Origin: Thermogutta terrifontis
GTDB lineage: Bacteria > Planctomycetota > Planctomycetia > Pirellulales > Thermoguttaceae
Length of the DNA: 64,000 nt
Assembly (NCBI RefSeq): GCF_002277955.1
Contig: NZ_CP018477.1
Span: 4,733,206 to 4,797,205, forward strand
Direction: 5' to 3'
Shown here: piece after piece, positions 1-64,000 of the stretch
Layout of the letters: each line of letters starts with the position of its first letter
How positions within the stretch are numbered: position 1 is the first letter of the stretch
The notes under the pieces: generated by a model
The model's input: the letters and a program-made list of their open reading frames with translations, nothing else
Databases searched by the model: none
What the model was told of the DNA's origin: nothing
Program-made: the position numbers and the translations under genes

Positions 1-348
1 GTGAACACAAAAGGGGATCCCAACCGCTACTTACTCCCTGAAGATAAAGGATTTGAAGAAGGGCTTAGATTCTCAGTTCGAGAGATTGCCCGCACGTTTC
101 TCAATATGCCCGATGCCTCAATCGATTTCTGTCCTGTGGACATTCGTCGCAAGGTCGTTCGTCACTACAACATGCATATGCAAGGTTTTGTGGGTATCTT
201 CGAATTGAGCGGGCCTCCCGAGGTGCTCAACCTTATCTATCAGGTCGGCTTGGGCGTCCGCCGGAGTCAAGGTTTCGGCATGCTGGAGCTCCTCCAAACG
301 ACCCGCTACGAGAAACTCCCCAAAGGGAAGGAACATATCCATGTGTAG
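1..348 (+). CDS. cas6: CRISPR-associated endoribonuclease Cas6, C-terminal part (gene cut by window edge)
   Basis: Cas6 cuts the precursor CRISPR RNA inside each repeat and is shared by type I and type III effectors. Only the last 115 residues are visible. They contain the glycine-rich loop typical of the Cas6 C-terminal ferredoxin-like domain (GLGVRRSQGFGMLEL, about residues 82-97), preceded by a beta-strand region ending in GPPEVL. The first codon shown, GTG, is more likely an internal valine than the start, because complete Cas6 proteins are usually 200-270 residues. The stop overlaps the start of the next gene by 8 bases, so the two are probably translated as one operon. The catalytic histidine/tyrosine region lies outside the window and cannot be judged. 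Confidence 0.85.
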   Translation: MNTKGDPNRYLLPEDKGFEEGLRFSVREIARTFLNMPDASIDFCPVDIRRKVVRHYNMHMQGFVGIFELSGPPEVLNLIYQVGLGVRRSQGFGMLELLQTTRYEKLPKGKEHIHV

Positions 349-1534
349 CCTTACCCTATACCCCTCCAACTGGCTCTACAACGCAGGCGTGATTGGCCTA
401 CTGCGGGTGCTAGAAAGGACTGGAGCAGACCCTCTAAGATGCCTTTCAGAAGCAGCGGTTCAAATAAGATTTTCCATATTATGCTCCAGTGTCAAAGATG
501 TAGAACTAGAACAAGATGATAAAGAATTCACAATACCTTTACTTGCCCGAGAGTGGCTGTTGGAAAGCTGGGAAACATTGACAGAGAAAAAAGAAAAGAC
601 TGAATGCGGAAAGATTAAGGAGGTCTGGGGGAAACTTTTTAATACCTGGTATAGAGGTTTCTTTAATGCCGATACAAGATACTTATTCAAAGAATCAAAA
701 AAAACTAAACCACTAATCATCCAATTTGGTGACTTTGTAAGGTCTTTTGGACACCCCTGGGGAAACGGCGATACATGCTCATTTTGCTTCAGGAATTCTC
801 GATTTTCCTACAAAAATATCTTCACCTCAGAACATTCTAAACTGCTCGGGGCCTCTGCTGGCGAGAGGGGTGTTCCCAATTCGTTTTGGAATCTCAATCC
901 TGAACAGAGTCTTCGGATTTGTGATTTTTGCAATTTTGTGTTGCTCAATCACCACCTCGCCCTGACCCGCCTTTCCGACGGCTCGGAAATCTTCATCAAT
1001 GCCCCGTCCTTTCAGGTGATGTGGTATCTGAACAAGTTTGCCCGGGAAGTGCTTGGACCGGCTTCGTCCGAGGAGATGCGGAGTAAAAGAAACATCCTGG
1101 CCATGTCCGTGATCGAGTATGCTACAAAGATCCAAGCGACGCTTGGCGTCTGGACGGGGATGAACATCGAGGTTGTCTCGAAGCGTGGGGGAGAGATCGA
1201 GTTCTTCAGTTTACCCTATGAGGTTATTCAACTCCTTGCGGACCGTCGAATTGCTTCGCTCCTGAGCCAGATCGGAGAGTTCAGCGTTCTCAATCTTGTG
1301 CTCGCTCAGGATTTCTCCCGTCTCCTGGAGCTCGGCTATCGGCTCCTGCGCATCGGACTTAAGACTGTTGTAGAGTGGGGGAAATCAGAGAGAGACTTTG
1401 TGAATCAGACGCTGAGGCTGGAGAAGAACAAGCAACATCCTGCCCGGGTGGCCGATCAACTCTTTCAGCTTTCCGCATTAATAGAGGAAAAGCGCCAAAG
1501 GAGGGAAACGTATGAGCGCTCCTGTATCTTCTGA
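341..1534 (+). CDS. cas8b1: Type I-B CRISPR large subunit Cas8b1/Cst1
   Basis: This is the probable large subunit of the type I-B (Tneap) Cascade complex, the part that helps recognise the PAM and hold the target DNA. The 397-residue protein begins MCSLTLYPSNWLYNAGVIGL, a start typical of Cst1/Cas8a1-like proteins. It carries two CxxC pairs, CSFC (about residue 146) and CDFC (about residue 193), which look like the zinc finger that gives the family its CXXC-CXXC name. The start overlaps cas6 by 8 bases and the end overlaps the next gene by 23 bases. The order cas6-cst1-(small ORF)-cst2-cas5-cas3 supports the call. The middle of the gene (roughly 460-840) is richer in A and T than its neighbours. 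Confidence 0.85.
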   Translation: MCSLTLYPSNWLYNAGVIGLLRVLERTGADPLRCLSEAAVQIRFSILCSSVKDVELEQDDKEFTIPLLAREWLLESWETLTEKKEKTECGKIKEVWGKLFNTWYRGFFNADTRYLFKESKKTKPLIIQFGDFVRSFGHPWGNGDTCSFCFRNSRFSYKNIFTSEHSKLLGASAGERGVPNSFWNLNPEQSLRICDFCNFVLLNHHLALTRLSDGSEIFINAPSFQVMWYLNKFAREVLGPASSEEMRSKRNILAMSVIEYATKIQATLGVWTGMNIEVVSKRGGEIEFFSLPYEVIQLLADRRIASLLSQIGEFSVLNLVLAQDFSRLLELGYRLLRIGLKTVVEWGKSERDFVNQTLRLEKNKQHPARVADQLFQLSALIEEKRQRRETYERSCIF

Positions 1535-2039
1535 AGCGAGCTTGGAACAGAAACTGCAACAGCTTGAAGAGCAACTAAAGGCGGGGACTCCCGATATCGA
1601 GCAGTTTCGCCAGACCTATGATGCACTGAGGGAGCTGAGTCGTAGGCTTCAGAGCCTCCTCCAGTGGGCCGCAGAAGACCGGCGAGGAACTAAAAATGAG
1701 AAGAAGTTCCAGGGGCTGTATCGGCAAGTCGCCGGATGGAATGCTTCTGAGCTCATGGAAAGCCTGAGGCGCACAGGCTTTGCTTTAAAGAAGGATAGCG
1801 AGCTAAAGGATGTCTTTGACCGACAAGGCTATCGCATCTTGGAGCTTGCCCGAGCCGGTAAGCGGGACGAAGCATTTCATGCCATTCTGCGTATCTTCGT
1901 CTCGGCGAAGAAGGAGTTCCCTTCCCAGCTTGTCGAAGCCTTCAAGCCGGTTTACTCAGATCAGCTTTTTAAGGTTTTTCTGTTTTCGTTCCTGAGCGGC
2001 ATCCTGGGTCAGGAAGAAACAGAACAAGAAAGCTTATAA
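1512..2039 (+). CDS. Small helical protein in I-B operon, candidate Cas11 small subunit
   Basis: This 175-residue protein has no motif I can name. It is predicted from composition to be almost entirely helical, with many Leu, Glu, Lys and Arg and a heptad-like start (LEQKLQQLEEQLKAG), and has no signal peptide. It overlaps the end of cas8b1 by 23 bases, has a strong ribosome site (AAAGGAGG) about 8 bases before its ATG, and sits directly before cas7. Type I-B small subunits (Cas11) are known in several systems to be made from an internal start inside cas8. A stand-alone gene in this slot is therefore a reasonable Cas11 candidate, but this is inferred from position, size and helicity only. Confidence 0.55.
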   Translation: MSAPVSSEASLEQKLQQLEEQLKAGTPDIEQFRQTYDALRELSRRLQSLLQWAAEDRRGTKNEKKFQGLYRQVAGWNASELMESLRRTGFALKKDSELKDVFDRQGYRILELARAGKRDEAFHAILRIFVSAKKEFPSQLVEAFKPVYSDQLFKVFLFSFLSGILGQEETEQESL

Positions 2040-3158
<1,119 letters not shown>

Positions 3159-3184
3159 AACATAACTTGAATAGGCAGTGTACA

Positions 3185-4003
3185 ATGTCCGCAAGCTTGG
3201 GTTACATCTTACGGATCAGGATTTATCAGCCGCAGGCGCACTATCGGGTACCCTTCACCCATCAGCGGCGGCATACCTATCCTATTCCGCCCTACTCCAC
3301 CGTGATTGGATTTCTCTGCAACGTGCTGGGAATTGACGACCAGGAAAAAGAGGAATACAGGAAGCTGAGAGCGATCAAAATCTCCATCGCCGGTCGCTTT
3401 GAGAGCAAAACCACGGAATATACCTGGTTTCGTAACCTATCTCAATCGGCTCATGTGGATCGTTTCGGCAGTATCGAGAACCGCAGTATCGGTGGTCATG
3501 TGGAGCACATCGGCGGCCAATCCCCCGTTTCGATTGATGTCCTCAACGATGTCCGCCTCGTACTTCACCTGGCGCATGAGGACAAGTCATTCCTGGAACG
3601 GGTTCGCGTTTCATTGGAGAATCCCGTTCGCCGGCTGGAGGTTCTCCATCTTGGTCGAGCCGAGGACTGGATTGTTATAGAGGAACTATCACGCATCCAC
3701 GATTTCTCCGACTATACCTCTTCAAGAGTAGATGCTGACTTTAAGCATTTCTTCTGGATTCCAGAGAAAACGATTCCCGAAGCCAATGATCAGCACTCGG
3801 GTTTTCAAGACTACGAGGGACTTTTCTATCGGCTCCCGACCTTTTGGACCGTGGAGGACTATGTGCAGACTGGGAATCGCCATGGGAGGCGAATCTTCGA
3901 TTATATGACCGTCAAGTTGAGCGACGGTTTATTGGTCGGCAAGAAATTTCTTTTCGACAAAGAAAGCCAACTGCCTGTTTTCCTTGCGAATTTCAGAGGT
4001 TAA
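3185..4003 (+). CDS. cas5: Type I-B CRISPR protein Cas5
   Basis: Cas5 caps the 5' handle of the CRISPR RNA in Cascade and contacts the large subunit. The N-terminal region reads IRIYQPQAHYRVPFTHQRRH followed by YPIPPYSTVIGFLCNVLGI, which is the Cas5t pattern (F/Y-R-x-P then P-P-x-S-T-x-x-G). I chose the ATG at 3185 (272 residues) over a TTG at 3167, because the conserved strand starts right after it; the ribosome site is weak in either case. Its stop is two bases before the cas3 ATG. This protein is a subtype I-B Cas5 without sign of the catalytic Cas5d type, consistent with a separate Cas6 doing the processing. Confidence 0.87.
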   Translation: MSASLGYILRIRIYQPQAHYRVPFTHQRRHTYPIPPYSTVIGFLCNVLGIDDQEKEEYRKLRAIKISIAGRFESKTTEYTWFRNLSQSAHVDRFGSIENRSIGGHVEHIGGQSPVSIDVLNDVRLVLHLAHEDKSFLERVRVSLENPVRRLEVLHLGRAEDWIVIEELSRIHDFSDYTSSRVDADFKHFFWIPEKTIPEANDQHSGFQDYEGLFYRLPTFWTVEDYVQTGNRHGRRIFDYMTVKLSDGLLVGKKFLFDKESQLPVFLANFRG

Positions 4004-4005
4004 GT

Positions 4006-6774
4006 ATGACCACAGCTGCGGATATCTGGGCCAAGAGCAGCGGAAGAGACGGCGGCCGCGGGGTACGCCTCCATGAACACATCCAGGATGCACTAGCGGT
4101 TTTTGACAAAATCTTTGACAAAATCAAGGACCGCGTCGATGGCCCTTTGTGCGAACTCATTCGCCTTGCTATCGTCTGTCACGACTGGGGAAAAGTGCTA
4201 CCCGCCTTTCAAATTCAGCGGCTGAAAAATAAGTGTTACACCCCGTGTTCTCCCCTCATCGATATTCCTCACTCGTTCTTTTCCCTTCTGTGGATAGATG
4301 AAGATAAGCTCAACCAACGCTTGCCGGAGCAGGATACTAGGACTTATCGGGAATTTCTTCTCTCCGCCATCGCCTACCATCACTGGCGGGAGAGCTTCTT
4401 TGAATTGATTAGCGCCCCAAATGCAGACGTTACCCGATTGATGGTTGCGTTAAGCACCGTGATAGACAGGCTAAAAGCAAACTTGCAAACGGAGATTCGG
4501 AAGCTAGGGGATGGGTGGCATGAGCTTGTGGGATTCAATGAGACGATGGCGAGCGGCTTGCGCAATGGAGTTCCCTTTTCGGAATACGCCCGGCCACCGT
4601 ACCAGCTTTATTTCCTGCCAAAACGAGCGGGATTAAACGACGAAAAAATGCGGGACTGGATTCTCATCGCCGGATTTCTCCAGCGTGCAGACCACTTTGC
4701 TTCGTTTTGTGAAGAAGAAGGCGAAGATCCAAGCATGGCAGAGGCGGAAATCTGCCCGATGAGCTTCAATGACGTCGTTAAAGAAGTGCAGAAAAGAATA
4801 CAAAAGAGCACACAAAACTCTCCGGTAAATTCACAGGATGCCGCCACGATATGGCAACTTGATAAGATTAATGACTATAGGGATAAACATGCTATTTTGG
4901 TTGCCCCTACCGGCTATGGCAAGACGGAGTTTGCTTTCCTTTGGGGCAGCGGTGAGAAATTTTTTTATACGTTACCTCTACGGGCGGCCGTCAACCAGAT
5001 ATTTGAGCGGGCGAAGGCCATCTTCGGTGAGCAAAAGGTTGGCCTCCTCCATTCCGATGCCGATGTGTACTTGCTAGGAGATGGCGGGGAAGGCCAGGCT
5101 AACCTAAAGGCATATGATCTTGCCCGCCAACTGGCTTACCCGGTCCTCATCTCCACAGGCGACCAGTTCTTTCCTTACGCCTTGCGTCCGCCGGGATACG
5201 AGAAAATCTACGCCACATTCTCTTATTCGCGCCTCGTGATTGATGAGGTGCAGGCTTACGATCCGCGGGCCGCCGCGATCGTGGTCAAGTTCATTGAGAA
5301 CGTCGTTCGCATGGGTGGCAAGTTTCTCCTCATGACGGCCACCCTCCCGACCTTTATCGAAAAAGAAATTGATGCGATTATTTCTCACGATCACTGTACA
5401 CTTCTTAACCTTTACTGTGAAGAACAACGATTTAAACAGCTCCAGAAGCACCGGATCAAGGTGGAATTGCTCGAGAACCATGCCGATGGAGAGAAGATAG
5501 ACTTCGCCATTCCTGACAAGACGCTGGAAGAGGTGCTGAAACAAGCTTGTGAGCGTAAGCGGGTGCTTGTCATCGCAAACACTGTCAAACAGGCCCAGGA
5601 CATTTTCGAGAGACTGAAGGGTTTGATCGAGAAAGACGACCAGTATAAAGCGCTTAAGGATAAAATCTGGCTCCTGCATTCACGGTTCACCCAGGCTGAC
5701 CGCAATAAGCTAGAGATGGAAATTTGCGGTGATAGGAACACAAAGATTAACGGCGAGTTTCAGAACCCGAAGCCAGATTCTGAGCAACAGGGTAAAATCC
5801 TGGTGGCGACGCAGGTAGTGGAGGCTTCACTCGATATCGACGCCGATGTCTTGTTCACCGAGGTCGCACCACTTGATGCGCTCGTGCAGCGGATGGGCCG
5901 AATCCTGAGGCGATATGGTCCTGCAAGCGACCTACGGGATGTATCCTGCCCTGAAAATCCAAACATTTATATTTGGGTTTTCCAGCGTGGCCTGCAATCC
6001 GGGCAGCATTATGTCTATGATCCAGATCTTGTTTTGCTTACGATCAAGCTGCTCAAAGATCGACCCGATAAACATTGTAAAGATTGGCTATCTGAAAACC
6101 TAACAAAACATCCCAAACCTGATGATCGGACACAATCGGTTCTCGAAGAGGTCTTTGGTTGCGAGGAGGGATCACGGAGAGAAGGGAGAGAAAGGTCTCG
6201 TAAAGGAAAGAGAAAACGGCCAACCGATGAGCAGACGCCTTTTTCCCGCCCGCGCGAATTTGAGTTTGTCTGCTCTGAATATGACAAGTATGACCTGGTA
6301 AACAAGCTCTTCGAGTCGCTATCTGAAGAGACAGATTATTTGAGGACGTTTCGGCAGACTAAAGACATCCTTGATGCCGGTTATATGTCAGATCGCAAGG
6401 AAGACGCACAAAAGATCTTTCGGGACATACACACTCTATCTGTAGTCCCAGATCACAGAAGGGAAGATTTTATCACCGCTATTGAAAATTTTTTCAATAG
6501 CTGCGAAAACAAAAGAACGTCTTTTACTCTATTTAAGAAGGAGGTGCTTTCCAAATTCGTCGTGCAAGTACCTTTCTATGCGAAGCAAATACAGCAGCGC
6601 GAATTTAAACCGGTTGAGTGGTGGGTGAGGGATTTGTCATGTGTACACGGGGCACTTAAGAAGGTGTTGATGCGTTGGTGTCAGGATATCTATTTTGCAA
6701 ACTACAAGTATGACGAGAGAATGGGAATTATTGCAGAAGCGCCATGGGGTTGTCAGGATGTAGCAATTCTCTGA
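4006..6774 (+). CDS. cas3: CRISPR-associated helicase/nuclease Cas3
   Basis: Cas3 unwinds and degrades target DNA once Cascade is bound. The 922-residue protein has an N-terminal HD nuclease domain (His23/His25, the HD pair His59-Asp60 in CHDWGK, and later histidines in IPHSFF and AYHHWRE). An SF2 helicase follows: Walker A APTGYGKT (about 298-305), DEVQ box (about 412), TATLP motif III (about 443) and motif VI QRMGRILRR (about 628). All expected catalytic residues seem to be present. An open frame extends upstream to 3844 inside cas5; I take the ATG at 4006, two bases after the cas5 stop and with an AGAGG site. In Tneap operons cas4-cas1-cas2 usually follow, but they are not found here. Confidence 0.92.
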   Translation: MTTAADIWAKSSGRDGGRGVRLHEHIQDALAVFDKIFDKIKDRVDGPLCELIRLAIVCHDWGKVLPAFQIQRLKNKCYTPCSPLIDIPHSFFSLLWIDEDKLNQRLPEQDTRTYREFLLSAIAYHHWRESFFELISAPNADVTRLMVALSTVIDRLKANLQTEIRKLGDGWHELVGFNETMASGLRNGVPFSEYARPPYQLYFLPKRAGLNDEKMRDWILIAGFLQRADHFASFCEEEGEDPSMAEAEICPMSFNDVVKEVQKRIQKSTQNSPVNSQDAATIWQLDKINDYRDKHAILVAPTGYGKTEFAFLWGSGEKFFYTLPLRAAVNQIFERAKAIFGEQKVGLLHSDADVYLLGDGGEGQANLKAYDLARQLAYPVLISTGDQFFPYALRPPGYEKIYATFSYSRLVIDEVQAYDPRAAAIVVKFIENVVRMGGKFLLMTATLPTFIEKEIDAIISHDHCTLLNLYCEEQRFKQLQKHRIKVELLENHADGEKIDFAIPDKTLEEVLKQACERKRVLVIANTVKQAQDIFERLKGLIEKDDQYKALKDKIWLLHSRFTQADRNKLEMEICGDRNTKINGEFQNPKPDSEQQGKILVATQVVEASLDIDADVLFTEVAPLDALVQRMGRILRRYGPASDLRDVSCPENPNIYIWVFQRGLQSGQHYVYDPDLVLLTIKLLKDRPDKHCKDWLSENLTKHPKPDDRTQSVLEEVFGCEEGSRREGRERSRKGKRKRPTDEQTPFSRPREFEFVCSEYDKYDLVNKLFESLSEETDYLRTFRQTKDILDAGYMSDRKEDAQKIFRDIHTLSVVPDHRREDFITAIENFFNSCENKRTSFTLFKKEVLSKFVVQVPFYAKQIQQREFKPVEWWVRDLSCVHGALKKVLMRWCQDIYFANYKYDERMGIIAEAPWGCQDVAIL

Positions 6775-7033
6775 CGGATGGCACATGCACAGGAGATGCT
6801 CGTTGCGATTTCAAGGGCGCCGATGACTGGGATGTACCTCATGCGGTTAACCTGGGCCCCTGCTGCCGGCGAAGAAGGCATGACTGGGGTCAGTACAAAA
6901 GGCTTATGAGTCAAACGGAGAGTTAGCCTGGAGCGGAAACCACGGATCAATCCGCCTTGCACAGAAAGGATGAGTTTCCCATCCGGCACTAATTGGGGAG
7001 GAAAACACAGATCGGAGTTGGTCGCGGCAAATT

Positions 7034-7667
7034 AACTTGACATGTGCTCGTTTTTTCTCCCGATGAGGCCATGGTGATTGCGGTCAGCCACTCAAAAGCT
7101 GTCTTGCCCGGAGGGCGAATCTCGAACGAAGCTCTCTCGGATCGGATGTTTCGCCACTTCTACTTGGGTATGACTCGCGCTAAGCGAAACTGCTGAAGGT
7201 GCGGATAAAACCATCCTTTTTCCGAGTATTCGCCTTGCATGCAAAGAAGGACTCGATCTTATAACACGATGATGCGCTTAATGGCTTGGCGACATCGCCC
7301 TACCTGCACGTGTGCGCAGAATATTGTTCCAAAGAAGGTGGAACACGATGTGGATGTAGTTGCGATACGTGGTTATTAGCTATTTGCATTCTCCTGCTCG
7401 ACAGATAGCAAAAAGGGGTTGCTCAAACAGAAACGCCTTGAGGCCTATGTCCGGGCCCGGCGATTAGGCGGTGATGAGGCACGCGTCGCATTAGTCTGTT
7501 GCAGCGATGATCTTGACGGCCTCGAACACGACATGCGACGCCTGTGGATTATGAAGGTCGCATCCGCGTCTTTGGGCGGAAACACTTAGCCAATCTGACC
7601 GAGCACCTGAGGGAGTGGATCCTATCCCAAAGCAGAGCCGATCTCGACCCTGAAGGAAAGGAGTGAA
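7034..7667 (+). pseudogene. Decayed coding DNA between cas3 and cas10, possible helicase remnant
   Basis: The 899 bases between cas3 and cas10 hold no intact gene. One short open stretch (about 7037-7192) reads VFSPDEAMVIAVSHSKAV ... MFRHFYLGMTRAKRN before a stop; the ending resembles the YVxxTRAK motif of UvrD-like helicases. A second stretch (about 7415-7667) reads LEAYVRARRLGGDEARVALV ... HDMRRLW, then changes frame to GRIRVFGRKHLANLTEHLRE. The two pieces could be from the same lost gene, because UvrD-type proteins often end with a similar FGR/NL segment, but the match is weak and frames are broken. The rest of the gap (6775-7033 and 7193-7414) shows nothing recognisable. Confidence 0.3.
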
Positions 7668-7673
7668 CCCTTC

Positions 7674-9329
7674 ATGTATCTCGTTATTGTGGACGCAGCC
7701 CAAATCCAGCCCTACATCTTCGGCAGCAACCGCCTGCGCGAGAACGTCGGCGCCTCGCATCTGGTTGCCCAGGCCACCACGGTATGGGCTCAAGAAGCGG
7801 TGCGACAGGTGGCCGCGCGACACAACATTCAATTGAAAGGAACCCTGGATGACACAAAGGGCATCGAAAACCCATCCGACCCGCTCGATGCCGAAGTACT
7901 CTATGCCGGCGGGGGGAACTTTATCGCCCTGTTTCGTGACGAGCGCTTGGCAAAGGCCTTCACCCGTGTGCTATCGCGAAAAGTATTAACCGATGCGCCC
8001 AACCTCCAACTGGTCATCGTTCGTAACCCCTTCGATTGGAGCGAGTCGCTCGTTCAGAAAATCAAGGCCACCTTTAAGAAGCTTACAGAGGAGAAGCGCG
8101 CCCGCACGCTATCTGCCCCCTTGCTCGGACTGGGTGTGACGGTGATGTGTCGGTCAACCGGATTGCCGGCGGTTGCTGTGGCTCCAGCTATCGGGGATGA
8201 TCCGGCTCGACCCGCATCAGCCGAGATTCTGGCCAAGTTGCGCGCTGTCGAGAGGAAAGATGGAAGCCCAAGCGAAGCCGATCAGCGCCTGAGAGAGCCT
8301 TTCCCACCCCCGGATGGCTATGATTACCCGAGCCAGCTTGACCACCTCGGCGGCACCCGAGGAGAGCACAATTTCATCGCCGTTGTCCACGCCGACGGAA
8401 ACGGCCTCGGACAGCGAATCATGGCAATCGGGGAGAAATACCCTGATCCATCACAGAACCGTGACTACATTAAGGCCCTGCGCGCCTTCTCCGAGGAAGT
8501 TGACAAAGCGGCACAGCAGGCTTTACGAGACGTCTTGAACAAACTGGTGATGCGCATTCAAAACGATGGTGGCGGCCGGATCGTTTACAGAAACGCTCTT
8601 GGCAAAATCATTGCCGAAGTTCAATTACGCAGGGAAGATGGTAAGTGTCTTCTTCCCTTCCGTCCCATTGTCTTTGGTGGGGATGATGTGACTTTTGTCT
8701 GTGACGGAAGGCTGGGGCTGTCTCTGGCTATTGAATATATGCGACAACTTGAGGAGCACACTAAAAACCTGCCTGATGGCAAAGGTTGTTTAACGGCATG
8801 CGCGGGTGTCGCCATCGTGAAAGCCCATTATCCCTTCGCACGCGCGTATACATTAGCGGATGAACTATGTCGGAAAGCCAAAAACTATCGTCGGACTATT
8901 CGTGATTCTCATGGTGAGTGGGATGGATCATGTCTGGACTGGCATTTTGCGCTAAGTGGGTCGTCGGGAGGCATGGAGGAGATCCGAAATCGGGAATACA
9001 GGGTGCAAGCCGGCTCTCTGACCGTTCGCCCCGTGACCCTGGGAGCTAACCCACGGGATTCAGGCCGAACCTGGACAGTCATAGAAAAAGGCATCACTGA
9101 GTTTCAAGGTGAGAACTGGGCGGGGCGCCGTAACAAAGTGAAGGCTCTGCGGGATGCGCTCCGGGAAGGCCCCGATGCTGTCCGGCATTTCCTCACGAAG
9201 TTCAATGAAAACAAACCGCTTCCCGAGGTGGAGCCGTCGCTGCCCGACTGGAAGACCACCGGTTGGCAGGGCGGGTCCTGTGGCTACTTTGACGCCCTCG
9301 AACTGGCAGACTGGTTTATTCCATTGTAA
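7674..9329 (+). CDS. cas10: Type III CRISPR Cas10-like protein without HD domain
   Basis: Cas10 is the large subunit of type III effectors and, when its GGDD motif is active, makes cyclic oligoadenylate signals on target RNA binding. This 551-residue version starts with a Palm1-like domain (IVDAAQIQPYIF near the N terminus, GGGNF at about 79-83), then Palm2 with VVHADGNGLG (about 236-245) and FGGDD (about 334-338). No N-terminal HD nuclease domain is present, so it is much shorter than usual Cas10 proteins. The GGDD residues appear intact. The start has a good ribosome site (AAAGGAG). It heads a coupled operon of RAMP genes and csx19, pointing to subtype III-D. No CARF-domain effector gene lies nearby. 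Confidence 0.85.
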   Translation: MYLVIVDAAQIQPYIFGSNRLRENVGASHLVAQATTVWAQEAVRQVAARHNIQLKGTLDDTKGIENPSDPLDAEVLYAGGGNFIALFRDERLAKAFTRVLSRKVLTDAPNLQLVIVRNPFDWSESLVQKIKATFKKLTEEKRARTLSAPLLGLGVTVMCRSTGLPAVAVAPAIGDDPARPASAEILAKLRAVERKDGSPSEADQRLREPFPPPDGYDYPSQLDHLGGTRGEHNFIAVVHADGNGLGQRIMAIGEKYPDPSQNRDYIKALRAFSEEVDKAAQQALRDVLNKLVMRIQNDGGGRIVYRNALGKIIAEVQLRREDGKCLLPFRPIVFGGDDVTFVCDGRLGLSLAIEYMRQLEEHTKNLPDGKGCLTACAGVAIVKAHYPFARAYTLADELCRKAKNYRRTIRDSHGEWDGSCLDWHFALSGSSGGMEEIRNREYRVQAGSLTVRPVTLGANPRDSGRTWTVIEKGITEFQGENWAGRRNKVKALRDALREGPDAVRHFLTKFNENKPLPEVEPSLPDWKTTGWQGGSCGYFDALELADWFIPL

Positions 9330-9348
9330 ACAACAAAGGAGGCTGCCC

Positions 9349-10038
9349 GTGAAATTGCAACTCCGCATAGAACTCAAGAGCGATGCGACCTTCGGCCGGG
9401 GCGACGGTGTGGTTGGACTCGTGGACGAAGAGGTGGAACACGATGCCTCCACCGGGTTGCCCTTTCTCCGAGGGCGTACGCTGAAGGGTTTGCTGGCTGA
9501 GGAATGCGCCAACATCCTGTACGCACTCCGCCGGCAGAATTCGCTCGCGTACTTCCGGCTCGAAGACGCGGCAAGGTTCCTCTTCGGGCAACCAGGCAGC
9601 ACCTTAAAGGACGAAGCGAGGATGCATGTCGGTCCGGCACTGCTGCCTGAGGAATTACGAGCCGCCATCGAGGCAGATATCCGCCAAGGCATTCTGAAAC
9701 CGGCGCATGTTCTGGAAGCACTTACCGCGATCCGCCGCCAGACAGCAGTGGACGAAAAAACAGGTGCCCCTGAGGAAGGCAGTCTCCGCTCTATGCGGGT
9801 CGTGCTGCGCACTACGCCCTTCATTGCAGAGTTGAATTTCGATGAAGAACCGGATCAGACGGCGAAGGCCCTTCTTGCCGCGTGCATTTTGTCTTTGCGT
9901 CGCGCTGGCACAGGCCGCAATCGTGGACGAGGGCGGCTCACGGCACGATTGCACGACGACCGGGGCAACGACATCACCGATGAGTGCTTTCAGCACTTCC
10001 GCCAACTTGTGAAGCTTGCGAATGGAGAAACATTATGA
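9349..10038 (+). CDS. Type III RAMP protein, single Cas7 domain (Csm3-like)
   Basis: A 229-residue RAMP-superfamily protein, probably one Cas7 backbone subunit that binds the spacer part of the CRISPR RNA. It starts with a strand and the pattern FGRGDGVVGLVDEEVEHD, then LPFLRGRTLKGLLAEECANIL, the G-R-T-L-K-G segment seen in Csm3/Cmr4-like proteins. The C-terminal glycine-rich loop is GTGRNRGRGRLTARL. I use the GTG at 9349 because AAAGGAGG sits 8 bases before it and the RAMP strand begins there; an upstream open frame inside cas10 is a shadow. Its stop overlaps the start of csx10 (ATGA). If its loop aspartate works like Asp33 of Csm3 it would cut target RNA, but this cannot be told from sequence reading alone. 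Confidence 0.78.
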   Translation: MKLQLRIELKSDATFGRGDGVVGLVDEEVEHDASTGLPFLRGRTLKGLLAEECANILYALRRQNSLAYFRLEDAARFLFGQPGSTLKDEARMHVGPALLPEELRAAIEADIRQGILKPAHVLEALTAIRRQTAVDEKTGAPEEGSLRSMRVVLRTTPFIAELNFDEEPDQTAKALLAACILSLRRAGTGRNRGRGRLTARLHDDRGNDITDECFQHFRQLVKLANGETL

Positions 10039-11648
10039 GGGTCATTATTTACCGCATCACGTTGCTTGAGCCAACGCTAGTGACCGCGATTCAGGGCGAC
10101 CCAAACGAGGGGGTTGCGTTTGATTATATTCCGGGCAGCACCCTGCGCGGGGCAATCATCAAGAAATACCTTCGTACCAACCACCTAACCGAACTGGATA
10201 GTGCCGATCCTCATATTCGCCGGCTCTTCATCGACGGCACAACGTCCTACCTCAACGGCTATCCGCTCGACAGCCTGGACAAACGCACCTTGCCCACGCC
10301 GTTATCGTGGCATCGCGAGAAAGGCAATGAACAGGAGATTTTCGATTTCGCAGCAGAGCTGCCGGATCTTCCAGACGACAAACAGTGGCAATGGGTCGGA
10401 ACGCCGTTCTGCTCACTGGGAGAACCGAAAGATGAAAGCAAGCGAAAGGTGCAGCTGGTTCGGCCAGACCGTCACATTGCCGTGCATACCGCGCGCACCC
10501 GCCGATTCGGACGAGCCATGCCAGCTAATATGATCGATTCCTCGAAGGGCGATGTGCCGGGGGCCGTTTATCGCTACGATGCCCTGGCCGGGGGGCAGAA
10601 ATTCGAGGCCATCACGATCTGCGGCAACGATGCCGACGCCCAGGAAATTCGGTCGCTGCTTAACGGGGAGGTTATGCTAGGCGGCTCGCGCAGTGGCGGC
10701 TATGGACGCGCCACGCTCGAAGTCATCCGTGAGGAGAGCACAGAGAGTTGGCGGGAAGTGGGACTCCCGTTCGTAACTGAAGTGGACGACAAGCTCATCA
10801 TCACCTTCTTGAGCGATGCGCTGATCCGCGACGGAAACGGTCAGTTCACTATTGATCCGCTTGTTGTCACGGAAGCATTATCGCAGCGTCTGGGCGTTCC
10901 ATTGAAATTGCAACAGGCATTCCTGCGTGGGGAAATCGTTGGCGGGTTCAACCGCAAGTGGGGCCTGCCGCTCCCACAAGCGCTTGCCCTCAGAATGGGC
11001 AGTGTGTTCGTGTTTGATAAACCAGACTGTGATAAAAGCAAACTGAGGCAGCTGGAGTTACAGGGCATCGGAGAGCGGCGGGCGGAAGGCTTCGGACGTA
11101 TAGCCATCAATTGGCATCCAGGAGCGAAGTTGGAGGTAGATCCCACTCCGCCCTCGCAAACTATTCGTCCCGCGCAAATTCCGTCGGATTCGGACAGCCA
11201 GAGGCTGCTGAAACAGATGGCGGAAAGAATGCTGCGACTGCGGTTGGACGAACGGTTGATCGCTCGGACCAATGATATTCATATCATCAATCCTCCAAGC
11301 AACGCCCAAATCTCAAGGTTGCGAAGTATTCTTCATGATGAGCTAATGAAAGAAACTCCCTCCACGCAACGAATCCTCGAGTTCCTGAACAGAATCAGGG
11401 AACGCAATACGGCACGCAGACAATTCGAGCGAGCTCGGATAGAAACGAAGTCCTTGTTGAACTGGCTTGAAGAGACACTTCAGGACTCCACCTGGGAAAC
11501 AAGGTTCGGATTTCAACAGACTGACGCTCCCCGGATCGGCAGCATCCAGGCAAGTCTCACTGATGCGCTTCGCATCGAGTATCTTATACGTCTGGTCGAT
11601 GCAGTGCTGGCCCGCGCCGTCAAAGAAAACCGAAAGGAGGCGAAATAG
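10035..11648 (+). CDS. csx10: Type III-D RAMP protein Csx10 with C-terminal helical (Cas11-like) domain
   Basis: The start MRVIIYRITLLEPTLVTAIQ and the following FDYIPGSTLRGAIIKKYL are typical of Csx10, the Cas5-related RAMP of subtype III-D. The 537-residue protein reads as three parts. A first RAMP domain ends in the loop LGGSRSGGYGRATLE (about 216-230). A second RAMP domain ends in GIGERRAEGFGRIAINW (about 344-360). From about 375 to the end lies a helical region rich in Arg, Leu and Glu. This layout is like the Cas7-Cas5-Cas11 fusion described for III-D variant complexes; the domain naming is my inference. ATG at 10035 overlaps the previous stop. Its stop is 2 bases before the next start. 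Confidence 0.82.
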   Translation: MRVIIYRITLLEPTLVTAIQGDPNEGVAFDYIPGSTLRGAIIKKYLRTNHLTELDSADPHIRRLFIDGTTSYLNGYPLDSLDKRTLPTPLSWHREKGNEQEIFDFAAELPDLPDDKQWQWVGTPFCSLGEPKDESKRKVQLVRPDRHIAVHTARTRRFGRAMPANMIDSSKGDVPGAVYRYDALAGGQKFEAITICGNDADAQEIRSLLNGEVMLGGSRSGGYGRATLEVIREESTESWREVGLPFVTEVDDKLIITFLSDALIRDGNGQFTIDPLVVTEALSQRLGVPLKLQQAFLRGEIVGGFNRKWGLPLPQALALRMGSVFVFDKPDCDKSKLRQLELQGIGERRAEGFGRIAINWHPGAKLEVDPTPPSQTIRPAQIPSDSDSQRLLKQMAERMLRLRLDERLIARTNDIHIINPPSNAQISRLRSILHDELMKETPSTQRILEFLNRIRERNTARRQFERARIETKSLLNWLEETLQDSTWETRFGFQQTDAPRIGSIQASLTDALRIEYLIRLVDAVLARAVKENRKEAK

Positions 11649-11650
11649 CC

Positions 11651-13147
11651 ATGCCCCACTCCCTCTGGTCGCCTGACACATCGCGGCGAATCATCGCCCG
11701 TATTGTGGTTGAGGGAGATCTGATCCTCCAGACCCCTGCGCATTTCAGCAATGGCGACACTGACGAGTTAACCGATATGCCGCTCCTGGTAGATCCCCTT
11801 GACGGCAAAACGGCGTTGTTGACGGGCGCTTCGATCGCTGGAGCATTGCGAAGTTACCTCCGCGACCGCGAGCATGGATATGGACGGCCCGCCGATCCTA
11901 ATTCAGCCAGTGTCCTGCTCTTTGGGAGCTTGAAAGGCGATGACGACGGGGAACAGAGCCCGCTCATCGTGGACGACGCGCTGGGAAAACAGGGAACATT
12001 TGGCATCGAGATGCGAGACGGAGTCAGGATTGATCCCAAAAGCCGTACCGCGCAACAGCATAGGTTATTTGATCTGCAACTGTGGCCGGCGGGCACGACC
12101 TTTCCGCTGCGGTTTGAGTTACTCATCCGCGAAGGGGATGATGCTTCCGCTTTGAAGCGCGCCTTGGCAACTGCGCTCGCGGGATTCAACGATGGGGGCA
12201 TCACGCTGGGCGCACGCAAACGGCGCGGCTACGGACGGGTGAGCGTTGCGGGATGGCGGGTCAAGACGTATGACTTGACCCACGCTGATGAGCTGCTCGA
12301 TTGGATTGAGCATGGTGACGAACCGCTGACAAACGTTACGCCTGTTGCCGACATTGTAACCGCCCTGGACATTGCCGCCTTGGTGGATGATCAGCGCGAG
12401 TTCTTCCATATCTCCGCTACGTTCTTGCTCGATGGCTCACTGCTCATTCGGTCCGGCAGTGGGCAGGACGATCGGGGACCGGACATGGTGCACCTCCACG
12501 CGCGGCAGGCGGACGGGACCCGAAAGCCAGTCTTGTCCGGGACGAGCCTCGCCGGAGCGCTACGGACGCGAGCGCTGAAGATAGCCAATACATTGGACAC
12601 TTCTCACAATAGGACACGTGCAGAAGCATTGGTTGATGCAATGTTTGGAGCGGACATGGACAAAGTGCAGAAGCGCAGGCAACAGGGCGATACAGGCGCA
12701 ACACCATTTGCCAGCCGCGTCATGGTCACCGAGACCGTCATGCAAAATGTGAAAACGGATCTCGTCCAACACCGTGTCAGCATAGACCGCTTCACCGGCG
12801 GCGCGAGAGAGACTGCGCTGTTTAGCGAGCAGCCCGCATTTGGTGGCAATGATACAAACGTTACCATTGACCTGCGCTTGGTAAACCCGACGGACCACGA
12901 GATCGGCTTGCTCCTGCTGCTACTCAAGGACCTGTGGACAGGCGATTTGCCCTTAGGAGGCGAGAGCAGCGTCGGAAGGGGACGGCTTAGCGGAGAACGG
13001 GCAACACTCACGCTCCAGCGCAACGGAGCACCCATAACTTGGAAGATTATCACCAGTGGACATGGACTGACCATTGTCGGCGACCGTAATCAACTCGAGC
13101 GATTTGTCGCCGCACTCAATCGGCACTTGCAGGAGGTAAAGACGTGA
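11651..13147 (+). CDS. Type III-D double RAMP protein (Cas7-2x-like)
   Basis: This 498-residue protein contains two RAMP domains in one chain. The first starts IARIVVEGDLILQTPAHFSNG, has LLTGASIAGALRSYL (compare the G-x-S-L-x-G segment), and ends with LGARKRRGYGRVS (about 188-200). The second starts ISATFLLDGSLLIRSG (about 256), has VLSGTSLAGALRTRA and ends with LGGESSVGRGRLSG (about 436-449). Such a tandem would supply two neighbouring backbone positions on the CRISPR RNA, as Cas7-2x does in the III-D variant effector. The ribosome site AAAGGAGG lies 11 bases before the ATG. The stop overlaps the GTG start of csx19. No missing half or frameshift is seen. Confidence 0.78.
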   Translation: MPHSLWSPDTSRRIIARIVVEGDLILQTPAHFSNGDTDELTDMPLLVDPLDGKTALLTGASIAGALRSYLRDREHGYGRPADPNSASVLLFGSLKGDDDGEQSPLIVDDALGKQGTFGIEMRDGVRIDPKSRTAQQHRLFDLQLWPAGTTFPLRFELLIREGDDASALKRALATALAGFNDGGITLGARKRRGYGRVSVAGWRVKTYDLTHADELLDWIEHGDEPLTNVTPVADIVTALDIAALVDDQREFFHISATFLLDGSLLIRSGSGQDDRGPDMVHLHARQADGTRKPVLSGTSLAGALRTRALKIANTLDTSHNRTRAEALVDAMFGADMDKVQKRRQQGDTGATPFASRVMVTETVMQNVKTDLVQHRVSIDRFTGGARETALFSEQPAFGGNDTNVTIDLRLVNPTDHEIGLLLLLLKDLWTGDLPLGGESSVGRGRLSGERATLTLQRNGAPITWKIITSGHGLTIVGDRNQLERFVAALNRHLQEVKT

Positions 13148-13737
13148 AACGTGAGATCATATCGCGTCCTGCGGTGGTTGAACCCATCACAGATTGTTCC
13201 ATCAGCGACGTAAAAGTCTGGCTACAGACACAGGCTATTCAGCACAACCTGAGGTGGCTGCTGGCGCACGCTGACGACGGTGTGATCTGGGGTGAGCTGC
13301 GCGATGGACAGTTGGTCACATCTGACAGCGTGGTGCCCGAAGTGTCTCCACCCCTTCGCGCCGAGACGCTGCAGCAGGCGCGATTATTCGCCATTCACGC
13401 CGAACTCCTGCTCTGGCGGGATGGCGACAACCGGTGGCGTGCGCGTTTGATTCGCGACGCAGCAGAAGGAGAAGACTATGCGTTCACCGACGCCATTGAT
13501 GAACCGCAGATTCTCTGGGGCACCGATCCCCAGCCACTCGCCAACGGCTTCACGCTGATGAGCGATGGCGCACAAGGACTGCGCCATGCCATCCCGCTCG
13601 CTGTGAGAGGGAAATTTGACGAATCAAGCCGCCCCCTGCGCCTCTGGGTGCGACATTATCTGCAAGACGATGAAAGTGGTTTCACCCGCATCGTCGCCAG
13701 CCGACTCTTCGACGTGAAATTGGAGGAAGTAAAATGA
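13144..13737 (+). CDS. csx19: Type III-D CRISPR-associated protein Csx19 (TIGR03984 family)
   Basis: A 197-residue protein matching Csx19 in size, context and in the segment ARLFAIHAELLLWRDGDNRWRARLIRD, a strand-rich stretch I associate with this family. Csx19 is found only with III-D systems and has been seen as a structural subunit of a III-D variant complex; its exact job is unclear. The start is GTG at 13144, overlapping the previous stop (GTGA) with GGAGG 6 bases upstream; the end overlaps the next ATG (ATGA). The central part FTDAIDEPQILWGTDPQPLANGF then GAQGLRHAIPL also fits the family as I remember it, but I could not run a profile search. Confidence 0.7.
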   Translation: MKREIISRPAVVEPITDCSISDVKVWLQTQAIQHNLRWLLAHADDGVIWGELRDGQLVTSDSVVPEVSPPLRAETLQQARLFAIHAELLLWRDGDNRWRARLIRDAAEGEDYAFTDAIDEPQILWGTDPQPLANGFTLMSDGAQGLRHAIPLAVRGKFDESSRPLRLWVRHYLQDDESGFTRIVASRLFDVKLEEVK

Positions 13738-14573
13738 GCAATCGTCAGAAGTTAAATCTACCCAAACATAAAAATCCCTCCTCCCATCGCATCGCCAGCG
13801 CACCTTATAACTTTGTACCATTGCCCGAAAAGGTAGTGACGGTGGTGGAAAACGCCAATGAATTACCTGACCACGACCGCTATGACCCTGACCGACACAC
13901 AGGTTATTTTGAGGTGACACTGACCACGAAATCTCCTTTGTATGTACGATGTCCGCTCACCCGCGAGGAATTTGACCTGGAGGAACAAAACAAAGACAGG
14001 CACGGTCGTGCAGTCGACGATCGGACACGTTACACCGATCGCATCAAAAACACACCCGATTTCTTCTACACCCGCGACCGCAACCGCCCCGTCATTCCCG
14101 GCAGCAGCCTGCGCGGGATGCTCCGCAGTGTGCTGGAGATTGTGAGCTACGGAAAAATGCAATGGGTCACGGATAAAAGGCTCATCTATCGAGCTGTTGG
14201 TGATCCTTCATCGTTAGGTGATCATTATCGTCAGCAGATGCTCGGGCCTAATAGAGCCGCAAGTCCGGACATGCATTTCGACTATCCATCTCCACAGGTA
14301 AAGGGTGGATATTTGCGAAAAACAGATACTGGATGGGCTATCCAGCCCGCTCAGGAGATAATGGGCGAGACGTTTGTTCATGTCGAATACGATCACGCTG
14401 AGCCTATTATTGGAGGACACGGTCGGCAACGAGTACACGACGTGTTTGTTCAGCCAGCTCAACGAACACCTTCCAGCCGTGGGCGACATGGTCGGGGTAA
14501 TTTAACCTTGGACCTAGCGATAACACAGAAAGTATCGGCTTCGCCAGATCCCGATCTGGTTCCAGCCAAACTA
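13734..14573 (+). pseudogene. TIGR03986-type RAMP gene, 5' part, interrupted by IS630 insertion
   Basis: The first 280 codons of a large RAMP protein (TIGR03986 family, Cas7 with a long insertion) start MSNRQKLNLPKHKNPSSHRI and include FEVTLTTKSPLYVRC and VIPGSSLRGMLRSVLEIVS, the conserved N-terminal RAMP segments. At codon 280 (CTA, 14571-14573) the gene meets the left end of an IS630 element. Without excision the frame continues about 18 codons into the element and stops at 14627. Joining 14573 to 15817 restores one uninterrupted frame of 722 residues, so this is a recent insertion in a formerly intact gene. It is the last gene of the III-D operon, so loss should affect this subunit only, not downstream genes. 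Confidence 0.85.
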
Positions 14574-14601
14574 GTGCTCCGTCACAGGAAAATTTTGGGA
14601 T
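14574..14601 (+). repeat. IS630 left terminal inverted repeat
   Basis: Twenty-eight bases beginning GTGCTCCGTCACAGG and ending TTTTGGGAT, directly after the TA target. They match the reverse complement of the right end with one mismatch (A versus T at position 17). Confidence 0.92.
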
Positions 14602-14670
14602 TGTCTTGGGTGGGTGGGATGGGATAGGATGGGTGGTCGTTTCCGTTCCCTTTTGCCAAGGAGGGTTGCC

Positions 14671-15806
14671 ATGCGAAAGAAGTATATTGTCCGGCTGACC
14701 GAGGAAGAACGTCAGAAATGCCAGGAGGTCATTCGCAAGCTGAAGGGGACCAGCCAGAAGGTCCGTCGCGCTCAGATTCTGCTGAAGGCGGACGCGGACG
14801 GTCCGGCCTGGACGGACCAACAGATTGCCGAAGCGTTCGGGTGTCGGCGACAGACGGTGGAGAAGATTCGTCAGCGTTTTGTGGAACGGGGTTTTGAGGA
14901 GACGCTGGAAGGGAAGAGCCGGTCGGGGCCACCAGCGAACAAGATTCTGGATGGGGAGGTGGAAGCGAAAATCATTGCCACCCGTTTGGGGCCGCCGCCT
15001 GCGGGTTACGGTCAGTGGACGCTTCGCCTCCTGGCCCGTCGGTTGGTGGAGCTGAAAGTGGTGGAATCGATCAGCCACGAGACAGTACGCCGGGCGCTAA
15101 AAAAAACGAGATCACGGCGCGGAAGATTCAGTACTGGGTGATACCGCCGGAGGCGGATGCGGAGTTTGCCGCTCAGATGGAAGAGGTGCTGGAAGTGTAT
15201 TGTCGGCCGTATGATCCGTTGCATCCGGTCGTTTGCATGGACGAGCAGCCGGTGCAGTTGGTGAAGGAAGTGCGGCGTCCGATTCCGGCGACGAGAGGGC
15301 ATGCCCGGCGAGTGGATTACGAGTATGAACGAGCGGGGACGGCGGCGATCTTCCTGTTTTGCGAGCCCTTGGTCGGTTGGCGTCAGGCAACGGCGCGGGA
15401 ACGTCGGACGAAGAGTGACTGGGCCACGGAGGTGGCGGCGCTTTTGGACGGGCGTTACGCGGACTGTGAGCGGATCACGCTGATCTGCGACAACCTGAAC
15501 ACGCACACGAAAGGGGCGTTTTACGAGGTGTTCCCAGCGGAGCGGGCTCGTCAGTACGTTCGTCGCATTGAGTTTGTTTACACGCCGAAACACGGCAGTT
15601 GGCTGAACGTGGCGGAGTGCGAGTTGAGCTGTTTGACCCGGCAGTGTCTAGCGGGGCGTCGTGTGGGAGAGTTACGTCTTCTTCAGGAGGAAATTGCGGC
15701 GTGGTCGGGAGACCTAAACGCTCGGCAGCGGGGTGTCGACTGGCAAATGACCGCGGAAGATGCCCGCTGCAAACTGAAGTCTGTTTATCCCAAAATTATC
15801 CTGTGA
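14671..15806 (+). CDS. IS630-family transposase, two frames joined by probable -1 frameshift
   Basis: DDE transposase that cuts and joins the element at TA sites. Frame A (14671-15141) encodes the N-terminal helix-turn-helix part (TDQQIAEAFGCRRQTVEKIR) and linker. Frame B, one base back, encodes the catalytic core and ends at 15806, with the three acidic residues in VCMDEQP, LICDNLNTHT and GSWLNVAECE. The frames overlap at a run of eight A (15099-15106), a slippery A-AAA-AAA site that would give a fused protein of about 378 residues. Several IS630 elements use such a -1 slip; a chance single-base loss in the A-run is the alternative. The ATG has GGAGGG upstream (14660-14665). Confidence 0.85.
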
Positions 15807-15814
15807 CGGAGCAC
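15787..15814 (-). repeat. IS630 right terminal inverted repeat
   Basis: Read on the minus strand, 28 bases starting GTGCTCCGTCACAGG, with one mismatch to the left end. It begins before the transposase stop, so the last codons of the transposase lie within the repeat, and it is followed by the duplicated TA. Confidence 0.92.
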
Positions 15815-15816
15815 TA

Positions 15817-17145
15817 GTGGAGTCAGGTCACATAGGTGGCAAGCATCCCAAGCACTGGCATTGTGCAATCTACCAGCCTGATCCCAAGCGGCCACTTATT
15901 CCTATACCAGATGAGCTGTGGCAGATATATCAGGAGGATCGGGATTTGACTCGTGGATTGCCTACTCGCCCATTAACCAGAGATGGTGATCCTCTTTTCT
16001 ACCTGGTCGATGGGGCGGGTAATCTTGTATTCTTCGGACCTACGATGATGTTTCGCCTCCCCTATCAGCGATCAATTCATCAGTTGATCCCTGAACCGCT
16101 CCGAGACCCATTACAGGTTGACTATGCAGATGCAATATTCGGGTTTGTGAGGAGCAAAGACGACTTCCCAGCTACACAACTACCGCCGCAAGGCGACAAG
16201 CGTCGCGCTTACGCCGGACGCGTATTTGTAACCGATGCCGTGTTGGAAGAAGGCCAGACTGACTACTGGCTGTCCGATAAACCAATCACTCCCAAGATCC
16301 TCGCGACACCCAAACCCACCGCTTTTCAGCATTACCTGACCCAACAGGAGCCCGACGATAAGAACCGACTTGATCACTACGATAGCCCACCACCGCATGA
16401 AACTGTGATCCGCGGGCACAAACGCTACTGGCATCAGGGACTGAGTACGGACGAGGGATTGACGCTCGATCAAATGAGGGAGCGGATCGAGGAAAAGAGG
16501 GCGGGGCTCCGCGAGTTAGAAACCAGCACCCAACATACGCAACTTAGGCCTGTAAAACCAGGCGTGAGATTTAAGTTCCGGATCTACTTCGAAAACCTTT
16601 CTGACCGTGAGTTGGGGGCATTGTGCTGGACGCTACACCCGTTGGGCAATCCAGCGAAGACCTACTGTCATCATCTCGGCATGGGCAAGCCCCTGGGTAT
16701 GGGAGCAGTAAAGCTGGAGGCCACACTGTATTTGACAGATCGTCCAAAGCGCTACAGCTCACTCTTTGAAGACGATCACTGGCACACGGGAGTTACAGAT
16801 TCCGGCCAATCGCTTTCCGATCGGTCAACATTGGAAAGGCTCACGCAGGCCTTTGAGCAACACATCCTCGGCACGCTCGGGTTGAATAACCGCCGTCATC
16901 TTTCCGAAATCAAGCGTATTGGGATGCTCCTGAAGATGATGGAATGGCCCGGGTATCCGCCCGTTCCAAACATACCTCCCTTCTTGACAGTGCAAAACCG
17001 ACCTAATACGCGGTACATGACCATTCAACCCAAAAATGAGTACCGCGAGCGTCCGGTTTTGCCCGACCCATCCGCGTTCGACCCAACTCTCCAGAAACTG
17101 GCAGAGCCGGATACTGGCAATTCGCGAGGTTCGGCTTGTGGATGA
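15817..17145 (+). pseudogene. TIGR03986-type RAMP gene, 3' part, separated by IS630
   Basis: This 442-residue open stretch continues the interrupted RAMP. It reads ESGHIGGKHPKHWHCAIYQP right after the junction, then a long middle region (the insertion of the Cas7 domain) and ends with the RAMP-like loop HLGMGKPLGMGAVKLEATLYL (about residue 290 of this part). The GTG at 15817 could serve as a start by accident, but no ribosome site precedes it and the protein would lack its first RAMP strands, so I call it a broken gene. Its last residues (EPDTGNSRGSACG) look less conserved; a second frame (17036-17275) overlaps the end, so a late frameshift in the C-terminus cannot be excluded. Confidence 0.8.
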
Positions 17146-17283
17146 ACTTAATGTCGCCCAGCCTGTTCACCACCCCCACCTTCAGAACTTACCCATCGAG
17201 CATCCGGTGGAAACCTCAAAATACGCGAGCCCGAGCAGGTTAAAATTACAACCCGGCGCGAGTAAGTCGCGTTGACCAAAATG

Positions 17284-17619
17284 TCAAAGAAGCGAAAGTT
17301 CAGCCCCAGGGTCGCAAGGTCGTTTCGTAGATGATGTAGGCTCGCCTTTCCTTTTGTCCGAAAGGAGCGGCAGGTCCCAGCCTGCTTCGTCGCATCGTGT
17401 GCCATCGAGCAACATCCGCTCCCTCGGCTTCTGTTCCTTTCTGCATGCATCACGCTTTCCCGGACGACTCGGCATCCTGAAAGCATCGAGCATTTTCAAA
17501 AACTGCGACATGGTCGATGTGGCCAGGTCGGGCCCACCGTTTCGGTCGGCATCAGTTCGGTAAACCGAGTTCTGCCTCGGCTCTGCTGAACACGACTTCA
17601 TCCACATGTCGCCGCACAA
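17284..17619 (-). pseudogene. Possible decayed transposase fragment
   Basis: The region between the RAMP gene and the CRISPR leader has no intact gene. On the minus strand a 111-residue frame contains MSQFLKMLDAF then ERMLLDGTRCDEAG, which weakly resembles the region around the first catalytic aspartate (LLDGT) of IS4-type transposases; another minus frame continues with FRTKGKASLHHLRNDLATLG. This would fit a frameshifted IS relic, but the evidence is thin. Bases 17620-17740 show nothing I can name. Confidence 0.22.
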
Positions 17620-17744
17620 TTCGGAACACCAACACCCCCTGCGCGGAGATTGCCGAGCTGTGCCGCCAGTTTCCGCCGCCGGGGATCCTCATCTGAGTTC
17701 GTCACCCCCATTTAGACGCGCTCCCCCCTACCACATTGCGGGGC

Positions 17745-17773
17745 TTGACAGGACTGGCTTTCTTTCATACGCT
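17745..17773 (+). promoter_or_regulatory. Probable promoter of the CRISPR array (leader)
   Basis: A perfect -35 box TTGACA (17745-17750), a 17-base spacer and a weaker -10 TACGCT (17768-17773) point at the array. Transcription would start near 17780, about 100 bases before the first repeat. The direction agrees with the repeat ending ATTGAAAC, the usual 5' tag of mature CRISPR RNAs. Confidence 0.5.
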
Positions 17774-17778
17774 TAGTT

Positions 17779-17826
17779 GCAGTCGATCTCCAGGGATTTT
17801 CGCACGACCGGCGATCGACTGCAAAA
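17779..17826. repeat. 12-bp perfect inverted repeat in the CRISPR leader
   Basis: TTGCAGTCGATC at 17779-17790 is repeated exactly in reverse complement at 17815-17826, with 24 bases between. It starts a few bases after the predicted -10 box, so it could be an operator or a 5' hairpin of the pre-CRISPR RNA. The function is unknown. Confidence 0.6.
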
Positions 17827-17879
17827 CAGGGGGTGGGAGGAGGGCGGAAAGCCCGGAAAATAGCGGCTTTTGCGGGTGG

Positions 17880-20071
17880 GTCTTAATCGAACCAAGTTGG
17901 GATTGAAAGAGTTTGAAAACGTCGAACTGCGTCTTGATCGCTCTGTTGTCTTAATCGAACCAAGTTGGGATTGAAACCTTCCAGAACTTTGATCATTGTA
18001 TCCACTGGCATGTTGTCTTAATCGAACCAAGTTGGGATTGAAACGGGACTGTGAGTCTCAAGATTTTCGCCTCCGACGTTAGTCTTAATCGAACCAAGTT
18101 GGGATTGAAACCTTGAATCGCTTGCAGGCGGTCGAGCGTGTCGGGCTGTCTTAATCGAACCAAGTTGGGATTGAAACGTGGGTCTCACAGCTTGGCATTC
18201 GGCATCGCCAACGCGTCTTAATCGAACCAAGTTGGGATTGAAACGCTTAAAAGCGGATGTCCCCTGCGCTTTTAATTTCTAGTCTTAATCGAACCAAGTT
18301 GGGATTGAAACTTATCTTATTGTCCCGCATGTACTCCACTACATTGGGAGTCTTAATCGAACCAAGTTGGGATTGAAACATCAGATAGAACTGATTGGTG
18401 GTGACGGAACAGACATGGTCTTAATCGAACCAAGTTGGGATTGAAACCTCAGGAAGGCACTCTAATTCGGGAGGGGCTTCAGTGGTCTTAATCGAACCAA
18501 GTTGGGATTGAAACGGGTCTCATTGCTGATGTAAACACGTTCAAGTCCTTGTCTTAATCGAACCAAGTTGGGATTGAAACTCAAAAATGTTTTCGTCACA
18601 GCTCACGTACGGATTTTCGTGTCTTAATCGAACCAAGTTGGGATTGAAACCGCGCTCACACGTTCGCAAAAATATGATAAGCATACGCCGTCTTAATCGA
18701 ACCAAGTTGGGATTGAAACGTGCGAAGTCTTTTGTTGTCTCAACCGTCCACCTGCGTCTTAATCGAACCAAGTTGGGATTGAAACGAGCATACTTTACTT
18801 TCTCTCGGACTGATTCCCAGATCGTCTTAATCGAACCAAGTTGGGATTGAAACTCTTCAACAAGGATGTTGAAGGGGAGAGCGACGCGGATGTCTTAATC
18901 GAACCAAGTTGGGATTGAAACTGGCGTTTAGGACTGAACCGCGGGGGGGTCCTAACGCCAGTCTTAATCGAACCAAGTTGGGATTGAAACTCAATCAGTT
19001 TAGCGAGGCACTCAGCGTGACCCAGCGTGTCTTAATCGAACCAAGTTGGGATTGAAACGTGATCGACGTCATAATCGGCAGGCGGTGAGAATGGTCTTAA
19101 TCGAACCAAGTTGGGATTGAAACTTGTGCGACGGCAATCTTTATTAACAAGTTTCACTCGTCTTAATCGAACCAAGTTGGGATTGAAACCGCCATCACGG
19201 GGACCGCGTGTGGTTGTGCGTCTCAGAGAGTCTTAATCGAACCAAGTTGGGATTGAAACGCGAGCATTGCGTATCGATTCTGCTACCGTGAACGGTCTTA
19301 ATCGAACCAAGTTGGGATTGAAACAGGATAGGTTATCCAGTTTGCAATGTCATTTAAAGTAAGAGTCTTAATCGAACCAAGTTGGGATTGAAACCCTTTG
19401 AAGGCAATTGGAAGCAAATAACAAAAATCAGTCTTAATCGAACCAAGTTGGGATTGAAACCGCATGACGCTCTGGAGCGGCAATTTGCATCGCTCTTTGT
19501 CTTAATCGAACCAAGTTGGGATTGAAACTTAGGTGGTCCTTGATTGCGTACGCGTCCGATACAACGTCTTAATCGAACCAAGTTGGGATTGAAACAACAA
19601 ATTAATACTTTCTATGTTGTATGATATACTGAAACGTCTTAATCGAACCAAGTTGGGATTGAAACCGTGATCCAGCACTGTTTTAATCACCTCGCCGAGA
19701 CCGTCTTAATCGAACCAAGTTGGGATTGAAACGTAATTCTTTGGTATCAAGGCGATACCAAACCTCAGGTTCGTCTTAATCGAACCAAGTTGGGATTGAA
19801 ATCGCATAGGGTGATTCAATTATGTCTCCGATCTTGTGTCTTAATCGAACCAAGTTGGGATTGAAATTGTCGGTGTTTTTAAGCACCAATTTAAACTTGT
19901 CCGCCAGGTCTTAATCGAACCAAGTTGGGATTGAAATCGTAGTCACTGGCCGAGTCTTCCCGGCCCCGTGACGGGTCTTAATCGAACCAAGTTGGGATTG
20001 AAATGCCGGTGACGGTGTTTTCACTCACACAGGTGCGCTCTGTCTTAATCGAACCAAGTTGGGATTGAAAC
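17880..20071 (+). CRISPR. CRISPR array, 33 repeats of 30 bp and 32 spacers
   Basis: The repeat is 30 bases, starting GTCTTAATCG and ending GGGATTGAAAC. I count 33 copies, the first at 17880-17909 and the last at 20042-20071, separated by 32 unique spacers of about 34-41 bases. The 3' end ATTGAAAC indicates transcription on the + strand with the leader at the left, next to the cas genes. The repeat is very uniform: the only changes noted are at its last base, G in repeat 1 and T in repeats 29-32 (starts 19773, 19838, 19908, 19975), while repeat 33 has C again. Four spacers contain strong hairpins (see findings). One cas6 probably serves both I-B and III-D systems from this array. Confidence 0.98.
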
Positions 20072-20715
20072 TCTGTGGACATTTGGTACCAAGCCGTCTT
20101 AGCCAGGAGGGACCGGCGATCAAACCTTAAACGGCGGACCTGACAAGCACGTCCCTCCGACGTCTCCGGAGGGGCACGCTTGTCGTGCCCGGCGAAGCGG
20201 CATGGGCTATCAATCGGTGTTCATTGGACCCGACAAGCGGGTCCCTCCATATGCGGTAGGGGCAATTCGTGAATTGCCCCTACCCGCCGATCGTCCCTAT
20301 GTTCGTGGGAAAACACGGCAAACGGCAAGGTGGTGAAGGCTAAAGCCTTCACCGAAAAGCGGCGATAAATCGCCGCACTCCATGGAGTGCGGGGCTTTAG
20401 CCCCGCTATCGGCGCGGGACTTCAGTCCCCGCCGAAGGCAATGGGTGATCCAACGGTGAATGACGGACCTGACGAGCAGGTCCCTCCGAGAGATGCCGCG
20501 GAGGGGCACGCTTGTCGTGCCCGGTGAAGCGGCATGGGCCATCAATCGGTCTTCATTGGACCCGACAAGCGGGTTCCTCCATATGCGGTAGGGCCAATTC
20601 ATGAATTGCCCCTACCCGCGGATCGTTTCTGTGTTCGCGGGAAAACACTGCAAACGGCAAGGTGGTGAAGGCTAAAGCCTTCACCGAAAAGCGGCGATAA
20701 ATCGCCGCACTCCAT
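20072..20715. repeat. Intergenic island of palindromic repeat modules
   Basis: No gene is seen. The stretch is a mosaic of short hairpins: GGACCCG-ACAAG-CGGGTCC (20227-20245), the same type with loop ACGAG at 20465-20483, its reverse-oriented partner GGGCACG-CTTGT-CGTGCCC (20172-20190 and again near 20509), the GGCAATTCATGAATTGCC-type palindrome (about 20258-20282 and 20592-20613), GGTGAAGGC-TAAA-GCCTTCACC, GCGGCGAT-AA-ATCGCCGC, GCGGGGC-TTTA-GCCCCGC and GGGACT-TC-AGTCCC. The same modules recur elsewhere in this window, so they are a dispersed family, not remains of one gene. The short open frames crossing this DNA are likely artefacts. Confidence 0.85.
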
Positions 20716-20779
20716 TACGAGGGAATAAGCGCCACTATATCTGGCAACCGGCGCCAGTAATAGAACGGAGAATCCCCGT

Positions 20780-21874
20780 CTATCCCCACAGACGAGTGAC
20801 AAGAAATCCCAGTGCGAGAAGCGCCGCCAGCACAATCAGGCCGACAATGATCCACCGTCCCCAGAATCGCGGCACCTCTCCCGCAATAGCCCCCGTTTGG
20901 CCGTTCATCCATACTCGATATGTCTTGCCCGCATAGTCGAAGCGCATGACATAGATGGGCAGCAGAATGAGATCGGAGGCTTCCTGTGAAAATTGAGTAT
21001 CCACGACTAAACCGCGGTAAGTATCGCCCGGTAGAAACGCCGCGACGCACTGCTCCTGATACTGCCGGAAATATTCCTTGCAGCGGGACTCGGCTTCCGG
21101 CCGATCGACGACGTACTCTTCGCAGGCCCATCCTGCCAGATAAGCGGGGTCATACCGCCGGAGACCGGCCAAATGAAAAGGGATGAGGCGGTCGGCCACC
21201 TGCTGCGGCACATTTCTGCTGGCCGACACAAGATACCCGCTCACATACTGGTGATATTTCCCTGCCAGAGGCCACCATTCGGTTTCTCGAACGGTGCGGG
21301 TCTTGGTGACCAGCTTTCCGTTCTGGTAGGTGGTGTACGTTTCGGTGCGATACCAGTACTCACCGATGGTGGCCTGCCACTGGCTTTCCGCCAGCATGGA
21401 GAACGACCAGAAGGGAATGTAAACGCCGCGAATATCGGCACGCCGGACGGCTTCACGGAAGGCTGCCGGAGCACTCCCGACACGGCGTTCCATCCACTTC
21501 AAAAAAAGTTGCCTGGCCTCATTCGGCGAAATGGCAAAGCCGAGCACGAACTCCGGGGCCTGGCGACCAGTCAGTTCGGGGGCAAAGTCGAGCACATAGG
21601 TGCTGCCGCAGTACTCGCAGGTGTAGCTGCGCTGGTCGGGCCGGATGTGCAGGGTTGCCCCGCAATTGTCGCAGGTGATCGTCTCCTGAAATGCCCGCCT
21701 GGCCTGCGTGGGCAAAGACGGGGGCTGGTGGACAGCGCCGCAGGCGGGACAGAATCGGTCGGCCGGTTCCAGGGGAGCCCCGCAACGGGCGCAGGCCTCC
21801 GTTTCCACACGGGGCCAAGGGGTTTTGGCCTGCGGTCCAGGAGGTGGTGAGGTGGGAACCCCGGATTTTTTCAC
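20780..21874 (-). CDS. Zinc-ribbon membrane protein, function unknown
   Basis: A 364-residue protein with two zinc-ribbon-like modules at the N terminus: CxxC...CxxC in ACARCGAPLEPADRFCPACG (about 28-47) and TCDNCG ... YTCEYCGSTY (about 66-92). The middle is rich in Trp and Tyr and carries no catalytic motif I know. The C terminus has one clear transmembrane helix (WIIVGLIVLAALLALGFLV, about 342-360), so the bulk should face the cytoplasm if the zinc modules bind metal. The start is GTG at 21874, overlapping the ruvA stop by three bases, so both are probably translated together. The family resembles other bacterial zinc-ribbon proteins of unknown role. Confidence 0.75.
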   Translation of the reverse strand: MKKSGVPTSPPPGPQAKTPWPRVETEACARCGAPLEPADRFCPACGAVHQPPSLPTQARRAFQETITCDNCGATLHIRPDQRSYTCEYCGSTYVLDFAPELTGRQAPEFVLGFAISPNEARQLFLKWMERRVGSAPAAFREAVRRADIRGVYIPFWSFSMLAESQWQATIGEYWYRTETYTTYQNGKLVTKTRTVRETEWWPLAGKYHQYVSGYLVSASRNVPQQVADRLIPFHLAGLRRYDPAYLAGWACEEYVVDRPEAESRCKEYFRQYQEQCVAAFLPGDTYRGLVVDTQFSQEASDLILLPIYVMRFDYAGKTYRVWMNGQTGAIAGEVPRFWGRWIIVGLIVLAALLALGFLVTRLWG

Positions 21875-22515
21875 GCCGTCCTGCTTCCCTGTTGAGATTG
21901 CCGCTCGTAAATGGCGTGGAGCATCTCGTCCACGCTGCTGAACTTCTTTTTACGGCTGAGGACAGAGTCGATCAACCGCCGGGCTTCGCTTTCGCTGTGT
22001 CCCAGGACAAGGAGCGTTTCGTATGTCTGGGAGATGACGTCGGGTTCGACGAGGGACTCCTCGGTGACCTTTTGCTGGGTCACCCAAAGGGCGAACTTGG
22101 GCATTTTGCGTCGCAGTTTGGCGACAATGCGTTCCGCGGTCGCCGGACCCACTCCCGGCAGGCTCGCCAGAAAACGGTGGTCCTGCTGTTCGATCGCGGT
22201 GGCGATTTCATTGACGGGATGCGACATAGCGCGGAGGGCCTTTTTCACCCCCATGCCGTCCACGGAGCATAAGAGGTCGAAGAACTCCCGCTCGATTTCG
22301 GAGAGGAAACCGATCAGGCGGGGGCTGAGCTTTCCCGCATTGACACCGCCTTCGAGATAAAAGATCGTGTGCAGGACCACCCGCTGGTGCAAGAGCGCCT
22401 GAAGCTGCCGCCGCGTGTATTCCGGGATGAGGACCTCGCAGTGGAGGGGCCCGATCCGCACGGTGGCCGCTTCCTCCGTGAGTCGCACCAGCTCGCCCTC
22501 GATTTGTGTGATCAA
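21871..22515 (-). CDS. ruvA: Holliday junction branch-migration protein RuvA
   Basis: RuvA binds four-way DNA junctions and loads the RuvB motor during recombination and repair. The 214-residue protein has the N-terminal OB fold (MITQIEGELVRLTEEAATVRIG), then two helix-hairpin-helix motifs: LLCSVDGMGVKKALRAM and LASLPGVGPATAERIVAKL (about 110-150), the typical junction-binding loops. The C-terminal domain that contacts RuvB (EARRLIDSVLSRKKKFSSVDEML) is present. Length is close to the usual 190-205, with an extra tail. The ruvC and ruvB genes are not adjacent; instead a zinc-ribbon membrane protein is translationally coupled downstream. Confidence 0.9.
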   Translation of the reverse strand: MITQIEGELVRLTEEAATVRIGPLHCEVLIPEYTRRQLQALLHQRVVLHTIFYLEGGVNAGKLSPRLIGFLSEIEREFFDLLCSVDGMGVKKALRAMSHPVNEIATAIEQQDHRFLASLPGVGPATAERIVAKLRRKMPKFALWVTQQKVTEESLVEPDVISQTYETLLVLGHSESEARRLIDSVLSRKKKFSSVDEMLHAIYERQSQQGSRTA

Positions 22516-22619
22516 CGCCGCAGCACTCCTTCTGGATTAAAGACCCGACTCGGCACCGGATGGTTACGTGGCCGCCGATATTGCCGCCGGGAACGCTTTT
22601 TCCGGGGTTTCGGGCTACC

Positions 22620-23528
22620 TCAGGATGAGGAACCGAAGATTTTCTGTTTGATTTCCTGGATCACCCGAATGGCGTGGCCGATCTCCGCCTTCTGGCGCTC
22701 CGGCTCCTGGGGGATTTCGCGTTCGATGGTCAAAGGTCCATCATAACCGATTTCGGCCAGAGTGCGGAGGAACAATTCGGCGTTGACATCGCCGGTGCCG
22801 AAGGGGACTTCGGTTCCCCATTCTTTTCCCGGTTGGGCGGCCCACTTGGCGTCCTTGCAGTGGACGCTCCGCACATATCGGCCGACCTTTTTGAGGGCGG
22901 GGATGGGATCGCCCGTCCCATACAGAATCATGTTGGCGGGATCAAAATTGATGAACAGGTTATCGCGCCCCACGTCTTCCAGAAACTGAAGGAGGGCTTC
23001 GGCGGTTTCCTGACCGGTTTCTAGGTGAATTCGCTGGCCCTGCCGTGCACAGTGATCGCAGGCTTCTTGCAACGCCTGCTTCACCGCCTGATAGTTGGGG
23101 TCGTTGCGGTCATGGGGAATAAATCCCACGTGCAGGCCAACGGCATCGACGCCCAGCATTTTGGCAAAGTCGGCGATTTCCAGAAGTTCACGTTTCCGTT
23201 CTTCACGGGTATCGGGCGGGACCAGACCGACGGTGCGAGCCGTGGTGGGAATGTCGGCGTAGCTTTCGCCTTCGAATCCCGCGAACACCACGGTGATCGT
23301 CAGGCCGAAATCCTTCAATTGTTGCAGAAATTCCTGAGCCCGTTGCGGGGTGCGTGATTCCTTTTTGGGGGTATGGAGATGGATGGTGGGGACACCCAGT
23401 TCCCGGGCCACCGGAAGCTGCACGCCCAAGCCTGCGTCAATACTGGCAAAGACACCGATTGGCCACTTTTCCACGGCTGGTTCCTCCTCAAGCTCTGGGG
23501 ATGACCTCTGCACCTCGTTTTCCGCCAC
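22620..23528 (-). CDS. Sugar phosphate isomerase/epimerase-like TIM-barrel protein
   Basis: A 302-residue protein of the xylose-isomerase-like TIM-barrel superfamily (AP endonuclease 2 fold), a group that includes epimerases and inosose/hydroxypyruvate isomerases and is very common in planctomycetes. Seen motifs: VDAVGLHVGFIP, IHLETGQETAEALLQFL (metal-binding Glu), NLFINFDPANMILYG (Asp), VRSVHCKDAKW (His) and PLTIEREIP (Glu), fitting the usual two-metal site. There is no signal peptide, so it acts in the cytoplasm. The start used is GTG at 23528; a later start near residue 20 (VEKWPIGVFASID) is also possible because the first 19 residues are acidic and not conserved-looking. The substrate cannot be named. 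Confidence 0.8.
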   Translation of the reverse strand: MAENEVQRSSPELEEEPAVEKWPIGVFASIDAGLGVQLPVARELGVPTIHLHTPKKESRTPQRAQEFLQQLKDFGLTITVVFAGFEGESYADIPTTARTVGLVPPDTREERKRELLEIADFAKMLGVDAVGLHVGFIPHDRNDPNYQAVKQALQEACDHCARQGQRIHLETGQETAEALLQFLEDVGRDNLFINFDPANMILYGTGDPIPALKKVGRYVRSVHCKDAKWAAQPGKEWGTEVPFGTGDVNAELFLRTLAEIGYDGPLTIEREIPQEPERQKAEIGHAIRVIQEIKQKIFGSSS

Positions 23529-23689
23529 ATCTGAACGCGCACCCCAGCGTGTCCGCGGGAAGCGCTGTGCCGCCTGGGTGCTTCGGGGGGCGGCTTTTCG
23601 GTATGGCTACGACCGCTGCGCGACCCGTTGATTATGCGGGATGCGCTTCGCTTCGGCAATAGTTTGCCGTCAAGATACTCGAGAGTTTT

Positions 23690-24505
23690 TTCGTTCGCAA
23701 GTGTCCTTCGGAGGGACAGGCCTGTCGTGCCCGCGGAAATTAACGTGGATTATCCAAAGTCAGCAAGCGGACGTGACAAGCACGTCCCTCCGACGTCTCC
23801 GGAGGGGCACGCTTGTCGTGCCCGGTGAAGCAGCATGCGTGATCAATCGGTGTTCATCGGACCCGACGAGTCAATGACGGACCTGACGAGCAGGTCCTTC
23901 CGAAACACGGACCCGACGAGCGGGTCCCTCCGACGTCTCCGGAGGGGCACGCTTGTCGTGCCCGGTGAAGCGGCATGGGTCATCAATCGGTGTTCATCGG
24001 ACCCGACAAGCGGGTCCCTCCATATGCGTTGGGGCAATTCATGAATTGCCCCTACCCACGGATTGTTTCTGCGTTCGCGGGAAAACACGGCAAACGGCAA
24101 GGTTGTGAAGGCTAAAGCCTTCACCGAAAAGCGGCGATGAATCGCCGCACTCCATATGGAGTGCGGGGCTTTAGCCCTGCTTTCATCCCGGGACTTCAGT
24201 CCCCGGGGGGAGGGTAATGGATGATCGAACGGTGAATGACGGACCTGACAGGCAGGTCCCTCCGAAACACGGACCCGACAAGCGGGTCATTCCGATGTTC
24301 TCGGAGGGGCACGCCTGTCGTGCCCGGTGAAGCGGCATGGGTCATCAATCGGTCTTCATCGGACCCGACGAGTCAATGACGGACCTGACAAGCAGGTCCC
24401 TCCGAAACACGGACCCGAGAAGCGGGTCCCTCCGAATATGGACGTGACAAGCACGTCCCTCCGACGTTGGAGGGGCAATTCATGAATTGCCCCCACGGGG
24501 ATGGA
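23690..24505. repeat. Second intergenic island of palindromic repeat modules
   Basis: No gene is supported here. The island repeats the same modules as the one after the CRISPR array: GGACGTG-ACAAG-CACGTCC (23769-23787), GGACCCG-ACAAG-CGGGTCC (near 23998 and 24271), GGACCTG-ACAAG-CAGGTCC and loop variants ACGAG and ACAGG (near 23879, 24240, 24380), many copies of GGGCACG-CTTGT-CGTGCCC, and GGCAATTCATGAATTGCC at about 24033-24050 and 24475-24492. Several blocks of about 100 bases are near-identical between the two islands, suggesting duplication of composite units. The open frames across it read through the repeats and look spurious. Confidence 0.85.
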
Positions 24506-24610
24506 ACTTCGGCTCCACCTGACATGTTGTCCCCGTTTTGGCTCAAAAGTGTGCCGGTTTGATACCTCAACTCCCTGACACCTTGATACCTTGCCGAGCG
24601 GAAAACCGGG

Positions 24611-24640
24611 TTGAACGTGAGTGACAGACTCGCGTATAAT
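24611..24640 (+). promoter_or_regulatory. Sigma-70-like promoter upstream of the LptD-like gene
   Basis: TTGAAC (24611-24616), an 18-base spacer and a perfect TATAAT (24635-24640) lie about 180 bases before the LptD-like start, right after the repeat island ends. Confidence 0.6.
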
Positions 24641-24818
24641 CCGCCCCACATCCCCTGAGAATGGGGGTTCTCGCTGGGACTATGCGGCGAATCACACGGA
24701 TGCGTCTTTCAGTTAGCAGGGAAGCGTCGCTCTGAGGTCCAAGTCGTTTTGCAAAGCTGGAACTCTCGCCAGACCGTGGAGGGCAACCTCTCCCCGGTGG
24801 CCGTTCGGCTTGCCGAAA

Positions 24819-27800
24819 ATGGGAGCTGGGCCCGACGGTTCCCTCGTGTGGAGCCTGCGCTGTTGCCTCGTGCTGCTGGCGGTAGCCGTTGCGCCGCTTG
24901 ATGCCGGGGAAATCGCACTTCCGGCGGACCCACGGTTTCCCGTCGAAATCCGTGCGGAAGCCGCCAACCGCTGGCAACTGGGCAGCTATGAGGTGTGGAT
25001 TCTCCGCGGAAGCTGCGAGATTCGGCAGGGGCCGGTGGTTCTGCAATCCCGAGAAGCCGTGCTGTGGGTGGACCGGTCTCCCGACAGCGGGCCGCTTGGC
25101 CCTATCATGGCACCGTCTGCCCAGGAACAGGTGGCACCACCAGGACCGGAACTTGTTGCTCCCAACGCGGGGACCACCACGACGTCTTCTGACGGCCCGT
25201 CCCTTTTATCTCCTGACCGTCCGCCCACTGATTCGCAATCGTTCAACCTTCCTCCGCGACCGATCAAGGTCATCGTTTATCTGGAAGGAGGCGTGAAGAT
25301 TCAGACGGGCTCCGAGGGCGGCGAGGCCCAGCTCACGGATAAAACCTGGTTTGGGCGGCTTTACACTTTGGCGGATTTAGAAACGCATGTAGGCCAGGTG
25401 GCGGGGGAGCCCGACCCGTATCCTCCGGTATTTCGCCGTGCGATGACCCGACGGAATGCCGAGGCAGAGGGGATCACGCAGCGGGCGTTGCGTCCGGAAG
25501 ATGCTGGGGGTGGGACGGGACCGAGCACGGCCAGCCGCCGCATTCGCGTGTTTCCTCGCGGGGATGTGCCCGTCCAGGCGCAGTGGTTTCCGGCCCCCCA
25601 GGGAGGCCAGTGGATCGGCGTCATTGATGCGGGGGTCAATGTGATCGTGGAGGAGGCCGGGCCCCTGGGCACGGTGGATATTTCGGCGGATCGGGTGGTG
25701 ATTTGGTACACGGGGGAAGAGCAGCCCGATCTGACCGGCGAACGGACGCAGCCCAGCCGATTTCCTCTGGAACTGTATCTTGAGGGCCACATTGTCTTCC
25801 GGCAGGGAGATCGGGTTATTTACGCCGACAGGATGTACTACGATGTGGCTCGAAGGGCAGGGATTATTCTCAATGCGGAACTGCTCACCCGGCTACCCGA
25901 TTACGAAGGTTATTTGCGTCTTCGGGCGGAGATTCTCCAGCAGCTCAACGAAACCCAGTTTTTCGCGCAAAATCTCTTTGTGACCACCAGCCGCATGGGC
26001 GTACCGGGCTACCGTCTGCAAACGCAGTTCGCCTATGTGGAAGACCGTCTTCAGCCGGCTCTCGATCCGGTGACGGGTCAGCCGATTATCGACCCGGAAA
26101 CCGGCCAACCGGTGATGACACATCATCCGTGGGCGATGAGCCGGGACAATTTCATTTACCTGCGAAATATTCCCGTATTTTACTGGCCGGTGCTAGCCGG
26201 AGATCTTTCCCGGCCGACGTATTACCTCACCCGTTTTCGCCTCCGCCACGACAGTATTTTTGGTACGCAGGTGTTGACGAATTGGGACGCCTTCCAGCTT
26301 CTCGGGATCCGCAACAGGCCGGAGGGCGTGGAATGGAGTCTCAGCCTGGACTATCTCAGTGAACGCGGGCTGGGTCACGGCACTTCGGTAAGCTACTCCC
26401 GATTTGGCTTTTTTGGTTTGCCGGGTTATGCCACGGGTCTGGCGGACTTCTGGGGGATCTACGATGACGGACTGGATAACCTGGGAAAAGGTCGGCGGGC
26501 TCTGGTACCGGAGAAAAACTATCGATACCGCTTTCTCTGGCAGCACCGGCAATATCTTTCTGAGGAGTACCAGCTCACCGCTGAGGCCGGGCTTATTTCC
26601 GATCGCAATTTTTTGGAACAGTACTACGAGCGTGAATGGGACGAACTGAAGGATCAGTCCACGGCGATTTCGCTCAAGCGAATTTACGGAAACGCGTCGT
26701 GGGATCTGTCGGCCGCGGTGCGTGTCAATCCGTTCTTCACCCAGACGGACTGGCTTCCACGATTCGACCATTACAAGTTGGGCGAATCATTTCTCAACGA
26801 CGCATTCACATGGTTTGAACACACGAGTGTGGGTCTGGCCCGATTTCGGGCTGCCTCAGGGCCGGAGGACCCCGCTGATCTGGCGGCCTTTTCTTATTTG
26901 CCGTGGGAGACGTCCTCGATCACGGGCCAGCCACTCCGCACGGTGAGCGAGCGATTCATCTCTCGCCAGGAGATTGATTGGCCGTTTCAACTTGGCCCGG
27001 TAAAAGTTGTTCCCTATGCGCTGGGCGAACTGGGACATTGGGGTGAAGACCGGGCGGGTGATAGTGTCCAGCGGGGGTATGTTCAACTCGGAGCGCGGGC
27101 CAGTCTTCCTGTGTGGGCCGTCAATCCTTACATCCAAAGCGATCTGTTCAACGTCCATGGGATTGCTCACAAAATCACCTTCGAAGCGGAGGCGTTCTGG
27201 GCCAATTCCAGCCGCGACATGGATCTCCTTCCGCTCTATGAGCCCCTGGATGACGACGCCATCGAGGCGTTTCGACGCCGACTCGCCGTGTTGACGTTTG
27301 GGCCGGGCAGTGGCTTCGGCGGCCCACCGGCGCCCGATCGCTTCGACGAACGCTTTTACGCCCTGCGGACGGGCCTGGCATCCTGGGTCACATCGCCCAG
27401 CATGGAAATCGCCGATGATCTGACGCTCATTCGCCTGGGTGTGGAGCAGCGCTGGCAAACGAAGCGCGGGATGCCGGGCAACCAGAGGATCGTTGATTGG
27501 ATCACCTTCGACACGCATTTTTCGCTGTTCCCCGACTCATCGCGCGATAACTTCGGCCGATTCGTGGGACTCCTCGACTATGACGCCCGATGGTTTGTGG
27601 GAGACCGCCTCACGCTCGCTTCGTCCGGGCTTTTCGACTTCTTCGACTCCGGACAGAAATTGCTGACCTTTGGAGGATATCTCAGCCGGCCCCCGCGTGG
27701 CGATCTCTATCTGGGGCTGAGAATTCTTCAGGGCCCGATCGACAGCACCGTCCTGTTTCTCTCCTACTCTTACTGGATGTCGCCAAAGTGGATGACCACA

Positions 27801-28025
27801 TTGGGGGTTTCGGTGGACCTCGGGGAATCGAGCAACATCGGTCAGAGTTTCTCCCTCACGCGAATCGGCGAATCGTTCCTCGTCAGTGCGGGATTCAATG
27901 TCGATGCCAGCCGGGACAGCGTGGGCGTGCATTTCTCCGTGGAACCGCGATTCTGGCCAAAACGGCGTGCAGAGGAAGCCACCGGAGCCAGAATCCCTGT
28001 GGCCGGCGCCCGAGGACTGGAGTGA
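24819..28025 (+). CDS. LptD/OstA-like outer-membrane assembly protein
   Basis: A 1068-residue exported protein resembling LptD, the beta-barrel that inserts lipopolysaccharide in the outer membrane. An N-terminal hydrophobic segment (WSLRCCLVLLAVAVAPLDAG) is a signal peptide. Two LptA-like (OstA) strand-rich parts follow, for example EVWILRGSCEIRQGPVVLQS near the start and LYLEGHIVFRQGDRVIYADR around residue 320. The rest has the alternating aromatic pattern of a large barrel (YFLTRFRLRHDS, FGGYLSRPPRGDLYLGLRIL). A Pro/Ser/Thr-rich linker separates signal and first repeat. I use the ATG at 24819; a TTG three codons upstream is also possible. Length is larger than the usual 780 of E. coli LptD. 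The name is by resemblance; no partner gene lies nearby. Confidence 0.7.
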   Translation: MGAGPDGSLVWSLRCCLVLLAVAVAPLDAGEIALPADPRFPVEIRAEAANRWQLGSYEVWILRGSCEIRQGPVVLQSREAVLWVDRSPDSGPLGPIMAPSAQEQVAPPGPELVAPNAGTTTTSSDGPSLLSPDRPPTDSQSFNLPPRPIKVIVYLEGGVKIQTGSEGGEAQLTDKTWFGRLYTLADLETHVGQVAGEPDPYPPVFRRAMTRRNAEAEGITQRALRPEDAGGGTGPSTASRRIRVFPRGDVPVQAQWFPAPQGGQWIGVIDAGVNVIVEEAGPLGTVDISADRVVIWYTGEEQPDLTGERTQPSRFPLELYLEGHIVFRQGDRVIYADRMYYDVARRAGIILNAELLTRLPDYEGYLRLRAEILQQLNETQFFAQNLFVTTSRMGVPGYRLQTQFAYVEDRLQPALDPVTGQPIIDPETGQPVMTHHPWAMSRDNFIYLRNIPVFYWPVLAGDLSRPTYYLTRFRLRHDSIFGTQVLTNWDAFQLLGIRNRPEGVEWSLSLDYLSERGLGHGTSVSYSRFGFFGLPGYATGLADFWGIYDDGLDNLGKGRRALVPEKNYRYRFLWQHRQYLSEEYQLTAEAGLISDRNFLEQYYEREWDELKDQSTAISLKRIYGNASWDLSAAVRVNPFFTQTDWLPRFDHYKLGESFLNDAFTWFEHTSVGLARFRAASGPEDPADLAAFSYLPWETSSITGQPLRTVSERFISRQEIDWPFQLGPVKVVPYALGELGHWGEDRAGDSVQRGYVQLGARASLPVWAVNPYIQSDLFNVHGIAHKITFEAEAFWANSSRDMDLLPLYEPLDDDAIEAFRRRLAVLTFGPGSGFGGPPAPDRFDERFYALRTGLASWVTSPSMEIADDLTLIRLGVEQRWQTKRGMPGNQRIVDWITFDTHFSLFPDSSRDNFGRFVGLLDYDARWFVGDRLTLASSGLFDFFDSGQKLLTFGGYLSRPPRGDLYLGLRILQGPIDSTVLFLSYSYWMSPKWMTTLGVSVDLGESSNIGQSFSLTRIGESFLVSAGFNVDASRDSVGVHFSVEPRFWPKRRAEEATGARIPVAGARGLE

Positions 28026-28122
28026 TCGACGCCTGTTCGGTCGTTACCACTATGCGGCACAGGATCACGAGGTGTCACGCGACCGAAGGCAGTGCGACCC
28101 AACACCATGATTGGGGTGCGAC

Positions 28123-29316
28123 TCAGGTGCGATACTCCGCGTTGAGGCGGACGTATTCGGGCGTCAGATCGGTTGTCCAGAACCGCCCGGAGGCATTGCC
28201 TTCCTGGAGCACAAGTTCGATCCGTGTTTCGCGTTCCGCCCGGATGGAGTTCGACACCTCGATTTCGTCAAACTTGACGGGTGTGCCATCGCGATAGAGG
28301 CAAAAGCCGTTGAGATAGAGGGTCAACTTGTTGGGATCGAAGGGCACTCCCGCGTAACCTGCCGCGGAAACGATGCGTCCCCAATTGGGATCGGCACCGT
28401 GGATGGCCGCTTTGACAAGAGGGCTGTTGGCGATGGCCCGGGCAATTTGAAGGGCGTCCTGGCGAGTGCGACAACCAGTCACTTCGATGGTGATGAGGTG
28501 CGTCGCCCCTTCTCCGTCGGCAGGGATCATGCGGGCCAGTTCCACACACAAACTGTGGAACTCCCGCTGGAAGTCTTCCAGGAGATCTCCGGTGAGGGGC
28601 GGGCCACCTGCCGCGCCATTGGCCAGAAAGAGCACCGTGTCGTTGGTGCTGGTGTGACCGTCCACATTGATGCAGTTAAACGTGTCGTCCACAGTTTCGC
28701 GCAGGAGGCGCTGAGCCGTGTCCACGTCAAGGGTTGCGTCGGTGAAAAGGACGCCCAGCATGGTGGCGAGATTCGGCCCCATCATCGCCGCGCCCTTGAC
28801 CATCCCCGTAATCTGGATTTCGCGTCGGGCGAGGGAGAGCGTGCGTCCCGAGAGCTTGTATACCGTGTCGGTGGTCATCATTCCCCGGGCAGCCATGATG
28901 AGGGCTTCCTCATCGTTGCCCAGCCGGGCAGCGGCCAGCTCGATGCCGTGGGCAATCTTGTCCATCGGCAGATAGACCCCGATCACACCCGTGGACATCA
29001 CCAGGACCTGATCTTCTTCGACCCCGACGGCCTTGGCGGCGAGGCGGGCCATCTCTTCGGCATCCCGAAGACCGCGCTCCCCCGTGCAGGCGTTGGCGTT
29101 ACCAGAGTTGATCACCACCGCCCTAATCCGTGTGCTCGGCGTCCGCTTGCGATCAAGCTGCACTGGGGCGGCGCAGACGATGTTCTGGGTATACACGCCC
29201 ACCGCCGTGGCCGGCGTCTCGGAAACAATGAGCGTCAGATCCGGTTTCCGCAGGTCACGCTTCAGTCCACAGTGGACACCCGCCACCAGATAGCCTTTTG
29301 GAACACGCACTGCCAT
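28123..29316 (-). CDS. argJ: Bifunctional ornithine acetyltransferase / N-acetylglutamate synthase ArgJ
   Basis: ArgJ moves the acetyl group from N-acetylornithine to glutamate (and may use acetyl-CoA), recycling acetyl in arginine synthesis. The 397-residue protein has the family self-cleavage site: GAAMMGPNLATMLGVLFTDA, with the probable nucleophile Thr185 at the Ala-Thr bond. VVINSGNANACTGERG is the conserved N-terminal segment and NSLVKAAIHGADPNWGRI-type text (ANSPLVKAAIHGADPNWGR) the C-terminal one. Whether it is mono- or bifunctional cannot be told from sequence. It lies 97 bases downstream of argC on the same strand, a normal argCJ arrangement. Confidence 0.95.
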   Translation of the reverse strand: MAVRVPKGYLVAGVHCGLKRDLRKPDLTLIVSETPATAVGVYTQNIVCAAPVQLDRKRTPSTRIRAVVINSGNANACTGERGLRDAEEMARLAAKAVGVEEDQVLVMSTGVIGVYLPMDKIAHGIELAAARLGNDEEALIMAARGMMTTDTVYKLSGRTLSLARREIQITGMVKGAAMMGPNLATMLGVLFTDATLDVDTAQRLLRETVDDTFNCINVDGHTSTNDTVLFLANGAAGGPPLTGDLLEDFQREFHSLCVELARMIPADGEGATHLITIEVTGCRTRQDALQIARAIANSPLVKAAIHGADPNWGRIVSAAGYAGVPFDPNKLTLYLNGFCLYRDGTPVKFDEIEVSNSIRAERETRIELVLQEGNASGRFWTTDLTPEYVRLNAEYRT

Positions 29317-29413
29317 TGTCAGGGGTCTCTCGCCGAAACAGCGTAATCTCTGCGATTGTGACTTTCCAATCCGCGTACCACCCCGTGGTGGAAGCTGCCA
29401 GCCAGCCGCGGCT

Positions 29414-30427
29414 TCACAAAAGGGCCGTCGTTTCCGGAAATCCGTACATGAGGTTGAAATTCTGGACCGCGGCTCCGGAAGCCCCTTTCACGAGGTTATC
29501 GAGGCAACTCACTGTCACGATTCGATCCCGCACAATGCGGGCGGTAATATGGCAAAAATTGGTGCCTGCCGTATCTTTGGTGGCGGGAAGATGATCCACC
29601 ACCTGAACAAACGGCTCATTTTGATAAAAACTTTCCAGACAATCGAGCACTTCGTCCTCCGATACCTGTCGAGTGGGCCGGGAATAGGTGGTCGTCAAAA
29701 TGCCCCGATCCATCGGAACAAGATGGGGCGTGAAAACCACCTCCACCGTGCTCCCCGCCACCTGACCGAGAACCTGTTCAATCTCCGGCTGATGGCGATG
29801 CCGCCCCACGTTGTAGGCCGAGAGGCTCTCGTTGCACTCTGGAAAGTGGGTCGTCAACTTGGGTGTGCGTCCTGCTCCGGAGACGCCGCTCTTAGAATCT
29901 ACGATGATATCCCGCGGTTCGATCAGCCCGGCCTTCAAAAGTGGTGCCAGAGCGAGAATCACCGAGGTGGGATAACAGCCCGGATTGGCTACCAGCGAAG
30001 CGCCACGGATTTCTTCACGGAACAGCTCCGGCAGACCATAGGGGACCTTCCCCAGGCGTTCTGGGTCGGGATGCCGGTGTCCGTACCATTCCTCATAGAC
30101 CTGCGGGGAGTTCAGCCGATAATCGGCGCTGAAATCCACCACCCGGCAGCCGGCCTTTAACAGTTCTGGGATGACTTCGGCACTGGCGCAATGGGGAAGG
30201 CAACTGAATACGCACTCCGCCCGAGCCGCTACCTCCGCCGGGGTAAGGTTCTCCAAGTTAGCAGAAATTCGGCCAACCAGGGTGGGATGTACACTGGCGA
30301 TGGGGGCGTTCCCCTCCTGCCGGCTGGTCAACGCCGTGATCGTCACCTCGGGATGCCGGAGCAAAATCTTGATCAGTTCGACTGCTGTATAGCCGGTGGC
30401 TCCCAAAATTGCAACGCGGATAGCCAT
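29414..30427 (-). CDS. argC: N-acetyl-gamma-glutamyl-phosphate reductase ArgC
   Basis: ArgC reduces N-acetylglutamyl phosphate to the semialdehyde with NADPH, the third step in arginine synthesis. The 337-residue protein has the nucleotide-binding start [19 protein letters not shown], the active-site Cys151 in [13 protein letters not shown], and the later [12 protein letters not shown] segment. Length is typical (310-350). It begins ATG and is the first gene of an argC-argJ unit; other arg genes (argB, argD) are not in the window. The 548 bases upstream contain a long perfect palindrome but no evident ARG box. Confidence 0.95.
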
Positions 30428-30700
30428 AACCAGTACCTGTCAAACTCTTTAGAACAATCAATATCAATCCGTGGTGGTCAGATACTCGGGGCAAGACCGA
30501 CGCCCCTCTCTCAGCATTGGGACTGAGTGCAAGCTGATATTACCTGCAATATACCCCCCTTTACCGCGGTTTAACAGGAGCGGACTCGGGGGAATGCTCG
30601 ACGGATCGCCGAGAGCGGCATGCCGACCGGGCAACCAGATTACGGTGGGCCGGCTCATCCACTCTCAAGACACATTAACCACGGCCGAAGCCAAATTTCT

Positions 30701-30728
30701 GTAGGGGCAATTCATGAATTGCCCCTAC
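30701..30728. repeat. 28-bp perfect palindrome, dispersed intergenic element
   Basis: A perfect palindrome of 28 bases with core GGCAATTCATGAATTGCC, in the 548-base gap 30428-30975 between argC and the DUF1080 gene. The rest of that gap has no supported gene; a copy of a GGGCACGA-type hairpin (30757-30774, loop variant) follows. The same palindrome or close variants occur at about 20256, 20590, 24031, 24473, 39935 and 55089. Confidence 0.85.
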
Positions 30729-30975
30729 CACCAGCGACTGACAAATCATTTCACGGGCACGACAGCCGTGCCCCCGCAAGACGCTTTCGCCCTCGCGCCG
30801 CATGGAAACAGCATGGACGACTGTTCCCCAAATATTCCCAAAAACTGGAAGGGGCGACCGATCGGCCGCCCCTGATCCCACGGTTCATCGATGTGTGCAA
30901 CCCGACGACTCTGATTTTCCGTCGGGCTGACAATTCACCCGAGCGTCGAATCGCCCATTTAAAAACCGGGCTCGA

Positions 30976-31758
30976 TCAGTGGTTTTCCGACTGCTTCTCG
31001 GACTTCTCCGAGTTTTCCGGCTTCCGCTGCTCGCATTTGAGCTCCTGGAGTTCCCGCACCCAGATGTTACGGAACTTCACCGAATTGCCGTGGAACTGGA
31101 TATGGATGGGTTCTTTTTCTCCGTGGGGTGTGTATTTCGGCGGGGCGTCCCACGCCGTGGCACCTTCGATTTCAAAGTGGTTTTGCACAACCACTCCGTT
31201 GTGAATGACCGTAACATAGGCCGGTTTCAGAAGCTTGCCGTCACTGTCGAAGCGGGGAGCGGTGAAAATGATGTCGTAGGTCTGCCATTCGCCCGGCTTT
31301 CGGGAAGCGTTGACGAGCGGAGGATGCTGTTTGTAGATGGCTCCGCACTGCCCGTCATAGTACGTGGGGTTCTGATACGAATCGAGAATCTGGACCTCGT
31401 AGCGTCCCATCAGATAGACGCCGCTGTTGCCCCGGCCCTGACCTGAACCTTCAATTTTCTCTGGTGTTGCAAATTCGAGGTGAAGCTGAATATCGCCAAA
31501 TTTTCTCTTCGAAGTAATCCCATTTTTCTGTGCGATGGCGTAGCCGTTCTCGACAATCCAGTTTTCACCCCCTTCCCACTCAGAAAGGTCTTTTCCATCA
31601 AACAGGACGATCGCGTCGGACGGCGGTGAGCCGTTTTCGCCTGGGGTGACGACAGGTGGCTCCTGCCACACCTTTCCGCTGATCCATTCCTCAGCAGAAA
31701 GGCTGCCCATCAACGCAAGCAAGATGACCGCCGAACTCCACACAGTGAGAGCACGCAT
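30976..31758 (-). CDS. DUF1080 (3-keto-disaccharide hydrolase-like) exported protein
   Basis: A 260-residue protein of the DUF1080 family, a concanavalin-like fold very frequent in planctomycetes and proposed to act on 3-keto-glycosides. An N-terminal signal peptide is clear ([20 protein letters not shown]). The domain begins [23 protein letters not shown] and contains [32 protein letters not shown] and [14 protein letters not shown], all typical. The C terminus has a charged tail ([18 protein letters not shown]). AGGAGG precedes the ATG. The true substrate is unknown. Confidence 0.9.
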
Positions 31759-32060
31759 GACAGAACCTCCTCTTAACGAACAACCTGCAGGAAAGCAACC
31801 AGCGCTGCACGCGCACGGTGCACAAAATGACCATCATCGTTCGGCGAGAAATGCAGGTCAAGGACACGCACGTTCACTGTGACCGACGCCCCAGGAGCAG
31901 CCCTTGCGGGCTTCAAGGGGAAGGACACACCAATTCATGGCGCCAAAGAATGCAGGCTCGAACCGCCGGCAGTTGGTTTTCCTCTTTGACACCGCGGGAA
32001 TTTTCTTATTCGCTCCTGGCGGGCCCAATTCATTGGACCATCGCAGCCAAGGAACCGGGC
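31759..32060. other. Intergenic stretch, nothing recognised
   Basis: About 300 bases between the DUF1080 gene and the 3' end of hemB. No RNA gene, repeat module or supported coding frame was found; a plus-strand open frame that crosses it is the shadow of hemB. Confidence 0.5.
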
Positions 32061-33101
32061 CTACTGTTTCAGCCATTTCACAGCTTGTTTGGCCCAGTAG
32101 GTGATGATGATGTCGGCCCCGGCGCGGTGGATGGCGGTGAGCATCTCGAGGGCCACGCGCTGGAGATCCAGCCAGCCTTTCTCCGCGGCCGCCCATACCA
32201 TGCTGTATTCCCCGGAGACGTTGTACGCCGCGACAGGCACGCCGGGGAATCGTTCCTTTACCAGGCGGATGATATCAAGGTAGGACGTGGCCGGTTTGAC
32301 CATCACGATGTCGGCACCCTCGGCAAGGTCCAGTTCCACTTCGCGGAGGGCCTGCTCGGCAGCCGCGGCGGGATCCATCTGGTAGCTTCGGCGATCACCG
32401 AACTGGGGCGCGCTTTCCGCCGCTTCCCGGAACGGCCCATAAAACGCACTGGCGTACTTCGCGCTATAGCTCATGATCGGCACATGGGTGAAGCCAGCCT
32501 GATCGAGGGCCTGTCGGATCGCCCCTACCATGCCGTCCATCATGCCGCTGGGGGCCACCATGTCGGCACCCGCCCGGGCATGGGCCACAGCCTGCCAGCC
32601 AAGCATACGGAGGGTTTGATCGTTGTCCACGGTGTCGTGTGCACCGGCTTTTCCCAGCGCACCGCAGTGCCCGTGGCTGGTGTATTCGCAGAAGCACTCG
32701 TCCGTGATGACGAGGAGTTCCGGCGCTATCTCCTTGATAACCCGAATCGCGCGACAGATGATCCCCTGCTCACTTGTTGCGTCACTGCCCAGGGGATCTT
32801 TGTGATCTGGAATTCCGAACAGGAGGACACCTCCCAGCCCCAGACGCCGGACCTCTTCGATTTCTTCGCGAAGGGCATCCAGGGAAAGCTGATCATGGCC
32901 GGGCATTGAGGAGATCGGTACACGGTGCTCGGAGCGGGCGTGCACAAATAGTGGCAGAATCCACCGGCCGGGATCAAGCCGAACGGTCTGAACGAGTTGC
33001 CGAATCGCCGGGTGGTAGCGGAGCCTCCGCATCCGCACGGTGGGGAACCCCGCTGCTCGGCACCGCTCAATGATCAACCGGCGCGCCGGTGTTGCACCCA
33101 T
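32061..33101 (-). CDS. hemB: Delta-aminolevulinic acid dehydratase (porphobilinogen synthase) HemB
   Basis: HemB joins two 5-aminolevulinate molecules to porphobilinogen in haem synthesis. The 346-residue protein contains LFVHARSE, the cysteine-rich metal site ITDECFCEYTSHGHCG, and the two active-site lysines in PIMSYSAKYASAFYGPFREA and DIVMVKPATSYLD. The cysteine pattern (CxC ... C) suggests a zinc-type enzyme. I chose the ATG at 33101, which has AAAGGAG about 10 bases upstream; the open frame continues upstream to 33191 but lacks such a site. Neighbouring genes are not in the haem pathway. Confidence 0.95.
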   Translation of the reverse strand: MGATPARRLIIERCRAAGFPTVRMRRLRYHPAIRQLVQTVRLDPGRWILPLFVHARSEHRVPISSMPGHDQLSLDALREEIEEVRRLGLGGVLLFGIPDHKDPLGSDATSEQGIICRAIRVIKEIAPELLVITDECFCEYTSHGHCGALGKAGAHDTVDNDQTLRMLGWQAVAHARAGADMVAPSGMMDGMVGAIRQALDQAGFTHVPIMSYSAKYASAFYGPFREAAESAPQFGDRRSYQMDPAAAAEQALREVELDLAEGADIVMVKPATSYLDIIRLVKERFPGVPVAAYNVSGEYSMVWAAAEKGWLDLQRVALEMLTAIHRAGADIIITYWAKQAVKWLKQ

Positions 33102-33206
33102 ACCGTCTACTCCTTTTGTTCCAGCTCTTTCCAGTTTTGCTTGAGAATGACAAAATCGGCCCGCTTCGATCTTGCCGCGCGGTCCATGCACACCAATCCG
33201 CGGACT

Positions 33207-33986
33207 TCAAGGTAATGGATCATCGGCGGAAGATATTTGCCCCGATTTGTTCTCATCGTCATCCGGCATTTGCGAAAAATCAACCACCCAGGCCGTCGGG
33301 ACGTAGCGTGTCACCAGCCAGTCGGTAAGGTTGACCCACCCCTCGCAGTAGTTGAGGATGACGCTGTCCGCGGTGGCTACCAGGTCCGGACATTCCATGA
33401 GGAGATAATCAGGACTTTGCACGATTTCCACCTGCCACGGCCAGCCGTGCTCCGCTGCCAGTTCACGGATGAGTTTGGCCAGTCGGCCGCTGTTGGACAC
33501 GGGCTTGTCGAGATACCAACGCGCGATGGACACACCCAGCTCGGCAAGGCCCTTGCCAATCAGGTGGATTGCGGCGACGGTTTCCTGGACCTTCCGGTAA
33601 GAACCGTGCATGCTGGCCATGTCGCGGAGAGTGCCGTCCCTTCCGCGGATGAGCACTCCACCGCCGAGTGCCGCCTCCATGGTGGTGAGCACGTTGTAGC
33701 CATCCAGATAAAGTGGCAGACCCCGGAGGCTGTGCACCTCCTTCTGCCGAGAGCGTCGTTTCAGGAGTTCCTCCCGTGTGCATGCGCTGCGTTCCAGCGC
33801 CATCCTCTGCCGGGCCGCCAGTTGGTAGCGATCGCCCACCAGCTTGAGAGAAGAGGGCAACGCGTAACCACGATCCAGGAGCCAGCAAAGATCACCGAAC
33901 GCCGTCAGAAGCCGGGGATACTGGCTGGGCGCGAAGAGCTCATGATCTTCGGGATGGGGACCGCGATGCTGCCGACGGTCAGGCAC
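33207..33986 (-). CDS. DUF434/DUF5616-type protein, function unknown
   Basis: A 259-residue protein with the start GTG. The N-terminal part (HELFAPSQYPRLLTAFGDLCWLLDRGYALPSSLKLVGDRYQL) matches the DUF434 pattern, best known from archaea. The C-terminal part (LPLYLDGYNVLTTMEAALGGG, then DGTLRDMASMHGSYRKV ... LDKPVSNSGRLAKLIREL ... ATADSVIL) resembles DUF5616, with conserved aspartates that recall PIN-like nucleases. A nuclease role is therefore possible, but this is inference. No membrane segment or signal is seen. It lies directly upstream of hemB on the same strand, 105 bases apart. Confidence 0.65.
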   Translation of the reverse strand: MPDRRQHRGPHPEDHELFAPSQYPRLLTAFGDLCWLLDRGYALPSSLKLVGDRYQLAARQRMALERSACTREELLKRRSRQKEVHSLRGLPLYLDGYNVLTTMEAALGGGVLIRGRDGTLRDMASMHGSYRKVQETVAAIHLIGKGLAELGVSIARWYLDKPVSNSGRLAKLIRELAAEHGWPWQVEIVQSPDYLLMECPDLVATADSVILNYCEGWVNLTDWLVTRYVPTAWVVDFSQMPDDDENKSGQISSADDPLP

Positions 33987-34081
33987 GAGAATTCAGCCCT
34001 CCGAAAAGACTCTCGCCCTCCGTGTCCGCAGAATCGGCATCCGTGCCCGTGGCGGCAACTGAACCCGACTGAAAACCGTGT

Positions 34082-34831
34082 TTATTTCCGCTCATACGTG
34101 CCCATCAATTCGCCCTCCGCCAGAATGTGGCCTTTCATGGCGTTCATCAGCTCTTTCTTTGTTGCGCCTGGCGGAAGATTGAGCTTGGTGTTGAGGGCAT
34201 AGATGCGGAAGTAGTAGCGGTGGCGGCCATGGCCGGGCGGAGGCATGGGGCCGCGGTATCCAATCGTCTGACCACTCGTCCACGAATTCTTACCCTGAAG
34301 AGCCCCCGGTGGATTTTCAAGTTTGGGGGTTTTGGGCAGATCCTCGGGCAGTTTGGTTACATCCGGCGGAATCTTATAAAGTACCCAGTGCACCCAGGGT
34401 TCCGGCGTGGGGGCGTCTGGATCGTCGCAAATGAGGGCCAGTTCCTGGGTTCCCTCGGGGACACCCGACCATTCCAGTGGCGGCGAGACATCCGCCCCTT
34501 CTCCCGTGTATTTCTTGGGAATCGGTTGCCCCGACTGAAATGCGGGGCTGGTGATTCTGATGGCCATGGCCTTACCTCCTTCTTCACCGGTTACCTGAGC
34601 AACGGAACTCTCCGACGATGATTCTGCTTCGGTTGCCCCAGCGGACGTTGCACCGCTCTTTGTCGCGGCTTCTGTCTCGCAGCAGGCGGGCTTGTCACCC
34701 ACGATTTGAAATTGCCGAGACGAGAGGCCCTCTTTTTCAGCCTGGCAGCCCAGGGCGGTCACCGTGGCCATCAACAGAAACGCCCAGCTTCCCCTCAGGA
34801 ATTTTCTGGAGAACAGGGTGATTGATTTCAT
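34082..34831 (-). CDS. YbhB/YbcL-type (Raf kinase inhibitor-like) lipoprotein
   Basis: A 249-residue protein with the PEBP fold (YbhB/YbcL family). N-terminal: MKSITLFSRKFLRGSWAFLL then VTALGC, a likely lipobox, so it should be a membrane-anchored lipoprotein. A low-complexity Ser/Ala/Glu linker follows (about 35-75). The domain has the family motifs FQSGQPIPKKYTGEGADVSPPLEW, LALICDDPDAPTPEPWVHWVLYKIP and GYRGPMPPPGHGRHRYYFRIYALN. I use the ATG at 34831, which directly precedes the signal segment, rather than the upstream 34906. PEBP proteins bind phospholipids or small ligands; the role in bacteria is not settled. Confidence 0.85.
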   Translation of the reverse strand: MKSITLFSRKFLRGSWAFLLMATVTALGCQAEKEGLSSRQFQIVGDKPACCETEAATKSGATSAGATEAESSSESSVAQVTGEEGGKAMAIRITSPAFQSGQPIPKKYTGEGADVSPPLEWSGVPEGTQELALICDDPDAPTPEPWVHWVLYKIPPDVTKLPEDLPKTPKLENPPGALQGKNSWTSGQTIGYRGPMPPPGHGRHRYYFRIYALNTKLNLPPGATKKELMNAMKGHILAEGELMGTYERK

Positions 34832-34972
34832 GGGTCTCTCCGGCACGCTGAAATGCCGCGTGACCCCGTCCGTCGCCACATCGTCGGTTTTCCCGCTCAC
34901 CTCCACATCGGACCATCCGTCGGACGGGGAGAGCGGCCGTCCTTCGTTTTTGTCGCCCAGAGTTTACCGGCC

Positions 34973-36436
34973 TTATCCCTTGACCACGCCGACAGGACGT
35001 AGCCGGGCGACCTTCTTGGCAAGTCCCGCGCGATCCACGATGTCCACGACGATGCTGACATCTTTATAGGCATCGGAGTGCTCCTCCGCCAGTCCCGCCC
35101 GGCTGTGCGCCCGGGCGATGATTCCCTTGGCCGCCAGCTCTTTATCGATCTGGCGACCGCGGGCAACCTGAATCGCGGCGTTGCGGCTGAGCACGCGTCC
35201 CGCCCCGTGGCAGGTGGTGCCGAATGTTTTCTCCATCGAAGCCGGCTGGCCCACCAGGACCCAGCTTTCCCGGCCCATGTCCCCCGGGATGATGACCGGC
35301 TGGCCGATTGCGCGATACCGCTCGGGAACGTCGGGATGCCCTGGCGGGAACGCCCGCGTTGCCCCCTTGCGATGCACACACACAAGTTTTTCCTTGCCAT
35401 CGACGATATGCTTTTCCATTTTGGCGATGTTATGGGCAACGTCATACACGAGGTCCATGCCCAGCTCCTCCCAGGGCTTGCCAAAGAATTCACTGAAGGC
35501 CTCTCGCGTTTGCCACATGAGGAGCTGGCGATTGGCCCAGGCGTAATTGGCTGCCGCCCGCATCCCCGCCAGATAGCGCTGCCCCTCGGGACTATTGATA
35601 GGGGCACAAGCGAGCTGCCGGTCGGGAAGCTGGATGTGGTATTTTTCTGGGCACCGCCGCATTTCCTGGAGTGCGTCGTCACACACCTGATAGCCGAGGC
35701 CGCGCGATCCGGAGTGGATCATCACGCAGATGGTTCCCGGCTCCAACCCCATGATGCGAGCGGCTTCGGGATCGAAAATTTCTTCCACCACCTGGACCTC
35801 CAGGAAGTGGTTGCCGGCCCCCAGCGTCCCGCACTGGTCGCTGCCACGTTTTTTGGCCTCGTTACTCACGCAGGAAGCGTCGGCTCCCGCCATGCACCCA
35901 CCTTCTTCCGTATTCTTGAGGTCCTCCTCGGTGGCCAGCCCGATCTTTTTGAGATACCGGCACCCTTCTTCCAGAAGCTGGTCCATCTGCTTTCCGGAAA
36001 AAAGATAGGGCCCGCCTTTGCCCACCCCTGCCGGAATCCGCTGGAACAGAACATTCATGAGTTCGGACAGTCGGGGGCGAACATCGTCAATATGGAGATT
36101 CGTCCGCATAAGACGGACGCCGCAGTTGATGTCGTACCCCACCCCACCCGGCGAAATGACACCACCTTCCTCCGGATCTGTGGCGGCCACCCCGCCGATG
36201 CAAAAACCGTAACCCCAGTGGATGTCCGGCATGGCCAGACTGGCAACCTGGATGCCGGGCAGGGTCGCCACGTTGGCCACCTGCTCGGGAGCCTGATCCT
36301 TGCGGATTTGCTCGATGAGCCGTTCGTCGGCATAGATTCGGCCTTCGACCTGCATTCCCGGTTTATAATCGGGCGGGATTCGCCAGGTGGTTTCGTCGAT
36401 ACGTTCGAGCGGCCCAGCAAAGCCTTCCTTACTCAT
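34973..36436 (-). CDS. rtcB: RNA-splicing ligase RtcB
   Basis: RtcB seals 2',3'-cyclic phosphate to 5'-OH RNA ends using GTP and manganese. The 487-residue protein shows the expected blocks: MPDIHWGYGFCIGGVAATD, GGVGYDINCGVRLMRTNL (Asp and Cys metal ligands), QCGTLGAGNHFLEVQVV (His), HSGSRGLGYQV and CHGAGRVLSRNAA, the last containing the histidine that carries guanylate. Length is standard for the 480-residue group and no intein is present. AAAGGAGG precedes the ATG. No archease gene is adjacent. The neighbour queF could suggest a general RNA-modification/repair neighbourhood, though this may be chance. Confidence 0.95.
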   Translation of the reverse strand: MSKEGFAGPLERIDETTWRIPPDYKPGMQVEGRIYADERLIEQIRKDQAPEQVANVATLPGIQVASLAMPDIHWGYGFCIGGVAATDPEEGGVISPGGVGYDINCGVRLMRTNLHIDDVRPRLSELMNVLFQRIPAGVGKGGPYLFSGKQMDQLLEEGCRYLKKIGLATEEDLKNTEEGGCMAGADASCVSNEAKKRGSDQCGTLGAGNHFLEVQVVEEIFDPEAARIMGLEPGTICVMIHSGSRGLGYQVCDDALQEMRRCPEKYHIQLPDRQLACAPINSPEGQRYLAGMRAAANYAWANRQLLMWQTREAFSEFFGKPWEELGMDLVYDVAHNIAKMEKHIVDGKEKLVCVHRKGATRAFPPGHPDVPERYRAIGQPVIIPGDMGRESWVLVGQPASMEKTFGTTCHGAGRVLSRNAAIQVARGRQIDKELAAKGIIARAHSRAGLAEEHSDAYKDVSIVVDIVDRAGLAKKVARLRPVGVVKG

Positions 36437-36583
36437 AGGCGCCTCCTTTCTTCCTTCGACTGCACAGAGACCGCCGCGGCGCAGGGGCGTCGGTCGGAAC
36501 GCTTTCTCGGGCGATACTCCCAGCGCACTCGTTGCTTGCGCCCCGTACTGCCTGCACTCAATATTTTACGAACCCGCCTTTTT

Positions 36584-36958
36584 CTAGCCCGCTGTCTCCA
36601 CTTGATACTGCGCGGAAACGCGGGTCGTGATTCCCCCGCGAGGCCGGAAATCGGCCACAACCTTCATCCACCGCGGCCTGAGAACAGCGACAAGGTCGTC
36701 GAGAATTCGATTCGTGACGTGCTCATAAAAAATGCCCACATTCCGATAGGCCTGGAGATAAAACTTCAGGCTTTTTAATTCCACACAGAGCTTATCGGGA
36801 CAGTACGTGATGGTGATCGTGCCAAAATCGGGTTGGCCCGTCCGCGGACACACGGAGGTGAACTCCGGGCATATAATCTCAATGGTATAGTCCCGATCCG
36901 GATACTGATTCTCGAAAGTCTCCAAGATATGTCGAAACGATTCCGCTTGTTGTGCCAC
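36584..36958 (-). CDS. queF: NADPH-dependent 7-cyano-7-deazaguanine reductase QueF
   Basis: QueF reduces preQ0 to preQ1 on the way to queuosine in tRNA. The 124-residue protein is of the short unimodular type. The active cysteine and aspartate are in [16 protein letters not shown] (about 33-48), followed by the QueF signature region [14 protein letters not shown] with the substrate-binding Glu. GTG start at 36958 has AAAGGAGA upstream. It points away from queC-queE, which start 145 bases further right, so a shared divergent control region at 36959-37102 is likely. Confidence 0.93.
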
Positions 36959-37102
36959 GCCGCATCTCCTTTAATTGCTAGCAAATTCCACCTTAAATCA
37001 TGATATAGGGGCGGGGGACTATTGAATACTGCGGCGGGTGGGGCTGGCTCATTGAGACCGGCTCCGGCTGGCACTCTGGCTCGAAAGGGAATATTTGCAG
37101 GT

Positions 37103-37804
37103 ATGGCCTCGCAAGCAAGTCGCGGTGCGGTGGTACTTCTATCGGGTGGAATGGACTCGTCCACAACGGCTGCTATTGCCAGGCATGAGGGGTTCCGCCT
37201 CTTTGCGCTGACCATCGATTATGGGCAGCGGCACCGTTTGGAGCTCGAGTCCGCTCGAAAAGTCGCCCAATTTTTGAACGCGGCGGAGCATATCGTCCTG
37301 AGGGTGGACCTGACTTGCTTTGGACGCAGCGCTCTGACGGACACCATCGCGGTGCCCAAGGATCGCCCTGTGACGGCCGGTCACGGGGAGATCCCGGTCA
37401 CCTACGTCCCTGCGCGGAACACGGTCTTCCTGGCTCTGGCCCTGGCTTATGCGGAAAGCCGAGGGCTGGCCGACATTTTCATCGGCGCGAACGCCGTGGA
37501 TTACAGCGGGTATCCGGATTGCCGACCGGAGTTCATCGAGGCCTTCGAGCACCTTGCCAACTTGGGAACCAAAGCGGGCGTTGAAGGCCGGACCCGCTTC
37601 CGCATCCATGCGCCGCTGTTGCAGATGACAAAGGCCCAGATCATCCGCCGGGGCATCGAACTCGGCCTGGATTACGGCCTCACCCACACGTGCTATGACC
37701 CCACTCCGGACGGCCTCGCCTGCGGACGGTGCGATGCCTGCCAGCTCCGCAAAAAAGGATTTGCCGAGGCCGGGCTCCAGGACCCCATCGCCTATGTCTG
37801 TTGA
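37103..37804 (+). CDS. queC: 7-cyano-7-deazaguanine synthase QueC
   Basis: QueC converts 7-carboxy-7-deazaguanine to preQ0 using ATP and ammonia. The 233-residue protein has the PP-loop [17 protein letters not shown] (about 9-25), [38 protein letters not shown] and the C-terminal zinc site with four cysteines (CYDP ... [16 protein letters not shown]). I start at the ATG at 37103, since the PP-loop begins shortly after; an upstream TTG frame (37022) adds a non-conserved 27-residue stretch. The end overlaps queE by 11 bases. Confidence 0.94.
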
Positions 37805-38579
37805 ACATCCGAGCCAGATACATACCCCCAGCATGGCCTACCATCCCAAAGGGCACACAACCGGCGCGGCGGAGCAAAGACTCGCTCAGCCGCTCCGAAT
37901 CGCCGAAATTTTTCAATCCCGGCAGGGAGAAGGATTTCTCACCGGGACCGAGAGCGTATTCATCCGCGTCTCAGGATGCAACCTCCGGTGCAGGTTCTGT
38001 GATACCCCGTACGCAAGCTGGGAACCGGAGGGCCCGCTTCTCACCGTCGAGGAGATCCTCCGTCGTGTGGAAAACTTTCCCGCTCGCCATATCGTGCTGA
38101 CGGGCGGCGAACCGATGATGTTTCCCCAAGTTGTCCCTCTCACACGGCATCTGTCCGATCGTGGCTACCACGTGACGGTGGAAACGGCGGGCACGGTATA
38201 TCGGCCGGTCCAGTGCCATCTCATGTCGATCAGCCCCAAACTCAGCAATTCCACGCCCGACAGAGAACTTCATCCGCGGTGGTGGAAAGAGCACGAGCGC
38301 CGGCGACACCAACCGGACGTCATTCGGCGGCTTGTCCGCGAATATCCCTACCAGATCAAATTCGTTATCGACCGGCCTGAAGACGTGGACGAGGTAGAAC
38401 GCTACCTTCGCGCACTGGCCGAAATAGATCGTAACCGAGTGCTCCTGATGCCCCAGGGGACGGATCAGGAGGCGCTCGGCGAGAAAATGACCTGGCTGGA
38501 ACCAATCTGTCAGCAACATGGGTTCCGGCTCTGTCCACGGAAACACATCGAGTGGTACGGTCCAGGCCGGGGCAAGTAA
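37794..38579 (+). CDS. queE: 7-carboxy-7-deazaguanine synthase QueE (radical SAM)
   Basis: QueE is a radical SAM enzyme that contracts the ring of carboxytetrahydropterin to form 7-carboxy-7-deazaguanine. The 261-residue protein has [20 protein letters not shown] and the Fe-S motif [15 protein letters not shown], with the usual CxxxCxxC spacing. LTGGEPMM is the GGE motif that binds SAM. I take the ATG at 37794 overlapping queC; 37833 is an alternative start. It is slightly longer than typical QueE, due to the N-terminal extension and a His/Arg-rich segment (HERRRHQPD) in the middle. The queD and folE genes of the route are not in the window. Confidence 0.92.
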
Positions 38580-38747
38580 TGACTGCTGAAGATCGCAGAA
38601 CAGTTTGGCCAAAGGCGACAGAGCATCAACTTTTGCCGACGTCCCCCACAGTCGCTTTTCTGCCAGGCCACGTGTTTTCGGACGGATCGGACAACTGCCT
38701 CGTCAGCCGGCCGCGCTCTCCTGGCGATGGGCTGCCCGCGGAATCGC

Positions 38748-39341
38748 TCAGCCTTTTGCGCCCATGGCCTTGGCCGTGTTGACTTTCTCTGCCAGGCGCA
38801 CGCCGGGGCGTCGCAGCCTCATCGACTCGACTTCCCAGACATAGCCGTGAATTTGCACGTCGGCCGGGATCAACGGGCAGTTACGAAGCAACTCCACCTG
38901 TTTGAGGCAAATCTCGTCCACATCGGAAAACATCCGAATCCATTTAGGGAACACCCCCGGCGGCAGCTTGAGTTCGGGCAGAGCCGGATCGATCGCCACG
39001 CTGTCTGGATCGATACCCTTTTCACGGAGGGCATTGGTCAGAAATTCGCCGGTTGCCGTCATCATGCCGCACTCGGTGTGATTGACGACAATGATCTCCT
39101 TGGTGCCAAAAAAGTTGGTGGTGAGCATGGCCGAGCGGATAACGTCGTCCGTCACGAGACCTCCCGCGTTGCGGTACACATGGGCATCACCCAGTCGAAT
39201 GCCCAGGGCCTCCTCGACTGGCAACCGCTCGTCCATGCAGGCGAGCACAAACAGGCGCCGGTTGTTGGGAATTCCCTTCTGACGCCGCAGGGCCCAGGCT
39301 TCTCGTTCCGCCAGTTCCATGTCGATTTGCTGGTACAGCAT
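38748..39341 (-). CDS. Beta-class carbonic anhydrase
   Basis: A 197-residue beta-carbonic anhydrase-like protein that should interconvert CO2 and bicarbonate. Zinc ligands and catalytic dyad: the C-x-D-x-R motif in LACMDERLPVEEALG, and HTECGM (His and Cys) about 55 residues later; YRNAGGLVTDDVIRSAMLT is also typical. No signal peptide, so cytoplasmic. I use the ATG at 39341, with GGGAGGTG about 6 bases before; the frame extends five codons further. The C terminus (VWEVESMRLRRPGVRL) is normal for the short clade. Confidence 0.88.
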   Translation of the reverse strand: MLYQQIDMELAEREAWALRRQKGIPNNRRLFVLACMDERLPVEEALGIRLGDAHVYRNAGGLVTDDVIRSAMLTTNFFGTKEIIVVNHTECGMMTATGEFLTNALREKGIDPDSVAIDPALPELKLPPGVFPKWIRMFSDVDEICLKQVELLRNCPLIPADVQIHGYVWEVESMRLRRPGVRLAEKVNTAKAMGAKG

Positions 39342-39627
39342 CGCGGCACCTCCCATTCTGTCTCATACATCTGTTTCTTGATGAGTTTACTGCATCAATC
39401 TGTATGCATCCCTATCGTAGGCGGCCGCTGACTAAACGTCAAGCGACTGTCCTTATCAAATTACTAATGTATAACCGACAAGCATCTCGCTCACAGAAAA
39501 ACGGCTTCCGGCAAACCGGACCTGTCGTGGTGACTGCCCCGGGATCAGGCGAAAGAATGCGGCGACGAGAAAAGGCGGAAACGCCACGGTGAGGATTTTC
39601 GCACGTAGGAAGAAGGGCGCAAAAAAA

Positions 39628-39703
39628 TCGGGGCGACTGGATTTGAACCAGCGACCTCTTGGTCCCGAACCAAGCGCTCTAAGCCAGGCTGAGCTACGCC
39701 CCG
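39628..39703 (-). tRNA. tRNA-Pro (anticodon CGG)
   Basis: Read on the minus strand, the 76-base gene folds as a cloverleaf: acceptor CGGGGCG with CGCCCCG (7 pairs), D stem GCTC/GAGC, anticodon stem CTTGG/CCAAG with loop TTCGGGA (anticodon CGG, proline codon CCG), T stem GCTGG/CCAGT with loop TTCAAAT, discriminator A. The 3' CCA is not encoded. A run of seven T right after the gene (minus strand) can act as terminator. Confidence 0.95.
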
Positions 39704-40021
39704 AAAAAAGCTATTTGATTAATTTTTATGTCCAAGGAGCACCCGCCCGTGGCCCAAACCTGTCTTTGTTCCGGCCACGCAGGCTTCCTCTTCAGTTTAC
39801 CGCCACTTCCCGCCCAGCGTCAATCCATGATGTTCGCAGAGTTCAAGCACTTCCAAACTCGCCTTGGCCTGGGGTAGATAAAGCCGACGTTATTGCCAAC
39901 CACAACGCGGGCAAGCCGTTCAGATTCCGGCAGAGGCAATCCATGAATTGCCCCGACGACACACCGAGCAGCAACCCATGAATGGAACCGGGTATGGGCG
40001 ATTCATGAATCGCGCTCGTAC
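39704..40021. other. Intergenic stretch upstream of tRNA-Pro with palindromic repeat variants
   Basis: About 318 bases with no supported gene. Near 39932-39951 and 39988-40010 there are degraded versions of the CAATTCATGAATTG palindrome (CAATCCATGAATTG and GATTCATGAATC), arranged in tandem. The tRNA promoter should lie here on the minus strand; a TTGGAC box near 39731-39736 is a weak candidate. Confidence 0.5.
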
Positions 40022-41197
40022 TCACACCGGCACGCCCAGAAAGCCTTCGTGGTAAAACACGGGTTCGTAGCCTTGTTCCGTCAACCACCGGATGGCGGTT
40101 TCCAATCGCTGCGGATGATCTGGCAGATACCGCTGATAAAAAGGCCAGAAATACTGCTCGTGTGTGAAAATATCCATGATCTCGGCGGTGTTCGGGTCGT
40201 CCATCAGGGGCGCCAGGGTGGGGACGATTTGATCGACAGGTGTGTTGTTACAAACGATGTCCACCCGGGAGAACACAATGCCACTTTCGAAATCCATCCA
40301 GGCATCGTGGCGGGAAAGGTAGGCACTGCGACTGGGGTCGAGGTGGTAATTGACATCCCAGACGCCGCCAATCTGAGTGAAGTATCCGCTGAGGACGCGA
40401 ACACCACGCTCTTTTAATACCGACAGACTGGCCGGCAACACCATCCCCCAGTGGATCACGGTGGGTGGAGAATACGTGGCTTCCCCGGCAAAGCGCAGGA
40501 TCTGCTCGGCCACGCGATCGAAATCGGCGGCCAGTTGCTGCGGCGAAGCATGCTGGTAGGGGCGATCGGGTTTGTCCGCCCAGGCGTGAAAAGCGAGTTT
40601 CAGCCAGTCCGCATTGTCCGCCCATTCACCCTTATACCGATCGGGAAATTGCGTCAGATTGAAGTCATCACCCGTCGTGTAGTAAATGTTCAACACGAAT
40701 TTGGTGCCGTACTTTTTGTGCAGGTCGCGGAGCATCGCCAGATACCAGCAATCGAATAGCGAGGCATACTGATGCTGGGCAATATCGCGGAGAAAGAAGC
40801 TATTATCGTCAATGGAGAACCGATAACGGGGCCGACTGTTGCGGTCCCAGATGACCTTGATTCGATGCTCCTGATGACCGCGGGGTCCGCGAGAACTGGC
40901 GACGATCTCGTTTTCATGCTCAGCGAGGATCACTTTGGCTCGGTAAAGGGCCCCCTGGCGCTGTGCCGCCTGGCCGTTGACGATGACGGCCTGATCCTCG
41001 GGCGCCACCCCCAGGACCTCGATTTCCAGGCCTTTGTCGGTTTGTCGGCCGTGTCGCCGGTTGAGAACCGCTCCATGGACCGGCTCCAGGATGGTCGTGC
41101 TCGTCGCATCCGCCAGCAGGCGTCCTGTGGCAAGTGCCGCTGTTCCGGTGGCCACCCCCAGCAAAAAACGACGCCGGGACCAAACGTTGAAAGACAT
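40022..41197 (-). CDS. Tat-exported polysaccharide-deacetylase-like protein
   Basis: A 391-residue protein with a twin-arginine signal (SRRRFLLGVATGTAALATG), so it is folded before export. After a strand-rich linker (LNRRHGRQTDKGLEIEVLGV) comes a domain starting RYRFSIDDNSFFLRDIA, with LHKKYGTKFVLNIYYTT, LKLAFHAWADKPDRPY and TVIHWGMVLPASLSVLKERGVRVLSGYF. This resembles the NodB-type polysaccharide deacetylase fold (SIDD in place of the usual TFDD, FHAW in place of the HxxxH metal site), but the match is distant and activity is unsure. It stands alone, upstream of the tRNA and downstream of spoVG/ispE on the same strand. Confidence 0.65.
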   Translation of the reverse strand: MSFNVWSRRRFLLGVATGTAALATGRLLADATSTTILEPVHGAVLNRRHGRQTDKGLEIEVLGVAPEDQAVIVNGQAAQRQGALYRAKVILAEHENEIVASSRGPRGHQEHRIKVIWDRNSRPRYRFSIDDNSFFLRDIAQHQYASLFDCWYLAMLRDLHKKYGTKFVLNIYYTTGDDFNLTQFPDRYKGEWADNADWLKLAFHAWADKPDRPYQHASPQQLAADFDRVAEQILRFAGEATYSPPTVIHWGMVLPASLSVLKERGVRVLSGYFTQIGGVWDVNYHLDPSRSAYLSRHDAWMDFESGIVFSRVDIVCNNTPVDQIVPTLAPLMDDPNTAEIMDIFTHEQYFWPFYQRYLPDHPQRLETAIRWLTEQGYEPVFYHEGFLGVPV

Positions 41198-41241
41198 GGC
41201 GCTACCTGCTCAGTTCAGTAGGAAAGGCCTTTCCAAATGCT

Positions 41242-41808
41242 CTACGGAGCTGCTGTCTCGGGTGGCTCCGACCGTTCTTTTTGTGTCACGTCCTCAGGGG
41301 GCTTATGTGGGCCGCGTGGCTGCTCGCGCTCGCTATGTGCCTTGCGGTGCGGTGTTTTCTTGGGCAGCGGTTCAGCCGCCTCGGCGGTTCTCTCTTCGTC
41401 GAAATCTTCATAGGTCGAGACATAGCCCGGCAATTTCGCGCGGGCCTTTTCCTCTTCGTAAGCAGCGATGACGCGGGCCTGGATCATTTCCCGGCACTGG
41501 GAATTGATGGGATGGGCAATATCCGCGTAGAGTTTCGCCCGACCTTCCTCGTCGCGCTCGATTGGCTGCTCTTTCAGCCGGATGCCACACTGGTTGCAGT
41601 ATTGAGCCCGAAGGTGGTTCTTCGTGCGGCAATTGGGGCACCGAGCCGTAAGCTTACGGCTGGGCATGGCGACGAACGGCCCGTTCGCCCCTTCGATGAT
41701 CTTCAGGTCCCGGACCACGAAGCAATCATCGAAGGTGATCGAGCAGAAAGCTTTCAGCCGCTCTCCGGGCTCGTCCATGAGCTTGATGCGTACCTCGGTG
41801 ATTTCCAC
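41242..41808 (-). CDS. spoVG: SpoVG-family regulator with zinc-ribbon insertion
   Basis: SpoVG is a small nucleic-acid-binding regulator. The 188-residue protein opens [21 protein letters not shown], then [20 protein letters not shown] and FVAMPSRK, all classic. In normal SpoVG about 20 residues later comes DIAHPIN; here a zinc ribbon ([19 protein letters not shown], about 57-75) sits between MPSRKL and [18 protein letters not shown] charged tail (about 130-188) follows. GTG start at 41808 with AAAGGAGG. It is 27 bases downstream of ispE on the same strand; a link of ispE and spoVG is known from Bacillus as well, with other genes between. What the insert binds is unknown. Confidence 0.85.
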
Positions 41809-41835
41809 GGCCGACCTCCTTTCCCTGAGGACCCT

Positions 41836-42744
41836 TCACACAACCGAGTGCACGACGAATGCAGCACCGAGCCGGGTTGACTGGATCCGCCGCGCCGCGG
41901 CCAGGGCTTGTTCGCGGTGGCTGTACACGGCGAAGTAGCACGAACCGCTCCCCGTCAAACTGACCGCCAAACCCCCTGTCTGAGCCAGCGACTGCTTCAG
42001 GTGGGCCAGCCCCGGCGCCAGACGCAGCGCCGGTTCCTCCAGTCGGTTGAACACCCGTTTCCCGAACGAGGCCCAATCACCCCTCTGCCATGCCTGCAGT
42101 AGCGGCGTGACTGGCTGCGGCGTTTCCGGCACCCGGCAAGCTCCATACACCTCCCGCGTCGCCAGGCTCACCGGCGGCTTGACGACCACCGCATGAAGCG
42201 GCGGGCCCGGCCGGACGGGCTCCACAATTTCTCCTCGGCCGCGGCATACGCTGGGTCCCTTCTCGAGAAAGAGGGGAACATCACTCCCCAGCCGCGCACC
42301 CCAGTCGTGCAGAGTCTGGGGGGACACCCCGACGTGCCACAACTGGCACAAAGCCACCAGCGCAGCCGCCGCGTCCGAAGATCCCCCACCTAACCCGGCG
42401 CCGGTGGGAATACGCTTCCAAAGCTGGATGCGCACTCCGCGGGTGATTGCCGTTTCCTGCTGAATCAGGCGTGCCGCACGATACACAAGATTGGTTTCAT
42501 CCACCGGCACGGAATGCTTTCCGCAAAGTTCCGCCCAATCCCCTTTCCAAACCCATTTTACGTCCAGGACGATGTCGCTTCCCGGGATTTCCTCAAGCAC
42601 CAGGGTATCATAGAGGTTGACGGGAACGACCAGGGTCTCGATGAGGTGGTAGCCGTCTTCGCGGCGCCCCAACACCTCGAAGAAAAGGTTCAATTTCGCT
42701 GGGGCATGAACGACCCACGATGTATGCCAGCGTTGGACCTGCAT
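41836..42744 (-). CDS. ispE: 4-diphosphocytidyl-2-C-methyl-D-erythritol kinase IspE
   Basis: IspE phosphorylates CDP-methylerythritol in the non-mevalonate isoprenoid pathway. The 302-residue GHMP kinase has HAPAKLNLFFEVLGRREDGYH at the start, the ATP loop RIPTGAGLGGGSSDAAAALVAL (about 98-119), and C-terminal GLAVSLTGSGSCYFAVY (third GHMP motif). I use the ATG at 42744; the frame reaches 42795 but the upstream residues are Cys/Arg-rich and not conserved-looking. Length is standard. Confidence 0.94.
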   Translation of the reverse strand: MQVQRWHTSWVVHAPAKLNLFFEVLGRREDGYHLIETLVVPVNLYDTLVLEEIPGSDIVLDVKWVWKGDWAELCGKHSVPVDETNLVYRAARLIQQETAITRGVRIQLWKRIPTGAGLGGGSSDAAAALVALCQLWHVGVSPQTLHDWGARLGSDVPLFLEKGPSVCRGRGEIVEPVRPGPPLHAVVVKPPVSLATREVYGACRVPETPQPVTPLLQAWQRGDWASFGKRVFNRLEEPALRLAPGLAHLKQSLAQTGGLAVSLTGSGSCYFAVYSHREQALAAARRIQSTRLGAAFVVHSVV

Positions 42745-42970
42745 TCGACGTCCGCCCCGGCAAGAGTACCTACGGTTGCAGCAACCATCCCCCAAGCGCT
42801 AGGGATTTTAAGCCTTTCTTTAATGGCGTCAATATCTATTTCCCCACGATTGGGTGGTGGAGCATTTTTCGCGCGCCGCGCCGTAGTTTTCTCCGTGAAG
42901 GCAATTTATCATCCTCAACCCACGCCGATCCCAAATTTGCGCGTTGTCACGTTGCTTCCCCGGGCTCGAA

Positions 42971-43612
42971 TCAATCAGGCGGAAACCACGTCCTGAGGAC
43001 GGTGCAAAGCCTTCTGAAGGCGTTATCTGTGCACCGGGATAGACCCACCTTTTTAGCAAGCTCTTCGTAAAGAGACGCCGAGCGCGGCGTTCGCGTGAGC
43101 CGCAGCGCCTGTTGCATGGCCTCTTTGGGGCGCCGAGGTTTTGCTTCCCCGGGATCCAGATAACCCTCTTTCTCCAACCATTTCCGGAGTTTTTTAAGGT
43201 CGGATCCCCACCCGAGCACCCTTGCCACATGAGGCGAATCTGCCCACACCCATGCTTCCAATTCAGGGTCTATAACGATGGCCGAACACCGGTTTTGCCA
43301 GCCGTTTTTGCTGAGCTTTGCTTCCACCTCTCTTTCGATCTCCTCTCGCCCCTGCGTCTTTTCCGCGCCACATCCCTCACGATCGAACATGACCAAGGCA
43401 TAGCGATACTGGGTCACAAACGGCCGCAGAAATACATCAGCTTCCCGATACACACCTGGATCCCGCTTGGGATGTTCATAAACGTCCGCCGCTGCATCCG
43501 GGACAATCGGGCGGATTTGAAGGGCTTGATGCCGCCTGAGGAGCGCCATTACAGCGATTCTCATTGTTGGGTCGCCTGTCAAAACGATGAGATCTTTCAT
43601 TTCTCTGCTCAT
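42971..43612 (-). CDS. TOPRIM-like/DUF4276-type partner of AAA ATPase
   Basis: A 213-residue protein that overlaps the AAA ATPase gene by 4 bases (ATGA), so both are surely made together. It reads LIVLTGDPTMRIAVMALLRR, then YALVMFDREGCGAEK ... REEIEREVEAKLSKNGWQNR and SAIVIDPELEAWVWADSPHV. The ordered acidic residues (D in VMFDRE, D/E in IDPELEAW) fit a TOPRIM-like or DUF4276-type nuclease partner seen with OLD-like ATPases. The C-terminal part (KPRRPKEAMQQALRLTRTPRSASLYEELAK) is helical. The nuclease idea is inference; the pairing and overlap are seen directly. Confidence 0.6.
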   Translation of the reverse strand: MSREMKDLIVLTGDPTMRIAVMALLRRHQALQIRPIVPDAAADVYEHPKRDPGVYREADVFLRPFVTQYRYALVMFDREGCGAEKTQGREEIEREVEAKLSKNGWQNRCSAIVIDPELEAWVWADSPHVARVLGWGSDLKKLRKWLEKEGYLDPGEAKPRRPKEAMQQALRLTRTPRSASLYEELAKKVGLSRCTDNAFRRLCTVLRTWFPPD

Positions 43613-44865
43613 CCCAAAATGCCTGACGCGAAAAGCGTCCCCAGGTCCGTTTCTTTTTTCCAGTCGCGAAGCTTGGGGTGTTCCGAGCCCGTCACCACAT
43701 CCGTGGCCCCGTCAGGTGTTTTTTTGAAGCACAGTAATTGGCCGGCTTCCACCAAACTTAAAATGACCGGGGAATGGGTCGCTACCAGAACCTGAGCCTC
43801 ATACAGCGACCTGAGGGACTCAATAACAGTGGCCACAGCAAGGGGATGAATCCCGTTCTCCGGTTCCTCGATTAAATAGACACCCTCAAGGGAGGGAAGA
43901 TAAGCGAGGATCGTCAAAGCCAGCAGTCGCAGTGTTCCGTCGGAAACCATCCACGAAGGAATTTTCAAGCCGTTTTCGTATTCAATGACGAGGTAGCGGT
44001 GTCGATCCTCTTCGCGTTCAACGGTTGTAATGTCCCGGACCTCGGGAAGAGCTGTCCGAACGTGGTCGATCCATTGTCGCCACCGGGTGGGGTTTTTGCG
44101 AAGTTCCGTGACGATCCAGGGAAGATTTGATCCGTCAGGCTTGAATGTTCGGGGCTGACCAGGGGGACTGGGTCTCTTCATCAACAAACTGTTAAGGACA
44201 ATCGGCTGGACTCCCTCACTCAACAGCGTTTTGAACCACGTGGCTGCGGGAAACGTCGATTGGTCTTCCGGTAAATTGCCAAACGCGCTTTTTTGAGGTC
44301 CCAGCCGAATCGAAGGAAACCATCCTTTCCCTGATTCTTTTCCCACTTCGCTGTAAAAATGATCGAGACCGCTCGCAGCTTTCCGCACGACTCGGCGATC
44401 TCCTCCCCCCACGCGATGCGTCATGATCGACTTGGGAGCCGTGTGCTCCATTGGGAAGAGTTCCCTCGGAACTGGCCGGGGTTCCCGCCACCGCTTAAGA
44501 ATGACCGACTCTTCCAGGATGGAAACGATCTCGGTCTCAGGGTGTATTCCTATGCAGACCTCGTAGCGAATCGTATCCCATGCCATTTCGGGTGCCCGGC
44601 CCCTGATCGCATCCGGGATTCTCGCTTCCACGGCCAGCTCAAACGGGCCGACACCCCTTTTCCAAACCAGGTCCTGAAAATTAGCGGTGCGTTCTTCCAG
44701 TGCTGCCTGCAGCCCGTCCGCCACAAGCCGTCCCAGAAAACCGACAACGTCCAGAAATGTCGTCTTGCCACTTGCATTCGGTCCCACCAGGACGTGGAAC
44801 GATTGCAAGGGCTGGCGCACGTAGCGAAGACACCGGTAATGGAGGGCCTCAATGAGCCGAATCAT
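43609..44865 (-). CDS. AAA ATPase, OLD/RecF-like (AAA_21)
   Basis: A 418-residue ATPase of the ABC/SMC-like AAA_21 group. Walker A is VGPNASGKTTFLDVVGFLG (about 28-46); the signature-like ISDGTLRLLALTILAYL-type region (MVSDGTLRLLALTILAYLPS) is at about 305-325; Walker B is GVYLIEEPENGIHPLAV (about 327-343); a switch histidine is in VLVATHSPVIL. It lacks a C-terminal TOPRIM domain, which is instead encoded by the overlapping next gene. Such split ATPase/TOPRIM-like pairs are typical of phage-defence or toxin-type modules. GGAGG lies about 12 bases before the ATG. Confidence 0.85.
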   Translation of the reverse strand: MIRLIEALHYRCLRYVRQPLQSFHVLVGPNASGKTTFLDVVGFLGRLVADGLQAALEERTANFQDLVWKRGVGPFELAVEARIPDAIRGRAPEMAWDTIRYEVCIGIHPETEIVSILEESVILKRWREPRPVPRELFPMEHTAPKSIMTHRVGGGDRRVVRKAASGLDHFYSEVGKESGKGWFPSIRLGPQKSAFGNLPEDQSTFPAATWFKTLLSEGVQPIVLNSLLMKRPSPPGQPRTFKPDGSNLPWIVTELRKNPTRWRQWIDHVRTALPEVRDITTVEREEDRHRYLVIEYENGLKIPSWMVSDGTLRLLALTILAYLPSLEGVYLIEEPENGIHPLAVATVIESLRSLYEAQVLVATHSPVILSLVEAGQLLCFKKTPDGATDVVTGSEHPKLRDWKKETDLGTLFASGILG

Positions 44866-45119
44866 ATTTTTGCTTTACCTCCGATCCATCCCCACTCGCT
44901 GGACAACCGGAAGGTCATTTTACACAAGATCTGGCCCCGGCTCTCGACCATTTAGCCTCTCCATATTCCGTACCCTTGACGCACAAATTTTCTCACGCAG
45001 TGTACCCGCGCATTTTGGGAGCAGAAGTCCTCGATCAAGCGTGTTCCGTCACGTCACTGGCGGCAAGGTGACTTGGCTTAAACCACTCGCAAATAGTCGG
45101 AATGGGACACCTGTCGTAC

Positions 45120-45330
45120 CCGTGGATACGGAATCGATCGTCCAATCCTCACAGGTGGACCTGACAAGCAGGTCCCTCCGAAAAAGGCCGGAGGGGCACG
45201 CTTGTCGTGCCCGGGGAAGGAAATGGATGATCCTACGTTGAACGGCGGACCCGACGAGCGGGTCCCTCCGAACGCTCGAGAAAACGGCGCCTGGCCGACA
45301 CGTCCCTCCGGATAGCGCGACAGAGCCCCT
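45120..45330. repeat. Third, short island of hairpin repeat modules
   Basis: Within the gene-free stretch 44866-45649 lie GGACCTG-ACAAG-CAGGTCC (about 45158-45176), the partner GGGCACG-CTTGT-CGTGCCC (about 45194-45212) and GGACCCG-ACGAG-CGGGTCC (about 45247-45265). The rest of the stretch holds no supported gene; a short minus-strand frame starting at 45458 with GGAGGAG upstream (MCKLPRLSHRHLLYESESAK) runs into the repeats and is probably not real. Confidence 0.8.
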
Positions 45331-45649
45331 CCTGTAACACCACGGCGGATACTCGACGGAAGGCGGAATTCATGCCTTGCCGCTACAGCACGTTTTGCCT
45401 TTGCGCTCTCAGACTCATACAACAGGTGACGATGGCTCAGCCGGGGGAGCTTGCACATGATTCTCTCCTCCGTTAGCTTGTGGGCACGTTGAGCCGGTGC
45501 TCCCGACTGCACCCTTTTACCGAAAGACAGCGCCGGACACAACCGCTAAGTCCCGTCCCGGCATGTCCACACTCCAATCCCAGTCGGCGATCTCCGGTCG
45601 CAAACTCGTAAAGGACGCAAGGCAAGAAACGAATTAGGAGATCGCCTCC

Positions 45650-48600
45650 ATGCGGTGGTACATCGGGAGACGATGGCCTTATGGGAAAAGCCCTCTTTTG
45701 TTCGGTAGAACTGCTCGCCCTGACTGGTCAACGCGATGGTTCCGGACTCGCTCCGCGCGACTGGACTATCGTTGTTCGCCCGGTCGGAGAACGTTGACCC
45801 TCGAACCACTAGAGTCCCGGCTGTTGCTGGCAGCCGCCTCGCTCGCGGATTTATCCACCGTCTCCTGGAGCGGCTCTCTCGGCGGAACTCAGTACGACGA
45901 AGTCCGGGCCGCCGCTGTGGATCCCGACGGGAACCTTATTCTGGTGGGCACAAGTTTTTCCAGCGGCTGGGTCTCCGGTGGCCACGACACCACCTGGGGC
46001 GGTGACGGTGACGCCTTCGTGGTGAAGATCTCACCGGAGGGCACCTCGCTCTGGTCAACGTATCTGGGGGGAACTCTCGACGATGGCGCCGCCGGTGTGG
46101 CCGTCGATGCGGACGGAAATATTTATGTCGCGGGATGGACGCGTTCGACGGGCTGGATTTCCGGTGGGTACGACACCACCTACGCTGGATTCGGCGATGG
46201 TTTTGTGGTCAAGCTGAGCCCCACCGGGGCCTACCTGTGGGGAACCTATGTTGGTGGAAGCGACTGGGACGCGATTTCGGCCATCGCGCTGGACGGTAAC
46301 GGGAATATTTATGTCGCCGGCACGACCAGTTCCTCGGGATGGATCCGAGGTGGCTTCGACTCGAGCTACAACGGTGGAACCTTCGACGCTTTTGCCGCCA
46401 AGCTCACAACCACCGGGCAATTCGTCTGGTCCACCTACTTGGGCGGCTCGCAGCGGGACTATGCGTTCGCCCTGGCGTTTGCCGAGGGGGCCGTTTACGT
46501 CGCAGGACGGACATCATCCCCCGACTGGATGGTCGCTGGAGAAGACCTCACCTACGGCGGTTCTTACGACGGCTTTCTAGTCCGGTTGTCTTCCACCGGG
46601 CAGCGTGTCTGGTCCACGTACCTCGGTGGAAGTGCGGAGGACGCGGCCCTCGCTGTCGCCGCTTCGCAAAATGCCATTTACGTGGCAGGTCGGACCGCAT
46701 CCAGCGATTGGTCAAGCCAATCTCCTCTCATTGGACCTCAGGGAAGCCAGGATGCCTTTATCCTGGCCATGCGACCGGATGGTCAAACCCTCTGGTACAC
46801 GTATCTGGGAGGGACCGGCGATGACAGCGCTACGAGTGCTGCGGTGGGGAACGACGGTACAATCCTGGCGGGTGGCCAAACAGCGCTGGTGGATTGGGCG
46901 GGAGGGCGAATCCTCGGGTCCTCCGGCGGGGGTAGCGAAGGAATCCTCCTCCGGCTCAGCACCACCGGCCAACTCCTCACCAGCGATGTCCTGGGCGAAG
47001 AGGCAGACGATTCGGTCGTGGCACTTGTGCCGACGCCAAATTCAGGATTTCACGTGGTGGGAAACACCTATTCCACTCCCGCTTGGCCGACGACCGCGCT
47101 CCTCGGCGAGCCAGGGGACCAGGATGTTTTTGTAGCCGTTCTATCCCTCGCTCAACCACCTGTAATTGCTGAATTGTTTGCTGACTCTCCGATCGTCCTG
47201 AGAGACGAACCGCTTCTCCTGCGTGCTCACGGCATCGCCGACCCCAATGGCCTCGATACCGTCAACTCCGTGGAGTTTTACCTCGATACCAATGGAAACG
47301 AAAACTGGGACGATGATGATCTGCTCCTGGGAGCAACCGGTTTAACCGCAGAGGGCGAGGCGATTTGGGAAGTGGGCGCGACCACTCTCGACGCCTGGCC
47401 GTTGGGGCGCTATCGATTTTTCGCGATGGCGCGGGATAACACAGGTCTGGCAAGCGATCCCGTGGCCACCGATGTCCTTTATACCAAGCGGGTTGATCTG
47501 GGAACCATCGATCTGCGACGCATCGTGGAAACTGAGCCTGAAGCCGGGAAAATCTTCTACCGCCTGCTCTTCACGCACCTGGCGGGAGTTTCCATAAGGG
47601 CTTCCGCACCGGCAAACCCCGAAAGCATCCATTTCGCCCTCTATGACAGTGATCCCCTTGCGGATTCACAACTTGTGCCGTTGGCAATCTCACAGGTTGC
47701 GAATGGCACCGTCCAGCTTGAGCTCGCCCGCATTCAACCCGGCGCCGTGTATTACCTCGTTCTGGACGTGGCTCCCGGCTCCGAGATCGGCGAAGTTATT
47801 TGGACGATCGCCAATCTTGTGGATCGAGACCCAATGACAGGCGCGATCACCGTTTTCGACACGTCGGACGATGACACGGTGCAAGTCGCGTTTACCGGAG
47901 ATACGAGTAACCCGGGCACGGTGATCAGCATCCGGGGAGTTTCCTTCGACCTGCCGGCCACCGCGGAGAGCGGCCAATCAATCGCCATCCAGGCAGGTCC
48001 CGGCCACGATGTATTGATCGTGACGGATTCAACCGGCGACGATCACGTGGAAGCCTGGCCGGACCGAATCGTCTTCCATCGGGGCGTCGCGAGTTCGCCT
48101 GGTGTGAATTTCCCTGGGTCAGTCACAGCCGTCACAAGCACCGGATTCGAAGAGATTCACATCTACGGCACACAGGGAGGCCATGATACCGCCTGGCTTT
48201 CCGACACCCTCTGGCAAAATGGTGCCGATACCGCAGCCCGGATGAAGTTTGAACCGGCCCTGGGCCACGTGAAATGGATCACCCCTCAGTCTTATCTGCG
48301 AATCAAGTTCTTCGAACTGGTGGATGTCCTCGCCAACGGGAATAACGATCGTGCGACTTTCTTCGACGGTCCCGGCGACGAACTCTTTGAAGGGCAGTGG
48401 GGGCTGAGCCGCCGCACCGGGCCGGGCTACGACGTCCGCGCGCACGGATTTCCAACCGTGGTGGCGTATTCTCAGACGGGGACAGATCGGGCAAGACTCC
48501 TGGATTCCGTCCTCAAAGACGAATTGCAGTTCAAACCTCATAAAACGGAGCTTTTCGACCAGTCCACAGGTGGCAACGTCTATCGCGTGACGGTGCGGGG

Positions 48601-48874
48601 ATTTCCTCTCATTGAAGCCGAGGCCACATCACCCCTGGATAGGGACAAGGCCGCCCTGTGGGATACCGTTTTCAATGAACTGATCACGGCCACGCCAGAG
48701 GAACTGGTCTTCGCTCGTCTTCTTGCCGAAGCGCCCCGCCCAATGCTCATCCTTCGGGGATTTGAATTTGTCAAAATCCGCGATAGTGCAGGTGGGCAGG
48801 ATCAGGCGACGGTGAAGACCCCGCTGCCCTATGATCTCATTTTCGGGGCCGGCTGGGATGTCCGCACCGAATAA
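45650..48874 (+). CDS. Large surface protein with LEPR-XLL motif and SBBP-type repeats
   Basis: A 1074-residue protein. Residues 51-60 are LEPLESRLLL, followed by AA: the LEPR-XLL signal-like motif found near the N terminus of many large exported planctomycete proteins. From about 65 to 500 there are repeated blocks of about 50 residues, such as SLGGTQYDEVRAAAVDPDGN, YLGGTLDDGAAGVAVDADGN and YVGGSDWDAISAIALDGNGN, each with GNIYVAG-like strands: SBBP repeats, expected to fold as a beta-propeller. The second half has no named domain but contains ALYDSDPLADSQLVPLA-type beta-sandwich text and repeated RAxLxD segments (DRARLLDSVL, DKAALWDTVF). AGGAGAT precedes the ATG. Likely cell-surface or envelope protein; ligand unknown. 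Confidence 0.85.
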   Translation: MRWYIGRRWPYGKSPLLFGRTARPDWSTRWFRTRSARLDYRCSPGRRTLTLEPLESRLLLAAASLADLSTVSWSGSLGGTQYDEVRAAAVDPDGNLILVGTSFSSGWVSGGHDTTWGGDGDAFVVKISPEGTSLWSTYLGGTLDDGAAGVAVDADGNIYVAGWTRSTGWISGGYDTTYAGFGDGFVVKLSPTGAYLWGTYVGGSDWDAISAIALDGNGNIYVAGTTSSSGWIRGGFDSSYNGGTFDAFAAKLTTTGQFVWSTYLGGSQRDYAFALAFAEGAVYVAGRTSSPDWMVAGEDLTYGGSYDGFLVRLSSTGQRVWSTYLGGSAEDAALAVAASQNAIYVAGRTASSDWSSQSPLIGPQGSQDAFILAMRPDGQTLWYTYLGGTGDDSATSAAVGNDGTILAGGQTALVDWAGGRILGSSGGGSEGILLRLSTTGQLLTSDVLGEEADDSVVALVPTPNSGFHVVGNTYSTPAWPTTALLGEPGDQDVFVAVLSLAQPPVIAELFADSPIVLRDEPLLLRAHGIADPNGLDTVNSVEFYLDTNGNENWDDDDLLLGATGLTAEGEAIWEVGATTLDAWPLGRYRFFAMARDNTGLASDPVATDVLYTKRVDLGTIDLRRIVETEPEAGKIFYRLLFTHLAGVSIRASAPANPESIHFALYDSDPLADSQLVPLAISQVANGTVQLELARIQPGAVYYLVLDVAPGSEIGEVIWTIANLVDRDPMTGAITVFDTSDDDTVQVAFTGDTSNPGTVISIRGVSFDLPATAESGQSIAIQAGPGHDVLIVTDSTGDDHVEAWPDRIVFHRGVASSPGVNFPGSVTAVTSTGFEEIHIYGTQGGHDTAWLSDTLWQNGADTAARMKFEPALGHVKWITPQSYLRIKFFELVDVLANGNNDRATFFDGPGDELFEGQWGLSRRTGPGYDVRAHGFPTVVAYSQTGTDRARLLDSVLKDELQFKPHKTELFDQSTGGNVYRVTVRGFPLIEAEATSPLDRDKAALWDTVFNELITATPEELVFARLLAEAPRPMLILRGFEFVKIRDSAGGQDQATVKTPLPYDLIFGAGWDVRTE

Positions 48875-49030
48875 TCGCGTGTGGCACACCGCGGATAACT
48901 CACACGGCGGAAACATGTCCCGCTGTCGTCGCGGTTTTGGCCGCCCGGCCATTACTGGGGCACTGCCTCCAGGTCTTTACCTTTCGGTTTAGCGCTGTCT
49001 ACCGCTCAGCCCGTGGCGATACTCCAGTTT

Positions 49031-51586
49031 TTATTGTGTATCGGAGTACACTTGGGTGCTCTCTTCCTTGGTGATGGGCAGCCGGATGTCGTCACTAAGG
49101 ATCTGGACGCGGACGCGCTGATCTCCTGCGGCGATTGCCTGAGCGCGCACCCGGAACAGCGCCTCTGCCTTGGCTGGCAGACGGGGCAATTTGCCGAAGA
49201 GGACCTCTGAGCCATTGATCGTGTTGGTGGTGGGACCTTCGCCGGCCAGGGGGCGCACACCTTCCGGCAGGATCACCATCACTTGCACGTTCGTGGCCTC
49301 CTTGGTTCCCTGGTTGACGACGCGGATTTCGTAGGTGGTTTCCGTGCCCACGGCCACCGGATCTCGCGTGTCCGCCACCTGGAAGTGGAGCGCGGAGATG
49401 CCCTCCACCTGGATGGTCAACCGCTGATCGTCTCCCAGACCGAGTTCATCGCGGACTGTGCACGTGAGCGGCTGCTCTCCGGCAGCAATCGGCCGCACCA
49501 CAAGTTCTACCTGTCCGGTTTGGCCGACAGGCAACTCCTGGAGCAACCACTGGACGCTGTGCGTGGTCGGATCATACGTGCCCGCATTGTTCGCCCGTAC
49601 AAATTGCAGTCCCGGCGGCAACGCGGCCGTCAAACGGACCATCCGCGAGCTGGCCGTGCCCGTGTTGCTCAAGGAAATCTGGTAAGTTGTTTCGCGATCC
49701 AGGAATCGCTTGGCGGGCCCTTCAACCGCCAGTTTGAGTTGCGGCGCCAGCACGTTGATGGTACTCTGATTCTCCACCCGAACGTTGCCGTCTGCCCGGG
49801 CGATCAGCCGATTGACGGCCGTTCCCGGCCGAACGGCACGCAAGCGCAACTGGACCTGTCGGGATTCCCCAGGGCGGAGGTCTCCCAACACGTTCTCCAG
49901 TTCGCTGCCGGCGGGATGCTGCATTTCCTGCGGAACATGTTCCTCCAGCACCACATTCGTCGCCACGCCCGAGCCGCTGTTGCTCACGGTGATCGTTGCC
50001 GTAATTTCATCGCCGATGAGGGCCTGAGGCGGAAACTCGGCCTTTAACGTGAGCTGCGGTCGGGTGGAACGCGTCCTGGCCGAGGCCTGGGCATGGACGA
50101 GGACCGTCACGACGCTCCCCAACTCACCCTCCTGCAACGGCATGAACTCCGCTTCCAGCGCGATTTCATCGCCGGGCTTCATAGGGCCGAGCGTCCACAC
50201 AAGAGTTCCCTGCATCTGCTGACTGGCCTGCGGATTGGTCCGCAGCACGCGGACGCCCCAGGGGATCGGATCCTGGACCTCCACCTTATTGATGGGGATT
50301 GCCCCACTGTTACGGATCACGATTCGTGCGGTGGCGGGCTTTCCCACCTGAACCTCGCTGGGAAGAATCTTCTGAATGGTGATTTGCGGTGTTTGCGGGC
50401 CTTCCAAACCGGCGTCGCCCGGCCGGGCATCTCCCTCTGACCCCGTCGGCAGGGATGCCCCGCCCGCATCCGACGCTGCTCCCGTTCCCGACACAAAACC
50501 GCCTGAGCCTCCCGAGCCCGACTGGAGCGGCAAGACCCGCGTCGGCGGGGGGGTAATAATCGCCGGTGTTTGACCGTTGGGGGGTGGTGGGAGAGTGTCA
50601 AACGGACTGGCCACCGGTGAGGCAGGACGTGCGACTGGACCGGACTCCGCGGCGTTCCCCGCACTGGGCGAGTTCGAGGATTGGGAACTTGCCGTCAAGG
50701 GACCGGGATTCCCAGGAACTGATCCCGTTACACCGGTGTCAGCAGAGGTATCGACCTGCCGCGTGGGGAGTTCGGTGGGTCCCGGGTTAAACGCCGGTGG
50801 CGTTGCCTGTGTGGCCTGCGATGCCGAGGGCTGCGATGGCATCTGGACGGGCATGCCGCCAGGCGGAAGCACCTGAGCGGCATCGGGAATGCCCGTGGAT
50901 GCGGCCTCGGTCGTCCCGACGCCAGAGTTTTCCGGTGATGCAGAATTCGCATTCTTGGGCGAATTTGTCCGCGCTGAGGATGAGTCGCTCTCCGTAGTCG
51001 GTGTGTCGGGAACAATCCAGCCGGCCCCCGCCGGGCTCGAAACATCACCCAATGATGACGCGGCCGACGTTTGCGGCGGTGGCGGCAATACTCGCGGCGA
51101 TTTCGTGGGTTGCGATTCGAGCAGGGCAGGGATTTCCCGGGATGCCGCCCCTGGCGCCCCACCAACGCGATCCCCCGGTGCGTTGTCGGGAGGTTCCTGA
51201 CCATCGACCTTTGTGGGTATCACGGGTGACGACAGTTGCCGCTTTTCAGTGGGCAACGGCCGCGACCCGCTGCGAAGAGGATTCTCCGGCGGGTTCAGTG
51301 GCGGACCGGATGCCACCGGTGTATTCACCCCAGAGCGAGAGTCAGACTTCTCGAGCGGATGAACACTGTTGCTGGGGACGAACGGCTGCGGTTGAGGAGC
51401 AACGGCCGGCTGGGGGATAGCGGTCTGGTTCAGTTCCTCAGCCTGGACCGACATCCCATGCCCGTTCCAGAACATCTTGATCGTGATGGCCGCAACCGGT
51501 ACCACCACGAGGACCGTCGCGAGAATCAGCCATCGACCCGGCCGTGTGACCAGATACATCTTGAGCCGTTGCACCCATGCATGCAT
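49031..51586 (-). CDS. DUF11-repeat protein with N-terminal membrane anchor
   Basis: An 851-residue protein. The start chosen is ATG at 51586, with GGAGG 7 bases upstream and within a palindromic CCATGCATGCATGG. A transmembrane helix follows (WLILATVLVVVPVAAITI, about 18-35), then a long Pro/Ser/Thr/Ala-rich region (about 50-370) with no structure. The second half holds four repeats of about 115 residues: each begins with strands such as VQVGKPATARIVIRNSGAIP, LIGDEITATITVSNSGSGVA, FLDRETTYQISLSNTGTASS and AVGTETTYEIRVVNQGTKEA, the DUF11 (OmcB-like, beta-sandwich) pattern. It probably spans the envelope with the repeats outside the cytoplasm. Confidence 0.85.
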   Translation of the reverse strand: MHAWVQRLKMYLVTRPGRWLILATVLVVVPVAAITIKMFWNGHGMSVQAEELNQTAIPQPAVAPQPQPFVPSNSVHPLEKSDSRSGVNTPVASGPPLNPPENPLRSGSRPLPTEKRQLSSPVIPTKVDGQEPPDNAPGDRVGGAPGAASREIPALLESQPTKSPRVLPPPPQTSAASSLGDVSSPAGAGWIVPDTPTTESDSSSARTNSPKNANSASPENSGVGTTEAASTGIPDAAQVLPPGGMPVQMPSQPSASQATQATPPAFNPGPTELPTRQVDTSADTGVTGSVPGNPGPLTASSQSSNSPSAGNAAESGPVARPASPVASPFDTLPPPPNGQTPAIITPPPTRVLPLQSGSGGSGGFVSGTGAASDAGGASLPTGSEGDARPGDAGLEGPQTPQITIQKILPSEVQVGKPATARIVIRNSGAIPINKVEVQDPIPWGVRVLRTNPQASQQMQGTLVWTLGPMKPGDEIALEAEFMPLQEGELGSVVTVLVHAQASARTRSTRPQLTLKAEFPPQALIGDEITATITVSNSGSGVATNVVLEEHVPQEMQHPAGSELENVLGDLRPGESRQVQLRLRAVRPGTAVNRLIARADGNVRVENQSTINVLAPQLKLAVEGPAKRFLDRETTYQISLSNTGTASSRMVRLTAALPPGLQFVRANNAGTYDPTTHSVQWLLQELPVGQTGQVELVVRPIAAGEQPLTCTVRDELGLGDDQRLTIQVEGISALHFQVADTRDPVAVGTETTYEIRVVNQGTKEATNVQVMVILPEGVRPLAGEGPTTNTINGSEVLFGKLPRLPAKAEALFRVRAQAIAAGDQRVRVQILSDDIRLPITKEESTQVYSDTQ

Positions 51587-52179
51587 GGGAGATCCTCCAT
51601 GCTGACGAAGCATGTTTCGTTGAACCTCTTCTGTACTTGCGAGAGGGAGTTCGATCCGGCGTTTCCCTTCCCATTAGAACGGGTGCTACCCAGTGGCGTC
51701 CTACCCGTGCCGAGGTTTATTTGGTCGCCCCGCTCGAAAACGGAGACACCGGCGACCCGCTGGCAACCTGCGCGGGTCTGGTAAATAGCAAATTTTTCAA
51801 AGGTTGGAAAGAGCAAATTCACAGCCCACGGCGGTAGGGCAGTGGCCGACGCGACGCGCGCATGGCCCAAAAAGAAATCGCGGGAAGAACGAGGGGACGC
51901 CGGGGAAGGCGTCCATCTAACGGAGCTAAAAACCCTAAAAGCCTTGACACAATTCTTTCCCAGCAGATTTCACGCACCGTTTTCCTGTTACCAGGCGAAT
52001 CCGCTTCCGTTTTCGCCCTCGATTCCGACTTGCCTTCGAAGTTTTCCTCCGTATGATCTTTAATGCCCCGGGGGGGGTAACCGGTGGTCGGTTGCCGCAC
52101 TATGGATGATGAAACGTGACCGGCAAACGAAGCTGGTAAAGAAGCTGTTGGTTCCTTTGGCTCGTGTGGAGGTGAACCT
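51587..52179. other. Intergenic region between divergent DUF11 and thioredoxin-like genes
   Basis: About 590 bases without a supported gene. The two genes point away from each other, so both promoters should lie here, but I find no clear -35/-10 pair. GGAGGTGA at 52166-52173 is the ribosome site of the thioredoxin-like gene. Confidence 0.5.
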
Positions 52180-52785
52180 ATGAAGCGCGTCATCAGTGGC
52201 TTGCTGGGGCTCGGCTGTTTGATGCTGGCATTGGGCCTGGGGTCCTGTGCCGTGGCGGAGCAGAAGGGTGTCAAGGTGGGTGATCCTGCCCCGGATTGGA
52301 AGGGAATTATCGGAGTGGATGACAAGCAGCATTCCCTCTCCGACTACAAGGACGCCAAGCTCATCGTCCTTGTCTTCACGTGCAACCACTGCCCGGTGGC
52401 GAAGGCCTACGAAGATCGTCTTATCGCCCTGCAGAAAGACTACAAGGACAAAGGGGTCCAGGTCATCGCCGTCAATGTCAACAACATCCCGGAAGATCGC
52501 CTCGATCGCATGAAGGAGCGGGCAAAAGAAAAGGGCTTCAACTTCCCCTACATCTATGATTCCAGCCAAAAGATGGGCCACGATTATGGTGCCCGAGTAA
52601 CTCCGCATGTGTTCGTCCTGGATTCCGAGCGAAAGATTGCCTACATCGGCGCGATTGACGACAACATGGACCCGGCCAAGGTGAAAAAGCATTATCTCCG
52701 GGACGCCCTGGATGCACTCCTGGATGGCAAGAGTCCGCCTGTTGCGGAAACCAAGGCCTTTGGCTGCACAATCAAGTACGAATGA
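52180..52785 (+). CDS. Exported thioredoxin-like redox protein
   Basis: A 201-residue protein with a signal peptide (ISGLLGLGCLMLALGLGSCAVA; a lipobox reading GSC-A is also possible). The redoxin fold begins VKVGDPAPDWKGIIGVDDKQ, and the active site is LVFTCNHCPVAKAYEDRLIAL, with CNHC in place of the usual CxxC of thioredoxin (same spacing). HVFVLDSERKIAYIGAIDDN follows, and the C terminus has GCTIKY, a cysteine conserved in this branch. It likely works in the periplasm-like space, reducing or oxidising partner proteins. A strong terminator lies downstream. Confidence 0.85.
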   Translation: MKRVISGLLGLGCLMLALGLGSCAVAEQKGVKVGDPAPDWKGIIGVDDKQHSLSDYKDAKLIVLVFTCNHCPVAKAYEDRLIALQKDYKDKGVQVIAVNVNNIPEDRLDRMKERAKEKGFNFPYIYDSSQKMGHDYGARVTPHVFVLDSERKIAYIGAIDDNMDPAKVKKHYLRDALDALLDGKSPPVAETKAFGCTIKYE

Positions 52786-52894
52786 CCGAAAAAGGTCTAT
52801 GAATTCCAAAGGCGGGTGTTTTTAACAGTCCGCCAATTTTTAAATTTTCCGCAGCTCCCTTTTCGCGATCGCCTGGATGAGAACTTTCTGAACG

Positions 52895-52925
52895 CGGCCG
52901 CCTTTCCGGCGGCCGTTTTTCTTTT
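52895..52925 (+). terminator. Rho-independent terminator after the thioredoxin-like gene
   Basis: Perfect 8-bp stem CGGCCGCC/GGCGGCCG with loop TTTCC (52895-52915), followed directly by TTTTTCTTTT. It is 110 bases after the stop. Confidence 0.85.
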
Positions 52926-53127
52926 GGCATCAGATATCGCGCGGAACTGACGAGAAACGTCCACGCCCAGCGTGAGGCGTCTGACGTTGGAGAGCATCTG
53001 TTAGGCACTTTTAAGTGCCGTGCAATTAACTTTGTGGCACACTCAGCGCAGCTCACGCTCGCGCGCTGGTAGTCCAATCAAAAGAATCCCCACAGAAAAA
53101 TCCATCGTATACTTTCTGGCCAATTTG

Positions 53128-53156
53128 TTGACAGACTTGATACATGTCACTAAATT
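53128..53156 (+). promoter_or_regulatory. Probable promoter of the first DUF1559 gene
   Basis: TTGACA (53128-53133), 17 bases, TAAATT (53151-53156), then 63 bases to the ATG. The region before it (52926-53127) has nothing else recognisable. Confidence 0.5.
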
Positions 53157-53219
53157 ACACAGGTGGAGTCTCTGGTCATGGTATGGGTGGGTTTTCTCGT
53201 CAGTTGAGGAGGTATCGTC

Positions 53220-54344
53220 ATGCGAGGGTCTCGAATCAGCAGCCGCTCTCGTGGTTTCACTCTGGTGGAACTGCTCGTAGTGATTGCCATTATCGGCATC
53301 TTAATCGCACTGCTGCTCCCCGCAGTCCAGGCAGCGCGTGAGGCTGCCCGTCGCTCGCAGTGCACAAACAACCTCAAACAACTGGGGTTGGGTTTGCAGA
53401 ATTATCACGACGTCAACAAAGTATTCCCTTACCGAAAGGGAGGATCCGAAGGGTGCAGCACTGACGCGTGGTGCTCCAATCGGGGGCGGAAGAGTGGATT
53501 CGTCCCTCTCCTGCCCTATATTGAGCAAAACGCCCTTTATGAACGAATCCGCGCAGGGGATCCCACCGGCGCCACAAGTGGCGGCAACGTGGTTCCGCCG
53601 GACGGCCCCGCCGGTTGGCAGAGCTGGTCCGTGTGGAACGACTCCCCTGATCTACTCCTGTGCCCCTCGGATAACGGCTATCCGGATCGCAACGGTGCCT
53701 ACAACTCTTACGCGTTCTGTGTGGGCGACCAGGTAGAGGGCGTTCAAAACGGTGTCAGTGGTGACAACGTTCGTGGGCTTTTCAGCCGCCGACGCACCTA
53801 CTCGATAGCGGACATCACCGATGGTACCAGCAATACGATCGCCATGAGCGAACGGCTCTGCCAACAGAAACTTGGTTCTTACCGCGGACAGTATCCGGTG
53901 GCCGTTCCTGCCAGGAGCATCGAGCACGTGCTCGGCGTGGCCATCGGCGTTTCGGGGGTCATCAATTCTCCAGCTCTGTGCATGACGGTGTCCGACGGCC
54001 GTTATTTCAATCAAGGCGTTGCAATTCAGGCACGCTTTGGTGTTCGCTGGACTGACGGGCAGCCCATGTACGTAAGCTTCAATACCGTGTTGCCACCAAA
54101 CGCGCCAGCCTGTTCTGATGATGCGGCTCAATATGGCGATGCGCACCACCTTGTCATTCCTCCTGCCAGTCGCCACCCAGGGGGCGTCAACTGCTTGTTC
54201 GCCGACGGTTCGGTGCGATTCATCTCTAACACCATCAACACCGGGAATCTTGGCGCCTATCAGCCCTTTAATGGGCCGAGCGTTTACGGTGTGTGGGGAG
54301 CCCTCGGCTCCAAGGACGGTAGCGAATCGGTGACCGCACCATGA
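53220..54344 (+). CDS. DUF1559 prepilin-like protein, copy 1
   Basis: A 374-residue protein of the large planctomycete DUF1559 family, related to type II secretion/type IV pilus pseudopilins. The prepilin signal is RGFTLVELLVVIAIIGILIALLLPAVQAAREAARRSQC (Gly-Phe cleavage, Glu at +5), with CTNNLKQLGLGLQNYHD after it. The C-terminal part has the family ending HPGGVNCLFADGSVRFISNTI then VYGVWGALGSKDG. GAGGAGG lies 8 bases before the ATG. It is followed 137 bases later by a small lipoprotein gene; the pair recurs downstream as a second copy. Function in the cell is unknown; export through a pilin-type system is likely. Confidence 0.9.
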   Translation: MRGSRISSRSRGFTLVELLVVIAIIGILIALLLPAVQAAREAARRSQCTNNLKQLGLGLQNYHDVNKVFPYRKGGSEGCSTDAWCSNRGRKSGFVPLLPYIEQNALYERIRAGDPTGATSGGNVVPPDGPAGWQSWSVWNDSPDLLLCPSDNGYPDRNGAYNSYAFCVGDQVEGVQNGVSGDNVRGLFSRRRTYSIADITDGTSNTIAMSERLCQQKLGSYRGQYPVAVPARSIEHVLGVAIGVSGVINSPALCMTVSDGRYFNQGVAIQARFGVRWTDGQPMYVSFNTVLPPNAPACSDDAAQYGDAHHLVIPPASRHPGGVNCLFADGSVRFISNTINTGNLGAYQPFNGPSVYGVWGALGSKDGSESVTAP

Positions 54345-54481
54345 CGATTCGTGCGGCTTCAAAATCGTTGTACTCGACGGCCATGTCTCCGGCAGGCCGT
54401 AAGTCCAGGGTTGACTCCGCCCACCGGTGGGTGCTGTGAATGTTGCAATCGGGAGGGTGCTTGGACAGGAAGGAGAATTCG

Positions 54482-54997
54482 ATGACCGCGCGCATTCTCC
54501 ATTTTTCCGTGGCAGCCACGGTGGCTCTCGTCCTCGTTCTGGGGTGTTCTCGCGGGCCGAGCCGCCCCAAAACGTATCCCGTCAGCGGCACCGTGACCAT
54601 GAACGGCCAACCGGTGGAAGGGGCCAGGGTCGTGTTTGTACCCAAGTCTGCGGCGGCTGGTGCGCCTGGCTCCGCAGGTGGGGCGCAGCCACAGGGCCCG
54701 CAGGTGGCAACCGGGGAAACCGATGCCCAGGGTCGTTATCAGTTGGGCACTTTCGCCAAGGGAGACGGCGCAATTCCTGGAGAGTATTTGGTCAAGGTGT
54801 TCAAATACCCCACTCCCACGGTTCAGACAGGAACAGGTGGCGGTGACGAGGACTACCGGCCACCGGAGGAAGGCGCGGCCCCGCCCCCAGCTGCCAAAAA
54901 CCTGCTCCCGGAAAAATATGCCAATAAGAATACTTCCGGATTGAGCTTCACTGTGGAACCTAAAGCCAACACGTTTAAGATTCAACTTACACCCTAA
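54482..54997 (+). CDS. Small carboxypeptidase-regulatory-like lipoprotein, copy 1
   Basis: A 171-residue lipoprotein with ATG at 54482 (AGGAAGGAG upstream). Signal VAATVALVLVLGCSRGPSR has a clear lipobox with Cys. The domain begins TYPVSGTVTMNGQPVEGARVVFVP and has GETDAQGRYQLGTFAKGDGAIPGEYLVKVFKYP: a beta-sandwich related to the carboxypeptidase regulatory/DUF4198-like family. The C terminus ends LPEKYANKNTSGLSFTVEP, a segment shared with the second copy (LPAKYADPNSSGLRATVNP). In planctomycetes such genes often follow DUF1559 genes; their role is not known. Confidence 0.82.
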   Translation: MTARILHFSVAATVALVLVLGCSRGPSRPKTYPVSGTVTMNGQPVEGARVVFVPKSAAAGAPGSAGGAQPQGPQVATGETDAQGRYQLGTFAKGDGAIPGEYLVKVFKYPTPTVQTGTGGGDEDYRPPEEGAAPPPAAKNLLPEKYANKNTSGLSFTVEPKANTFKIQLTP

Positions 54998-55506
54998 AAC
55001 TGCAATTGGCGAAGCACGGCGAATCTGGTCGACGGGGGTTATTCATGCGCGCTCCTCCAAGTAACCATGGGCAAACGGAATGTGCTGTGGTAGCGGCAAT
55101 TCATGAATTGCCCCTACAATTCAACACTGGTACGCGGTAACGCAACGGCGCTCATAGCAAACGGCCCGTTACTTTCCCGTCCTATTCCAAAAATACGGAT
55201 CTTCTTCGGATCCCTTTCCAGTCTTTTTGTCCCCCACAGCGGCTGAACCTCCCGCAGTTCACAGCGCGGTTGTCAAGGGAAGGGCGTTTCTCTTTAACAG
55301 GTTCTCCGCAAGGCACTCCCCCTCAAACATTGCCGCCGTCTCGCCAAATTTCTTTCCGGCGAGCAAAACTAGCGACGCGCCCGGCAACCTGATTGTTGCT
55401 TTTTAAATACGGTCGAAGTAGAATTCAGACAGTTAACCAGCCCGCCTGTAACAAATTGTTTCGTTGCCCGCGGTTTAACTCCAGAGCAAGCCCTAGGAGG
55501 TGCGCG
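54998..55506. other. Intergenic region with one GGCAATTCATGAATTGCC palindrome
   Basis: No supported gene in these 509 bases. The dispersed palindrome sits at about 55093-55110, with a mismatch in its outer arm. AGGAGG at 55495-55500 is the ribosome site for the next gene. Confidence 0.6.
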
Positions 55507-56583
55507 ATGAACAGGTGTGTGCGTTATCTGAAAGGGAGGGGTTTCACCCTCGTGGAACTTCTGGTCGTGATCGCCATCATCGGCATCCTGATTGCGCTGT
55601 TGCTCCCTGCGGTGCAGGCAGCCCGTGAGGCGGCCCGCCGCTCGCAGTGCACAAACAACCTCAAACAACTGGGGCTTGCCCTTCACAACTACCACGATGT
55701 CCACAAGCGATTTGTGCCTCTCAAGGCGGGAACAACCGGGGCATCACCGTGGAACGACAATAACAACGGTCAGCTCTGCGGGCTCATTCCTTTGACACCG
55801 TTCCTCGAACAGCGCGCGTTGTGGGACGCTATCACGGCTGGCGGAACCCTTGACGACGGTACGCCCACCAAACCGTTTGGCCCAGCAGCCTGGCGAACAG
55901 ATTACTGGCCCTTCCGCCAGCAGGTCCCTACCCTTCTGTGTCCTTCCGACCCTGCTTACGGCAAGAAGGGTTCAGGCGAGCAGGGCTTCAACAACTACCA
56001 TTTCAATGTAGGCGACCACATTAATCGGAACGCTTACGATCAACCAAACCGTGGACCCTTCGCACATTTCTATTGGGCCAGTTTTTCCGACATCATTGAC
56101 GGCTCCAGTAATACATTTGGGATGATCGAGCGGAGCATCTATTTCAAGACCGGGGCGATTCGCGGCGATGGCGTCGCGAATCTTGCGGGAATTGATCAAA
56201 ATCCCACATTGTGCCTGGCCACCAAAGGCCAGAATGGAATGTACGCCAGCGGCTACACCCTGCACTCCGAGAAGGTGGTGGGACGCCGCTGGGCTGATGG
56301 TCGCCCGTACTGGAACGGCGTCACCACCGTGCTGCCCCCCAATAGCCCAACGTGCTTAGGTACTGCCAATAGCTGGGAATGGGGTATTTTCTCGCCCTCT
56401 AGCTATCACCCGGGCGGAGTCAACGCCTTGCTCATGGATGGGTCAGTTCGGTTTATCAGTGAGACAATTGACACGGGAAATCTGGCTGCCCCGCAACCTG
56501 GCAACCGTGGCGGGCCCAGTCCCTATGGTGTCTGGGGTGCCCTGGGTTCAATGGCTGGTGGTGAACCTGTCAGCTCGCCGTGA
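55507..56583 (+). CDS. DUF1559 prepilin-like protein, copy 2
   Basis: A 358-residue DUF1559 protein. Prepilin signal RGFTLVELLVVIAIIGILIALLLP is identical in its core to copy 1, as is CTNNLKQLGLAL; the C terminus HPGGVNALLMDGSVRFISETI ... YGVWGALGSMAG also matches. ATG at 55507, AGGAGG 6 bases before; the frame extends upstream to 55393 without conserved sequence. The middle is less similar, so the two copies are old paralogues, not a fresh duplication. It is followed by a second lipoprotein gene after 142 bases. Confidence 0.9.
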   Translation: MNRCVRYLKGRGFTLVELLVVIAIIGILIALLLPAVQAAREAARRSQCTNNLKQLGLALHNYHDVHKRFVPLKAGTTGASPWNDNNNGQLCGLIPLTPFLEQRALWDAITAGGTLDDGTPTKPFGPAAWRTDYWPFRQQVPTLLCPSDPAYGKKGSGEQGFNNYHFNVGDHINRNAYDQPNRGPFAHFYWASFSDIIDGSSNTFGMIERSIYFKTGAIRGDGVANLAGIDQNPTLCLATKGQNGMYASGYTLHSEKVVGRRWADGRPYWNGVTTVLPPNSPTCLGTANSWEWGIFSPSSYHPGGVNALLMDGSVRFISETIDTGNLAAPQPGNRGGPSPYGVWGALGSMAGGEPVSSP

Positions 56584-56725
56584 TGAGCCGCCCCGGACCA
56601 TTTACCCTCCACGCCTGGGTCACCAAACCCAAAGTACCGGTTGGTTGGGTCGCGATGGCTCGCCGCAACCAACCTTCCGTCGTTTGAATTTACCCCGTTG
56701 ATCGCTTCACTATGAGGGACGGCAT

Positions 56726-57217
56726 ATGAAGCACTCCCCGTTCTTTCTCGGCGCCCTGTGCATGTCGACGCTCTGCCTTTTTGGCTGCAAGAAGGCTGCC
56801 GACAATCGGCCGAAGCGCGTTCCTGCAACAGTGACAGTCACTTACCGTGGTGCTGCCGTAGAGGGCGCCACTGTTACGTTTCATCCCGCAAATCCGGACG
56901 GCAAGCCTGCCTTTGGGCGAACCGATGCTCAGGGCCGCGCCTCTCTGACAACTTTTGATCCGAACGACGGCGCTTTGCCGGGTGACTATGTAGTCACGGT
57001 GGTCAAAATGGTGGGAAGCGAACAAAGCCTCCAGACCCCTTCTACAGAAATCGGCGCGATGCCCGCAAATCCGGTGCAGGGAGGGGCCCCGCCACTGCAG
57101 AACACCGGCGCCCGCCATCTTCTTCCGGCGAAATATGCCGATCCTAATTCCTCGGGGCTGCGCGCAACAGTTAACCCCAGCGGTGAAAATGACTTCAAGT
57201 TCGATCTTCAGGACTGA
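56726..57217 (+). CDS. Small carboxypeptidase-regulatory-like lipoprotein, copy 2
   Basis: A 163-residue lipoprotein: FFLGALCMSTLCLFGCKKAAD is a lipoprotein signal with Cys at about 21. The domain begins VPATVTVTYRGAAVEGATVTF and has GRTDAQGRASLTTFDPNDGA, then LPGDYVVTVVKM; the ending LPAKYADPNSSGLRATVNP parallels copy 1. It shares order and spacing with the first pair, so [DUF1559 + lipoprotein] was duplicated as a unit. No membrane helix besides the signal. Confidence 0.82.
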   Translation: MKHSPFFLGALCMSTLCLFGCKKAADNRPKRVPATVTVTYRGAAVEGATVTFHPANPDGKPAFGRTDAQGRASLTTFDPNDGALPGDYVVTVVKMVGSEQSLQTPSTEIGAMPANPVQGGAPPLQNTGARHLLPAKYADPNSSGLRATVNPSGENDFKFDLQD

Positions 57218-57264
57218 TGTTTTGGCATCCTCGCCGCCGAAGTTTGCACCGTTAAATCCGGCTC

Positions 57265-58305
57265 TTACTTATCCACACTGAATCGGATGAGCACGATGTC
57301 GTCTTCCTGGACGACGTAATCGCGGTGTTCGTGGCGGACCAGGTTGTGGGCCTTTACTTCCCGCTCCGAGCCCAACCGAATGAGGTCCTGACACGACATC
57401 ACTTCGGCGCGGATGAATCCCCGGGCGAGATCGGTGTGGATTGTTTCCGCCGCTTCCAGGGCGGTCCCTCCACGCCGCATCAGCCACGCCCGGACTTCCT
57501 TCGGTCCCGCCGTGAGAAACACCTGCTGGCCGGCAACCTCCATCATCATCCGCAGCAGTGCCCCGCGGTCGGCACCTCCCACGTGGAGCTCAGCCTGGAA
57601 TTCCGCCCGCTCCTCCGGTGACATCTTGGCCAGCTCCAATTCCAGCGCCAAAGGAGCCGCAAAAATCGGGACTTGCGCCGGCAGCATGTTCCGATACCGG
57701 GCAAAATCCTGTTCATCATCGGCCGTGTTGATTACGGCCATCTGAGGCTTTTCACACAGCAGGCGGAACGACCGGGTGTGCTTGAGCTGCTCGGGAGTCA
57801 TCTCCGACTCCTTCAGCGGATTCCCGGCTTCCAGCCGCTCCTTCACCAACTGAAGCACCTGCAACTCTTCCTCAAGCTGTTCACGTTCCGGTTTAGAATG
57901 GGGCTTTTTGAGCGAGGCTTCCACGCGTTCGATGCGGCCGGTCACAATCTCCAGGTCCGCCAGAATGAGGTCCTCCTGGAATGACTGGAACTCAGCCGCA
58001 GGATCATATCCACTGAACGCCGGGACCACGATCACCAGACACCCCACATCGCGCAGGATTGCGAGCTTCGCCGCGTTGCCCGCATGCGAGCGGTTCAACC
58101 CCGGAGTATCAATGATCTCCAGGGCGGCCGGTGTCACTTTCTTGGCGTTGTAAATCCGCTGGAGTTCCTCCAGCCGCGGATCGGGAATGGTGGCCATGGC
58201 CGACTGACCGGTGTGCGCCAGCGCAGGATCGGGCGCCACGCCCGTCAGCCATTCAAAAAGCGTGCTCTTGCCGCAGCCCTGATAGCCCACCAAACCGATC
58301 TTCAT
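57265..58305 (-). CDS. YchF-type GTPase (Obg family, TGS domain)
   Basis: A 346-residue P-loop protein of the YchF/Obg branch, ribosome-associated NTPases of unclear role. G1 is MKIGLVGYQGCGKSTLFEWLTG, G3 is LEIIDTPGLNRSHAGNAAKL, and a coiled-coil arm (KPHSKPEREQLEEELQVLQL) is inserted as in YchF. The G4 position is AVINTADDEQD rather than NxxE of YchF or NKxD of GTPases, so nucleotide preference is uncertain. The C terminus is a TGS domain (IHTDLARGFIRAEVMSCQDL ... YVVQEDDIVLIRF). The start at 58305 directly precedes the P-loop; the frame extends to 58362. Confidence 0.82.
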   Translation of the reverse strand: MKIGLVGYQGCGKSTLFEWLTGVAPDPALAHTGQSAMATIPDPRLEELQRIYNAKKVTPAALEIIDTPGLNRSHAGNAAKLAILRDVGCLVIVVPAFSGYDPAAEFQSFQEDLILADLEIVTGRIERVEASLKKPHSKPEREQLEEELQVLQLVKERLEAGNPLKESEMTPEQLKHTRSFRLLCEKPQMAVINTADDEQDFARYRNMLPAQVPIFAAPLALELELAKMSPEERAEFQAELHVGGADRGALLRMMMEVAGQQVFLTAGPKEVRAWLMRRGGTALEAAETIHTDLARGFIRAEVMSCQDLIRLGSEREVKAHNLVRHEHRDYVVQEDDIVLIRFSVDK

Positions 58306-58447
58306 AACATCTGTTCCCGTCCAGAGTTGTACCCGGGGACCGAGATCCAGCGACCGCCGCAACGATGATTCCGGAAGTGTGAAGAATCACACCACCCGGA
58401 AACTGGATGAATTCTGGTGAAGCCAACCTCAAACCACCATTTTTTCA

Positions 58448-60484
58448 TTATGGCTGAGAACCCGACCCTGATGACAGAGGCGGCGGCGAGGAGTCGCGTG
58501 ACGGCGGGGGTGAACTCGGAGGTGATTGCTGGCCGGGTGGTCCATACTCGAAAGCTGGAGGGGTAAATGGCGGCTGTTGACGGGGCGGTCCAAATCCGGG
58601 ACCCACGGGCTTGAAGCCGGACGTTTCCTTTCCCGGCTCTGGTGCGCCCTCGGGTCCGGGCAAGGGCTTGCGATCTCCACCCCGACCTCGGAAATGCCAT
58701 CCCATGCCCACCCCTGGATAGCGCCACCGGAGATAGCGGCGGGTGAGTTCACGCTGCATCTCTTCAGGTGGGAGACTCAGCAACTCAGCACGCTCCTCCT
58801 GGGAGAGGTGCTCCTCCACAAAACGGCTCAGTTCCTGCTCGCTCACCGGACGCCGCATATCCGCCCATACCCGCGGCATGACGTACCGGAAGAATACTGA
58901 CCCACGAATCCACTGCGACACCCGCTTGAGCTGTTCCTCTCGCGGCAACGCCGCCAACCGCGACCGCGTGACGGGCGAAAATTTGGTGAGCAGTTCGTCC
59001 AACTCCTGGGGGGTTATCATCGAACTCTGATCGGGATGATCCAATTGCCACTGAAGCCACGTGATCGCCAGGAACTCCTTTTTCTGCTGAGGATCGCGCA
59101 ACTGATTCAGCTTGCTGACGAGGTTCTGCCGCTCCTGGGGACTGAGCCTTTCCAGCAGCTCCTCCCCCCGCTTGGACGCCGTTTCCTCGACGAACCGCAG
59201 AAGCACAAAGACGTCCTCGGGTGCCGGTCGGTCCTCCGGTCGTGACGTCATCGAGGCCTCCAGGAGCTGACGGATCCGTTCAGGCGGGAAGTTGAACAAC
59301 GTGCGGTTGACGGCGGCCGCCAGCATTTCACTCCGCGTGCGACTGATCCAGGCAATCCGCTCCTCGGGGCGGAGGGCCTCAAGCTCCGCGCGCTGGACCG
59401 GTGTGAGAAGTTTGAACCACTGGTAATACCGCACGAGGATGGTCGCCAATTCGGTCGCATCGGGCGCTGCCATAAGTTCCCCATGCAACCGGATCATGCG
59501 CTCCTGTTCCGTGGCCGGAAGCCTCTTAAATCGTTCCACTTTCTGCCGGAGTTCGTATTTCTCCGCGTCCGTCATTGCCTCAACCTGGCGTCGAGCCTCG
59601 GCGGGATCGGAAATCATCACGAGTTGTGGCACGTCCAAGGAAGAAGCACTTTGTGCCACAGAGCTCTGGGATCTGTCCGACTGCTGTAATCCGGTGCGAG
59701 ACGACGTTGAAGAAGTCGAAGAATTCGCCTGGGCTTGGAGACCTTTTCCTTCCGATTTGAGCGAAGCCATTTCCGGGGCGGCCCCGTCGATTCCTCGCTT
59801 CACTTCGCTCGCCTGCGGCGGCAGCGCATCCCGCCCCGGCTGTCGATTGTTCTCAACCGAGCCACTTTGCCGCGGCGGAAGCTTTGCGGCTGTCACGCTG
59901 GCAGCGCGGTTCTGAGCTGAGGAAGGTGGCTGACTATCCGACCACCCGAGAGGCTCTTCCGGTCCAGCAGGCAGGTCTTCGTCGTCCACAAACAGTCCGT
60001 TTTCCTTGAGCATCCGCAGGAAGGCGACGCTTTCCACGTGCCGATAAAGGTCCTGATTTTGGATGACCGCATAATGCTCGAGGAGCCACTGGTTGGGATT
60101 TGTCCAGAGGGAAAAGGCGATCGCGTATCCCACCACAGCGCAGACGATTGTTCCCAAGACGCCGACCGCCGCAACGAGCGCGAAAGATTTACGCCGGGAC
60201 TCGGTCTTCTCCTGGATTTCGGAAACGGCCGAGCGGGCTACCATTTCGATGGTCGTCCGCGTGAAGTCTTCGTCCACGGTGGGCCGATCCAGCGCATCCA
60301 GCCAATCCCACGTTTCGGCCAGTCGCTGTAATTCGGTGCGGACCTGAGGGTCTTCGTTGATCAGCCGTTCGATGCGCGCCGCCTCCTCGGCGGAAAGTTC
60401 GCCGTCCAGATACGCGACGAGATCTTCGCGTAACGCTTCCAGCCGCATTGCGGCATCCGTGGGATCTGGCGCGGGGCGCGTCAT
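58448..60484 (-). CDS. Large anti-sigma-factor-like membrane protein
   Basis: A 678-residue protein lying 104 bases downstream of an ECF sigma factor gene. The N terminus (LREDLVAYLDGELSAEEAARIERLINEDPQVRTELQRLAE) has the pattern of anti-sigma/zf-HC2 domains, but without the zinc His-Cys-Cys set. A transmembrane helix is at about 104-126 (FALVAAVGVLGTIVCAVVGYAI). The extracytoplasmic part has Ser/Gln-rich linkers, then long helical repeats with patterns like EELLERLSPQERQNLVSKL and REEQLKRVSQWIRG, and a Pro/Gly/Ser tail. This size is far above ordinary anti-sigma factors. Its role as anti-sigma is from context and the N-terminal domain only. Confidence 0.7.
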   Translation of the reverse strand: MTRPAPDPTDAAMRLEALREDLVAYLDGELSAEEAARIERLINEDPQVRTELQRLAETWDWLDALDRPTVDEDFTRTTIEMVARSAVSEIQEKTESRRKSFALVAAVGVLGTIVCAVVGYAIAFSLWTNPNQWLLEHYAVIQNQDLYRHVESVAFLRMLKENGLFVDDEDLPAGPEEPLGWSDSQPPSSAQNRAASVTAAKLPPRQSGSVENNRQPGRDALPPQASEVKRGIDGAAPEMASLKSEGKGLQAQANSSTSSTSSRTGLQQSDRSQSSVAQSASSLDVPQLVMISDPAEARRQVEAMTDAEKYELRQKVERFKRLPATEQERMIRLHGELMAAPDATELATILVRYYQWFKLLTPVQRAELEALRPEERIAWISRTRSEMLAAAVNRTLFNFPPERIRQLLEASMTSRPEDRPAPEDVFVLLRFVEETASKRGEELLERLSPQERQNLVSKLNQLRDPQQKKEFLAITWLQWQLDHPDQSSMITPQELDELLTKFSPVTRSRLAALPREEQLKRVSQWIRGSVFFRYVMPRVWADMRRPVSEQELSRFVEEHLSQEERAELLSLPPEEMQRELTRRYLRWRYPGVGMGWHFRGRGGDRKPLPGPEGAPEPGKETSGFKPVGPGFGPPRQQPPFTPPAFEYGPPGQQSPPSSPPPSRDSSPPPLSSGSGSQP

Positions 60485-60588
60485 GGGATCACTACTTCCA
60501 CATCTAAACCATCCACCCGAATCTCACAGCGTCTTTTCATTGTCGGCAGTCGATCGCCATGTAGAAAAAACTTTGCTCTCAACTCTTT

Positions 60589-61320
60589 TCATCGATCGTC
60601 GCTTTCGGGAGGAGAGTTATCCTCTCCCGCTGTTTCCGCTCTTTGTTCTCCCGATTCGGAGACCACAGCAGGCGGGCTCCCCACCAGCGGTGGCATCTGA
60701 CCGCTTTGAAGATATGGCTCCAGGATTTCACGCAGTTTCGTCCTCGCCCGTGATAAAAGCGATTTCACCGCTTTGGGCGACAACTTCATGGCCGCCGCGA
60801 TATCCGCGTAACTCATCCCTTCGAATTTGCAGAGGAGCACCGCCATGCGTTGCCGCTCGTTGAGGGACTCCATGGCCAGACGCACCACCTCCCGCATCTC
60901 CAATTTATCCAGTCGTCTGGCGGGGATCTGGCCGCTGGGGACCTGGATGGCATCGTCGAGGGCCTCGAAATGCTGGGAGTCCCCCGGCCGAAACGGCACG
61001 GTTTGCTCGCGTCGGCGGGCTCGGCTCCGCAGGGCATTCATGGCCACATTATTGACGATGCGAAACAACCAGGTGGCGAATTTGGCGCTGGGTTCGTACG
61101 TATGCCTTGCCCGATAGACCCGAAGAAACACCTCCTGGGCCAGGTCCTCGGCCTGATCCCGGTTGCCCACCAGATGTTCCAGCACCGCGATGATGCGGGA
61201 CTGGTAGCGCAGCACCAGTTCCTCGAACGCGCTGGCGCTTCCATCGCGAACCTCGAGCATCAAACGCACGTCGGGGTCGCAGAGGGCTGTCTGTTGGGCA
61301 GTGGAGTCCTTTTCAGCCAA
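60589..61320 (-). CDS. ECF sigma factor (RpoE-like)
   Basis: A 243-residue sigma-70 family factor of the extracytoplasmic-function type. Region 2: ASAFEELVLRYQSRIIAVLE then NRDQAEDLAQEVFLRVYRAR and FATWLFRIVNNVAMNALRSR. Region 4: MESLNERQRMAVLLCKFEGM, SYADIAAAMKLSPKAVKSLL. A longer acidic C-terminal tail (about 205-243) follows. The start is TTG at 61320, with GAGGATG nearby. It is followed on the same strand by the anti-sigma-like gene, as in typical ECF pairs; target promoters cannot be seen from this window. Confidence 0.92.
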   Translation of the reverse strand: MAEKDSTAQQTALCDPDVRLMLEVRDGSASAFEELVLRYQSRIIAVLEHLVGNRDQAEDLAQEVFLRVYRARHTYEPSAKFATWLFRIVNNVAMNALRSRARRREQTVPFRPGDSQHFEALDDAIQVPSGQIPARRLDKLEMREVVRLAMESLNERQRMAVLLCKFEGMSYADIAAAMKLSPKAVKSLLSRARTKLREILEPYLQSGQMPPLVGSPPAVVSESGEQRAETAGEDNSPPESDDR

Positions 61321-61924
61321 GGATCATCCTCGTGGAATCCCACCTGGGTTGATGCCGCGTGTATCATTATGTTGCCGCATCCATCAGTTTCTACACAACT
61401 CACTCTTAATGATGGCATCAACCGCGGCCAGATTCCACAACCCCGGCCGGTTACGACGCAGCACGCTCACATAAATCGCACCTCTCGCAGCTTGAACACC
61501 GGTCTGGGGGAAGGCCGCAAGTCTGGGGACCCTGTATTCTTTCCATTCAACCAGCTTTACAGGACTGAGGTGTTTTCCGAACGTTTCTCACTTTGATCCT
61601 CCCCATATTGAACGCTCAAAGTGTCAAGAGGTTCTGGACGGGCACTCCCTCTGCTAGGGGAGATTCCACCGACTGCCAGACAATCGGGCTCGGAAACCCC
61701 CACAAGAGTTGCAGTTCAGGCAGAATCCGAACAAAGTGAGGTAAAGGGGGGCATTGCGACAAACAGAAGGGCCATGTGCGAGCCGCTGGGTCGGCGTCGG
61801 CAATCCCCGCGGCTGTGGGTCCCAAAATCGGTTGTGAGGCGAGCGAACTTCGAGCGGTCGTCACCCTCCGGGCAGGCACAGGGGGTATCTTCAGCACGCA
61901 TGGGTACCCCGGTTATCAGAATCC
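61321..61924. other. Intergenic region between divergent sigma factor and FHA genes
   Basis: About 600 bases with no supported gene. The two flanking genes diverge, so promoters for both should be here; I see no convincing boxes. No palindromic module of the dispersed family is present. Confidence 0.5.
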
Positions 61925-64000
61925 ATGAACTCCGCGCGCTCCCATACTTCACTCTGGTGCGAAGGCGAGCTCCGGCTGGTGGCCGAGGGCTTCGGCCAGA
62001 CCCGCACCGTCGTGGTGTGCCAGCCGTTCGCGCGCTTCGGCACCCTGCAGGGGTGTGAGCTTTCTCTCGGCGGCCCAGGAATGCCAAAGCGGCTCCTCTA
62101 TTTGCACGTCACAAAGGACGGCATCTTCGCCCTGCCGCTTGTACCCCGCGACCGCTTCGCTCCCCTGCCCTCGGGGTGGTTTCCCCTGTCGGGACGCTTC
62201 GCCGTTGGGCCTTATCGCATTTCATGGGAGTGGTCCGGCCAGTCGGCGGGTCAGCAAGCGTCCTCGCCCGACGGCTTTCCTCCTGAGCCAACGGCCAGAG
62301 GCACCGCCGCCGTGGAGCGCATGGCGAAGATCCTCGTGGACGATCGCCCCTACGGTCAGATGCGTCTCACCCGCGCTCTGACGCTCGTGGGACGCCGACC
62401 ACCCTGTCATGTGGTTTTCACTTCGCGAACTGTTTCGAGCTGCCATTGCGTGATCATCTGCGACAACGAAGATGTCTGGGTGGTCGATTTGTGCAGCGGC
62501 AACACGAGCATGCTGGACGGGCAACCAATCGATGCCGCTCGCTGGTCGAACGGAAGCACGCTCACGCTTGGCCGAGTGTCCCTTGTCCTGGAGGAATTAC
62601 CAGAGAATCTTCATGAGCGCCCAGTGGCCTTGCAGAAACGAGAGGAAACCGACACTGGGTCAAAGACCCCTGTTGCGATTCCTCAAAAACTCACCACAAT
62701 GAGGGAGTTTGCAATGAACGAACCGGCGCCGGCCGCGGAAGTTGAGGCCCCGGTGCCGGACACCGAAGGCGGTGGGCAGCTTGAAGGTGATTCCCTGCAA
62801 GGCGGGCCGGAACCGCAGAATCATACGGATGCTTGGCAGCAGACCGCTGTGTGGGAAGTGGTCGCGGCAGGGCCAGCCGTGGGCCATGACGGAGCATGTA
62901 CGGAAATTCTCATTGAGGAAACCATGCAGGGAGATCGCACTTCAGCCTGGGCCAAGGACCTGGTCCTCTCGCTTCTCGCGTCAGAGAATCTGGAAGCCCT
63001 CCGACCCGTGGAGACCGATCGTCGGGCCTCTTCTTACGATCCGGCCGGGAATCTGATAAGCGCTTCGCCCGAGTGGACAGCGCTCCCCGATCACCTGCCT
63101 CCGCCGGATGCCAATACCCAGCCAGGTTCCTGGAACTCGAAAGTCCAGGAGCTCGCTTACAAGGAGGCCCTCCTCCAGGAATGGGCCCGTTCCCTCGACG
63201 AAATGTCCGAAAGCCTCCTGCGGCTTCAGGAAGAGCTTGTGGCGGAGGAGGACCGTTTCGCCAAAGAAAAGGAAGACGTGCGCCAGGCGCAGTCCGAGCT
63301 TGCCCGAGCGTGGGAAGAATACGAGACCACTGCGGCACGCCTTCGGGATTGGGAATCTTCCCTTGCCCATCGAGAGAAACAGCTCGAGGAAGAGAAAGAG
63401 ATCCTTGCGGCTAAAGAGGAGCAGCTCTCCCAGCAGGAAACTGCACTCGCCGAGGAACGTCAGCACTTAGCCGACCTCCGAGAGAAACATCAGGCCCTTC
63501 TCCGGCAGCTCGAGCAACGGCAATCGCTTCTCGATGAACGGGAGCGAGCCATCGACCAGCAACTGGCACTTCTGGCCGAAGAAGAACGCCGACTTCAACA
63601 GACGCGTGCCGAATTGGAAGCCGATCGTGCCAAGCTGGCCGCCACCCACGAGGAATATCGACGGCTGACGACGGCCCTGCAGGATCGCGAGGCGTACCTG
63701 GTGGAGCAGGAGAAATCGCTGGCCCAGCGCCTCGCCGACCTGCACGCGTTGCAGGAGCGCCTTCTCGGGTGGGAGTCGCAACTCCGTCAGCAGGAAGCCC
63801 GGTTGGCCGCGCGAGAACAGGAACTGCTCCTGCGAGAACAGCAGAGCGCCGTGCTTCCTCCCCAAGCAGAGCCTGCGAACGTCACCCAGGAAGAGGCGTC
63901 GCCCGTTGCCGAGCTCCCGCAGGTCGGCCTAGCGGCGCATGGACCGAGCGTGGCCCGTGCGGAAATTCCAGCCCCGGCCCCTGGCTCTCGTCCCTGGCGA
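61925..64000 (+). CDS. FHA-domain protein with long coiled coil (cut by window edge)
   Basis: The frame begins at ATG 61925 (MNSARSHTSLWCEGELRLVA) and stays open for 692 codons to the end of the window, so the C terminus is missing. An FHA-like domain is at about 133-222 (ILVDDRPYGQMRLTRALTLVGRRPPCHVVF ... VVDLCSGNTSMLDGQPI ... SNGSTLTLGRVSLVLEE); residues 1-100 may form a degenerate second one (FARFGTLQGCELSLGG). An acidic linker follows, then about 240 residues of coiled coil (about 405-645, with QEELVAEEDRFAKEKEDV and many Gln/Glu/Arg heptads). FHA domains bind phosphothreonine, so it may scaffold a kinase pathway; planctomycetes have many such proteins. Confidence 0.8.
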   Translation, partial: MNSARSHTSLWCEGELRLVAEGFGQTRTVVVCQPFARFGTLQGCELSLGGPGMPKRLLYLHVTKDGIFALPLVPRDRFAPLPSGWFPLSGRFAVGPYRISWEWSGQSAGQQASSPDGFPPEPTARGTAAVERMAKILVDDRPYGQMRLTRALTLVGRRPPCHVVFTSRTVSSCHCVIICDNEDVWVVDLCSGNTSMLDGQPIDAARWSNGSTLTLGRVSLVLEELPENLHERPVALQKREETDTGSKTPVAIPQKLTTMREFAMNEPAPAAEVEAPVPDTEGGGQLEGDSLQGGPEPQNHTDAWQQTAVWEVVAAGPAVGHDGACTEILIEETMQGDRTSAWAKDLVLSLLASENLEALRPVETDRRASSYDPAGNLISASPEWTALPDHLPPPDANTQPGSWNSKVQELAYKEALLQEWARSLDEMSESLLRLQEELVAEEDRFAKEKEDVRQAQSELARAWEEYETTAARLRDWESSLAHREKQLEEEKEILAAKEEQLSQQETALAEERQHLADLREKHQALLRQLEQRQSLLDERERAIDQQLALLAEEERRLQQTRAELEADRAKLAATHEEYRRLTTALQDREAYLVEQEKSLAQRLADLHALQERLLGWESQLRQQEARLAAREQELLLREQQSAVLPPQAEPANVTQEEASPVAELPQVGLAAHGPSVARAEIPAPAPGSRPWR

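Follow-up and report, generated by a model that had tools for sequence, protein, structure and literature searches.

According to sections of a review (PMC9048733), type III-A CRISPR adaptation that is free of reverse transcriptase (RT) prefers hairpin-forming DNA and proceeds without a PAM, and the favoured sites are single-strand origins, oriT, and tRNA and rRNA genes. The same sections describe laboratory experiments in Streptococcus thermophilus and Staphylococcus epidermidis, in which capture is PAM-independent and uses Cas1-Cas2 alone. A different route is represented by RT-Cas1 of Marinomonas mediterranea, which acquires spacers from RNA (excerpts of PMC11014452). Type I-B adaptation in Clostridioides difficile uses Cas4-Cas1-Cas2 and a CC-type PAM, and the excerpts of that article name no hairpin bias (PMC8406132). 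In E. coli, the hairpin-cleaving nuclease SbcCD influences the pattern of primed adaptation (excerpts of PMC6896009), and hairpins could conceivably be favoured through such a route. Excerpts of another article describe palindromes in repeats and hold nothing on hairpin spacers (PMC13034035). The literature as partially covered here yielded no description of natural I-B or III-D arrays with an excess of hairpins, although such partial coverage leaves its absence unproven.

The arrays of Thermogutta terrifontis resemble the type III-A case, as sections of PMC9048733 present it, in that spacers from foldable DNA are in surplus, the sources include a tRNA gene and an RT is lacking. Hairpins in this genome are enriched over natural DNA (9 of 197 spacers, against 1.02–1.22 expected), as structure-biased type III adaptation would entail, but capture is not of the PAM-independent, Cas4-free kind. 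Unlike type III-A, the flanks are mostly CCN (5 of 7), Cas4 is present, the effectors are of types I-B and III-D, and the evidence comes from a natural array. A structured RNA gene among the sources is shared with M. mediterranea as described in excerpts of PMC11014452; in contrast to that system, no RT was found fused to or beside Cas1, and capture appears to be of a motif-flanked DNA type. The Cas4-Cas1-Cas2 module and its CCN-like 5′ motif are shared with C. difficile. Other I-B-like arrays that we examined differ from those of Thermogutta in showing no bias for stems of at least 8 bp.

Array A and its hairpin spacers

The window, meaning the whole 64,000-nucleotide stretch that was analysed, comprises bases 4733206-4797205 of one 4.81-Mb contig. 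It carries the following effector genes, leader and array.

1..6774, + strand: type I-B genes (Cas6 C-terminal part, Cas8b, Cas11b, Cas7, Cas5, Cas3)
7674..13737, + strand: type III-D effectors (Cas10d, Cas7-type, Csx10 (Cas5-type), Cas7-type, Csx19)
13734..17145, + strand: Cas7-type III-D gene interrupted by an insertion sequence, with parts at 13734-14627 and 15817-17145
17750..17879, + strand: leader of array A, common to four sister arrays, with the inverted repeat GCAGTCGATC/GATCGACTGC
17880..20071, + strand: CRISPR array A, 33 repeats (30 nt) and 32 spacers (35-40 nt)

Type I-B membership is indicated by Cas8b, Cas7, Cas5 and Cas3 beside 30-nt repeats, together with a Cas4-Cas1-Cas2 module that lies some 100 kb upstream of the window. 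The insertion sequence (14570-15819) encodes a DDE_3 transposase, and its terminal inverted repeats match at 30 of 33 positions. Because it splits the Cas7-type gene, the III-D effector may be impaired.

The array A repeat is GTCTTAATCGAACCAAGTTGGGATTGAAAC, with a variant last base in 5 of 33 copies. We take the array to be oriented so that the repeat end ATTGAAAC precedes each spacer, on the basis of the sequence and of the usual form of crRNA handles. The inverted repeat of the leader is kept in all five leaders of arrays A–E. A search of array A against its own genome gave no convincing match except to other arrays and array trailers, and Rfam matched only the repeats of this array and of array C. 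Directly 3′ of array A, positions 20115-20715 hold short palindromic repeats in tandem blocks, in which a block of 217 nt recurs at 94% identity.

Five spacers of array A form strong hairpins.

18245..18281, + strand: spacer 6, TTAAAAGCG/CGCTTTTAA, 9-bp stem with an 11-nt loop
18854..18891, + strand: spacer 15, CTTCAACA/TGTTGAAG, 8-bp perfect stem with a 4-nt loop
18922..18960, + strand: spacer 16, end-to-end pairing with one bulge, -20.5 kcal/mol
19733..19772, + strand: spacer 28, TTTGGTATC/GATACCAAA, 9-bp perfect stem with a 5-nt loop
19938..19974, + strand: spacer 31, GTCAC/GTGAC plus GGCCG/CGGCC, two stacked 5-bp stems, -16.4 kcal/mol

A first-pass annotation had pointed out spacers 15, 16, 28 and 31, all of them exactly placed, and had overlooked spacer 6. 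It had also stated that random spacers rarely fold in this way, and this proved correct. Each of the 32 spacers was compared with 1000 dinucleotide shuffles, with folding energy averaged over both strands, and the shuffles did not reach equal stability. Specifically, four of the 32 spacers, exactly those named in the annotation, have P ≤ 0.01 for folding energy (0.32 expected). Four of the 32 spacers contain a stem of 7 bp or longer, against 0.43 in shuffles (P = 0.002), and three contain a perfect stem of 8 bp or longer, against 0.09 (P = 0.001); the mean energy of both strands is -6.57 against -5.62 (P = 0.002).

Since shuffles understate the background, real DNA was used as a control, namely 135,801 bases of non-array sequence from the same genome and 61,908 bases from related phages. 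Stems of 8 bp occur in 0.52% of natural windows from the host and 0.62% of those from phage. Against these backgrounds, the three array A spacers with stems of at least 8 bp compare with 0.17 expected from host DNA (P = 6e-4) and 0.20 from phage DNA (P = 1e-3), and the four with stems of at least 7 bp with 0.86 or 0.84, respectively (P = 0.01). The excess is therefore smaller against real DNA than against shuffles, yet it persists. Mean folding energy shows no clear shift relative to GC-matched natural windows (mean z -0.31, SE about 0.2), and the excess thus consists of a tail of few strong hairpins rather than a general shift.

The annotation had further proposed that such hairpins should hinder guide loading. 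Thermogutta is thermophilic. At 60 °C and with an 8-nt handle, the predicted stabilities of spacers 15, 16, 28 and 31 weaken to -6.7, -12.6, -5.7 and -9.4 kcal/mol, and for these reasons any putative hindrance would perhaps be less severe than at 37 °C.

Sister arrays and arrays of other genomes

Four further arrays in the genome share their repeat and leader with array A exactly or almost exactly: B (72 spacers), C (36), D (44) and E (15). Arrays A–E together hold 199 spacers, or 197 when identical ones are counted once. At the ends of arrays B, C and E lie similar palindromic elements of 208 nt with GCGAGT-type arms, each followed by a degenerate repeat. These trailers were excluded from the pooled counts and were still counted as spacers in a first per-array stem count.

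L011 16591-16798, L012 15183-15390 and L015 10264-10471: 208-nt palindromic trailers

A same-genus genome has three repeat matches at 239-nt spacing (L136, about 138-645), which look like the 208-nt trailer unit with its degenerate repeat in tandem.

The pooled arrays have stems of at least 8 bp in 9 of 197 spacers, against 1.02 expected from host DNA (P = 1e-6) and 1.22 from phage DNA (P = 5e-6); for stems of at least 7 bp, the count is 14 against 5.28 and 5.17. Array C alone has stems of 10, 12 and 8 bp, and its count is 3 against 0.26 expected. Array B, the largest, shows no clear excess over natural DNA, with 2 against 1.56 at 7 bp or longer and 1 against 0.24 at 8 bp or longer. An unrelated array, F (L013 1666-6959; 80 spacers of about 30 nt, 36-nt repeats), has no stem of at least 7 bp (0.45 expected); it shares a 20-kb stretch with the second cas1 of the genome. 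The excess is a tail effect involving roughly 5% of spacers.

Arrays of other genomes were sampled around Cas1 genes and then in a larger set, from which 288 near-duplicate spacers were dropped, as were arrays with repeat or spacer lengths beyond the set limits. In the first sample, 1203 I-B-like spacers had 46 stems of at least 7 bp against 32 in natural DNA, where ‘I-B-like’, here and below, is a label based on repeat and spacer lengths and locus rather than on typed cas genes. A general type I-B preference for hairpins, suggested by this sample, fails in the larger set at 8 bp or longer. There, 2024 I-B-like spacers from 36 arrays in the order of a Caldanaerobacter genome have 15 such stems against 5.4 in shuffles and 14.6 in natural DNA, and 74 stems of at least 7 bp against 51.6 natural (P = 0.002). 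Stems of at least 8 bp were likewise counted in 476 other I-B-like spacers, mostly from mesophiles (1 against 3.4 natural), in 795 spacers of other repeat types (5 against 5.0), in 198 spacers of a short-spacer group (0 against 0.8) and in 266 spacers of other repeat types from thermophile-labelled loci (2 against 1.2), the thermophile and mesophile labels being our assumption from organism names. Higher counts came from 188 I-B-like spacers of other thermophile-labelled loci (5 against 0.9 at 8 bp or longer; P = 0.002), from one 48-spacer array (2 against 0.0 expected) and from 426 I-B-like spacers of other Planctomycetota (21 against 12.2 at 7 bp or longer; P = 0.014). These group counts at 8 bp or longer indicate that the strong excess is a property of this genome and perhaps of a few others. 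A weak hairpin effect in some hosts is compatible with the counts.

Spacer sources and the adaptation module

Searches that covered viral contigs, phages and plasmids as well as four same-genus genomes gave no protospacer for spacers 15, 16, 28 and 31. Array A as a whole gave one weak match each in the phage and plasmid collections, arrays B and C gave none in the phage collection, and a Caldanaerobacter array gave no phage match and four weak plasmid records. Among same-genus genomes, one relative contains protospacers of the sister arrays, and array D found none. A protein of this relative’s phage contig, used as a viral-contig query, led to two close phage contigs; viral-contig searches with the portal protein of L135 and the RecT protein of L133 returned no relative, and L137 was the sole return of the final scan. 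RusA, Terminase_6N, RecT, integrase and Mu-type portal domains occur among the matched contigs and their neighbours, which identifies these contigs as phage or prophage. Rfam found nothing at gathering score on five phage or host contigs.

A local search of all 199 spacers against eight loci gave seven convincing matches: B15 (84%), B18 (100%), B29 (100%), C12 (100%), E12 (100%), E13 (97%) and E15 (91%). Six of these seven lie outside the set of long hairpins. The exact match of B18 (L011 12875-12913; 39 of 39 nucleotides) is to an FAD-binding oxidase gene on a same-genus contig (L131 5997-6035) that looks chromosomal rather than viral.

Spacer B29 (spacer 29 of the neighbouring array B; L011 13622-13661; -17.1 kcal/mol) is identical at 40 of 40 nucleotides to positions 3662-3623 of L137, which lie inside a tRNA-Met gene (3617-3686) of the phage contig IMGVR_UViG_3300017832_000096. 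This gene is also present on the related contigs L132 and L138. The spacer forms two 5-bp stems and no long perfect stem, and its crRNA would be antisense to the tRNA, judging by the protospacer strand. The proposal that hairpin spacers come from phage hairpins or genes for structured RNA is thereby borne out in one case, which lies outside the window, while the four spacers for which it was made remain without a match.

A CCN motif lies directly 5′ of five of the seven protospacers, a small sample (CCG for B29 and C12; CCA for E12, E13 and E15), as expected of a 5′-side type I-B PAM; B15 has TGG and B18 has CGG. The adaptation genes are as follows.

L012 9663-12333: Cas4b, Cas1b (348 aa), a 90-aa open reading frame and Cas6b, of which Cas4b and Cas1b were identified by profile

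The 90-aa frame was assigned to Cas2 by position and reading frame only. Cas1 is 94% identical to Cas1 of a Thermogutta MAG and is not fused to an RT, and the RVT_1 domain (PF00078) has no match in the 99.98% complete genome. The CCN flanks, the lack of an RVT_1 match and the Cas4-Cas1-Cas2 module make these spacers look like DNA-derived, PAM-dependent memories, some of them from structured loci.

Origin of the hairpin surplus

The hairpin spacers are, somewhat probably, ordinary double-stranded DNA (dsDNA) memories, some of which come from naturally folding loci of phages and other mobile elements. They were most likely captured by the Cas4-Cas1-Cas2 module, which would serve the five arrays that share one leader, and this one module presumably made all of them. 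Its sources would be phages and other mobile elements carrying CCN at the 5′ side. Some spacers would be cut from folding loci: the single case that is proved is a tRNA gene, and the other such spacers, presumably including the four of the annotation, would derive from terminators, operators or palindromes of the origin type. With about 8 strong hairpins more than expected among 197 spacers, foldable invader DNA is most likely over-sampled in this host, owing to the sources that it encountered and perhaps also to folded single strands becoming exposed. That the Cas4-containing, PAM-dependent I-B/III-D machinery actively favours foldable invader DNA, such as tRNA genes and palindromes, is doubtful, and any active preference of this kind would be an inference. 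Extension of the folded-DNA preference from type III-A to such a module is unproven.

Passive sampling, in which invaders rich in palindromes or a chance run supplied the hairpins to machinery that has no preference for structure, is an account that we regard as rather unlikely. Array A was picked because of its noticed hairpins, array B lacks a clear excess, and the 2024 I-B-like spacers from another order are on a par with natural DNA at 8 bp or longer, all of which would fit such sampling. However, related phage DNA is not rich in palindromes (1.22 expected against 9 seen), the pooled probability for the five arrays is about 1e-6 to 5e-6, and array C, outside the window, is independently in excess. 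Palindromes could also be made during capture, by a strand that folds back and is copied, so that the hairpin is absent from the source. Such an origin would explain why five stems of at least 7 bp in arrays A–E are centred exactly on the spacer (0.05-0.1 in shuffles, 0-0.4 in natural DNA), why two of the exactly centred stems span the whole spacer and why the two ends of 3 of 199 spacers are complementary over 5 bp or more, against 0.2. We nevertheless consider it very improbable: the centring was spotted post hoc and was not replicated among the 2024 spacers (3 against 2.3 natural), several stems are far off centre, and B29, the proved structured spacer, matches its source completely.

Reverse transcription of structured phage RNA followed by integration is one form of the acquisition from structured RNA that the annotation had raised, and it could draw on the tRNA gene among the sources, since tRNA is both abundant and structured. 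This reading is already largely refuted and scarcely credible, and a reverse-transcriptase origin was rejected, since no RVT_1 domain was found in the genome, Cas1b stands beside Cas4, Cas2 and Cas6 with no fused RT, and the CCN flanks, that of the tRNA protospacer included, point to selection of DNA.

Spacer hairpins need real-DNA controls, as shuffles understate the background up to about threefold (5.4 against 14.6 in one group), and most I-B-like arrays examined here show nothing unusual at 8 bp or longer. The arrays of Thermogutta provide a natural-array test of an idea that has so far come from laboratory acquisition experiments, namely that folded DNA is preferred as CRISPR memory. If an active preference were true, structure-guided capture would extend beyond PAM-independent type III-A adaptation and would be readable from natural arrays.

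Follow-up and report, generated by a model that had tools for sequence, protein, structure and literature searches.

Thermogutta terrifontis R1, a hot-spring bacterium, carries ~700 copies of a short, chiefly intergenic hairpin, here called class A. We conclude that these hairpins are probably REP elements arranged in BIMEs and spread by a RAYT that would read their tag and loop and require only that the stem be paired. Copying of REP/BIME repeats is attributed to RAYT transposases, which act on single strands. Read on a single strand, the 23-nt class A unit is a GGAG tag followed by a 7-bp stem around the loop CTTGT (variants CTCGT and CCTGT). This tag and loop stay constant while stems covary between lineages, inverted neighbours almost always carry unlike stems, and in relatives GGAG-tagged hairpins accompany one clade of RAYT genes.

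Form and arrangement of class A hairpins

The class A stem is GC-rich, with an invariant outer GG..CC and a closing G-C pair, and occurs in four dominant matched versions: a y stem (GGGCACG) and three z stems of the form GGACnnG (GGACCTG, GGACCCG and GGACGTG). Genome-wide, GGAGGGNCNNGCTTGTCNNGNCC has 508 exact matches and its reversed control none; with the loop left free there are 711 matches against 4 for the control. Copy counts based on stretches of the T. terrifontis genome refer to a 26% sample. Anchoring on tag and loop with the arms free, we found that 270 of 459 sites (1.24 Mb of genome) form seven of seven Watson-Crick pairs, compared with 59-74 when arms are shuffled. Conversely, a stem-anchored search returned ~302 hairpins (counts halved to correct for strand doubling); GGAG lies on the CTTGT side of 283 of them, and 280 have a CTTGT, CTCGT or CCTGT loop. 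Long ORFs make up 79% of the sampled sequence yet hold 12% of class A sites, and 23 of 105 islands fall inside a rough gene call. Orientation alternates within clusters, where neighbours within 200 bp are opposed in 196 cases and parallel in 70. Class A thus combines a short palindrome, a tetranucleotide foot, high copy number, extragenic bias and alternating orientation, which supports the REP/BIME-like organisation put forward in the original prediction. An Rfam search of the islands gave no family match, only CRISPR repeats below threshold.

The window, the 64,000-nucleotide stretch in which the family was first noticed, comes from this genome. A tolerant scan of it located 20 class A copies: six at 20136-20580, eleven at 23710-24462 and three at 45157-45269. 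All four predicted stem modules are present, GGACCTG/CAGGTCC at 24381 and 45157, GGACCCG/CGGGTCC at 20226 and 23999, GGACGTG/CACGTCC at 23769 and 24440, and GGGCACG..CTTGT..CGTGCCC at 20172, 20504, 23805, 23945 and 45194. In contrast to the pairing first described, position 20136 holds a hybrid copy (GGACCTG/CACGTCC) in which one pair is broken. The module with CTTGT on this strand, once taken for a separate type, is the same element read from its other side and has no distinct loop type. TCCCTCCG trails the GGAC copies, and two further hairpin families (GGAGTGCGG..TTTA.. and GTAGGGGCAATTCATGAATTGCCCCTAC) share class A islands. The features are as follows:

20136-20158, minus strand: class A z-type hybrid, read from the 5' tag as GGAG-GGACGTG-CTTGT-CAGGTCC, one pair broken
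20168-20190, plus strand: class A y-type GGAG-GGGCACG-CTTGT-CGTGCCC; its tag opposes that of the z copy at 20136
20226-20248, minus strand: class A z-type GGACCCG, paired tags-outward with the y copy at 20168 across the 35-nt linker
20255-20284, unstranded: class C double-foot palindrome GGTAGGGGCAATTCGTGAATTGCCCCTACC
20332-20406, unstranded: class B hairpins GGTGAAGGC-TAAA-GCCTTCACC, GCGGCGA-TAAA-TCGCCGC-ACTCC and GGAGT-GCGGGGC-TTTA-GCCCCGC; facing tags, unlike stems
20465-20487, minus strand: class A z-type GGACCTG, loop CTCGT
20500-20522, plus strand: class A y-type GGGCACG
20558-20580, minus strand: class A z-type GGACCCG, changed in one arm only (GAACCCG)
20587-20713, unstranded: a class C palindrome at 20587-20611, then class B hairpins at 20664-20685 and 20691-20713
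23710-23732, plus strand: degenerate class A hairpin GGACAGG, loop CCTGT
23769-23791, minus strand: class A z-type GGACGTG
23801-23823, plus strand: class A y-type GGGCACG, tag-to-tag with the copy at 23769
23909-23931, minus strand: class A z-type GGACCCG, loop CTCGT
23941-23963, plus strand: class A y-type GGGCACG
23999-24021, minus strand: class A z-type GGACCCG
24031-24203, unstranded: a class C palindrome at 24031-24052, then class B hairpins at 24131-24180 and 24190-24203
24241-24263, minus strand: class A z-type GGACCTG, loop CCTGT
24303-24325, plus strand: class A y-type GGGCACG, loop CCTGT
24381-24403, minus strand: class A z-type GGACCTG
24411-24433, minus strand: class A z-type GGACCCG, loop CTTCT
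24440-24462, minus strand: class A z-type GGACGTG
45157-45269, unstranded: third class A island, with z GGACCTG (minus) at 45157, y GGGCACG (plus) at 45190 and z GGACCCG (minus) at 45247

Stem covariation and the y/z rule

The prediction that stems change in a matched way around a constant loop is supported between founder stems and lineages. Outside Thermogutta, all three free pairs are formed at 72 of 97 sites (shuffle mean 21, maximum 37), and the covariation score over 31 distinct hairpins is 0.353 against 0.089 for shuffled sets, with 0 of 500 shuffles as high. Lentisphaerae, Kiritimatiellae and other Verrucomicrobiota carry the class A tag and loop on other fully paired stems, so covariation holds across phyla. 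Within the four stem classes of T. terrifontis the outcome is the opposite: 130 substitutions are one-sided and 5 compensated (chance expectation 0.7), so compensatory evolution of individual copies was rejected. Stems mutating without compensation is the outcome that the original prediction had named as its refutation, and at the level of single copies the inference of selection on structure is not supported as stated. Matched changes thus distinguish one founder stem or lineage from another and do not reflect the upkeep of each copy; pairing seems to be needed when copies spread rather than maintained copy by copy. Aligned copies of the two Thermogutta species also show differences that look compensated, but most of these are z-for-z swaps within arrays; array shift may explain them, and they were not counted as compensation.

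Pairing between neighbours follows a strict rule. Opposite-orientation neighbours within 60 bp comprise 169 y-z, 2 z-z and 0 y-y pairs (n=171; random expectation 45% y-z), and in 66 of 67 islands every y lies on one strand and every z on the other. Other genomes obey the rule in 36 of 37 pairs, and class B inward-tag pairs have unlike stems in 45 of 45 cases. For outward-tag class A neighbours within 200 bp, the gap is 35 bp in 59 of 99. On folding, inward-tag y-z dimers stay as separate hairpins, and same-stem dimers collapse into a single 25-bp hairpin favoured by 18.8 kcal/mol. Outward-tag y-z dimers fold best as one imperfect long hairpin, by 1-8 kcal/mol, so the argument from separate hairpins is firm for the inward-tag arrangement only.

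We propose that the class A unit would serve as a 23-nt signal on exposed single-stranded DNA, with an HUH/Y1 RAYT reading the GGAG foot and the loop. Because such an enzyme would demand only that the stem pair, new stems could appear and multiply in matched form. Inverted partners would need unlike stems, y against z, since identical ones would fold into one long, deletion-prone hairpin that hides both units.

RAYT genes and competing explanations

A search for the REP-associated tyrosine transposase anticipated in the original prediction identified P0001, the sole intact RAYT of T. terrifontis. P0001 scores 83 bits against NCBIfam NF047646 (cut-off 80) and 25.9 against PF01797 (cut-off 23). 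It carries an NHYHF (HUH) motif, and its Y136 aligns with chain residue 115 of 4ER8, the E. coli TnpArep that is its best solved relative; profile, HUH motif and Tyr motif together place it in the RAYT/TnpAREP family of Y1 transposases. GGAG-tagged class B hairpins with loop TTTA lie on both sides of P0001; within the 20-kb stretch holding the gene, class A comes no closer than ~12 kb.

In the relatives, GGAG hairpins, some with CTTGT loops, accompany RAYTs of one clade. The P0002 clade (Lentisphaerae, Kiritimatiellae and other Verrucomicrobiota; SH-aLRT 100) has GGAG-tagged hairpins adjacent to or in frame inside the gene in 8 of the 10 RAYTs in the tree, and CTTGT-loop hairpins accompany those of GWF2_50_93 and RUG14821. 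A truncated RAYT copy in a third genome also has GGAG-tagged hairpins; RAYTs with inserts at another site (L291, L293-L296, L298, L299, L305) have no tagged hairpins there. In the tree P0001 falls outside the clade whose members were seen with CTTGT-loop hairpins, though an AU test does not exclude its placement within the P0002 clade (p 0.107). A Y1 transposase as the putative mover is favoured by the RAYT in the genome and by the hairpins of the relatives' clade, but class B rather than class A borders the resident intact enzyme.

Outside T. terrifontis, the class A family occurs in Thermogutta sp. MAG-77 and in distant phyla. The pattern is absent from 295 other genomes of the order, including two of the same genus, and in a loose-loop search of 8 relatives counts matched the reversed control, with no family. 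Lone matches in Halomonas, Acidobacteria and Sphingobium, whose free positions are mostly unpaired, were attributed to chance, the scan having covered 257 Gb. Between the two Thermogutta species, orthologous islands differ by whole tandem units (L145/L065, 153 bp; L156/L013; L222/L019), a gain or loss that can be explained by recombination alone. Further observations run against a RAYT reading: the class A foot, GGAG, differs from the published GTAG/GTRG, and neither a RAYT of the CTTGT-hairpin clade (T. terrifontis and MAG-77) nor a clean empty site (orthologous islands) was detected in the Thermogutta data searched.

It is quite possible that class A elements are now orphans, their RAYT lost, with islands changing by tandem duplication, deletion and conversion and nothing reading the hairpins. 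This concerns their present state and shares the REP origin of our preferred explanation. The missing class A-linked RAYT, the tandem-unit differences and the overwhelmingly uncompensated changes within classes fit such a history; the perfect pairing that persists at 270 of 459 anchored sites, the nearly exceptionless y/z rule, and an intact RAYT that may yet belong to the P0002 clade do not. We consider it unlikely that P0001 is a flexible enzyme mobilising classes A, B and possibly C alike: it is the only intact RAYT, and classes A and B share both foot and islands, but its flanks and its position in the tree point away from CTTGT-loop hairpins.

Roles in the host fare less well. Several host proteins bind E. 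coli BIMEs (PMC2817692), and a constant foot and loop would suit a hairpin or cruciform bound by a nucleoid, gyrase or repair protein; yet founder stem diversity and the relatives' RAYT-gene association go unexplained, making this improbable except as a secondary use. Regulatory RNA elements (terminators or mRNA stabilisers), each copy under selection, are very improbable. In their favour are the mostly intergenic location and a slightly raised share of islands between convergent genes (18 of 74, compared with 40 of 271 for other gaps), but islands between divergent genes are about as common (18 of 74 against 75 of 271), individual copies lack compensation, the islands have no Rfam match and the strict inverted y/z arrays are left unexplained. 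Terminator-like placement was set aside as a weak signal only.

Relation to known REP systems

With a tetranucleotide foot, a hairpin and hundreds of copies, class A resembles the E. coli REP/BIME repeats (y, z1, z2) and their group 2 TnpAREP/RAYT, whose BIMEs likewise combine y with z1 or z2 REPs in mosaics (PMC8266576); it differs in its GGAG rather than GTAG foot, perfect 7-bp stem without a bulge, constant loop and three z stems. Group 3 (subclass 2.5) REPs of Stenotrophomonas and Marinomonas are also short perfect palindromes, and their Mb loop TTTA is that of class B (PMC8266576), but they have a GTAG foot and belong to another phylum. As a precedent for the enzyme proposed here, group 3 TnpAREP requires in vitro the GTAG foot, particular bases in the loop (TTTA in Mb) and a stem free of mismatches, the sequence of which is of minor importance (PMC8266576). 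REPINs of Pseudomonas fluorescens SBW25 are ~80-bp inverted doublets, and class A doublets (23+35+23 nt, tags outward) share the conserved-length spacer by which Bertels and Rainey define them; SBW25 REPINs, however, join same-type inverted repeats in one long hairpin (PMC3116915), whereas 169 of 171 inverted class A pairs are heterotypic.

Heterodimers with unlike stems, and sub-families with alternative complementary stem residues, were described by Di Nocera in 2013, together with the suggestion that heterodimers escape SbcCD (PMC3733652). The feet in that work are GTAG and CGTC types (GYAG, GYRG, GTRG, GTMG, GTGG) and GGAG is absent from it (PMC3733652), which leaves classes A and B outside the GTAG superfamily; class C, in the same islands, has a GTAG foot. 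TnpAREP subclass 2.4 carries in-frame REPs between the HuH and Y motifs, as relatives' RAYTs do, and its double-foot REPs resemble class C (PMC6006769); the embedding RAYTs of the P0002 clade, which resemble that subclass in this arrangement, differ in their GGAG hairpins. There is thus precedent in kind for heterodimers, for stem subfamilies and for REPs lying within RAYT genes. The literature searched yielded no description of GGAG as a tag, of so strict a y/z rule or of the phylum range of class A.

We tentatively suggest that class A may belong to a REP superfamily with a GGAG foot, shared by Planctomycetota and Verrucomicrobiota, in which one RAYT clade would read foot and loop only, letting stems drift in matched fashion and driving inverted partners apart. 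If so, the stem would be a partner code (same direction same stem, inverted unlike) rather than a recognition sequence. As REP elements, class A hairpins extend the known feet from GTAG to GGAG. RAYT recognition needs are so far known from a few enzymes in vitro; at least 14 paired stems on one foot and loop in several phyla form a natural covarying set that bears on what a RAYT must recognise or can ignore. The near-absolute ban on same-stem inverted neighbours also makes the published guess about heterodimers and long-hairpin destruction quantitatively testable.

A foot-and-hairpin element in shared islands

The four hairpin modules of the original prediction lie at the window positions it gave or close by. 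Their ACAAG and CTTGT forms are not distinct, being one element viewed from either strand. Read tag first, this element (class A) consists of a GGAG foot, a GG(A/G)CNNG stem arm, a CTTGT loop (more rarely CTCGT or CCTGT) and a second arm, CNNG(T/C)CC. Foot and loop are constant: of ~302 hairpins located through their stems only, 283 have the GGAG foot and 280 carry a loop of one of these three types. Anchoring on tag and loop only, across 1.24 Mb, gave all seven stem pairs in 270 of 459 sites, compared with 59–74 after arm shuffling. The chromosome of T. terrifontis R1 (CP018477) spans 4,810,751 bp (PMC5673643), and the whole genome holds 508 strict class A matches; freeing the loop raised the count to 711, versus 4 for the reversed pattern. 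Two companion families, each likewise a foot plus hairpin element, occupy the same islands. Class B joins GGAGT to a GCGGCGA or GCGGGGC stem with a TTTA or TTCA loop, followed by a second, tagless hairpin, and class C, GTAGGGGCAATTCATGAATTGCCCCTAC, bears a foot on either side.

Hairpin features of the window
20136-20580: class A island 1
23710-24462: class A island 2
45157-45269: class A island 3
20332-20406 and 24131-24180: class B hairpins

A CRISPR array (window 19029-20071; repeat GTCTTAATCGAACCAAGTTGGGATTGAAA) stops directly before the first hairpin island, and upstream of both lie two ORFs, one of the RAMP superfamily (13734-14627) and one for a DDE_3 transposase (15015-15806).

Stem covariation between lineages but not between copies

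Scanning public genomes for the class A pattern with three stem pairs left free revealed the same tag and loop on other stems in Lentisphaerae, Kiritimatiellae, Spartobacteria, Victivallis and rumen genomes. All three free pairs formed in 72 of 97 non-Thermogutta sites (shuffle mean 21.2, maximum 37); counting each distinct sequence once, the figure was 14 of 29 (on average 1.4 and at most 7 after shuffling). These shuffles ignore relatedness. The statistical covariation test that the original prediction proposed gave a score of 0.353 versus 0.089 after shuffling, a value reached by 0 of 500 shuffles, which again ignore relatedness; slid registers all scored far below the true one. Within T. 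terrifontis, 269 of 381 copies are identical to one of four founders, the dominant matched stems, and 22 of 381 are exact arm hybrids. Among the remaining copies, 130 pairs are altered one-sidedly versus 5 matched two-sided changes (0.7 expected). The claim that one arm changes with the other therefore stands between founder stems and lineages but not between single copies, and uncompensated stem mutation, which was to count against it, describes those copies and not the family.

Thermogutta sp. MAG-77 has stretches syntenic with T. terrifontis, their long matches mostly about 83–94% identical. It carries the same four class A stems, and its islands differ from those of T. terrifontis by whole tandem units. 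Class A therefore predates the split of the two species and is still turning over, at least via recombination. The island comparison revealed no clean empty site. Along its entire length of 3,645 bases, one MAG-77 contig shares 99.15% identity with T. terrifontis (positions 395782-399426), possibly reflecting recent exchange or mixed binning.

Pairing of unlike stems

Class A stems follow a strict arrangement of y (GGGCACG) and z (GGACnnG). The 171 opposite-orientation neighbours no more than 60 bp apart comprise 169 y-z pairs, 2 z-z pairs and no y-y pair, while all 51 same-orientation neighbours are z-z; y and z are confined to opposite strands in 66 of 67 islands. The gap in inward-tag pairs is mostly 8–13 bp, and pairs with tags pointing outward show a sharp peak at 35 bp, yielding an 81-nt unit. 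The 35-nt outward-tag linker (for example, window 20191-20225) is conserved in length and has a few near-invariant positions, including ATC around position 20. Class B obeys the rule too, as 45 of 45 inward-tag pairs join two different stems. In other genomes, 36 of 37 pairs keep the different-stem rule and 19 of 21 same-orientation neighbours have identical stems.

Predicted DNA folding offers a probable cause. An inward-tag y-z dimer retains two hairpins, whereas its equal-stem counterpart would merge into a single 25-bp hairpin with an advantage of 18.8 kcal/mol; the rule may exist because it avoids this merger. This argument carries less weight for outward-tag dimers, in which an imperfect long hairpin still has a slight advantage. 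At Pirellulales loci encoding REP-associated Y1 (HUH) transposases (RAYTs; for example, L080, L084, L085 and L094), the two members of each inverted pair of adjoining GTAG-tagged REPs share one stem, which sets them apart from the GGAG families, and the heterotypic rule is therefore not universal. Di Nocera (2013) already presented heterodimers, sub-families defined by stem and the suggestion that heterodimers escape SbcCD (PMC3733652), and REPINs are doublets of one type (PMC3116915).

RAYT genes and a proposed recognition rule

A search for a REP-associated transposase, as originally suggested, found one intact RAYT in T. terrifontis.

RAYT genes of T. terrifontis
About 896451-897039, minus strand: P0001, the sole intact RAYT
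Near 3,676,200-3,676,900: second RAYT, frameshifted, with an internal GTAG double-foot hairpin, GGTAGGGGCACGGCATGCCGTGCCCCTACC

P0001 scored 83 bits against NF047646 (cut-off 80) and 25.9 against PF01797 (cut-off 23). Its best solved relative is E. coli TnpArep (4ER8, E 2e-7); its HUH motif reads NHYHF, and one of its tyrosines aligns to chain residue 115 of 4ER8. GGAG-tagged class B hairpins lie on both sides of it, and no RAYT adjoins class A in the T. terrifontis stretches examined.

In relatives, RAYTs are linked to GGAG hairpins directly. P0002, from Lentisphaerae GWF2_50_93, has GGAG-tagged hairpins on both sides, their loops CTTGT or CTTGC and their stems differing. The RAYT of rumen genome RUG14821 (L269:1501-2274) has GGAG-CTTGT hairpins alongside and six more within its reading frame, between the HUH and tyrosine halves, translated as the 10-residue repeat PVAATSAALP. 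At the same junction, five further RAYTs (L265, L267, L268, L270 and L271) hold in-frame arrays of the GGAG-tagged hairpins present in the respective genome. Quentin (2018) described REPs within RAYT genes and double-foot REPs (PMC6006769), and the in-frame hairpins are of a kind already assigned to subclass 2.4 (PMC6006769). Related RAYTs accompany GGAG hairpins with CTCCGT, TCCT or TTTA loops. The ten clade RAYTs included in the tree form one group (SH-aLRT 100), 8 of them with such GGAG hairpins. P0001 falls outside this clade on a long branch, although the AU test does not reject its placement within it (p 0.107). Neither T. terrifontis nor MAG-77 yielded a detectable relative of the P0002-type clade. 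Text searches, with figures outside their reach, found no GGAG in four key REP/RAYT papers and no joint use of the words GGAG and RAYT in the literature covered, which excluded subscription papers.

Experiments on group 3 TnpAREP from Stenotrophomonas and Marinomonas showed the foot and particular loop bases to be indispensable; stem mismatches impair or abolish cleavage, while altered stem sequence matters much less (PMC8266576). This rule, a fixed foot and loop on a paired stem, is the pattern of natural class A variation, and we therefore propose a RAYT that would recognise GGAG together with the loop on single-stranded DNA and would require a closed stem. A RAYT is accordingly a putative mover of class A in Thermogutta, with P0001 as one candidate. 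Since stems compensate between lineages but not between copies, we infer that a spreading copy needs a paired stem and that pairing lost later is not restored.
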